A stretch of 35,549 nucleotides of DNA from a virus: positions 1 through 35,549 of IMG/VR virus record IMGVR_UViG_3300043425_000584; one strand, written 5' to 3'. The position numbers and the translations under genes were made by a program. Positions within the stretch are counted from its first letter, which is position 1. Each line of letters opens with the position of its first letter. Below are positions 1 to 35,549 of this stretch, in pieces. The notes beneath the pieces were generated by a model. The model did no database searches. It had not been told where the DNA came from and saw only the letters and a list, made by a program, of their open reading frames with translations.

Positions 1-1
1 A

Positions 2-700
2 CTTTTAGAAGAAATATCAAGATTTAGACAAATTAATAAATACATTATTAATGAACAAGATCCGGCAGCAGGTGCTCCACCGGTAGACGATGCGGGTGCT
101 CCACCAGCAGACCCGGCAGCAGGTGCCCCACCGGCAGACCCGGCAGCGGGTGCCCCACCGGCAGACCCGGCAGCGGGAGTTGAAGGTACTGAAATTCCTG
201 AACCAATAGACACTGAAACAGATCCTGATGTTGAAGAAGTTGATACAGAAAACGAAGGTGAAGGAGAGGAAGGTGACACTGAAGAAATCGATATCACAGA
301 TTTAGTAACAACACAACAAGAAATCAAAGATAAGCAAGAAACGTTTATGGATGATATGATTGCAAAATTAGATGATTTACAATCAAAATTATCAAACATG
401 GATCAAATATTAAATAAAATTGATAGTTTAGAAAATAAATTTGATAGATATAGAGATAAAACACCTGAAGAAAAATTAGAATTAAGGTCGTTAGATTCTT
501 ACCCATATAATCAAAAGTTAACTGATTTTTTTGATGATAAAAAACAAGACATGGAAAAAACAGGTAAAAACGAATATGTTTTAACATCAGATGAAGTTGA
601 AAACTTTTCACCAAACGAAATTAAAAAAACGTTTAATATATATGATGATGAAGACAATATGAATGAAAATTATCGTAGAAAGTTTAAAGGTCTTTTATAA
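2..700 (+). CDS. Acidic coiled-coil protein with Ala/Pro repeat, 3' part only
   Basis: The reading frame is open from the window edge, so the gene starts upstream; the first in-window ATG (347) lies mid-protein. From the visible N-terminal side there are about 19 ordinary residues, a Pro/Ala/Gly tandem repeat with core ADPAAGAPP (bases 59-178), a strongly acidic stretch rich in Glu and Asp, then a Lys/Asp/Leu-rich helical region (about bases 310-450) with heptad-like spacing that looks like a coiled coil, and a charged C-terminal domain ending FKGLL. A rho-independent terminator follows immediately, so it closes a transcription unit separate from the SSB gene downstream. I do not recognise the family. 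The low-complexity linker, acidic patch and coiled coil would suit a scaffold, head-core or other structural protein, but that is a guess. The repeat is clearly richer in G+C than its surroundings. Confidence 0.8.
   Translation, partial: LLEEISRFRQINKYIINEQDPAAGAPPVDDAGAPPADPAAGAPPADPAAGAPPADPAAGVEGTEIPEPIDTETDPDVEEVDTENEGEGEEGDTEEIDITDLVTTQQEIKDKQETFMDDMIAKLDDLQSKLSNMDQILNKIDSLENKFDRYRDKTPEEKLELRSLDSYPYNQKLTDFFDDKKQDMEKTGKNEYVLTSDEVENFSPNEIKKTFNIYDDEDNMNENYRRKFKGLL
59..178 (+). repeat. In-frame 27-bp tandem repeat (ADPAAGAPP)
   Basis: Two near-identical 27-bp units (107-133 and 134-160) differ at one base and are followed by a partial third (161-178). Degenerate copies precede them (59-85 and a 24-bp version at 86-109). 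Units are multiples of three, so copy-number change would keep the frame. The repeat encodes a Pro/Ala linker. Confidence 0.85.
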
Positions 701-705
701 AAATT

Positions 706-730
706 AAGGTTCGGTTATCCGAACCTTTTT
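706..730 (+). terminator. Rho-independent terminator
   Basis: A perfect 9-bp stem, AAGGTTCGG (706-714) with CCGAACCTT (719-727), encloses the loop TTAT and runs into a T tract. It starts 5 bases after the stop codon at 700 and separates that gene from the SSB promoter. Confidence 0.92.
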
Positions 731-732
731 TA

Positions 733-763
733 TTTGACATTTTACAAAAATCACTTATAATTG
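733..763 (+). promoter_or_regulatory. Promoter for the SSB/replication block
   Basis: The region reads two ways. As a sigma-70 promoter it has exact TTGACA (734-739), a 16-bp spacer and exact TATAAT (756-761). As a Bacteroidota promoter it has TTTG (733-736), exactly 19 bp, then TATAATTG (756-763), which matches TAnnTTTG except for one base. It sits directly after a terminator and about 40 bp before the SSB start, so it likely drives the replication block. A host-recognised early or middle promoter is the simplest reading. Confidence 0.72.
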
Positions 764-800
764 TTATAGATAAAAGAGTATAAATTAAAAACAAAAATCT

Positions 801-1655
801 ATGGCAAATTCAATTGATGCAGTACTAGCACAGTACGAAAAGAACTCAACACCGAGTTCACAAAAACAAAACATTTCACAAGAAGACAGAATGAAAAGAT
901 ATTTTTCTGCTGTCCTTCAAAAAAACGAAAAATCCGCACAAAGAAGAATTCGTATCCTACCAACAAAAGATGGTTCTTCACCATTTGTAGAAGTTTGGTA
1001 TCACGAAATTCAAGTTAACGGACAGTGGGTTAAGTTGTATGACCCTGAAAAAAACGACAACGAACGTTCACCACTTACTGAAGTTTATAACGAACTTATG
1101 TCTACGGGTAAAAAAGAAGATAAAGATTTAGCTTCTCAATACCGTTCACGTCTATTCTACATTGTAAAAGTAATTGATAGAGATAACGAACAAGATGGTG
1201 TTAAGTTTTGGAGATTCAAACACAACTACAAACAAGAAGGTGTATTGGATAAAATCTTACCTATTTGGAAAGCAAAAGGTGACTTAACAGATTCTGAAAA
1301 AGGACGTGATTTAATCATTGAACTTATTAAAGCAAAAACACCACAAGGAAAAGAGTACACAGTAGTACAAACTATTATGTATGATGATCCAGCACCAATT
1401 CACACAGATGGTGAAATTATGGAAGGATGGATGGCTGACGAACTTACATGGAAAGACGTTTACTCTAAAAAACCTGTTGAATATTTAGAAGCCGTTGCGG
1501 TCGGAGAAACGCCAATTTGGAGTTCTGAACTTAAAAAATATGTTTACGGAGAAGAAGCTGAGATTTCACTTGGTGGAGGAACTGAAACTAAAACAGAAAC
1601 ACCAATTGTTGATCCACAAGCAAATGATGAACCATCTGAAGAATTACCTTTCTAA
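801..1655 (+). CDS. 32: Single-stranded DNA-binding protein, T4 gp32-like
   Basis: 284 residues, close to T4 gp32 (301). Coats ssDNA at the replication fork and during recombination and would work with the UvsX, helicase and primase encoded nearby. The N-terminus (about 1-25) is a short helical arm, the middle is a mixed alpha/beta core rich in aromatic and basic residues (RRIRILP near 47-53; VEVWYHEI near 63-70), and the last 30 residues are flexible and acidic, ending EELPF. That tip resembles the acidic, Phe-ending docking tail of SSB proteins. I did not find a clear gp32-type zinc site. The ATG follows an A-rich leader with no Shine-Dalgarno sequence. It is first in its transcription unit and the next gene follows after 10 bp. 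Assignment rests on overall pattern plus neighbours (uvsX, rnh, helicase), as in T4-like genomes. Confidence 0.82.
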   Translation: MANSIDAVLAQYEKNSTPSSQKQNISQEDRMKRYFSAVLQKNEKSAQRRIRILPTKDGSSPFVEVWYHEIQVNGQWVKLYDPEKNDNERSPLTEVYNELMSTGKKEDKDLASQYRSRLFYIVKVIDRDNEQDGVKFWRFKHNYKQEGVLDKILPIWKAKGDLTDSEKGRDLIIELIKAKTPQGKEYTVVQTIMYDDPAPIHTDGEIMEGWMADELTWKDVYSKKPVEYLEAVAVGETPIWSSELKKYVYGEEAEISLGGGTETKTETPIVDPQANDEPSEELPF

Positions 1656-1665
1656 AAAATATTAT

Positions 1666-1962
1666 ATGAATAAAATATCAGAAAAAATGTATGAAGCTCT
1701 GACCTTGAAATATAGGTCAGAGATGGCATACGCAGAAGCAACACTATTAGTATATTTCAATAACCCTGTTGGTATTGGAGAACACCCACAACATTTAGAA
1801 GAAATGGATATACTTGTCGAAAAAATGACAAACGCAAAAGATAAATTAGAAATGTTAGAAACAGTTTACAAATACAACGTAAAAAGAGAAGACAAGTTTG
1901 AAATAACTGAAGACATGTTAAAATTATTAAACGAACAAAAAGGAGAAGATAATGGCAATTAA
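1666..1962 (+). CDS. Small conserved-looking phage protein between SSB and UvsX
   Basis: 98 residues from the ATG at 1666; the frame is open further upstream but that part overlaps the SSB gene out of frame. The protein is charged and mostly helical by composition, with a central segment YFNNPVGIGEHPQHLEEMD followed by a probable coiled-coil helix (about residues 45-65). The NPVGIGEHP stretch resembles small unnamed proteins I associate with T4-like marine phages, but I know of no assigned function. It overlaps the start of the uvsX-like gene by 11 bp, so the two are probably translationally coupled. A role as accessory factor to SSB or the recombinase is suggested only by position. Confidence 0.75.
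   Translation: MNKISEKMYEALTLKYRSEMAYAEATLLVYFNNPVGIGEHPQHLEEMDILVEKMTNAKDKLEMLETVYKYNVKREDKFEITEDMLKLLNEQKGEDNGN
1940..1945 (+). promoter_or_regulatory. Shine-Dalgarno-like AAGGAG before uvsX
   Basis: AAGGAG lies 6 bases before the uvsX ATG (1952), inside the preceding coding frame. It stands out because nearly all other starts here lack such a sequence. It supports the start at 1952 but could be incidental to the Lys-Gly-Glu codons it overlaps. Confidence 0.45.
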
Positions 1963-2959
1963 AAAGAATGATTTTAGTTCATTAAAGAAAAAGTTTTCTA
2001 CATCAGCAAAATATAAACCACAACGGTTTTTTGATCTTGGAGAACCATTCTTAGATGCTGTTGGACTACCTGGTCCTGCTATGGGGCATATCAATATGTT
2101 TCTAGGACATTCAGATACGGGTAAAACAACCGCCTTAGTTAAAACCGCAGTTGATGCCCAAAAGAAAGGTGTACTTCCTGTGTTTATCATTACAGAACAG
2201 AAGTGGTCTTTTGAACATGCTAAACTTATGGGTTTTGAATGTGAGGAGGTTGTTGATACTGAAACAGGAGAGTTAGAATGGGACGGATTTTATATATTCA
2301 ATAATAACTTTGATTATATAGAACAAATCACAGACTACATTAATGATTTGTTAGATGCACAAGAAAAAGGTGATTTAGATTATTCATTATGTATTATGTG
2401 GGACTCTGTTGGTTCTGTACCTTGTAAAATGACTTACGAAGGTAAGGGAGGAAAACAACACAACGCATCTGTATTGGCCGATAAAATTGGTATGGGAATT
2501 AACCAAAGAATTTCAGGTTCACGTAAATCCGATTCTAAATTTGAAAACACCCTAATCATTGTTAATCAACCTTGGGTTGAATTACCTGATAATCCATTCG
2601 GTCAACCAAAAATTAAGGCAAAAGGTGGTGAGGCGATTTGGTTAAATTCATCTTTAGTGTTTTTATTTGGTAACCAAAAAGGTGCTGGTACGACTAAGAT
2701 TACCGCAACAAAAGACAAACGAACAGTTAAGTTCGCATCAAGAACAAAAGTGTCTGTTATGAAAAACCACATTAACGGACTTGGATTTGAAGACGGTAAG
2801 ATTATAGTAACACCACACGGATTTTTACCAGGGAAAGAAGCGTCAGAAGAAAAGGCATCTATTGAACAATACAAAAAAGATCATGCTGAGTATTGGAAAG
2901 AAATAATCGGAGTTGATGGTGACTTTGATTTGAAAGCAGAAAAAGAAGAAGTTGAGTAA
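1952..2959 (+). CDS. uvsX: RecA/UvsX-like recombinase
   Basis: 335 residues, in the usual size range for RecA and UvsX. ATPase that forms filaments on ssDNA and drives strand exchange for recombination-dependent replication and repair. The Walker A motif is GHSDTGKTT at residues 52-60, preceded by the family-typical 'tGlPGpamGhI' entry strand. A Walker B-like strand SLCIMWDSVGS lies near residue 145. The NQP segment near 208-210 fits the loop that follows the L1/L2 region. The C-terminus is highly charged (ends AEKEEVE), as is common in UvsX. It is flanked by SSB and RNase H-type genes, the T4-like recombination neighbourhood. RecA and UvsX are hard to separate by eye; context favours the phage type. 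Confidence 0.87.
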   Translation: MAIKKNDFSSLKKKFSTSAKYKPQRFFDLGEPFLDAVGLPGPAMGHINMFLGHSDTGKTTALVKTAVDAQKKGVLPVFIITEQKWSFEHAKLMGFECEEVVDTETGELEWDGFYIFNNNFDYIEQITDYINDLLDAQEKGDLDYSLCIMWDSVGSVPCKMTYEGKGGKQHNASVLADKIGMGINQRISGSRKSDSKFENTLIIVNQPWVELPDNPFGQPKIKAKGGEAIWLNSSLVFLFGNQKGAGTTKITATKDKRTVKFASRTKVSVMKNHINGLGFEDGKIIVTPHGFLPGKEASEEKASIEQYKKDHAEYWKEIIGVDGDFDLKAEKEEVE

Positions 2960-2964
2960 GAACC

Positions 2965-2978
2965 CTGTAATAATACAG
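2965..2978 (+). other. Short hairpin just upstream of the 5' nuclease start
   Basis: CTGTA (2965-2969), loop ATAA, TACAG (2974-2978) ends two bases before the ATG at 2981. It fills most of the 21-bp gap between uvsX and the nuclease gene. There is no T tract, so it is not a standard terminator; an effect on start-site access is possible but unproven. Confidence 0.4.
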
Positions 2979-2980
2979 AA

Positions 2981-3988
2981 ATGACAAAGACGTTATTGGT
3001 TGACGGAAACAACCTTTTAAAAATTGGATTTCACGGTGTTAAAGATTACTTTAACAAAGGTGAACATATTGGAGGTCTTTGGCACTTTCTAAACACATTA
3101 CGTCGGTTCATAGACGAAGAAAACTTCAGTAAGGTAGTTGTGTTTTGGGACGGAGAAACTAACTCGTCCCAAAGAAGGTTAATCTACCCAAAATACAAAC
3201 TTAACCGAAAAGGAGTAACAGAAGATTTTAAAGAAGAATCGTTTAACAAACAAAAACATAGAGTTAAGGAATACCTTGAAGAAATGTTTGTTAGACAAGT
3301 TGAGTTCCCAAACTCTGAGGCGGATGATTTAATTGCGTACTATTGTCAAATTTCTAAAGGAGAGGATAAAACTATTTTTAGTGGAGATAGAGACCTTACG
3401 CAACTTATCACTGATGATGTAACAATCTATTCACCTAACACAAAGAAGTATTATAAGAAAGGTGATATGATTAAATTAAAAGAAATTGAAGTTCCTCACT
3501 ATAATATAAAAACATTTAAAATCCTATCGGGCGATAAATCAGATAATATTGATGGTATCTATTATTTTGGTGAGAAAACTTTTGTTAAATTATTTCCTGA
3601 GCTACTTGAAAAAGAAGTTTCATTTTCCGATATTTTAACAAGAGGTGAGGAACTACTAAAAGAACAAAAAGACAATACCGTTCTTAAAAATTTACTGACG
3701 GGTAAAACAAAAGAGGGTATTTTTGGTGACGAGTTTTTTATAATCAATAAAAAGATTGTAGATTTATCAGAACCACTTATTAGTGAAGAAGGAAAAGAAT
3801 TAGTTGAAGCGTATTACTCAGAGTCATTGGATCCTGACGGAAGAGGATATAAAAACTTAATTCGGATGATGATGGAGGACGGATTATTTAAATACCTACC
3901 AAAAGGGGACGAACAGTGGGTATATTTTTTAAAACCATTTTTAAAGTTAACAAGAAAAGAAAAAACAAAATTCAAAACAAAAAAGTAA
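2981..3988 (+). CDS. rnh: 5'-3' exonuclease, T4 RNase H / FEN-1 family
   Basis: 335 residues versus 305 for T4 RNase H. Metal-dependent 5' nuclease that would remove RNA primers and 5' flaps during lagging-strand synthesis. Acidic metal ligands sit in recognisable motifs: D8 in LLVDGNN, D57 in VVFWDGE, E113/D115/D116 in SEADDL, D136/D138 in SGDRDLTQL, and D185/D188 in LSGDKSDNI, the entry to the helix-hairpin-helix DNA-binding element. The stretch with KYKLNRKG (near 71-78) fits the basic helical-arch region. It lies 21 bp after uvsX and 4 bp before the next gene, in the same run of replication genes. The full acidic set suggests an active enzyme. Confidence 0.9.
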   Translation: MTKTLLVDGNNLLKIGFHGVKDYFNKGEHIGGLWHFLNTLRRFIDEENFSKVVVFWDGETNSSQRRLIYPKYKLNRKGVTEDFKEESFNKQKHRVKEYLEEMFVRQVEFPNSEADDLIAYYCQISKGEDKTIFSGDRDLTQLITDDVTIYSPNTKKYYKKGDMIKLKEIEVPHYNIKTFKILSGDKSDNIDGIYYFGEKTFVKLFPELLEKEVSFSDILTRGEELLKEQKDNTVLKNLLTGKTKEGIFGDEFFIINKKIVDLSEPLISEEGKELVEAYYSESLDPDGRGYKNLIRMMMEDGLFKYLPKGDEQWVYFLKPFLKLTRKEKTKFKTKK

Positions 3989-3992
3989 AATT

Positions 3993-4445
3993 ATGAAAGA
4001 GCAGAATGATGTAACAAAGGTTGAATTCCTAATGACACTTAACAATAATTTTGTTGTACAAAGATTTTTTAATGTAAAAGGTTTTAACCCAAAAGGTAAG
4101 AACAGTACAGAGTTGTATGAATACATTAAAGATTTATCTGAAGAGCTACAAACAAAATTAAGAAATAAGTGTATGGTTTATATGTTGGAAAACCGATTCC
4201 AAATAGAAGAAGACCCAACCGTTTTAGAAACATCAAACACAGACGGACCTGAAGTATTTAACATTATTTTAAAGGTCGGAAATGAGACAATTTGTCATAG
4301 AGTTATTGACGCAAAAGTATACCCACCAAAGGTAAGATATACCCTGGATATACGCCCATCCATAAAAACAATTTTAAGAGACCTAACTGACATTTTATCA
4401 GAGAAAAATTTATCTTTTAATTACTTGAATTATTCATTGGCTTAA
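3993..4445 (+). CDS. Unknown phage protein in the replication block
   Basis: 150 residues with no motif I recognise. The N-terminal half looks like an alpha/beta domain (segments VEFLMTLNNNFVVQRFFNV and LYEYIKDLSEELQTKLRNK); the C-terminal half has alternating hydrophobic strands and ends in a Leu-rich helix and NYLNYSLA. It has no signal peptide, membrane segment or zinc cluster. It starts 4 bp after the 5' nuclease stop and is followed by a small gap before the helicase gene, so it is probably expressed with them. A replisome accessory or small transcription factor would fit the position, but nothing in the sequence identifies it. Confidence 0.7.
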   Translation: MKEQNDVTKVEFLMTLNNNFVVQRFFNVKGFNPKGKNSTELYEYIKDLSEELQTKLRNKCMVYMLENRFQIEEDPTVLETSNTDGPEVFNIILKVGNETICHRVIDAKVYPPKVRYTLDIRPSIKTILRDLTDILSEKNLSFNYLNYSLA

Positions 4446-4448
4446 TAG

Positions 4449-4457
4449 TATTTATTA
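4449..4457 (+). promoter_or_regulatory. TATTTAT motif upstream of the helicase gene
   Basis: TATTTATTA lies 26 bp before the helicase ATG in a short AT-rich gap. It is one of eight copies of TATTTAT found in gaps just before genes; see the finding on a candidate late-promoter motif. Confidence 0.3.
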
Positions 4458-4483
4458 AAACACAGAACAAAAATCTATAAAAT

Positions 4484-5866
4484 ATGTCAGACAAAAAGAA
4501 CTTCGGATACTTAGGAAATACTTTTCAAATACAACTTTTAAACAACATAGTAACATATAAAGATTTCGCTAATTCCATCATAGAAGTTATTGATCCTCAC
4601 TATTTTGATAACCAATATTTTAGAATCATTTGTCAAATGATTAGAGAATATTATACAAATTATGAGCATACTCCGACATTTGATACCCTTGAACAATTAA
4701 CAAAATCAGAAATCAGTTCACCTATGGCTCAAAAGAGCATATTAGATACATTAGAACAGGTTAAGAACGTTTCAGATGAAGGATCTATATTTGTTCAAGA
4801 AAAGTCCTTAAAATTCTGTAAACAACAGGAACTCCAAAAAGTAATGACAAAAGCTCAATCAATCATTGATAAAGGTGATTTCGAGAGTTACGATAAGTTA
4901 GAAGAAATGGTAAGAGGAGCTCTCCAAGTTGGTGAAGTAGATAAAGGGACTACAGACGTGTTCTTTAACCTTGATGAGGTATTAAATGATGATTACAGAC
5001 ATCCAATTCCTATTGGTGTACCCGGTATTGATAACTTATTAAAAGGAGGATTAGCCAAAGGAGAAATTGGCGTTATTTTAGCCCCTACCGGAGTTGGTAA
5101 ATCAACATTCACTACCAAAATTGCAAATCACGCGTTTAATTTGGGATATAATGTACTTCAAATATTCTTTGAAGACAACCCAAAAATTATCCAAAGAAAA
5201 CACATAACACTTTGGACTGGAATTCACCCTGACGATTTAACTGAAAACAGGGGGGAGGTAATGGAAAAAGTTAAACATATTCAAACAACAAGAAAAAATA
5301 AGTTGATTATGAAAAAGTTGGCGTCCGATACCGTAACCATGAATCAGATTAAGAACCAAGTTAGAAAAATGATTGCCGAGGGAACAAAAATTGATATGAT
5401 AATTTTAGATTATATCGATTGTGTAGTACCAGACAAGAACTTAGGTGACGAATGGAAAAGTGAAGGTTCAGTTATGAGAGGATTTGAGGCTATGTGTCAC
5501 GAATTGGATATCGCAGGGTGGACTGCAACACAAGGTAATAGAAACTCAATATCATCAGAGGTTGTAACAACAGATCAAATGGGTGGATCAATCAAAAAGG
5601 CACAAGTTGGTCACGTAATTATTACGGTGGCTAAGAGTCTACAACAAAAAGAGATGAATTTAGCAACCATCGCAATCACCAAATCAAGAATTGGTAAAGA
5701 TGGTGTTATATTTGAAAACTGTAAATTTGATAACGGCATGTTAGAAATCGACACAGAACAAAGTGTTACGTTTCTTGGACACGAGGAACAAAAAGAAGAA
5801 AGAAACCGTAGCCGAATCAAAGAACTTTTAGAAAAGAAAAAACAAAAAGAACAACAAGAATCTTAA
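4484..5866 (+). CDS. 41: Replicative DNA helicase, DnaB / T4 gp41-like
   Basis: 460 residues, close to T4 gp41 (475). Hexameric 5'-3' helicase that unwinds the fork and recruits primase. Residues 1-150 form a helical N-terminal domain. The RecA-like motor follows a GVPGIDNLLKGGL entry near 178-190, with Walker A APTGVGKST at 200-208, Walker B-like MIILDYID near 305-312, and a TQGN segment near residue 348 at the usual polar sensor position. The C-terminal tail (about 430-460) is Lys/Glu-rich. The ATG follows the leader 'aaaatctataaa', almost the same A-rich leader as the SSB gene, with no Shine-Dalgarno sequence. The primase that should partner it is encoded far downstream at 34438. Confidence 0.9.
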   Translation: MSDKKNFGYLGNTFQIQLLNNIVTYKDFANSIIEVIDPHYFDNQYFRIICQMIREYYTNYEHTPTFDTLEQLTKSEISSPMAQKSILDTLEQVKNVSDEGSIFVQEKSLKFCKQQELQKVMTKAQSIIDKGDFESYDKLEEMVRGALQVGEVDKGTTDVFFNLDEVLNDDYRHPIPIGVPGIDNLLKGGLAKGEIGVILAPTGVGKSTFTTKIANHAFNLGYNVLQIFFEDNPKIIQRKHITLWTGIHPDDLTENRGEVMEKVKHIQTTRKNKLIMKKLASDTVTMNQIKNQVRKMIAEGTKIDMIILDYIDCVVPDKNLGDEWKSEGSVMRGFEAMCHELDIAGWTATQGNRNSISSEVVTTDQMGGSIKKAQVGHVIITVAKSLQQKEMNLATIAITKSRIGKDGVIFENCKFDNGMLEIDTEQSVTFLGHEEQKEERNRSRIKELLEKKKQKEQQES

Positions 5867-5890
5867 AATAAATTATTAAATTTGAATAAA

Positions 5891-7750
5891 ATGGATATTT
5901 CGCAAAAAATATTAAGTGACATTACTGTCTTTATGAAATACGCTAAGTTTCAACCCGAATTAAACAGGAGAGAGACTTGGGAAGAGTTGGTAACTCGCAA
6001 CAAAGAAATGCACCAACGTAAGTACCCCCAAATCAAAGATGAGATTGAGGAGGTATACAAAATGGTATACGACAAGAAAGTATTACCATCAATGAGATCT
6101 TTACAATTCGGCGGTAAACCAATTGAGATTTCACCAAACAGAGTTTATAATTGTGCATATATGCCAATCGACCACGTCGACTCATTCTCTGAAACAATGT
6201 TTTTACTTTTAGGTGGAACAGGAGTTGGTTACTCAGTTCAAAAACACCACGTTGAAAAACTACCAGATATTAAAAAACCAAATCCTGAAAGAACAAGAAG
6301 ATACCTTATTGGTGACTCAATTGAAGGATGGGCGGATGCTATTAAAGTATTAATGGAATCTTATTTAGGTTACAAATCATCAACACCTATATTTGATTTT
6401 TCAGACATCAGACAAAAAGGGGCGATGCTTGTAACATCAGGAGGAAAGGCGCCAGGACCTCAACCACTTAAAGATTGTATTCACCATATAACAAAAGTGT
6501 TGGATAACAAAAAAGATGGTGAAAAACTAACACCGATTGAAACCCATGATATTGTATGTCATATTGCAGATGCGGTACTTGCAGGTGGTATTAGAAGAGC
6601 GGCACTTATCTCATTATTCTCAGCTGACGATGAAGAAATGATTTCATGTAAATCAGGAAATTGGTGGGAACAAAACGCACAAAGAGGTAGGGCAAATAAC
6701 TCAGCAGTCCTTCTTCGTCACAAAATCACAAAAGAATTTTTTATGGATCTGTGGAAACGTATTGAATTATCAGGGGCAGGAGAACCGGGAATTTATTTAT
6801 CTAATGATAAAGATTGGGGAACAAACCCTTGTTGTGAAATTGCACTACGACCATTTCAATTCTGTAACTTGTGTGAGGTAAATGCTTCAGATATTGAATC
6901 ACAAGAAGATTTTGATAAAAGAGTTAGAGCAGCATCATTTATCGGAACATTACAAGCGGGGTACACTGACTTTCATTATCTAAGAGACATTTGGAAACGA
7001 ACAACTGAAAAAGATGCACTTATTGGTGTTGGTATGACAGGTATTGGTTCAGGTGTTGTTTTAGGTTATGACATGAAAAGAGCCGCTAAGATGGTAAAAG
7101 AGGAAAACGAAAGAGTAGCTAACCTTATTGGAATTAATAAATCGGCAAGAACAACAACAGTTAAACCATCAGGAACCTCATCATTAGTATTAGGAACTTC
7201 ATCAGGAATTCATGCTTGGCATAATGACTATTACCTAAGAAGAATACGTGTTGGTAAAAATGAATCAATTTATTCTTACTTGGCGATTAATCACCCTGAA
7301 TTGATTGAGGACGAATACTTTAGACCACACGACACTGCAGTAATCACTATCCCACAAAAGGCACCTGAAGGATCAATAGTAAGACACGAGTCAGTATTTC
7401 AGATGTTAGAAAGAGTTAAGAAAGTTTCTCAAGAATGGATTAAACCTGGACATAGAAACGGACAAAATACTCACAACGTATCAGCAACCGTATCAATTAA
7501 AGAAGATGAGTGGGATTTAGTTGGTGATTGGATGTGGAATAACAGAGACTTCTATAATGGATTATCAGTATTACCATATAACGGAGGAACTTATACACAA
7601 GCACCTTTTGAAGATTGTACACAAGAAGATTTTGAAAGATTGGTTAAAACATTATCAGATGTTGATCTTACAAAAGTTATTGAGTTACAAGATAATACCG
7701 ACCTACGAGGAGAAGCCGCTTGTGCTGGTGGGGCTTGTGAAATTGTGTAA
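5891..7750 (+). CDS. nrdJ: Adenosylcobalamin-dependent ribonucleotide reductase (class II)
   Basis: Reduces ribonucleotides to deoxyribonucleotides using coenzyme B12 to make the thiyl radical, supplying DNA precursors. I choose ATG 5891 (619 residues) over an in-frame TTG at 5882. With that start the key cysteines are C88 (VYNCAYMP), C314 and C325 in NPCCEIALRPFQFCNL, and a redox pair C611/C616 in CAGGAC at the C-terminus. The 11-residue gap between C314 and C325 equals that between C408 and C419 of the Lactobacillus leichmannii enzyme, where C408 carries the radical and C119/C419 form the disulfide. The glycine-rich GGTGVGYSV near 107-115 and KPSGTSSLVLG near 420-430 also fit the family. 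Shorter than the 739-residue Lactobacillus enzyme. No NrdB-like small subunit is seen, as expected for class II. Confidence 0.93.
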   Translation: MDISQKILSDITVFMKYAKFQPELNRRETWEELVTRNKEMHQRKYPQIKDEIEEVYKMVYDKKVLPSMRSLQFGGKPIEISPNRVYNCAYMPIDHVDSFSETMFLLLGGTGVGYSVQKHHVEKLPDIKKPNPERTRRYLIGDSIEGWADAIKVLMESYLGYKSSTPIFDFSDIRQKGAMLVTSGGKAPGPQPLKDCIHHITKVLDNKKDGEKLTPIETHDIVCHIADAVLAGGIRRAALISLFSADDEEMISCKSGNWWEQNAQRGRANNSAVLLRHKITKEFFMDLWKRIELSGAGEPGIYLSNDKDWGTNPCCEIALRPFQFCNLCEVNASDIESQEDFDKRVRAASFIGTLQAGYTDFHYLRDIWKRTTEKDALIGVGMTGIGSGVVLGYDMKRAAKMVKEENERVANLIGINKSARTTTVKPSGTSSLVLGTSSGIHAWHNDYYLRRIRVGKNESIYSYLAINHPELIEDEYFRPHDTAVITIPQKAPEGSIVRHESVFQMLERVKKVSQEWIKPGHRNGQNTHNVSATVSIKEDEWDLVGDWMWNNRDFYNGLSVLPYNGGTYTQAPFEDCTQEDFERLVKTLSDVDLTKVIELQDNTDLRGEAACAGGACEIV

Positions 7751-7752
7751 TC

Positions 7753-7833
7753 ATGAAAGTACAATGGGGAAACGATATAACGCTGACATATCAAATATTG
7801 TTGGCGTTTTATAACCAAAGAAAAAATAACTAA
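7753..7833 (+). CDS. Possible 26-residue microprotein
   Basis: An ATG 2 bp after the nrdJ stop opens a frame of 26 residues (starts MKVQWGNDITL, ends FYNQRKNN) that stops 1 bp before the next ATG at 7835. The fit into the gap is exact and matches the tight spacing elsewhere, which is the only reason to list it. It has no recognisable domain; the middle is moderately hydrophobic and the end basic. It may be chance. Confidence 0.35.
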   Translation: MKVQWGNDITLTYQILLAFYNQRKNN

Positions 7834-7834
7834 T

Positions 7835-8062
7835 ATGAATGTAGGGGCATCTAAAGATTGGGTACAACAACTATACGTTAGAGAATTTGGACCTAAACTA
7901 CAACCAAACGAGTTCTATTACGACAAACAAGGTAGAATGGTTATGACCGAAGAATATCATATAAGAAGAGGTAAGTGTTGTGGAAGTGGATGTTTACATT
8001 GTCCTTATGAACCTCAATACGAAAGAGGAAATCAAAACCTTAAAGAATCCTTACGAAAGTAA
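7835..8062 (+). CDS. Small Cys-rich protein, CCGxGCxHCPY type (DUF5522-like)
   Basis: 75 residues. The central part reads FYYDKQGRMVMTEEYHIRRG followed by KCCGSGCLHCPYEP, with cysteines at 48, 49, 53 and 56 plus H55, a likely metal-binding cluster. This pattern matches from memory the small DUF5522-type proteins common in Bacteroidota; their function is unknown to me. The start ATG lies 4 bp after a TAA. It is the last gene of the replication block: its final codons and stop form the terminator stem at 8046-8072. A phage copy of a host-type gene is plausible. A role linked to ribonucleotide reductase, such as redox or metal handling, is suggested only by position. Confidence 0.75.
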   Translation: MNVGASKDWVQQLYVREFGPKLQPNEFYYDKQGRMVMTEEYHIRRGKCCGSGCLHCPYEPQYERGNQNLKESLRK

Positions 8063-8072
8063 GGATTTTTTT
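8046..8072 (+). terminator. Rho-independent terminator overlapping a stop codon
   Basis: Perfect 9-bp stem, AATCCTTAC (8046-8054) and GTAAGGATT (8059-8067), with a GAAA (GNRA-type) loop and a T tract to 8072. The TAA stop of the Cys-rich gene (8060-8062) lies inside the right arm. It divides the replication block from the baseplate block. Confidence 0.92.
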
Positions 8073-8080
8073 ATTTATAT
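8072..8080 (+). promoter_or_regulatory. TATTTATA motif after the terminator
   Basis: TATTTATAT begins at the end of the terminator T tract, 29 bp before the gp25 start. It includes TATTTATA, the exact reverse complement of the T4 late promoter element TATAAATA. Confidence 0.3.
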
Positions 8081-8097
8081 AAAATTTAGTAAGACTA

Positions 8098-8104
8098 TAT
8101 TTAT
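8098..8104 (+). promoter_or_regulatory. TATTTAT motif directly before gp25
   Basis: TATTTAT 5 bp before the gp25 ATG, a second copy in the same gap. With a terminator just upstream, some promoter must lie between 8072 and 8110 or the tail block would depend on read-through. Confidence 0.35.
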
Positions 8105-8109
8105 TTAAT

Positions 8110-8574
8110 ATGGCAGATGGATCAACATACGGTATAAATTTTCCTTTTAGAGATAATCCTTTAGGATATTATTTTTCATTATCTGAAACTACGGATGAAG
8201 AAATAAGATCAAATTTATTACATTTAATTTTAACAAAAAAAGGTAGTAGGTATTTTTTGCCTGATTTTGGTACAAGAATATATGAATATATATTTGACCC
8301 ATTTGATGGTGAAACTTTCGAGGCGATAAAATCAGACATCCAAGCACAAGTTGATAAGTATATACCAAATTTAATAATTAATAATATATCAGTAACACCT
8401 TATTTACAATCTGACGAAGCTCCTGGTGAAATTAATCAAGAATTATTAGGACAAAGTGATATATATAGAATACCCGGTGCTAATACAGAAGAATACACCG
8501 CTAAATTAAGAATAGATTACACTAACGATAATAGTGGTTTTGGTTCTAGAGAGTTTATAATAATTAATATCTAA
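8110..8574 (+). CDS. 25: Baseplate wedge protein gp25
   Basis: 154 residues, near T4 gp25 (132). Belongs to the GPW/gp25 family: a baseplate wedge component contacting the inner sheath end. The family signature is clear: DEEIRSNLLHLILTKKGSRYFLPDFGTRI-type sequence at about residues 29-58, including the GxR...PxFG core, then YEYIFDPFD. The usual C-terminal strands carry a short insertion around residues 95-125. First gene after the terminator, 2 bp before the gp6-like gene, the standard gp25-gp6 order of contractile-tail phages. Confidence 0.93.
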   Translation: MADGSTYGINFPFRDNPLGYYFSLSETTDEEIRSNLLHLILTKKGSRYFLPDFGTRIYEYIFDPFDGETFEAIKSDIQAQVDKYIPNLIINNISVTPYLQSDEAPGEINQELLGQSDIYRIPGANTEEYTAKLRIDYTNDNSGFGSREFIIINI

Positions 8575-8575
8575 T

Positions 8576-10414
8576 ATGGCAACAAATAAAATTAACTACA
8601 CAAGTAGAGATTTTGAAAGTCTTAGACAAGATTTAATAAATTATGCACAACAATATTATCCTGAAGTTGTGCAGAATTTTAATGACGCGTCGATTTTTTC
8701 TGTTTTAATGGATTTAAACGCGGCAATTGGAGACAACTTACATTATCATATTGATAGAAGTATTCAAGAAACCGTCTTACAATATGCGCAACAAAGATCA
8801 TCAATTTATAATATTGCAAGAACTTATGGATTAAAAATACCCGGTTTTAGACCTTCAGTTGCTTTAGCCGACATTTCAATAGAAGTACCAGCATTTGGAG
8901 ATAGTGAGGACACAAGATATTTAGGTATTTTAAGAACAGGAGCACAATTTAACGGAGGAGGTAATATTTTTGAAACTGTATATGACGTTGATTTCTCAAC
9001 ACAATATAATAGTGACGGAGTAGTTAATAGAACTAAAACCCCGATTTTTGATAATAATAATAAGATTACGGGATACATCATGACAAAAAGAGAAGTTGTG
9101 GTTAATGGTGTGACTAGAGTTTTTAAAAGAGTAATTAACCCAAGTGATGTTGTACCTTTCTTTAATTTCTTCTTACCCGAAAAAAATGTTTTGGCCGTTA
9201 GTGCCGTCATTCAAAAAGACGGAACACAATACCAATCAACACCACCACCATCAGAATTTGCCACATCACAAAATAAATGGTACGAAGTTGATGCGTTAGC
9301 AGAAGACACCGTATTTATTGAGGACCCAACAAAACCAATCGATTCTGCCGGTATAAAAGTAGGTAAATATATAAAAACTGACAATAGATTTGTAACTGAA
9401 TATACCCCTGAAGGTTATATGAAATTACAATTTGGGGGAGGAACTACAACGCCAAATCAACAACTTCAAAATTTTGCAAGTTTAGGAGTACCTTTAAATA
9501 TTCAAAACTACCAAAACAATATTGGTTTAGGGTTAACGGTAACACCAAACACCACTTTATTTGTTCAATATAGAGTTGGTGGGGGACTATCATCTAATGT
9601 CGGAGTTGGTTCAATAAATCAAGTAGGGACTGTAACACTTTCAGTAAATGGGCCTTCAGATGTAATAAACTCAAACGTTGTTAGATCATTAAAAGTAAAT
9701 AACGTCACATCGGCTGTTGGAGGAGCAAACCCACCAACAACTGAAGAAGTTAGAAACATGGTGTCATTTAATTTTGCTGCACAAAAAAGAGCGGTAACGG
9801 TTAATGATTATAAATCTTTAATTGACACAATGCCTGGTAAATTTGGAGCACCAGCAAAAGTTGCAATTACTGAAAATAATAATAAAATTACCGTTCAGAT
9901 AATATCATATGATTCTGATGGTAATTTAACCCAAGATGTTCCTGACACACTTAAAGATAATTTGGCAACATATCTTTCTAAATATAGAATGATAAATGAC
10001 TACATATCAATTGATGTTGCAAAAGTTATTGATTTAGAATTTGAAATATCTGTAGTTATTGAAAATAACACATCACAAAGCCAAATAATTACAGAAGTAA
10101 TTGATGCGGTTTCAAACTATATGTTACCATCTAATAGAGATTTAGGTCAAAATGTGAATGTTTCAGATGTGAGAAAATTAATACAAAACACGGCAGGAGT
10201 AATTACACTATCTGATTTAAAAATTTATAATAAAGTTGGTGGTTTATATTCGTCTTCTGAAACATCACAAAGATATTCAGATAATGAAACAAAAGAAATA
10301 CAACTAATAGACGATACTATTTTTGCCGAGCCCGACCAAATATATCAAATAAGGTTCGATTCAAGAGATATAAATGTTAGAGTTAAACAACTCAGAACAG
10401 TAGACTTTTCTTAA
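8576..10414 (+). CDS. 6: Baseplate wedge protein gp6 (baseplate J-like)
   Basis: 612 residues versus 660 for T4 gp6. Forms the iris around the baseplate hub by dimerising between wedges. Starts with the characteristic INYTSRDFESLRQDLINYAQ, then a helical region with LMDLNAAIGDNLHYHIDR at about 42-60. The C-terminal half has FNFAAQKRAVTVNDYKSLI (near 400) and TVQIISYDSDG, typical of the J/gp6 fold. Two bp separate it from gp25, giving coupled translation. After it there is a 74-bp gap with an AT-rich motif before the next gene. Confidence 0.92.
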   Translation: MATNKINYTSRDFESLRQDLINYAQQYYPEVVQNFNDASIFSVLMDLNAAIGDNLHYHIDRSIQETVLQYAQQRSSIYNIARTYGLKIPGFRPSVALADISIEVPAFGDSEDTRYLGILRTGAQFNGGGNIFETVYDVDFSTQYNSDGVVNRTKTPIFDNNNKITGYIMTKREVVVNGVTRVFKRVINPSDVVPFFNFFLPEKNVLAVSAVIQKDGTQYQSTPPPSEFATSQNKWYEVDALAEDTVFIEDPTKPIDSAGIKVGKYIKTDNRFVTEYTPEGYMKLQFGGGTTTPNQQLQNFASLGVPLNIQNYQNNIGLGLTVTPNTTLFVQYRVGGGLSSNVGVGSINQVGTVTLSVNGPSDVINSNVVRSLKVNNVTSAVGGANPPTTEEVRNMVSFNFAAQKRAVTVNDYKSLIDTMPGKFGAPAKVAITENNNKITVQIISYDSDGNLTQDVPDTLKDNLATYLSKYRMINDYISIDVAKVIDLEFEISVVIENNTSQSQIITEVIDAVSNYMLPSNRDLGQNVNVSDVRKLIQNTAGVITLSDLKIYNKVGGLYSSSETSQRYSDNETKEIQLIDDTIFAEPDQIYQIRFDSRDINVRVKQLRTVDFS

Positions 10415-10468
10415 TACCCTTTATTTTAGTCACATTAAGATTTAGTTTTGTAAAAAGACTAAACTAAC

Positions 10469-10475
10469 TATTTAT
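10469..10475 (+). promoter_or_regulatory. TATTTAT motif before the 1650-residue gene
   Basis: TATTTAT lies 13 bp before ATG 10489 in the 74-bp gap after gp6. A weak stem (TTTAGT 10441-10446 with ACTAAA 10458-10463) precedes it but has no T tract. Confidence 0.35.
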
Positions 10476-10488
10476 TTTTAAAAAGATA

Positions 10489-13400
10489 ATGACCAAAACT
10501 TATAGAATACGAACAACACCCGGTGACGATAAAAATATAAGAATTAATATAAATCAGGACTTTGATTTTTTAGAAATTTTATCATTAAAGTTAAGACAGG
10601 ATGACGTATATACGAGATTTTGTGCCGATTATGGGGTTGTTGTCGGTAGAGTTATAACTAATGGTGGTTACGGTATACCAAACGTTAATGTTTCGGTTTT
10701 TGTTCCTTTAACAACCGAAGATGAAAATGACCAAGTAATCTCAACTTTATATCCATATAAAACAATAGACAAAAAAAACGAAGACGGGTATAGGTATAAT
10801 CTTTTACCGTACAAGGCTGAATATGGTGGACATACACCTACAGGAACATTTCCTGACAGAGAAGATGTTTTAAAAAGAAGTGAGGTTTTAGAGGTGTATG
10901 AAAAATATTATAAATACACAGTTAAAACAAATGATAGTGGCGACTTCATGATTATTGGAGTACCTTTAGGTCAACAAACAGTAATGATGGATTTAGATTT
11001 ATCAAACATAGGTTGTTTTTCCTTATCACCGTCTGACTTAATAAGATTGGGTATCGGAGCTGCGGGTCAGTTTAACGGACAGAGATTTAAATCATCGACC
11101 GATTTAGATTCTTTACCACAAATAGTAAATCAAAAAAAAGAAATTAATGTTACTTCATTTTGGGGTGAAAATGAGTTATGTGATATTGGTATTACAAGAG
11201 TCGATTTTGATCTTAGAGACTTAGGGATTGAAATTAAACCGCAAGCAATTTTTATGGGGTCCATGATATCATCGACTGAGGAAGACTTTTTAAAATCAAA
11301 TTGTAAACCTAAAAAAAATACAGGTAATTTATGTGATCTTACAACGGGCGCAGGTAAAATTTTAGCAATTAGACAAACTATAGATTACGACACTAATGGA
11401 CAACCAATATTAGAACAATTTAATTTACCTGAAGGAGGAAACGTAATAGATGGTGACGGTGCTTGGTTAGTGGAAGTACCAATGAACTTAGACTACGTTA
11501 TTACAGACGAGTTTGGTAATCAGATAATATCAAACGACCCGACAGTGGGAATACCAACAAAAGGTAAATATCGTTTTAGAATACAATATCAAAATGAAGA
11601 CGGTATTAATAATGACATCTTGAGGGCCGATTATTTAGTACCAAATATTAGAGAATATGGGTGGAATAGTAATGGGTTATATTCTTCTGTGAACCAATCC
11701 CAACAATTAAAATCATACGCATTTAGTTTAGATTGGAACGATTATGCTGATCCACAAGCCGCGATTGATTGTGAAGACTATTTTTACGAATTTAACTTTA
11801 ATAAGGTTTATACTATTGCAAATTTTATTGATAGGTGGAAATGGGGATATAATAGAAGTAGACATTTAGGTATTAAAGAAATTACAGATAGGGCTTGTAC
11901 AACAACAAATAATAGATTTCCTGTTAATGATGGTGTTAGAAATTTTGATTTTATTTTCTTTTTGAATAACCTATTAGTTACTTTTTTAACAATAGTATTA
12001 ATACCATTTATACCCGTATTACACGTAATAGCCTTTTTATTTCCAATATTAAAGTGGTTACTTGTCTTTTTTATTGGTGGGTTATTATATTATTTTGCTG
12101 GGTATTTTGCGTTACAGGCAATCGCTGGTTGGCCGGCATTTGGTAGTATGGCTTTAAATGGTTTGGCTTCTTTAGTGTTCCTAGCAGCAGCAGCCGCGTA
12201 TACTGTTTTAATTATTAAAAAATGGGACGCAATTAAAAACTTTAAATTTAAGGCCATTACCTTACCTATGATGTCATTTCCTGATTGTGAGGCTTGTCCT
12301 TGTGAATCTTCAGACTTAACAGTTGAAGAAATAACAGGAAATATTTTTACAGGTGGTGGTGGTGGAACCACAGAAATTGGTCCCTATACTGTTTATAGTA
12401 GAGGTAATAATAGTTTTTTAGCGGATGTTAATTCTACCTCTTTTTGGTCAGGGTACCAACCACCAAATATTGATGAAAACGATTATACAGGAAGTGACGC
12501 AAATGCTAGATGGATTGCCGATCAAACGGGGGTAAGATATGCTATTGCAGGTTACCAAGATCCAGCATCTGTCTTTTTTGGGTTTCCATTACAAATAAAG
12601 TATTCACCAAATGATGGATATACTTTACAAAATAACATAACACTATCACAGTCTTTAAATTTGATGAATTTAAGAACAAGATATTTTGACAGTGTTTCTC
12701 CTAATATAATTCAAACAACAGTAATAAATCAAACCGCAGTACCATCAACACCATTTACCGATAATGTTATGATTTTATTGTGTGATACTGGAATTGCAAG
12801 TCAATTAGCGAGTGGTAGTGTACTTAGTTTTAATAATCCAAATAATATCATAGATAATAATTTAAGCGGTGTTACAATACAAAACCAATTTGGTAGTAAT
12901 TCAATAACGGGACAAACTAGTATTGGTGAATTTGCGGTTAACGTACCATATATAACATATAATGGTAATCCTGGAAACTCAATCGTGTATTTGACAGGGG
13001 ATACCGATTCTGCCGAATATAAATTTAAAACAGGTGTGGAGTATTTTCAAGTCATAACAGGAATGACTTTACAAACAATTGCGGGTTTAACAACAACAAC
13101 TAATAGTGGATATAATAGTATTTTAAGGAGATTTATTATTTCATCAATACAAAGTATATGTTATAAACCTGACGGAAACACACAACCACCAGTCTCAATT
13201 AATCCGTTAACACTTATAAATAATTGGCAAAATTTAGAAGTTGTATTTTTAAATAGAGGGGTTGACGTATGGACAAAAAAACAACAAATAAGATATGATT
13301 TATCAAAACTATTTGGATACCCGGCATTCAGTAGTAATATTTCAGTTAGTGGTGAATTTTATATGAATGTACCAATACAAGTAAATTCAGGATCAGGTTC

Positions 13401-15441
13401 TTGGTATAATAACCCAAAGACGCCGGAAGCCCACACTGAAGTATATAGTACGTCAAAATTGTATCATAAACCTTTTGATTTTAAAGTTAATAACTCAGAA
13501 TTTACCGCCGTAACAACGAATAGTATTAAATATTATTCTTCTTTAGATAAATCAAACGCGTCGTTTACACCAGATGTCGATGCAACCCCTTTAGGTTTTT
13601 ATACTCAAGGTGGGTGGAGTGACGATGGAGTAACTAATCAGAATATGAGAAGAGGTACTTTAGTGACTTCAAGTATTCCATATCAAGGGATAGTTGAAGG
13701 AGGATCAATAATTGCAACCTCTGAATCTACTTGTACAATTGACTATACGTTACCAATACCTACAAATATACAGGCCAGAGTATATTCACCAACATATATT
13801 GTAACAAACCCAACATTAAGTGTTAATATCACATATGACACAACAGTTAATAATGCCAAATTAATCATAAGATCAGATAGATTACCAACATCAGACATAA
13901 CACAATCGTCAGGAGATAATTCATTTTTATTACATCAAAACGATAACTTCAATGCTTATATTGTTGATGCGGGAGGATCAATACCAAATTTTGATACCGC
14001 ATTTCAAGCAACAGACGTTACTAATAACTCCCTTGACATATCAGGAGACACACCAAGTTTTACAGATTCTGTATTAAGTACTTTTAATTGTGAGGGTATG
14101 GTACCTCTTAGTTGTTATGATAGTACAACCGACAGTAACGGTGACCCAACCATACAGGTTTTATCGCCATGTAATGATAATATTGACCCAACTAGAGTTG
14201 TCGGCGGGTGTTATAAATTGGTTACACCTCCCTTTATTGTAACAATACCAGGAGATTACAAATATCTTTTTGAATGGAAGGCAAGATTTAGATTTATGTT
14301 TGGTGCTTGTAGAGGATTAATATCTCACGTTTTTCAAAACAATTGGGTTAATGGTACTCTATATATGTTTACATTTAAAAAACAAATGACCTCAAACATA
14401 TTAGGTCAAAAGAAGTTTAAATTTTGTGGAACAGCGGATTCCATATATAGAGAAGGACAAGGACCTATTTATTATACTGACACTACGACAAATTCATTTT
14501 TTTATAGATCCGCACCTTACGACGGAACTAATTTTGTTGGTCAAATTGCCGAACAAGCAACATTTACAAATCCCACACCACAACCTGTAGCATCTAAATT
14601 TAAAGGTATGAATGATAGAAATTTATTCTTCCCAACAACTATAATGGATTTAGGACCAAGAGACCAATTTACAAAAGAAATATGTAATGACCCATCATTT
14701 CAAGGGTATATTGTTGATACAGTTAAATCGACATCATTTAACGATACTGCGGATATTTTACAATTAGCATTTATATCAAGACTTATGAATAATAGTTGGT
14801 TATCTAATTTAGTGGCGGTAGGAGACGCATCAATTAATCAATTATTTTCTAGAAGTGAATTTAGATTAGACGGAGATATTGCCCAACTACTTAGTATTAA
14901 TTCTGAATATGGTGTTGAACCATTTAGTGATGATACGTATGGAGACAATGATTTATTTGTTCAAACATCGTCAGGTGCGTTAGTCGGTATTTTCTTTTCT
15001 TCAAATACCATTAATAGAAAAGTGGTAAGTCCGGGTGTAACAACATTTTCTTCGGCACCACCACTTGTTGATTACTATGGATTTCCTAATTCACAAAGAG
15101 TACCTATGTATAAATGGTTGGCAAATTCAACATCAAATATATTTGGATCATCGCTTAACGATTGGGAAACTACATCACCTTATTATTCATCAAAATACCA
15201 AGATTTAAATTTCTCGGCACCACAACCACCAGCAATTTCACCATATTTTAATGACCTAACCACAGGACAAAAAGGGTACATTTATAATTCAGACCCAATA
15301 GGTCCTGTCTCTACTTGGCCGGCATCACAACAACCATCGTTTATTGTTGGCGCACCATACCATTTCTATTTTGGTTTAAGAAAGGGAAAAAGTGCGATAA
15401 ACAAATACATAACAAAATATTTCTTAAATCAAGATGTCTAA
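10489..15441 (+). CDS. Giant baseplate-region protein with internal membrane-like segment
   Basis: 1650 residues in the position T4 gives to gp7 (a 1032-residue wedge protein), so likely a large wedge component, but I cannot confirm gp7 homology. Residues about 48-180 look like a carboxypeptidase-regulatory-type beta domain (GRVITNGGYGIPNVNVSVFVPL then NDSGDFMIIGVPLGQQTVMMD), with a loop inserted. Residues 488-576 are strongly hydrophobic, enough for three or four helices, and are followed by C600, C603 and C605 in DCEACPC. The rest is Thr/Ser/Asn-rich and probably beta. The C-terminus has YHFYFGLRKGKSAINKYI. It overlaps the next gene by 8 bp. No signal peptide. Membrane-like helices inside a virion protein are unusual; see findings. 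Confidence 0.82.
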   Translation: MTKTYRIRTTPGDDKNIRININQDFDFLEILSLKLRQDDVYTRFCADYGVVVGRVITNGGYGIPNVNVSVFVPLTTEDENDQVISTLYPYKTIDKKNEDGYRYNLLPYKAEYGGHTPTGTFPDREDVLKRSEVLEVYEKYYKYTVKTNDSGDFMIIGVPLGQQTVMMDLDLSNIGCFSLSPSDLIRLGIGAAGQFNGQRFKSSTDLDSLPQIVNQKKEINVTSFWGENELCDIGITRVDFDLRDLGIEIKPQAIFMGSMISSTEEDFLKSNCKPKKNTGNLCDLTTGAGKILAIRQTIDYDTNGQPILEQFNLPEGGNVIDGDGAWLVEVPMNLDYVITDEFGNQIISNDPTVGIPTKGKYRFRIQYQNEDGINNDILRADYLVPNIREYGWNSNGLYSSVNQSQQLKSYAFSLDWNDYADPQAAIDCEDYFYEFNFNKVYTIANFIDRWKWGYNRSRHLGIKEITDRACTTTNNRFPVNDGVRNFDFIFFLNNLLVTFLTIVLIPFIPVLHVIAFLFPILKWLLVFFIGGLLYYFAGYFALQAIAGWPAFGSMALNGLASLVFLAAAAAYTVLIIKKWDAIKNFKFKAITLPMMSFPDCEACPCESSDLTVEEITGNIFTGGGGGTTEIGPYTVYSRGNNSFLADVNSTSFWSGYQPPNIDENDYTGSDANARWIADQTGVRYAIAGYQDPASVFFGFPLQIKYSPNDGYTLQNNITLSQSLNLMNLRTRYFDSVSPNIIQTTVINQTAVPSTPFTDNVMILLCDTGIASQLASGSVLSFNNPNNIIDNNLSGVTIQNQFGSNSITGQTSIGEFAVNVPYITYNGNPGNSIVYLTGDTDSAEYKFKTGVEYFQVITGMTLQTIAGLTTTTNSGYNSILRRFIISSIQSICYKPDGNTQPPVSINPLTLINNWQNLEVVFLNRGVDVWTKKQQIRYDLSKLFGYPAFSSNISVSGEFYMNVPIQVNSGSGSWYNNPKTPEAHTEVYSTSKLYHKPFDFKVNNSEFTAVTTNSIKYYSSLDKSNASFTPDVDATPLGFYTQGGWSDDGVTNQNMRRGTLVTSSIPYQGIVEGGSIIATSESTCTIDYTLPIPTNIQARVYSPTYIVTNPTLSVNITYDTTVNNAKLIIRSDRLPTSDITQSSGDNSFLLHQNDNFNAYIVDAGGSIPNFDTAFQATDVTNNSLDISGDTPSFTDSVLSTFNCEGMVPLSCYDSTTDSNGDPTIQVLSPCNDNIDPTRVVGGCYKLVTPPFIVTIPGDYKYLFEWKARFRFMFGACRGLISHVFQNNWVNGTLYMFTFKKQMTSNILGQKKFKFCGTADSIYREGQGPIYYTDTTTNSFFYRSAPYDGTNFVGQIAEQATFTNPTPQPVASKFKGMNDRNLFFPTTIMDLGPRDQFTKEICNDPSFQGYIVDTVKSTSFNDTADILQLAFISRLMNNSWLSNLVAVGDASINQLFSRSEFRLDGDIAQLLSINSEYGVEPFSDDTYGDNDLFVQTSSGALVGIFFSSNTINRKVVSPGVTTFSSAPPLVDYYGFPNSQRVPMYKWLANSTSNIFGSSLNDWETTSPYYSSKYQDLNFSAPQPPAISPYFNDLTTGQKGYIYNSDPIGPVSTWPASQQPSFIVGAPYHFYFGLRKGKSAINKYITKYFLNQDV

Positions 15442-17158
15442 CCCAAGTGAAATAAGAATAGTTTTAGGGTCATTAAGATATGCGTCAAACAACGATAAAG
15501 ATGTTTGGGTACAACCACCTTTATTTTCTAATTCAAGAGAATACGTAGAAGGAGATAGAACAATACTTGTTGATCAGCAAACAGTTTTTGATAACGAAAG
15601 ACAACGTAGCGATATTTTTAGATTATCAGGTAAAATTACAAATATAGTTAATAACGATGTTTCGGGCAAAACTTCATATACACCATATAAAAATTATTTA
15701 TATTACACCAACCCAATACAAAATGCAATATCATCGATAAATAACCCATCTTTGGCGTGGGAAGGTTATCCACAGTATAGCGAGTTTTCTATTAGTAGAA
15801 ATATTGGTATTAATGGTCACATACCTTTTATAAATAAAAGTGCGTCGTCTTATAATTGGGCTTTTTACGTTACTTATGCGTTTTCAAGCACAACCGCACA
15901 AACAATGTCTTATACTGGTGAGAAGTTTGGTGTTACTAATAATGGTTTTTTATGTGGTGATGGGATACCATATGTGATTGAGTCCGGTGTTTTTAATGGT
16001 AAACGATTAGTTTATTTTTATTGTGGAGTAAATCACAACCTACAGGTGGGACAATCTGTAGAATTATCAGTACCAATTAACGGAAAAACAGTATTCACGG
16101 TTTATTCACTCGGAGACGGAACATACCGATCGGAAGATAATGTGTTTTCAATTTACGATTTAAAATTTAACCCCACAGACGTTCAAACAGGAACCTACGG
16201 AACATTAAAGAGAATATCAAACATTACAAATTCAGGAGAAACAAAATCAATATATTATGTTAGACTACATAAGATATTAAAAACTCCTGATATGTGTAAC
16301 ATATCAAAAGCGGGATTTGAAAACAACCCATTTTTTATTAAAAAGAAAATAGAATATACACAATTAACACCAAACCAAACTGAAAGGGTCTCAATAAAAG
16401 ATGGGACACAAACTTTTTCTTATACAATTGATTCTGATGTGGATATTGCTGGTTTAACTGACAATAACGGTAAACCAATAACCGAATTGTTTTTAACCAC
16501 AATTGAAAGAGGATATATGGGGTGGTTTAATAAACCATATTTAAATCAAAACGGACAACCAACAGGATTAGAGATTGGTTGGAATTTTAATTTTTTAAAT
16601 AACAGTATTGATAACTGGTGGGACAAAAACTCCGTGGTTAATAAAGACAATATACCTGTAAACTCATATGTTGCAAATGGTCAGACATTTTACTATAATG
16701 ATTATTTAAATGTTGGGGAAATACTAAAAGGAGATTTTTGTGAATATAATTATATGGAGCAAAAAGAATATATCCTATCTAGAATGGCTCACAAATACTC
16801 TTTTAATGATACATATTTTTTAAATAACTCCACGTCTAATTTACCTTCAGGTTATCTTTATAACCCACATAACCCAATACAAATAAGAACATTTAGTGAT
16901 TATATTGAATTTGGTAGTAAAAATTATATTGATAACATACCTGGTTATGCTTGGTATAGTGAATATGAAAATAGTTGGTTTTGGAGAGATCTATATAGTT
17001 ATGGATATATAGATAATGATGGTATTGGTGTTGACTATCCGTTTATAAATGGTTCACATTATATTTTTACTAATTTGATATTTTTACAATATCCGGTACA
17101 AAGAAATCTAACATTATCATTAGACATAAACGATTTAACTGATGATAATTGTGAATAA
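15434..17158 (+). CDS. Structural protein of the baseplate/tail block, gp8 position
   Basis: 574 residues, Asn/Tyr/Ser-rich, with no motif I can name. The N-terminus (SEIRIVLGSLRYASNNDKDVWVQPPLF) is followed by segments such as TILVDQQTVFDNERQRSDIFRLSGKI, which read like a beta-rich virion domain, and the C-terminal third has many aromatics. It overlaps the giant protein by 8 bp and the next gene by 17 bp, so the three are translated as a unit. Position after the gp6 and gp7-like genes suggests a wedge component such as gp8, but sequence support is missing. No membrane segment or signal peptide. Confidence 0.78.
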   Translation: MSNPSEIRIVLGSLRYASNNDKDVWVQPPLFSNSREYVEGDRTILVDQQTVFDNERQRSDIFRLSGKITNIVNNDVSGKTSYTPYKNYLYYTNPIQNAISSINNPSLAWEGYPQYSEFSISRNIGINGHIPFINKSASSYNWAFYVTYAFSSTTAQTMSYTGEKFGVTNNGFLCGDGIPYVIESGVFNGKRLVYFYCGVNHNLQVGQSVELSVPINGKTVFTVYSLGDGTYRSEDNVFSIYDLKFNPTDVQTGTYGTLKRISNITNSGETKSIYYVRLHKILKTPDMCNISKAGFENNPFFIKKKIEYTQLTPNQTERVSIKDGTQTFSYTIDSDVDIAGLTDNNGKPITELFLTTIERGYMGWFNKPYLNQNGQPTGLEIGWNFNFLNNSIDNWWDKNSVVNKDNIPVNSYVANGQTFYYNDYLNVGEILKGDFCEYNYMEQKEYILSRMAHKYSFNDTYFLNNSTSNLPSGYLYNPHNPIQIRTFSDYIEFGSKNYIDNIPGYAWYSEYENSWFWRDLYSYGYIDNDGIGVDYPFINGSHYIFTNLIFLQYPVQRNLTLSLDINDLTDDNCE

Positions 17159-17981
17159 TAACTATTTTAGATTTAATGTTAGCGGAAATGATAGGTATTT
17201 GAATATACCCGTTGAAATTAATTTTGATAACACAGGTAGAGAAGATGGAATTAAAGATTTTGAAAGGGACGTATTAAAGGATTTAATTAATGGAATTGAT
17301 GATTTTGAAACTACAAAATTTGCAAACGCACCATATCAAACATCACCAAATGACACGGATATAAATTACCAATTTAATTTTTTTGACACAACAAATAGTA
17401 TAAGTGCCGCCACATCCACTGCTTGGTCAGACACATATAACAACGTCGGATTTTTGGATAATGAAATTTATTATTTTAATAATAGTTTTAAAAATAGCTT
17501 CTTCAAGTTAGACTTTTATGATACAAAAACAACAGAAAACCAAAGGGCATTTTTTACGGTAATATTACCAACACAACAAGGATTAAAAACTAATGGTTTT
17601 ATTGGTCCGACACAGGTACAAATAAATAAACCATCATTTAAATTGGATTATATTGGATCAGATAAAGAAGGGTTTTTTATATATTGGTTAAAAGAAACCG
17701 ATTATATAAATATAAATGAATTTTATATGACTGCTAAATTCTTTAACGGGAAAACCGGACAATTTATTCGACTTATGAATGAACCACAATCTATATTTAA
17801 CGGAAATGATAAGTTTAATTTTAATAAATCACAGTATTTTTATTATAAGTTAGTATTGAATTACAGTAACTATGAGTACGAAATATTCAAAGAGTTACCA
17901 CAACAAAATTTACCACCAACACTATTAAGAGTTGGGGATAATGCTAACCCAATAAAATGGTATGAATATGTTAACCCATAA
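17142..17981 (+). CDS. Structural protein, unknown, overlapping
   Basis: 279 residues. The ATG at 17142 overlaps the preceding gene by 17 bp; a GTG at 17151 is the alternative. Very rich in Phe, Tyr and Asn, as in NNNYFRFNV, FFDTTNSISAATSTAW and SQYFYYKLVLNYSNYEYEIF, giving a pattern of short strands. There are no cysteines in the visible sequence, in contrast to the later fibre genes. The stop overlaps the next start as TAATG. A baseplate or tail-tip part by context; no family recognised. Confidence 0.75.
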   Translation: MIIVNNNYFRFNVSGNDRYLNIPVEINFDNTGREDGIKDFERDVLKDLINGIDDFETTKFANAPYQTSPNDTDINYQFNFFDTTNSISAATSTAWSDTYNNVGFLDNEIYYFNNSFKNSFFKLDFYDTKTTENQRAFFTVILPTQQGLKTNGFIGPTQVQINKPSFKLDYIGSDKEGFFIYWLKETDYININEFYMTAKFFNGKTGQFIRLMNEPQSIFNGNDKFNFNKSQYFYYKLVLNYSNYEYEIFKELPQQNLPPTLLRVGDNANPIKWYEYVNP

Positions 17982-19069
17982 TGGATGAAATTAGATATAG
18001 TATAAGAGTATCACCCGAAGTTTTAAGTAGTGATATCATTTCAGAAACCTTTAATGGTGACTCTGGTTTAGATACGTTTGGTATCTATTCAGGTATGTCG
18101 TACATTTTAAGTGGAAACACTAATGGGACTTCTTTTTTAACTGGTTTGACTATACCGATAGTTTTTACACAATCACTAAATGATATTGGAGTCTATAGTG
18201 AGTTTGACGGTGACTTACTACAAAAAGACGTAATCACTAATTTTTTATATTCTGCAGATACTATAAACCCATATGACGTTTATGTTTATAATACTTCAGG
18301 AGATTTAACAATAGCATATTTAAGTTTTAGTACTTTTTATGTTGATTGGGGAGACGGCACACCAACACAACAGATTACTAACCAACCATTATTACATACT
18401 TACTTAAACACCCCTGACACCTACACAATTTCATTTTCGGGTTCTAATACTTGGGGAACAACCGTAATACAAAAACAAATAATATTACCATTGACAGGTG
18501 TTACTATATCAAACTTAGAAGGGACCGTAACATTAACACCACAATCGGGTAATTGGTCTGGCATACCTACAACCTATGATTTTATTTTTACGGGAGATTC
18601 TCAAAACAACTACCCGTCACAAATTTCTAGTACTTATACACAAATACCATTTCCTGTTTCAGGATTTACAACATCTAAATTAACAGATTTAAAAAGATAT
18701 GGGCCAGTACCGTACACAATCGGGTATCAATTTTTTAAAAATAACCAACTATATGGACAAGTAGACGATATAAATCAAGATTATACTGAATATACAATTA
18801 ACGGTATTAAGTATTATGATTTTACAAACGGTACTACTCTTTATTTGGTTAATAGTTCTGGATTTACGCAAGATAATATCACATTATCCGCAATAACTAA
18901 AAATGAAAGATTATTAGATTTTGTATTTGATCCTGAAGTACAAAGTAACGTTTATATTGAAAGAGGAAAATATACCGCATTTGAACCATTACAAAGATTG
19001 GGTGAGGTTGATAATATTGGTGACCTTACAAGATATGGTTACAATTATTATAAAATTAATACTGTTTAA
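17981..19069 (+). CDS. Tail-block structural protein with a PKD-like domain
   Basis: 362 residues, start overlapping the previous stop by one base (TAATG). A PKD-type Ig-like domain sits at about residues 100-172: STFYVDWGDGTPTQQI with the signature WGDG at 123-126, then HTYLNTPDTYTISFSGSN. PKD folds serve as extracellular spacers or adhesion modules in many bacteria and phages. The remainder is Thr/Ser/Gly-rich beta sequence; the end (FEPLQRLGEVDNIGDLTRYGYNYYKI) looks like a separate small domain. It ends the run of overlapping genes and is followed by a 33-bp gap with a TATTTATA motif. Confidence 0.8.
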   Translation: MDEIRYSIRVSPEVLSSDIISETFNGDSGLDTFGIYSGMSYILSGNTNGTSFLTGLTIPIVFTQSLNDIGVYSEFDGDLLQKDVITNFLYSADTINPYDVYVYNTSGDLTIAYLSFSTFYVDWGDGTPTQQITNQPLLHTYLNTPDTYTISFSGSNTWGTTVIQKQIILPLTGVTISNLEGTVTLTPQSGNWSGIPTTYDFIFTGDSQNNYPSQISSTYTQIPFPVSGFTTSKLTDLKRYGPVPYTIGYQFFKNNQLYGQVDDINQDYTEYTINGIKYYDFTNGTTLYLVNSSGFTQDNITLSAITKNERLLDFVFDPEVQSNVYIERGKYTAFEPLQRLGEVDNIGDLTRYGYNYYKINTV

Positions 19070-19084
19070 AAAGAGGAGATAAAC

Positions 19085-19091
19085 TATTTAT
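19085..19091 (+). promoter_or_regulatory. TATTTATA motif before gene 19103
   Basis: CTATTTATAAAATA lies 11 bp before the ATG at 19103. An AGGAG at 19074-19078 is 24 bp from the start codon, too far to act as its Shine-Dalgarno sequence. Confidence 0.38.
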
Positions 19092-19102
19092 AAAATAAAA
19101 AA

Positions 19103-20011
19103 ATGGCACTTGGAACATATGGAATAGTAAGACCGGCTGACGTTTCACCAGAAGATGTTGAGATAATATTACATTATACCGCATCAAGAGACGTTACTGA
19201 TAATTTTACTTTAAAAAAATTAAACACCGCAAACATACTTACACCTTATTTTCATAATAATAATACTGGCGGTAATGCTAATGTTGAGATTTTGGGTGGG
19301 TTATATAATTTAAGATTACCGTCTTCAGAGTTTAACAAAATTGGTATTTACACTTTAATGATAAGACCTGCTGAGATTAGAACAACAATATTAGATTGTG
19401 GGGTTTTATCTGCATTACCAAATGTTAAAGGTTTAATACTTGATATAAACCAAGTACCTTCACAATTTAGAAATAAGTTTGTTAACCAAGGATTGGTTGG
19501 ATTTAGAATTGAATATTTAAATGATGACGGAACTAAAACACCGAACTTTTATAGGATAGTAACTTCTTCTTTTTATTGTGAACCCGTTATAAGTGAACAA
19601 AGTAATACGTCACAAAAAGCAATAAGATATAGGTATGTTGATAACCCAACGGACTTGTTGTTTTTAACACTTTCACCATCAGCATCACCATCTAACAAAC
19701 CAACAGCAACACCATATATTGGACAACCAAATCAAAATATTATAATTACTAACACATTTTTTAATCCAATCACTATCGATATTCAAATGGCTGAACATGA
19801 TATCGATACGTTAGCGATTGCGTTATATGGTAATCAAACAAAAAGTATTGAAGACGGAGTATATACTCTTTATGATACGTCAGGTAATATTTACAAACAA
19901 TACAACTTATTTGAAATTAGAGATAACTTTAATGAGTTGTTATATGAGGTTAGACAAGATAGAGGTAATAACATCGATTTTAGTAAAAACTTTACAAATA
20001 TTATAACTTAA
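19103..20011 (+). CDS. Structural protein of tail block, unknown family
   Basis: 302 residues. Begins ALGTYGIVRPADVSPEDVEI, followed by LTPYFHNNNTGGNANVEILGG and a predicted beta core; a Ser/Pro/Thr-rich linker (SPSASPSNKPTATP, near residues 193-206) divides the protein into two domains. The C-terminal part ends DNFNELLYEVRQDRGNNIDF. I do not know the family; placement in the baseplate/tail run and the 1-bp overlap with the next structural gene suggest a virion role. First gene after a short AT-rich gap, so it may begin a late transcript. Confidence 0.77.
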   Translation: MALGTYGIVRPADVSPEDVEIILHYTASRDVTDNFTLKKLNTANILTPYFHNNNTGGNANVEILGGLYNLRLPSSEFNKIGIYTLMIRPAEIRTTILDCGVLSALPNVKGLILDINQVPSQFRNKFVNQGLVGFRIEYLNDDGTKTPNFYRIVTSSFYCEPVISEQSNTSQKAIRYRYVDNPTDLLFLTLSPSASPSNKPTATPYIGQPNQNIIITNTFFNPITIDIQMAEHDIDTLAIALYGNQTKSIEDGVYTLYDTSGNIYKQYNLFEIRDNFNELLYEVRQDRGNNIDFSKNFTNIIT

Positions 20012-22959
20012 TGGCTAAGAAAAAATTTTTATATCCACCAGCACCCCCAGTGGGATCAGATACCCCATTTGGTAATATTGTTGGGTTGCAATTAACCACA
20101 GGTGGGGGGTTAACGCAAGGAAATTTTCAATTTACGACGGCAGTTTATGAAAAAGTTAATAGAAAGTTTGACCAAGGTATATTTTCTAAAAAATATAATT
20201 TAGAAAACCTTGAAATCACTAATATTGCGCAAACAAAAAAAATAATACAAGAAAATTTTAAAGTATATCCTAACTTTGATATATCACAAGTGACCAGCTT
20301 TAGCCTATACGGATCGCTACAAAAAAGAATTTCAACGTCAATAACAAAAATAATTAACTATTTTCCTGCCGCTCTTGAAGTGAATTCTCAAACACTATCA
20401 TTAACAACCGGTTTAACTGCAACAAACATTGATTACGACCCTATTGAAAATATTACTTCTTTTGAGGTAAACGCGGCCTTCGCAAGAAACCCATTTGATA
20501 TTGACTACACTGTTTTTGCTGAAAAAAATATTGAGGTAAGACCAATTAAAGTTTCCCCATATAGAGATTTAACAAATAATTTTGAAGATTATGGGGTATA
20601 CATTAACGATCTGAGTATAGAATACGATATTTTAGATTTTGAACCGACAGAAAAATTAAATGAAGGATACATTTATTTAGTAGTTAACGGAGATCCATTT
20701 TCTGGGTTAACCTCAAGTACAAACACAATAATTATAAAACCAAACAACCTAAAGACTCAAGAAATTTTAAAAAATGACTTTGATGAGGTTGAACGTTTTT
20801 TATTAAACACCGAAACATCACCAAAATATACCGCTAATTTTAAGTACCCTGAATATGATGATAGTGGTGTATATGTGACTAAAAGTAAAAATTTAACGTG
20901 GACGTTAGATGGTTTATGGAATTTAGATATTAGAACGTCAGCATTTGAAGCATACCTTGACAATCTAAACCTTATAAGTGAAAATATCGATGAATACTCA
21001 ACTAATTTAATATCTAGATTTTTAGTTACTGGTTCGTTAAAAGAATTTGATACGTCTGATCAAAAAATGGAAAAAATACTTCAGTTGTACGGTAGAAGTT
21101 TTGATGAGGTTAAAAAATTTATAGATGCGTTAGGGTTTATGAATTCAGTTAACTATAGACCTAAAAATGACATACCATCACAATTATTATATAATTTATC
21201 ACAAACTTTAGGTATTGAAACAAACATATCACCAATAAATAATGAAGACTTATTAAGCTCTATATTTCAAACATCTACTGAAAAAATATATGCAGGTCAA
21301 TCACAAGATGCAACACCGGCAGAACTAAACTATCAATATTATAGAAATTTGATATTAAATTCTGCATACATGTTTAAAACAAAGGGTACTAGACAATCCA
21401 TAGAGTACTTAATGAGAATGATTGGTGCTCCTGACGCTTTGGTTGAATTTAATGAAGTAATATATTTGGCCGATACTAAATTAAATGTTGATGACTTTAA
21501 AGAAAGTTTAGCAACAATAACAGGTGGTACGGTTTATGTTGAAACACCCGCATTAGACCCCCAAAATACCTTTTCTATTTTAGGAGTAACATATACAGGT
21601 TTTACAACTGACGGCATTGTTGAAGATAATTTGTTTACTGAAGGAGATTATGGTATATCGAGCGACGGGTACCCAAAATCACCAACTTCAACTGACGATT
21701 ACTTCTTTCAAAAAGGATCGGGATGGTTTGAAAAATCACCTAAACATAGGTCACCACAGGAAGTGGACACTGAAAACTCGCAACTTAATCAAAACGAACC
21801 TGTGGTTATTACAAAATTAAAACCATATACTTTTGGACAAGATTATTTAGAAAGGTTTAGAAAGTTCCCTTTCATGAACCAAGGATATACCATAACAAAA
21901 GTGTATGACAATCAAAAATCTTGGGCGGCATCAACAACCGGTATTAGAAAAGATAATGCAAATTTTAATGGGGTTTATTATACGGTAGAAAACGATAAAT
22001 TAGTAATCAACTCTAAAAATATTGAACTTAACATTAATGTAGGTCAAGGGTTAATCTATGATGTATGGGATATGTCAGTTAAATATAACTACCCCATACC
22101 TAATAGTGGATTAACATCTCCATACCCATATCCCGGCGCTATTGATTGGACCTTCGTTAATCCAAAACCAAAAGAAAAAACGTTTTTTGAATTTGCTCAA
22201 ACATTTTTTAATAACTTAATAAACGTTAGAAATAGACAAACAATCACTGACGGTAAAACCGGAGGTTATCCAGCATTACAATCGATTTATTGGAAATACT
22301 TACAATCAGAACAAACGGTTGGCATACCATCCAATAAATTTACATACCAAAAAATGATTGATTTTACTTTAGGTATTGGCGATTATTGGCAAAGATTGAT
22401 CGAACAAGTAGTTCCTGCAACAACTTTATGGTTAACAGGACAAAAAATGGAAAATTCAATCTTCCACAGACAAAAATTTGTTTGGAGAAGACAAAGAGGA
22501 TGTCAATTCATACCTGTCTTATGTAAACCATGTGAATATAACGGACAGTTATTCGGTTATGATTGTATTGATCAAACATTAAAATGTAACTTATCAAGTC
22601 AAAACCCACCAAACCTTTTAAGTCAGTTATTAACAACACTTTTATCTAACAATGGGTACAACCAATCACAATGTGATTTAAATAGTATTGTTACGACATG
22701 GTTTGTTGATTGTCGTTTAGATAGTCAAATATTAGTACAAGAAAGTTTTTACACAGGATACGGATTTAATGATTACCCGACAAATAGTCAAGTTTTAACT
22801 GCAATTAACGATAAATTGGTTACATTATACCAATATGGATTAAATTATTATTTTGCAGGAAATACTTTAGTTGTTAGTAACTCAACATGTTATGACGACT
22901 TTACAAATAAAACATTATATCTAAATATAGGTATAGACATACAAATTAATTGTGGATAA
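20011..22959 (+). CDS. Large tail protein with a KGTR 'tail protein I'-like segment
   Basis: 982 residues. The N-terminus is Lys-rich (AKKKFLYPPAPPVGSDTPFG). Residues about 440-475 include YRNLILNSAYMFKTKGTR (KGTR at 458-461) and IEYLMRMIGAPD, which resembles the 'KGT' helix pair of baseplate-to-fibre adaptor proteins in the P2 gpI class; I treat that as weak evidence. The middle is mixed, and the C-terminal ~160 residues are Cys-rich (GCQFIPVLCKPCEYNG and following). It could connect baseplate to fibres: upstream neighbours are baseplate-like and the next gene begins the SprB-type fibre block. Both ends overlap neighbours by one base (TAATG). Confidence 0.78.
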   Translation: MAKKKFLYPPAPPVGSDTPFGNIVGLQLTTGGGLTQGNFQFTTAVYEKVNRKFDQGIFSKKYNLENLEITNIAQTKKIIQENFKVYPNFDISQVTSFSLYGSLQKRISTSITKIINYFPAALEVNSQTLSLTTGLTATNIDYDPIENITSFEVNAAFARNPFDIDYTVFAEKNIEVRPIKVSPYRDLTNNFEDYGVYINDLSIEYDILDFEPTEKLNEGYIYLVVNGDPFSGLTSSTNTIIIKPNNLKTQEILKNDFDEVERFLLNTETSPKYTANFKYPEYDDSGVYVTKSKNLTWTLDGLWNLDIRTSAFEAYLDNLNLISENIDEYSTNLISRFLVTGSLKEFDTSDQKMEKILQLYGRSFDEVKKFIDALGFMNSVNYRPKNDIPSQLLYNLSQTLGIETNISPINNEDLLSSIFQTSTEKIYAGQSQDATPAELNYQYYRNLILNSAYMFKTKGTRQSIEYLMRMIGAPDALVEFNEVIYLADTKLNVDDFKESLATITGGTVYVETPALDPQNTFSILGVTYTGFTTDGIVEDNLFTEGDYGISSDGYPKSPTSTDDYFFQKGSGWFEKSPKHRSPQEVDTENSQLNQNEPVVITKLKPYTFGQDYLERFRKFPFMNQGYTITKVYDNQKSWAASTTGIRKDNANFNGVYYTVENDKLVINSKNIELNINVGQGLIYDVWDMSVKYNYPIPNSGLTSPYPYPGAIDWTFVNPKPKEKTFFEFAQTFFNNLINVRNRQTITDGKTGGYPALQSIYWKYLQSEQTVGIPSNKFTYQKMIDFTLGIGDYWQRLIEQVVPATTLWLTGQKMENSIFHRQKFVWRRQRGCQFIPVLCKPCEYNGQLFGYDCIDQTLKCNLSSQNPPNLLSQLLTTLLSNNGYNQSQCDLNSIVTTWFVDCRLDSQILVQESFYTGYGFNDYPTNSQVLTAINDKLVTLYQYGLNYYFAGNTLVVSNSTCYDDFTNKTLYLNIGIDIQINCG

Positions 22960-25274
22960 TGGCGTGTATTAGTGGTTATACTTTAGGTGGTTATTATGAA
23001 TATGTGGATTGTTGTGGTATATTACAAACCGGAACCCAAAGATTTTATACTGAAGTTTGCGTAGATACTGCTTATAGTGGTTCTGTTGTAAATATTATTT
23101 TAGATACTGGTAGTACTTGTACCCAAGAATGTAATTTAGGTCCTTTAAATTATAGTTTTACTGTGACCGGTGTTTGTTATTCACCATCAGGAACAACAAT
23201 AATTACCCCAAATCAAGGAACACCGCCTTATACTATTAATAATGAAATACCAGGGACTTTAGGTTCACAATCAGGAATGGGTCCTTTTACTTTTTCGGGA
23301 CTAAGTGCGAGTACTTACGTCTTTAGGTTAAATGACTCTTCTGGTGGCATCAACGAAGACCTATTTATAAACGTAACAATAAGTGATTGTTACAAAGCAT
23401 CCATTTATAACGTAACCGGAACAACATGTAATCAAAACAACGGTAGTTTATATGTTAGTGCAACAACAACCGCTAGCCCTTACACTATTGTTCTTTTTAA
23501 AGATGGAACATACTATGATTTAATAACAACACCAACGCAACCATACCAATTTACTAATTTACCATACGGTTCTTATTACGCAACATTTATCGATTACGGT
23601 AATGTATCGGCTAGCACTGGAAGTGCGGTGATAGTTGCAAGTACTACCCCCGACTTTGGATTTTGGAAAGTGGATACCTCTACTTGTGTAATTGACCAAG
23701 GTAAATTGGCGGTTACGGGAACAACAGGTACGGGTCCTTTTACTTACTTATGGAGTAATGGGGAAACAACCCAATTAATATCAGGATTAACACAAGGGAC
23801 TTATTCATGTACAGTTACAGATAGTTTAGGGTGTTCGACAACTAAATCCGAAACTATAAATTCTGCGGACCCTTTAGGTGTTGGTTTGATTACGGCAGTA
23901 AATCCATCTTGTTTTTCTTCAGATGGATCGTTAGCGTATATAATAACAGGAGGTACAAGACCCCTTTATTATTCGGCATCTACCTCACAAGTTGGATATA
24001 CATTTGGAGACTCAATATTAATTGATAATTTAAGTAGCGGATCATATCTTCTTAACGTAAGAGACGCTAATTTTTGTGAGATAAATTTAACCGGGTTCGT
24101 ATCACCACCCAACGGATTTAATGTTGTTGATAGTGTGATTACTAATTCTAATTGTAATCAAAATGACGGTAGTATTTATGTTGAAATACTAGGTTTAGGT
24201 GGATTTTATACTTATGCGTTATCAGGACAAACAACAGGTACAGTACAAACAAACACAAGTTTAAACCAATCATATACCTTCAGTAATTTACCAAACGATA
24301 ATTATTTATTAATTATTTCGGGAAGTGGAACCGATTGTTATTACACAAGTAACATTACTGTAAACTCAGATCAAAAATTTACAATAAGCGCAACAACATC
24401 AGGTTCTACCTGTGGCTTTCCAAATGGTCAAATTAGTATTGAAGTTGGTAGTGGGTATACACAACCTTTAGATTACATATTAAGTAACGGACAATCTATT
24501 ATAGATTCATCTTTAACTTCATATACGTTTTCTAATTTATTTGCTGGAAGTTATACTGTGAGTGTTGTTGATGGTGATGGATGTAGTGTTTCTGAAAATG
24601 TAACAATAACAACCGCAGGTAGTTTAGTTAGTTTAATTAGTACCACAAATTGTACAAATGGTAGTAATGGAGAGGCTCAAGTTATAATCTATGACGGGAC
24701 ACCACCATTCACTTACCAATGGTCAAGTAACGTACCAAGTGGTCAAACAGGTTCTACCGTAACAGGCTTAACTGCAGGTACTTATAGTGTTTTAGTAACC
24801 GACAATAATGGTTGCACAAATAATCAAAACTTTAATATAGTTTGTACTGGTGTTTTAGTATCTAGTTATGAAATAATTTCTTTATGCCAGGATCAATTCG
24901 TAACAACAACGGGAAATAAAAGAGGGTTTTTAGAAATGTTAAATGAAGGGTTTATTGATTTAACATCGGGTTATACGAATTGCTATTTTAGTTCGGCAAC
25001 CTTTACGTGTGATGTTGACATTAATGGTAGCGCATTTACACAAACGTTTTATACCGCAACTACCCTGAATGATATACCACAAGATACTCTATGGCAGTCA
25101 ACAATTGAAAATATACTTTCAGGTATTTCAGATGTTGGAAGTTATAATGTCGATGTAATAAATAACCAACTACAGATAAAGTCAAATTGTAGTGGTGATT
25201 ATGATCCACTATCGGATGCGAATGTTAGTATAGGTCTAACAATAATTTATGATATATATTGTTTAACTCCTTAA
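22959..25274 (+). CDS. SprB-repeat adhesin-like tail protein
   Basis: 771 residues from ATG 22959, which overlaps the upstream stop as TAATG; an in-frame TTG 9 bases earlier is less likely. After a Cys-rich N-terminus (about 1-65) come roughly seven Ig-like repeats of about 75-85 residues. The clearest are PFTYLWSNGETTQLISGL with GTYSCTVTDSLGCS (about 260-294) and PPFTYQWSS with GLTAGTYSVLVTDNNGC (about 580-620). This is the SprB repeat pattern: conserved Cys near the start (NCxxxNG), G-PFTYxWS, G-L-AGTY-V-V-D--GC. Residues from about 628 form a separate domain (SSYEIISLCQDQ...). Such repeats are known in the Flavobacterium gliding adhesin SprB. No signal peptide, so it fits virion assembly in the cytoplasm, probably as part of a fibre. 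Confidence 0.85.
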   Translation: MACISGYTLGGYYEYVDCCGILQTGTQRFYTEVCVDTAYSGSVVNIILDTGSTCTQECNLGPLNYSFTVTGVCYSPSGTTIITPNQGTPPYTINNEIPGTLGSQSGMGPFTFSGLSASTYVFRLNDSSGGINEDLFINVTISDCYKASIYNVTGTTCNQNNGSLYVSATTTASPYTIVLFKDGTYYDLITTPTQPYQFTNLPYGSYYATFIDYGNVSASTGSAVIVASTTPDFGFWKVDTSTCVIDQGKLAVTGTTGTGPFTYLWSNGETTQLISGLTQGTYSCTVTDSLGCSTTKSETINSADPLGVGLITAVNPSCFSSDGSLAYIITGGTRPLYYSASTSQVGYTFGDSILIDNLSSGSYLLNVRDANFCEINLTGFVSPPNGFNVVDSVITNSNCNQNDGSIYVEILGLGGFYTYALSGQTTGTVQTNTSLNQSYTFSNLPNDNYLLIISGSGTDCYYTSNITVNSDQKFTISATTSGSTCGFPNGQISIEVGSGYTQPLDYILSNGQSIIDSSLTSYTFSNLFAGSYTVSVVDGDGCSVSENVTITTAGSLVSLISTTNCTNGSNGEAQVIIYDGTPPFTYQWSSNVPSGQTGSTVTGLTAGTYSVLVTDNNGCTNNQNFNIVCTGVLVSSYEIISLCQDQFVTTTGNKRGFLEMLNEGFIDLTSGYTNCYFSSATFTCDVDINGSAFTQTFYTATTLNDIPQDTLWQSTIENILSGISDVGSYNVDVINNQLQIKSNCSGDYDPLSDANVSIGLTIIYDIYCLTP

Positions 25275-25280
25275 TTAAAT

Positions 25281-25568
25281 ATGTCACAAATTTTAACAAT
25301 ATCAGGTGTTACGGGTGGTGTGCCGCCACTCACATTTTTTATTTGTGATCAAAATGGTAATAATTGTTCTTATTTAGGAAATAGTGGAGGAACATATACG
25401 GCATCCACATTTTACGCAAGTGCTTCTAGTTTTTTAATAAAAGTAGTAGACTCTAATGGTTGTTTAACATTAAAAACTGTCGACTGTCCTCCAGATACGT
25501 ACGTAATATTAACTGAAGATGGGTTTGATTTACAAACTGAAGACGGGTTTACTTTAGTGTTTTTATAA
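25281..25568 (+). CDS. Small single-domain SprB-like tail protein (paralogue A)
   Basis: 95 residues, 6 bp after the multi-repeat adhesin. It reads as one adhesin-type repeat: ISGVTGGVPPLTFFICDQNG, a central NCSYLGN, then FLIKVVDSNGCLTLKTVDC. The C-terminus repeats TEDGFxLxTEDGFTL, a short tail motif seen in other phage fibre-associated proteins. Two similar genes lie at 25587 and 29142. It may be a fibre-tip subunit or decoration; function is inferred from repeat type and position only. Confidence 0.75.
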   Translation: MSQILTISGVTGGVPPLTFFICDQNGNNCSYLGNSGGTYTASTFYASASSFLIKVVDSNGCLTLKTVDCPPDTYVILTEDGFDLQTEDGFTLVFL

Positions 25569-25575
25569 AACTATC

Positions 25576-25582
25576 TATTTAT
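25576..25582 (+). promoter_or_regulatory. TATTTAT motif before gene 25587
   Basis: TATTTAT within CTATCTATTTATTA ends 4 bp before the ATG at 25587, in an 18-bp gap. Confidence 0.3.
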
Positions 25583-25586
25583 TAAT

Positions 25587-26030
25587 ATGCTTATTGAAAT
25601 TACAGGAACAACAGGTGGACAATCACCTTATGATGTATTTTTATGTAATACAGGAGGGACCTCTTGTTTTTATATTTCAGGTAACACCAACATACCACCA
25701 TCGATTATTATTGATTCTGATAATTATTTTCCTAATGAAGATTCTCTTTTACTTAGAATAATAGATACTAATGGTTGTGTATTTGACGAAATTGAAGATT
25801 GTAGTTCAGGATCAACCGGTACTTGTGTTTGTAATGAATATAATATTAAATGGGATATACCTGGAATACTTAGTTTCACATACGACCCATGTTGTCCTAG
25901 TGGTGATACAGTGACCCAAACGGTTGCATATCCCACACCACTTACATTCTCGTCTTCAACAACACCAAACGTCATTTCAGGGACAGGCGGATATATTATA
26001 CTTTTAGGTGATATTTGCCCGTGTGTTTAA
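25587..26030 (+). CDS. Small SprB-like tail protein with Cys-rich C-terminal half (paralogue B)
   Basis: 147 residues. Residues 1-75 parallel the neighbouring small protein: ITGTTGGQSPYDVFLCNTGG, SCFYISG, then LLLRIIDTNGCVFDEIEDC. A Gly/Ser linker leads to a second part with CVCNEYNIKW and YDPCCPSGDTV and an ending DICPCV. The cysteine content suggests disulfides or a metal site after release from the cell. It is the last gene before the glycosyltransferase and lies between fibre genes, so a fibre component is likely. Confidence 0.75.
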   Translation: MLIEITGTTGGQSPYDVFLCNTGGTSCFYISGNTNIPPSIIIDSDNYFPNEDSLLLRIIDTNGCVFDEIEDCSSGSTGTCVCNEYNIKWDIPGILSFTYDPCCPSGDTVTQTVAYPTPLTFSSSTTPNVISGTGGYIILLGDICPCV

Positions 26031-26066
26031 TATTTAATATTTTGTAATATATACTACTATTTTCTT

Positions 26067-27266
26067 ATGAAAATTTTTGTACAGATAGCATCTTATAGAG
26101 ATCCCGAACTATTACCAACCATTAGAGATTGTGTTAGTAAAGCAAAACATCCGGAAAATTTAACTTTCGGTATTTGTTGGCAAAGAGACGAAACAGAATC
26201 TTTAGAAGAATTTACAGATGACCCAAGATTTAGAGTCATTGACATTCATTGGTCAAAAAGTAAAGGATTGTGTTGGGCTCGTTCTGAAATACAAAAATTA
26301 TGGGAAGGTGAAGAATATACTATGCAGTTAGATTCTCACCATAGATTTTTACAAGATTGGGACGAGGAACTGATTAATATGATGAATATGGTTGATTCAG
26401 AAAAACCAATTATTACCACATATGCCGGTATGTATAGACCAAGTGACAACAAACTTTTAAACGTTGAACCATATAAAATGGTTGCAAATAACTTCACACC
26501 AGGAGGAACCATTCTATTTTATCCGAACACAATACCAAATTGGGAAACACTTGAAAAACCAATACCCGCAAGGTTCGTAAGCGGACATTTCTTTTTTACA
26601 ATAGGAAAACATTGTGAAGAATACAAGTATGACCCCAACATATATTTTGCGGGAGATGAAATTAGTCTTTCAATTAGGTCTTATACGTTAGGATATGACT
26701 TATTTCACCCACATAAAACTGTTGTTTGGCATGAATACACAAGAGAAGGTAGGACGAAACATTGGACAGACTTTAATGAAGAAAATAAAAAATCAGGAGT
26801 CGTGGAAAAACAATGGTGGGAAATGGATCACGAGTCAAAACGAAGACTTAGGCACATGCTACAGGAAGAGGATAATAAAATTGATTTAGGTATATATGGT
26901 TTAGGTAATTTAAGGACACATAAAGACTATGAAGACTATGCTGGGATAAATTTTAAATTAAGAAAACTACATATTGAAACGGTAATTGGTACTGATCCAC
27001 CAATTAACGACCACACTGAATGGTACCTAGATGAAGAAAAAGAATATGAATTTGAATTTGACTTACCACATACCGAAAACTTTAAATTTATTTACATAGG
27101 GATTGAAAATAGTGGAGGAAATGTAATTTATAGGGAAGATATTACCGAATACCAAGAAAAGGTAAAAATAAGTTTTAAATCATTAGACAAACCTTACAAA
27201 TGGGTTTATTGGGTGTACGACACTACGGATAATTGGATAAATAGAAAAGATTTCATGATCAATTGA
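26067..27266 (+). CDS. GlcNAc-type glycosyltransferase (PF11397-like)
   Basis: 399 residues. Matches the GlcNAc glycosyltransferase family that includes the Dictyostelium Skp1 hydroxyproline GlcNAc-transferase: IASYRDPELLPTIRDCV (7-23), FGICWQRDETE (34-44), GLCWARSEIQ (67-76), the metal/nucleotide-sugar motif QLDSHHRF (87-94, acting as DxD/DxH), and YFAGDEISLSIRSYTLGYDL then HPHKTVVWHEYTR (193-226). Residues about 290-399 form a beta-rich, acidic extra domain of unknown role. It would transfer a sugar to a protein or glycan in the cytoplasm. It sits between tail-fibre genes, directly before the Pro-Thr-rich protein. The alternative is modification of host surface or of DNA; context favours a virion protein. 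It ends with TGA, one of only two TGA stops here. Confidence 0.86.
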   Translation: MKIFVQIASYRDPELLPTIRDCVSKAKHPENLTFGICWQRDETESLEEFTDDPRFRVIDIHWSKSKGLCWARSEIQKLWEGEEYTMQLDSHHRFLQDWDEELINMMNMVDSEKPIITTYAGMYRPSDNKLLNVEPYKMVANNFTPGGTILFYPNTIPNWETLEKPIPARFVSGHFFFTIGKHCEEYKYDPNIYFAGDEISLSIRSYTLGYDLFHPHKTVVWHEYTREGRTKHWTDFNEENKKSGVVEKQWWEMDHESKRRLRHMLQEEDNKIDLGIYGLGNLRTHKDYEDYAGINFKLRKLHIETVIGTDPPINDHTEWYLDEEKEYEFEFDLPHTENFKFIYIGIENSGGNVIYREDITEYQEKVKISFKSLDKPYKWVYWVYDTTDNWINRKDFMIN

Positions 27267-27296
27267 TAAAAACAATTAATAAAATGAAATTCCCAT

Positions 27297-27303
27297 TATT
27301 TAT
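27297..27303 (+). promoter_or_regulatory. TATTTATA motif before the Pro-Thr protein
   Basis: TTATTTATATAAAA lies 19 bp before ATG 27323, in the 56-bp gap after the glycosyltransferase. It contains the exact TATTTATA form. Confidence 0.35.
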
Positions 27304-27322
27304 ATAAAAAGTTAAAAACTGA

Positions 27323-29137
27323 ATGGCAAACATAATATTAAGTAGTTGTTGTTACAATCAAATTGTATATAGTGCGACTGGTTGGTCATATAGTACAACT
27401 TACTTAAGCTCGTACGAGATTACAGGGGATACTAACATTATTGACGGTTGTTATACTATCGTTACGGGTGTTACTGCTTCAGGTCCTTTTACTTTTGACG
27501 GTACTGCCGTAACAATTACAGGATGTACATATCCCCCATGTAGTGGATATTGTTGTAACGATAACGTTTGTATTGACATACCAATAGATACGTTTAGTGG
27601 ATATAACGGGACATATACTTTAGTTGGTAGTTATAACGCCGAACCATATTGGACAGGAGGGACCGATGTTGGGTATATATTTTATGACTCGACAAAATGG
27701 TGCATTGGTGATTCTTTAGGGGGTACTGCATTATTTTTTGGTTCTTACCCAACAAATAGCGGTTGTCCCGATTTTAGTTCGTCTTTTTATTATGATGGAG
27801 TTTGCGTACCAACACCGACACCAACAATAGACCCTTGTAGTATATTAGATTTTGATGTATTATTAGAATGTTTAATACCAACACCTACTCCAACACCTAC
27901 CCCTACTGCTACACCAACTCCTACTCCAACACCTACACCAACTCCGAACATTTGTTCGGCATTTACGGCAAGTATAAGTGTAGTTACCGTAGTAACACCA
28001 ACACCTACTCCGACACCTACTCCGACACCAACACCTATGGTTACAGTTATTCCTTCGGCGGATACCGTTACCTTCGTGATTGATAGTGGAACTTTCATAT
28101 GTCCAAGTATTAAAGAATTGGTAGACTGTCAAGATGGGTCATTATATTATGTTGACGGACCAATTACTTATAGTGGAAGTGGGGTAACAACAGGAACGAC
28201 GTTCTTAGTCGTTTTCAACGACACCTCATCAAACCAGATTAAGTGTGTTACATACACACAAAATACTATGGGATCACCTAATAGAAGTATTGTTGATGTT
28301 TTAGATGTTTATACTAGCGGTTGTACGGAGTGTGTTTTACCAACACCAACACCTACGCCAACACCAGCCCCTGATTGTTATTGTTATACCATCACGGCAA
28401 ATAGTGGATGTACGGTTACATGGACAGGTTGTTCAGGAAATTCAGAAACATTGGTGGTTACGGGTAATACAACATTTGGTATTTGTGCACAAGAAAATAG
28501 TGTTTCGTTTAGTTGTGTTACGGGAACAACAACCGTAGTTTCAGGATCAACATGTACGGGAGATACTGAATGTGCGATACCAACTCCGATATCATATCCT
28601 TCAGGAACAAGTTTTGTTTTCACATCTTGTACAACAAACTCGATGATAATACAAACAGCATATCCACCAACAAATATAGTTGCAAATGATGTTTTAAAAA
28701 CAACTTCAGGACAATGTTATACTTATGTAGGAAACTACGTGAACTACTCGCCACAACCGGGATATATAACAAGTAATATTAATGAATTTACTGCAACAAC
28801 TGCAACAACATTCAGCACTTGTTTAGATTGTTTAAAACCTGTACCTACACCAGCACCATCGTATAGATTGTGGAGGGCTTCAGGTGAATATTCTTTATCT
28901 TGTCCTGTATGTGAATTAACAGACTTTGGAGGTACTGTTTATTTCTATACCGACTACAGTGCAACAACTTTACAAACTGGAGTTTATATTTATGAGAATA
29001 GCGGATTAACAACACCAATTAACGTAACATATATTAAATCACCAATTAATCAAAGCGGAACCGCAAATTCACAGATATTCCAAGTTGACGGAAACGGAAA
29101 AATAACCTTCAAATGTAATCCAAACGGAAATTGTTAA
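27323..29137 (+). CDS. Cys-rich tail protein with Pro-Thr linkers
   Basis: 604 residues. Cys-rich Ig-like modules are separated by Pro-Thr linkers: PTPTPT at about 163-168, a 23-residue alternating Pro/Thr run at 186-208 with one Ala, another at 225-238, a shorter one at 340-350, and VPTPAPS near 507-513. Modules carry paired cysteines such as CYCYTITANSGCTVTW (about 352-368) and CLDCLKP. No signal peptide or membrane segment. By context it is a fibre or tail decoration. Pro-Thr linkers are typically extended and often O-glycosylated in exported bacterial proteins; the glycosyltransferase ends 56 bp upstream. It may be that enzyme's target. The 6- and 12-base codon repeats of the linkers are prone to slippage. 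Confidence 0.82.
   Translation: MANIILSSCCYNQIVYSATGWSYSTTYLSSYEITGDTNIIDGCYTIVTGVTASGPFTFDGTAVTITGCTYPPCSGYCCNDNVCIDIPIDTFSGYNGTYTLVGSYNAEPYWTGGTDVGYIFYDSTKWCIGDSLGGTALFFGSYPTNSGCPDFSSSFYYDGVCVPTPTPTIDPCSILDFDVLLECLIPTPTPTPTPTATPTPTPTPTPTPNICSAFTASISVVTVVTPTPTPTPTPTPTPMVTVIPSADTVTFVIDSGTFICPSIKELVDCQDGSLYYVDGPITYSGSGVTTGTTFLVVFNDTSSNQIKCVTYTQNTMGSPNRSIVDVLDVYTSGCTECVLPTPTPTPTPAPDCYCYTITANSGCTVTWTGCSGNSETLVVTGNTTFGICAQENSVSFSCVTGTTTVVSGSTCTGDTECAIPTPISYPSGTSFVFTSCTTNSMIIQTAYPPTNIVANDVLKTTSGQCYTYVGNYVNYSPQPGYITSNINEFTATTATTFSTCLDCLKPVPTPAPSYRLWRASGEYSLSCPVCELTDFGGTVYFYTDYSATTLQTGVYIYENSGLTTPINVTYIKSPINQSGTANSQIFQVDGNGKITFKCNPNGNC
27878..27946 (+). repeat. Pro-Thr codon repeat 1
   Basis: Sixty-nine bases of alternating CCN/ACN codons built from short units such as CCAACACCTACT; encodes residues 186-208 of the Cys-rich tail protein. 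The antisense shows a GVGVGV frame, which is a by-product of this repeat. Confidence 0.88.
27995..28036 (+). repeat. Pro-Thr codon repeat 2
   Basis: Forty-two bases with the same unit pattern (ACACCTACTCCG twice in tandem), encoding residues 225-238. Confidence 0.88.
28340..28372 (+). repeat. Pro-Thr codon repeat 3
   Basis: Thirty-three bases encoding residues 340-350, a shorter and more degenerate run ending in Ala-Pro. Confidence 0.8.
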
Positions 29138-29141
29138 AAAC

Positions 29142-29423
29142 ATGGCAACAACAGTAACAATAAATTCAGTAACATCAGGAACATCACCATACGACGTGTG
29201 GGTTTGTGATACATGTTTTGGTACTTGTCAATACATCAACACATTCACAACTTTACCATATAGTTTTACTTTACCATCGGTATATGAAACTTACCCATCT
29301 TATGTTGTTAAATTAATAGATGACAATGGGTGTGTTTATTGTGACGAGTTTTCACACTATAAACAATTTGAAGATGAAATACTTTTTGAATTTATGGATA
29401 ACATACCATATGAATTTGAATAA
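29142..29423 (+). CDS. Small single-domain SprB-like tail protein (paralogue C)
   Basis: 93 residues, 4 bp after the Pro-Thr protein. Same layout as the small proteins at 25281 and 25587: INSVTSGTSPYDVWVCDTC, TCQYINT, then YVVKLIDDNGCVYCDEF. The C-terminal tail is acidic and aromatic (FEDEILFEFMDNIPYEFE), unlike the other two. Three related small genes in 4 kb suggest duplication and divergence in the host-recognition block. Confidence 0.75.
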   Translation: MATTVTINSVTSGTSPYDVWVCDTCFGTCQYINTFTTLPYSFTLPSVYETYPSYVVKLIDDNGCVYCDEFSHYKQFEDEILFEFMDNIPYEFE

Positions 29424-29449
29424 ACTTTATTATATTATTTTAAAAAGAA

Positions 29450-29977
29450 ATGGCAACTCTAACAAGTAGAACTTTAGCTCAATCAACGGCAATAACACCA
29501 ACAACGTTGATACATATTGTAACAACCGCAGATACTTCACAAAGCGTGGATGGATCATCATATAAGGCAGAACTAAATCAAATTGCCGAGACTGTAGGAG
29601 GTTACCAATACTACACGGCAATTACAGTGTCAAGTTCAGAAATGTTAAGTATAGGAACAACACCAAAAAGTTTATTACCGGCACCCGGAGCTAACAAATA
29701 CTATGACTTCAAAGCACATATCGAATATAATTATGGTACAAGCGCATATACAACATCTAGCGTAGTTTTAAAATTATCGACAATTAATATGGGGTTTACT
29801 TTTAATATAAATGGAGTAACACAAAATAAAATACAAACAGTAGTTTCTGAATCTCAAGGAGGAGGAGTAAATTTAAATTCTGAGTTAAACTTAGGTAATC
29901 AAAATGGTATAGACCCAACGGGTGGTAATGGAACTATTAAAGTAAAAATATTTTACAATATTGTTAATTTTGGATAA
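29450..29977 (+). CDS. Fibre-like structural protein
   Basis: 175 residues. Thr/Ser-rich N-terminus (TLTSRTLAQSTAITPTTLIHIVTTADTS), a short 'SYKAELNQIAETVGG' helix as found near the start of trimeric fibre chains, then a beta-rich domain (about 60-175) with alternating hydrophobics and ending KVKIFYNIVNFG. No cysteines, unlike its neighbours. It resembles head-domain modules of tail fibres in composition, but I cannot name the family. It follows an AT-rich 26-bp gap and lies 6 bp before the next gene. Confidence 0.72.
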   Translation: MATLTSRTLAQSTAITPTTLIHIVTTADTSQSVDGSSYKAELNQIAETVGGYQYYTAITVSSSEMLSIGTTPKSLLPAPGANKYYDFKAHIEYNYGTSAYTTSSVVLKLSTINMGFTFNINGVTQNKIQTVVSESQGGGVNLNSELNLGNQNGIDPTGGNGTIKVKIFYNIVNFG

Positions 29978-29983
29978 TAAATT

Positions 29984-31603
29984 ATGGGATTATTAAGTGG
30001 AAATAGTTGTAATATAATAACACTACTACCTTTAGGGTTAGATTGTGATAGTATTAATGCTTCAACACCGGACGATACTAACGGATTAATTACATTATAT
30101 ATTACAGGTGGAACACCACCATATAACGTAAGTTGGAATAATGGATCAAAAGGTACATTACTAACTAATTTAAGTCCTGGAAATTATACAGCAACCGTTG
30201 TTGATTATTATGGTGATTTTAGTGCGACTACGACATGTACGGTAGATTATGATAGTTTTTATATTGAAGAATTTGAAAATTGTGTTGATAGTAGTAAAAT
30301 ATATTATTTGGCTGATTTACCATCTATATTTACTTCAGGCAAAACTTACGAATTAACGACTCAAGCCGGATGTTGGACAAGTAGTGGCACAACACTATAT
30401 ACGGGACAATCATACTTCAATCAATTTGCAGTTATTAATAGTGGACCATACGATAATTGTCAAGATTGTTTACCTGAACCAACACCAGGACCAACATACC
30501 CCGAAACACTTTGTTTAACATATAGAAAGGGAGTCACAATATATCAAACAACTTTTTATTCTGCAAATACTGTTAATAATTACCCATCGTGGTCAAGTGC
30601 GACACCACCATTTTTAGTTTATTATAGTACCGGAAACACAAGATGGGAAATATCAGGATGGACGACATATGGGGCACCTTATTACGGGGTTCCAACACTA
30701 AACAACCCAACACCACCACCAACAGGAGTTTGGACACTAAACGGTATAAATGGTTACACATTAACGGTTACGTCTGGTGTCTGTACGTCACCACCATTAA
30801 ACTTAGTAATAGAAACAACAAACCCAAGTTGTACAACATCTAGTGATGGTACAATATATGTTAATGTCACAGGTGGAAACGCACCGTATTATTACTCATT
30901 AGATAATATTAATTTTAATCCTACAAACATTTTAACAAACTTGGCACCAGGAACATATACTGTTTATGTAAAAGATTCAAGTGCGCCTTTCTTAACAACA
31001 TCACAAACAGTGGTATTAACACCACAAAATACTTTTCAAAATTACACCATCAATTTAACACAATTAAGCCAATCAACAAGTGCAGGACTAGGAACACAAA
31101 TTAAACAAACCAACTTTAGAATAGATATAACACCAGCGTTACCACCAACAAAAACAGTAACATTTGATATACCAATAGGAATATTAGTCACGGGTAATAC
31201 TACAACCTCTACACCAATAATTACAACAACGCAAAATAACACAATAATATTTCAAACATTTGGAACATCAACTGTAACAGGACCAACCACAAGTTCTGTA
31301 ACCACTACAAATAACCCAAGACCAACGCCATGTAATAGGGTGAATGTTACAACAAGCGCTTATACTCAAACCTATCAGGCATCAATAACGGGACCAGGAT
31401 ATATAACGGGTACTATTTCACAGTCATTAACGACTCCGTCTGTTATTGCGTCACAAAACGGATGTGCATTACAAAACACGTTAAAAGACACATTAACCAT
31501 TATAAACCAACAATTAAATCCTCCGACCTGTTCTCACTTAAATAGTGGTGTTACACCTTTAGTTGTGGAATTTAACAGAACGGGGCAGTTAATACTTACA
31601 TAA
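29984..31603 (+). CDS. Second SprB-repeat-containing tail protein
   Basis: 539 residues. One SprB-like repeat near residues 20-85 (DSINASTPDDTNGLITLYIT, GGTPPYNVSWNNGS, LSPGNYTATVVD) and another near 270-345 (NPSCTTSSDGTIYVNVTGG, PYYYSLDN, LAPGTYTVYVKDSS). Between them lies a Cys-containing domain with the short linker PEPTPGPTYP near 163-172. The C-terminal 190 residues are Thr-rich and low in complexity, with beta-like alternation, and end VVEFNRTGQLIL. No signal peptide. Likely a fibre or adhesin subunit working with the 22959 protein. Confidence 0.8.
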   Translation: MGLLSGNSCNIITLLPLGLDCDSINASTPDDTNGLITLYITGGTPPYNVSWNNGSKGTLLTNLSPGNYTATVVDYYGDFSATTTCTVDYDSFYIEEFENCVDSSKIYYLADLPSIFTSGKTYELTTQAGCWTSSGTTLYTGQSYFNQFAVINSGPYDNCQDCLPEPTPGPTYPETLCLTYRKGVTIYQTTFYSANTVNNYPSWSSATPPFLVYYSTGNTRWEISGWTTYGAPYYGVPTLNNPTPPPTGVWTLNGINGYTLTVTSGVCTSPPLNLVIETTNPSCTTSSDGTIYVNVTGGNAPYYYSLDNINFNPTNILTNLAPGTYTVYVKDSSAPFLTTSQTVVLTPQNTFQNYTINLTQLSQSTSAGLGTQIKQTNFRIDITPALPPTKTVTFDIPIGILVTGNTTTSTPIITTTQNNTIIFQTFGTSTVTGPTTSSVTTTNNPRPTPCNRVNVTTSAYTQTYQASITGPGYITGTISQSLTTPSVIASQNGCALQNTLKDTLTIINQQLNPPTCSHLNSGVTPLVVEFNRTGQLILT

Positions 31604-31618
31604 AATATAAAAAAAGTA

Positions 31619-31625
31619 TATTTAT
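31619..31625 (+). promoter_or_regulatory. TATTTATA motif before gene 31631
   Basis: GTATATTTATAAAAT ends one base before the ATG at 31631; the core TATTTAT is 5 bp from the start codon. If it is a promoter, the transcript would have almost no leader or use an upstream start. Confidence 0.33.
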
Positions 31626-31630
31626 AAAAT

Positions 31631-33835
31631 ATGTCATATATTATTAAAAATACCGCAGCATTAATTAACACTAAAATTACCGATTCTGCAAGAAAAAAAA
31701 TGTCACAAGGTAAATTTGACATCTCATACTTTCAGGTTGGAGATAGTGAAGTTTGTTATGATTGTGTAAATGGTTTAAATTTAAGTAATCTTAATGTTTT
31801 AATGCCACAAGATAATTCACAAAATCCGGCACCTGTACCTGAAAGAAATAGAATGAATATTAAATATCCGTTATTTTTGGACTCAACTTCGGGTGCAACT
31901 TATGGTATACCATTTGATGCATCATATATTGATAATGTTTTTAACACCGCAGCACCAAGAGGGTTTTTTAGTGGGGATAGTCTTACAGGATTTACGGTTT
32001 TAACCACATCAGCATATACAATAAACCCTAACTTTATTGTTAGTAACGCAACCATCTCAGGAAATATCATTACACTATCCTCAACAACGGTTAACCCAAC
32101 AGTTTCAGGGACAGTAACACCTGGTATGTTTTTGACTTTGTTTACTCAAAATTCAATTTCACCATTAAACGGTAACTCACCAATTTTTACGTACGTCGTT
32201 GTTGGAATCACCGGTAATACATCAACAGGTTCTACTGTAACAATACAAGTTGATAGACAATTACCTAATTTTATTACGATGGGATATAGTGGTAATAGTT
32301 CTGTAGTATTTTATCCTTCAGGAATGACGGCACTATACGATTCATTTACTCCTGAACCTTATTGGGACACCGATGCATTTAATTTTGAATCAAATTGTGA
32401 TATTGCACAGTCTGACGTAAAAGTTTGGAATATGAATAATCCTTGGACTGAATCACCAGCAGGGACGTTTAATACCATCAATCAAGATTTTAATCTATAT
32501 GCGTCGACAGCCTATACAGGATCAAAAGAATACTTTGGATATAATGAAAATAATGGTCAAACAGATACCGACAGTGTATATTACTATAATAGTTTTTTAG
32601 AAAAAATTACAGTACCGCCAATAGATCAAAAAGCGATTGCGATTGTTCATTATACGAATCAATCGATAGATAATTTTTATGGTGAAAAGTTTGCAATGCA
32701 AAATTTCGATCAGACAAATCCAGGAAATACTGGACAAGCAAGAAATTTTAAATTAAGTCTACCTTGGTTAATGTGGCATAAAAACCCAAATGGTAAAATG
32801 GGTGAAGATTTTTACACAGACCCATCCGGTTTTACTAGTTTAAATTTATTTGAGGTTCATTATATAAAAAGTAAAAAAGACATACAATTTAATAATCCTG
32901 GTTTAAGATATTACCATTTATGGGATACACACGCTAATTCAAACGGTTACCCAAATAGGGTTGGTAAGGTATTTCCTGACTATAAAATGATTATTTTTGA
33001 TGACGATGAAATAGTCGCTACATTAAATAATAAATCAAATAGGAATTGGACACTACCAGCACCTAAATTGGGGTTAGTAACACCAAATACGTTTAATGGG
33101 GTTTTAGGTGGAACCGCAGGTTTATTAACAGGAAGCACTGAAACATTATTTTTAACATATAGATTTAATAATTCAGCATTTACAAATTCGTTACACTGTA
33201 ACTATTACACCACAATTTCAGGTAACGACCAAAGTTTATTACCGGGGGCTTCAGATATTATTGTTAGATTCGGAAATGAGTTTCCTTTTTTAAATTCAGC
33301 ACCATCAGGAACACCATCAGGTTTTTCGGTGAACAACATGACAATATTGGCGCAAAAAGTACCAAGTGGGACAACAAGACCGGATCCTACCTTATGGAAA
33401 GAAATAACACTAAATAATCAATATTCAGCAACCACTTCAGGTGGGTATATGACACTTAATAGTTTGACTGGTGTAACATATCAGATTACAAAAAATATGT
33501 ACGATACCGCACCAATATACCAATTAAACAATTACTTAAATCTACCTGTATTAAATCAATCGGGAGTAACATTTAATTTTGGCGGTGAATATTTGTTTTT
33601 TGGTAACATACAAACCGATATTCAAGCAACGATTTATGTTATGAACTTTTTAGTCAATTTGGGACAAACTCAGTTTTTTGATTCTTCAAACCCAACATGG
33701 GACAACAGTAAAACACCATATATAACAGAAGTTGGTCTTTACAATGCTGAGAAAGAACTTATGGTTATTTCTAAGATACAGTCACCACAAAAAAGACAAG
33801 GGGTTCAACAGTATCCTATTAAATTTGATTTTTAA
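31631..33835 (+). CDS. Tail/baseplate fibre-like protein with ITEVGLYN signature
   Basis: 734 residues. The N-terminus (SYIIKNTAALINTKITDSARKKMSQG then FDISYFQVGDSEVCYD) reads like the virion-attachment part of fibre-family proteins ('ltdaGrkkla.G...i..fklGDse'). The last ~40 residues contain PYITEVGLYNAEKELMVISKI, the 'EiGLYd..g.Lvav.k' pattern of tail-collar fibre N-domains (DUF3751-like), here at the C-terminus. Between them is a long beta-rich region. It closes the fibre block; the resolvase gene begins 6 bp after its stop, so structural and DNA genes abut without a terminator. Confidence 0.78.
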   Translation: MSYIIKNTAALINTKITDSARKKMSQGKFDISYFQVGDSEVCYDCVNGLNLSNLNVLMPQDNSQNPAPVPERNRMNIKYPLFLDSTSGATYGIPFDASYIDNVFNTAAPRGFFSGDSLTGFTVLTTSAYTINPNFIVSNATISGNIITLSSTTVNPTVSGTVTPGMFLTLFTQNSISPLNGNSPIFTYVVVGITGNTSTGSTVTIQVDRQLPNFITMGYSGNSSVVFYPSGMTALYDSFTPEPYWDTDAFNFESNCDIAQSDVKVWNMNNPWTESPAGTFNTINQDFNLYASTAYTGSKEYFGYNENNGQTDTDSVYYYNSFLEKITVPPIDQKAIAIVHYTNQSIDNFYGEKFAMQNFDQTNPGNTGQARNFKLSLPWLMWHKNPNGKMGEDFYTDPSGFTSLNLFEVHYIKSKKDIQFNNPGLRYYHLWDTHANSNGYPNRVGKVFPDYKMIIFDDDEIVATLNNKSNRNWTLPAPKLGLVTPNTFNGVLGGTAGLLTGSTETLFLTYRFNNSAFTNSLHCNYYTTISGNDQSLLPGASDIIVRFGNEFPFLNSAPSGTPSGFSVNNMTILAQKVPSGTTRPDPTLWKEITLNNQYSATTSGGYMTLNSLTGVTYQITKNMYDTAPIYQLNNYLNLPVLNQSGVTFNFGGEYLFFGNIQTDIQATIYVMNFLVNLGQTQFFDSSNPTWDNSKTPYITEVGLYNAEKELMVISKIQSPQKRQGVQQYPIKFDF

Positions 33836-33841
33836 AATTTT

Positions 33842-34444
33842 ATGGCAAAAAATGATTTGAAGAATACACCAAAGGTGTTAGGTCTCGACATATCAACAAA
33901 AACTATCGGTTGGAGTTTATTTGATATTAAATCACAAGAATTATTAGAGTTAACACATTTTTCACCAGTTATTAAACCTAAAGTTGATGATAAAATACAA
34001 GAATTATTATTAAAGGTTGTTGCCTTTGAAGAAAAACTTGTTGGGTATAAAAATTTAGGCATAACAAGTGTTGTTATTGAAGAACCGTTATTAAACTCCA
34101 ATAATGTTTGGACTGTAGGAACGCTTTTAAGATATAACTCCATGATTACAAAATCAATATACGATATATTAGGCATTGTTCCATCATTTATTTCAACATA
34201 TAATTCAAGAAAATTTGCTTGGCCTGATTTAACACAACAAAACGATAAAGGAAAATACGTTTTATTTGGTGGATTACCTAAAGATATTGATAAAAAAGAG
34301 TTGGTTTGGAAAAAAGTTTCAGAAAAAGAACCACAAATTAAATGGTTATATACAAAAAATAATACACTTAAAAAAGAGTGTTATGATATGGCTGATTCTT
34401 ATACTTGTGTTTTAGGTTATATGAAAGAACAAAAAATTTGGTAA
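33842..34444 (+). CDS. RuvC-like Holliday junction resolvase
   Basis: 200 residues. RNase H-fold nuclease that would cut branched DNA during recombination or before packaging. Acidic site residues are placed as in RuvC: D16 in VLGLDISTKTIGWSLFD, E80 (or E81) in SVVIEEPLL, and D182 with D185 in CYDMADSYTCVLGYMKE. Basic residues dominate the last third. It is not a relative of T4 gp49 (endonuclease VII), so this phage would use a different resolvase fold. It overlaps the primase start by about 7 bp and begins 6 bp after the fibre gene. Confidence 0.85.
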   Translation: MAKNDLKNTPKVLGLDISTKTIGWSLFDIKSQELLELTHFSPVIKPKVDDKIQELLLKVVAFEEKLVGYKNLGITSVVIEEPLLNSNNVWTVGTLLRYNSMITKSIYDILGIVPSFISTYNSRKFAWPDLTQQNDKGKYVLFGGLPKDIDKKELVWKKVSEKEPQIKWLYTKNNTLKKECYDMADSYTCVLGYMKEQKIW

Positions 34445-35400
34445 TTGACAATCCACATATTTTCACCTATTTTAAAAGGGTGAGTGAAGATAATTTAGTT
34501 TTAGATTTAATAGAAAACATTTTTGGAGAACCTAAAAGTGTTAATGAATATAGTGGACAAGTGTCGGTTGATTGTCCCGTTTGTTCTTATGAAATAAAAG
34601 GTTTATCAAAGACTGACGGAAAAGGTAACCTTGAAATAAATTACGTCAATCACATCTATAAATGTTGGTCTTGTGGAGACACACACGACACTCACGGACA
34701 TTTAGGTAAATTAATTCAGCAATTCGGATCTAAAAAAGATAAAAAGACTTATAACCTCATCAGACCAGACAAGGTAGAAAAAAAGAAAAAAGAGTTTAAG
34801 GAATTAGAACTACCAAAAGAATACAAAAAGTTTGAAGAAATACACCCAGTACATTTACCAAGAAAAGAAGCGTTAAATTATCTTAAAAAAAGAGGTATAA
34901 CACAAGAAACAATAGATAAATACCAAATTGGTATTTGTATGGAAGGTGATTATGCTGGTCGTATCATAGTACCATCTTTTAATAAAAAAGGAGAACTAAA
35001 CTTTTTTGTTTCAAGATCATGGAACCCAAGAAGTAAATTAAAATACAAAAACCCCGAAGCATCAAAAGACTTTCTTATTTTTAATGAAAGTTTAATTGAT
35101 TGGAAAAAAGATATATACCTCGTTGAAGGTGTTTTTGACAGTTTCTTTTTAGATAATTCAATAGCACTTTTAGGTAAGTATGTTAATGACAACCTATGGG
35201 AAATGTTATATAATAAGGCAAAAAAAAATATTATTGTTTGTTTAGATGGTGACGCATTTGATGATGCTAAAAACATATACGATAAATTAAACGGTGGTGT
35301 TTTATATGGTAGAGTAAAACTATTAAAACTACCTAAAGATAAAGACGTTTGTGACCTTAGAGGTGAAATAAACGATTATTACGTAAAAGAAAAAGAATGA
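34438..35400 (+). CDS. DNA primase, DnaG/TOPRIM type with zinc finger
   Basis: Makes RNA primers for lagging-strand synthesis with the helicase at 4484. No ATG is available near the N-terminus. I place the start at TTG 34438 (320 residues), overlapping the resolvase by 7 bp; GTG 34480 or TTG 34405 are alternatives. With this start the zinc finger uses C46 and C49 (DCPVCSYE) and C76 and C79 (YKCWSCGD). A helical segment LKKRGITQETIDKYQIG follows. The TOPRIM domain shows E230 in YLVEGVFDS and D270/D272 in VCLDGDAFDDA. It is similar in size to T4 gp61 (342). Its stop overlaps the next start as ATGA. Both catalytic motifs are intact. Confidence 0.88.
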   Translation: MVIDNPHIFTYFKRVSEDNLVLDLIENIFGEPKSVNEYSGQVSVDCPVCSYEIKGLSKTDGKGNLEINYVNHIYKCWSCGDTHDTHGHLGKLIQQFGSKKDKKTYNLIRPDKVEKKKKEFKELELPKEYKKFEEIHPVHLPRKEALNYLKKRGITQETIDKYQIGICMEGDYAGRIIVPSFNKKGELNFFVSRSWNPRSKLKYKNPEASKDFLIFNESLIDWKKDIYLVEGVFDSFFLDNSIALLGKYVNDNLWEMLYNKAKKNIIVCLDGDAFDDAKNIYDKLNGGVLYGRVKLLKLPKDKDVCDLRGEINDYYVKEKE

Positions 35401-35549
35401 ATTTAAAAGAAGTCGCAAAAGAGATACGAGATATACTATCAGAAAGACAAAAAGAGTTTTGTTTAACTTTTGAAGAAGATAAACATAGATATACCATGAA
35501 AGATGTTGATGGGAAAATTAGAGACGATTTCCCATCAGTATCAAAAGTA
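35397..35549 (+). CDS. Possible PD-(D/E)XK nuclease, 5' part only
   Basis: 51 codons run to the window edge. The ATG overlaps the primase stop by 4 bases (ATGA). A helical start (NLKEVAKEIRDILSERQKE) is followed by LTFEEDKHRYTM and DDFPSVSKV. The order 'strand with HxY, short loop, PSVS/T' is how many phage PD-(D/E)XK (RecB/Cas4-like) nucleases begin. The catalytic motifs would lie beyond the window, so this is a suggestion from the N-terminus and the resolvase-primase context. Confidence 0.6.
   Translation, partial: MNLKEVAKEIRDILSERQKEFCLTFEEDKHRYTMKDVDGKIRDDFPSVSKV

Follow-up and report, generated by a model that had tools for sequence, protein, structure and literature searches.

A replaceable sugar-modification cassette beside a Pro-Thr-linker protein in the tail block of large phages, and its possible role in mucin-type O-glycosylation

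A conserved slot for exchangeable sugar-modification genes

In a group of large uncultured phages, the junction directly upstream of a gene for a Cys-rich, Pro-Thr-linker protein carries sugar-modification genes that are exchanged among relatives, most often a GT60-type glycosyltransferase. A preliminary description of this DNA proposed that the enzyme adds sugar to the linkers of its neighbor. Our analysis refines that interpretation and does not overturn it. A protein-directed type of O-glycosyltransferase and a conserved link to the Pro-Thr gene stand, and a replaceable sugar cassette beside the Pro-Thr protein describes the slot better than a fixed enzyme-substrate pair. The evidence partly supports a glycosylation cassette that is dedicated to a Pro-Thr-linker protein of the tail block and that contains a mucin-type initiating enzyme in most loci.

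The window analyzed here is the entire 35.5-kb IMG/VR record (IMGVR_UViG_3300043425_000584; 35,549 nucleotides), and its relevant features are as follows.

8110-10414, + strand: baseplate wedge-type proteins, which mark the region downstream as the tail block
19103-20011: neighbor gene c10, used as an independent bait
22950-25274, + strand: 774-aa SprB-repeat protein, an alternative acceptor candidate, with Pro-Thr runs in some relatives
25281-25568 (c0a) and 25587-26030 (c0b), + strand: two small adhesin-like ORFs that bound the cassette slot on its upstream side
26067-27266, + strand: PF11397/GT60-type glycosyltransferase of 399 aa, assigned from motifs, Pfam, PHROGs, and a structure model
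27267-27322, + strand: 56-bp gap between enzyme and Pro-Thr genes, the site of a second enzyme (c8, HtrL/YibB, others) in relatives
27323-29137, + strand: Cys-rich Pro-Thr-linker protein (c2) of 604 aa, the putative acceptor and, from its position, a probable tail-fibre/adhesin
29142-29423, 29450-29977, and 29984-31603, + strand: downstream adhesin/fibre-like ORFs, the last with SprB repeats
31631-33835: neighbor gene c7, used as an independent bait

Replication genes and the baseplate wedge genes lie upstream of the enzyme/Pro-Thr pair, which is flanked on either side by SprB-repeat adhesin-like ORFs. The Pro-Thr protein and three of its neighbors have no relatives, and hence no cultured relative, among 50,697 phage records.

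The enzyme resembles polypeptide O-glycosyltransferases

All four motifs on which the family assignment was originally based (SYRDPEL, LDSHHRF, YFAGDEISL, and HPHKTVVWHEY) are present in the 26067-27266 ORF. Its match to PF11397 (228.6 bits; E = 2e-67) exceeds the curated cut-off of 21, and its PHROGs match is phrog_24687, 'glycosyltransferase' (1e-101). By sequence, the protein is a PF11397 (CAZy GT60-type) glycosyltransferase, with a GT-A catalytic part (residues ~1-300) and a C-terminal beta domain (~325-397). An AlphaFold2 model (pLDDT 88.4; pTM 0.77) places the predicted fold nearest to the polypeptide GalNAc transferases of the GT-A type, animal enzymes that initiate mucin glycans on Pro-Thr-rich stretches. 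The best 29 PDB entries in VIA-align are ppGalNAc transferases (Z 19.5-23.1 over ~270 residues), followed by a Leptospira glycosyltransferase (Z 18.3) and other GT-A enzymes (Z ≤17.1); the best Foldseek match has a value of 1.4e-12. Neither the enzyme nor the companion protein c8 gave a useful result when its sequence was searched against the PDB.

Residues 1-303 of the model align to residues 136-440 of GALNT2, such that D89/H91 fall on 224/226, E198 near 334, and H222 within two residues of 359. We take GALNT2 224-226 to be the DxH motif and 359 to be the metal-binding C-terminal histidine of the GT-A core. The corresponding set in the phage enzyme, namely the DxH (D89-S90-H91), E198, and the C-terminal histidine H222, is conserved, with D89, H91, E198, and H222 invariant in 25 relatives at identities down to 40%. 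The GT27 ppGalNAc transferases (GALNT2 and others) are the closest solved structures, with catalytic and metal residues at matching positions in the predicted model, at an identity of ~16% and with PDB alignments that span model residues 1-321 and barely enter the C-terminal part. In GT27 enzymes, the catalytic domain is followed by a ricin-type beta-trefoil lectin domain. The C-terminal part of the phage enzyme is ~75 aa long and has six strands in the predicted model.

GT27 and GT60 share a DxH in place of DxD and the O-glycosylation of polypeptide Ser/Thr (GT-A survey, PMC7185993). In Trypanosoma cruzi and Dictyostelium, enzymes of the GT60 type (family membership, PMC6939170) attach alpha-GlcNAc to Thr residues in mucin-like proteins (PMC3769586). 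The phage enzyme resembles the GT60 alpha-GlcNAc transferases T. cruzi TcOGNT-2, Dictyostelium Gnt2, and Skp1 Gnt1 in its PF11397 domain, DxH, and predicted retaining GT-A type; for the Thr-directed members, the acceptors are Thr-rich mucin-like proteins (PMC3769586, PMC6939170, PMC7185993). Unlike these enzymes, it is phage-encoded, presumably cytoplasmic, extended by a C-terminal beta domain, and adjacent to its proposed acceptor. Because family and fold both point that way, protein Thr is the suggested target.

Pro-Thr runs in the neighboring protein are conserved at the protein level

The gene that starts 56 bp past the enzyme encodes a protein with 35 Cys, as first described, and five (PT)3+ runs (residues 163-168, 186-195, 197-208, 225-238, and 340-348), compared to an average of 0.0035 expected from residue shuffling. 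No other ORF of the window contains a (PT)3+ run. The linkers keep their positions across 16 relatives in which the flanking domains share only 50-65% identity. Codon variety within the runs equals that in the rest of the gene, which rules out a DNA microsatellite as their source, and 11% of adjacent PT hexamers are identical, compared to 16% expected from independent codons. The varied codons and seldom identical adjacent hexamers imply that the runs are under protein-level selection. The structure model of this protein is poor (pLDDT 64; pTM 0.24), and the linker region is unstructured in it.

The neighbor had been described as a virion protein. Its position in the tail/baseplate/adhesin block suggests that it is present in the virion, and database searches gave no match marking ORF 27323-29137 as a virion protein.

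Slot occupants are replaced while the position is retained

We collected 55 relatives of the enzyme from viral contigs and, as an enzyme-independent control, 160 loci retrieved via c7 and c10. In the c7/c10-retrieved loci, GT60 or c8 occupies the c0b-c2 junction in 43 of 49 contigs and the junction between a fibre gene (c17) and c2 in 11 of 11. In total, one or the other precedes the Pro-Thr gene in 54 of 60 contigs, compared to none at ~1,000 other junctions of the block, where the loci are related and the counts are not independent events. The six exceptional contigs have a GT29 sialyltransferase-like gene in the slot (Pfam 2.6e-22 for one). After dereplication at 92% identity, a sugar-modification gene was found in the slot at all 46 Pro-Thr (c2) loci, of which 37 have GT60 and 41 have a member retrieved independently of the enzyme; these loci too are related, not independent.

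Among the 46 loci, non-GT60 occupants include GT29, GT34, GT10, HtrL/YibB, sulfotransferase, and other genes. Pfam assignments to slot occupants comprise HtrL/YibB, GT10, GT25, GT34, DUF3431, UDP-galactopyranose mutase, sulfotransferase, FkbM methyltransferase, and hexapeptide acyltransferase. The c8 protein has no Pfam or PHROGs assignment; its EDDVWC motif and position suggest a GT-A-like second transferase. The slot GT60s themselves fall into two distant groups of the tree, separated by enzymes from bacteria and other phages, and in one locus (L063) the Pro-Thr protein is 67% identical and the enzyme 42%. Occupants are therefore replaced while the position is retained, as a functional link predicts.

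Two arrangements at the slot deserve mention. An opposite-strand GT29-like gene stands in for GT60 before the Pro-Thr gene in L061, L065, L067, L078, L155, and L178. In L119-L128 and L136-L139, four to six sugar genes (GT10, methyltransferases, a sulfotransferase, and an acyltransferase) precede the Pro-Thr protein, and these cassettes could build decorated oligosaccharides.

The Pro-Thr runs persist at loci whose slot has a GT29- or GT34-type gene and in which GT60 is not visible, implying that they are independent of GT60 in cis. Their retention whichever enzyme is present would also fit a cassette that glycosylates virion proteins with a different main acceptor, either the SprB-repeat adhesins (22950-25274 and 29984-31603) or the variable fibre gene that frequently sits immediately upstream of the enzyme. 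These genes border the slot on both flanks, and in several relatives they contain Pro-Thr or collagen-like GSSGTNGT stretches. However, the slot directly precedes the Pro-Thr gene and is absent between other adhesins, and the bacterial enzyme is likewise accompanied by P/T/S-rich proteins (see below). We consider a main acceptor outside the Pro-Thr linkers unlikely.

Association of the enzyme with Pro-Thr runs in other phages

PF11397 is present in 16 of 17 large phage contigs, also in those picked regardless of the enzyme. Where relocated, the enzyme is still beside Pro-Thr runs in some lineages (0.27 kb in G033 and 0.76 kb in G030) and far from them in others (10 kb in G029 and 62 kb in G031). 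Outside the conserved gene order, the enzyme lies only slightly nearer to Pro-Thr runs than chance would place it (combined p = 0.008; 0.06 when fragments <40 kb are excluded), and among GT60-bearing phage fragments, seven of 38-97 kb contain no Pro-Thr run. For both reasons, the enzyme is not everywhere tied to an adjacent Pro-Thr gene. The co-occurrence that the preliminary description had predicted thus reaches far beyond this contig as a conserved slot and recurs in bacteria, but it fails in several phage fragments. Wide occurrence of the enzyme without Pro-Thr proteins had been named as an observation that would count against the pairing, and this is in part what those fragments and most bacterial loci show, which weakens the original reading.

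This weak linkage in other phage lineages, together with the fibre genes and other variable ORFs that the slot also admits, raises the question of whether the slot is a mere cargo-gene hot spot with the Pro-Thr protein as a bystander. We regard this as improbable, given that cargo besides fibre genes consists nearly entirely of sugar-modification genes that occur at none of the other junctions, that the large contigs keep the enzyme even where it has moved, and that the co-localization recurs in bacteria.

It was also necessary to consider phage DNA or host surface glycans as targets, which would imply a role in anti-restriction or superinfection exclusion. Phage glycosyltransferases frequently have such roles, the enzyme adjoins a carbamoyltransferase in phage XacN1, and thymidylate-synthase-family genes occur in 9 of the 17 large contigs. 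By contrast, the enzyme belongs to a polypeptide-transferase family with a corresponding predicted fold and sits in the late tail block, in agreement with the original argument from its location in the fibre block. In addition, a carbamoyltransferase and GT60 lie beside a Pro-Thr-rich leader protein in the bacterium Jiulongibacter (L237). Such a target therefore appears very doubtful. DNA hypermodification was rejected as a candidate: TET/JBP matches were found in 0 of 17 contigs in a search run without a positive control, and the thymidylate synthase genes are uninformative.

The large contigs also bear on the acceptor residue. The preliminary description had cited the modification of hydroxyproline in Skp1, which would call for a prolyl hydroxylase. 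Within the phage contigs themselves, which leave a host enzyme outside the count, prolyl-hydroxylase-type PF13640 is present in 3 of 17 and in 2 of the 16 with the enzyme. The partner of the Hyp-specific Gnt1 route is thus missing from 14 of 17, which disfavors a hydroxyproline acceptor and makes Thr the likelier one. GT27 enzymes prefer Pro beside Thr, and by analogy PTPTP would be a good type of acceptor.

L025 and L045 (L045:19473-20531) encode a 352-aa protein with ~100 residues of nearly pure Pro-Thr followed by a domain, c25, that is common to GT60 neighbors in L043 and L044. The L024 contig (34,097 bases) has Pro-Thr runs at either end, directly before GT60, as if one repetitive gene had been split by circularization or assembly.

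P/T/S-rich genes lie near GT60 in bacteria

We examined 77 bacterial loci of the enzyme family and scored P/T/S-rich 20-mers. Of 402 genes lying no more than three genes from GT60, 20 were P/T/S-rich, compared to 0 of 433 farther away (p = 3.5e-7; 18 loci). When Burkholderiales and one phage-like locus were left out, the counts were 13 of 279 compared to 0 of 316 (p = 4.6e-5). Most bacterial GT60 loci have no Pro-Thr run within 8 kb, and the candidate acceptors are mutually unrelated proteins. This co-localization is the strongest support from beyond the phage clade for an association between the enzyme and Pro-Thr-rich proteins. Companions of the phage type also occur, with HtrL/YibB in L232 and the carbamoyltransferase in L237.

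The neighbors are of several kinds. In L227, L232, L237, L266, and L272, the gene beside GT60 encodes a short protein in which Pro-Thr/Ser repeats come after a twin-arginine-like leader, possibly a secreted mucin-like protein; another short Pro/Thr/Ser family is near GT60 in L264 and L270. In L230, L239, L242-L246, L249, L254, L257, L261, and L273, from Burkholderiales and one Neisseriaceae, GT60 is in or beside T6SS clusters (TssF, TssG, and PAAR), where VgrG spikes have Pro-rich tails that are pure (PT)n in a few cases.

Proposed mechanism and comparison with known systems

We propose that the enzyme would act on protein as a metal-dependent GT-A transferase of the GT60/GT27 type and place a first HexNAc (GlcNAc or GalNAc) on Thr in the Pro-Thr linkers of the adjacent tail-block protein, and perhaps of other Pro-Thr-rich fibre proteins. 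The sugar would be added in the cytoplasm, either ahead of virion assembly or in its course. Among relatives, swappable slot enzymes (c8, HtrL/YibB, GT10, GT25, GT29, and GT34), and likewise UDP-galactopyranose mutase, sulfotransferase, and FkbM methyltransferase, would extend this sugar, cap it, or take its place. The resulting virion would have a mucin-like linker with a glycan that differs among phages and may confer stiffness, protease resistance, or altered recognition. On balance, we favor this reading, in which a mucin-type O-HexNAc transferase primes linker Thr and the glycan is then lengthened or capped by exchangeable enzymes.

A broader reading, which we advance more tentatively and at somewhat less than even odds, is that mucin-type O-glycosylation exists in prokaryotes, such that phage and bacterial GT60s prime Pro-Thr/Ser-rich tracts in secreted proteins and in proteins related to contractile tails, namely phage fibres, T6SS VgrG tails, and mucin proteins with Tat-like leaders, and replaceable elongating enzymes give phage-specific virion glycans.

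Virion glycosylation has been demonstrated in few phages, and we know of no shown case of mucin-type (GT60/GT27-like) O-glycosylation in any phage or bacterium. A phrase search of the open literature found no phage work on PF11397/GT60. In mycobacteriophages, work by Freeman et al. in 2023, cited in PMC12619734, is said to have described virion glycosylation in which phage-encoded transferases modify capsid and tail proteins; these transferases and acceptors reportedly differ from those proposed here, and to our knowledge that system includes no mucin-type Pro-Thr acceptor or GT60-type enzyme.

If the proposal is true, a very widespread group of uncultured large phages has variable mucin-like tail glycans made by exchangeable cassettes. 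This would have consequences for host recognition and for escape from glycan-reading host defences or receptors, and it would touch on the question of where eukaryotic mucin-initiating enzymes came from. A single enzyme and a single 24-residue peptide (PTPTPTPTPTPTPTP) suffice for a direct test of the reading.

The SprB repeats in the probable phage fibres 22950-25274 and 29984-31603 are those of the gliding-motility adhesins of Bacteroidota. From these repeats and by analogy with the moraphages, large aquatic phages of Bacteroidota, the host of the present clade is probably also a member of the Bacteroidota. Habitat and probable host are similar in the two groups, and four core orthologous groups of moraphages are putative glycosyltransferases; the part of that account drawn on here proposes no Pro-Thr acceptor or slot (PMC12619734). 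The ribonucleotide reductase of the window (5882-7750) is 69% identical to that of Microcystis phage Mel-JY01, far above any match of a tail gene.
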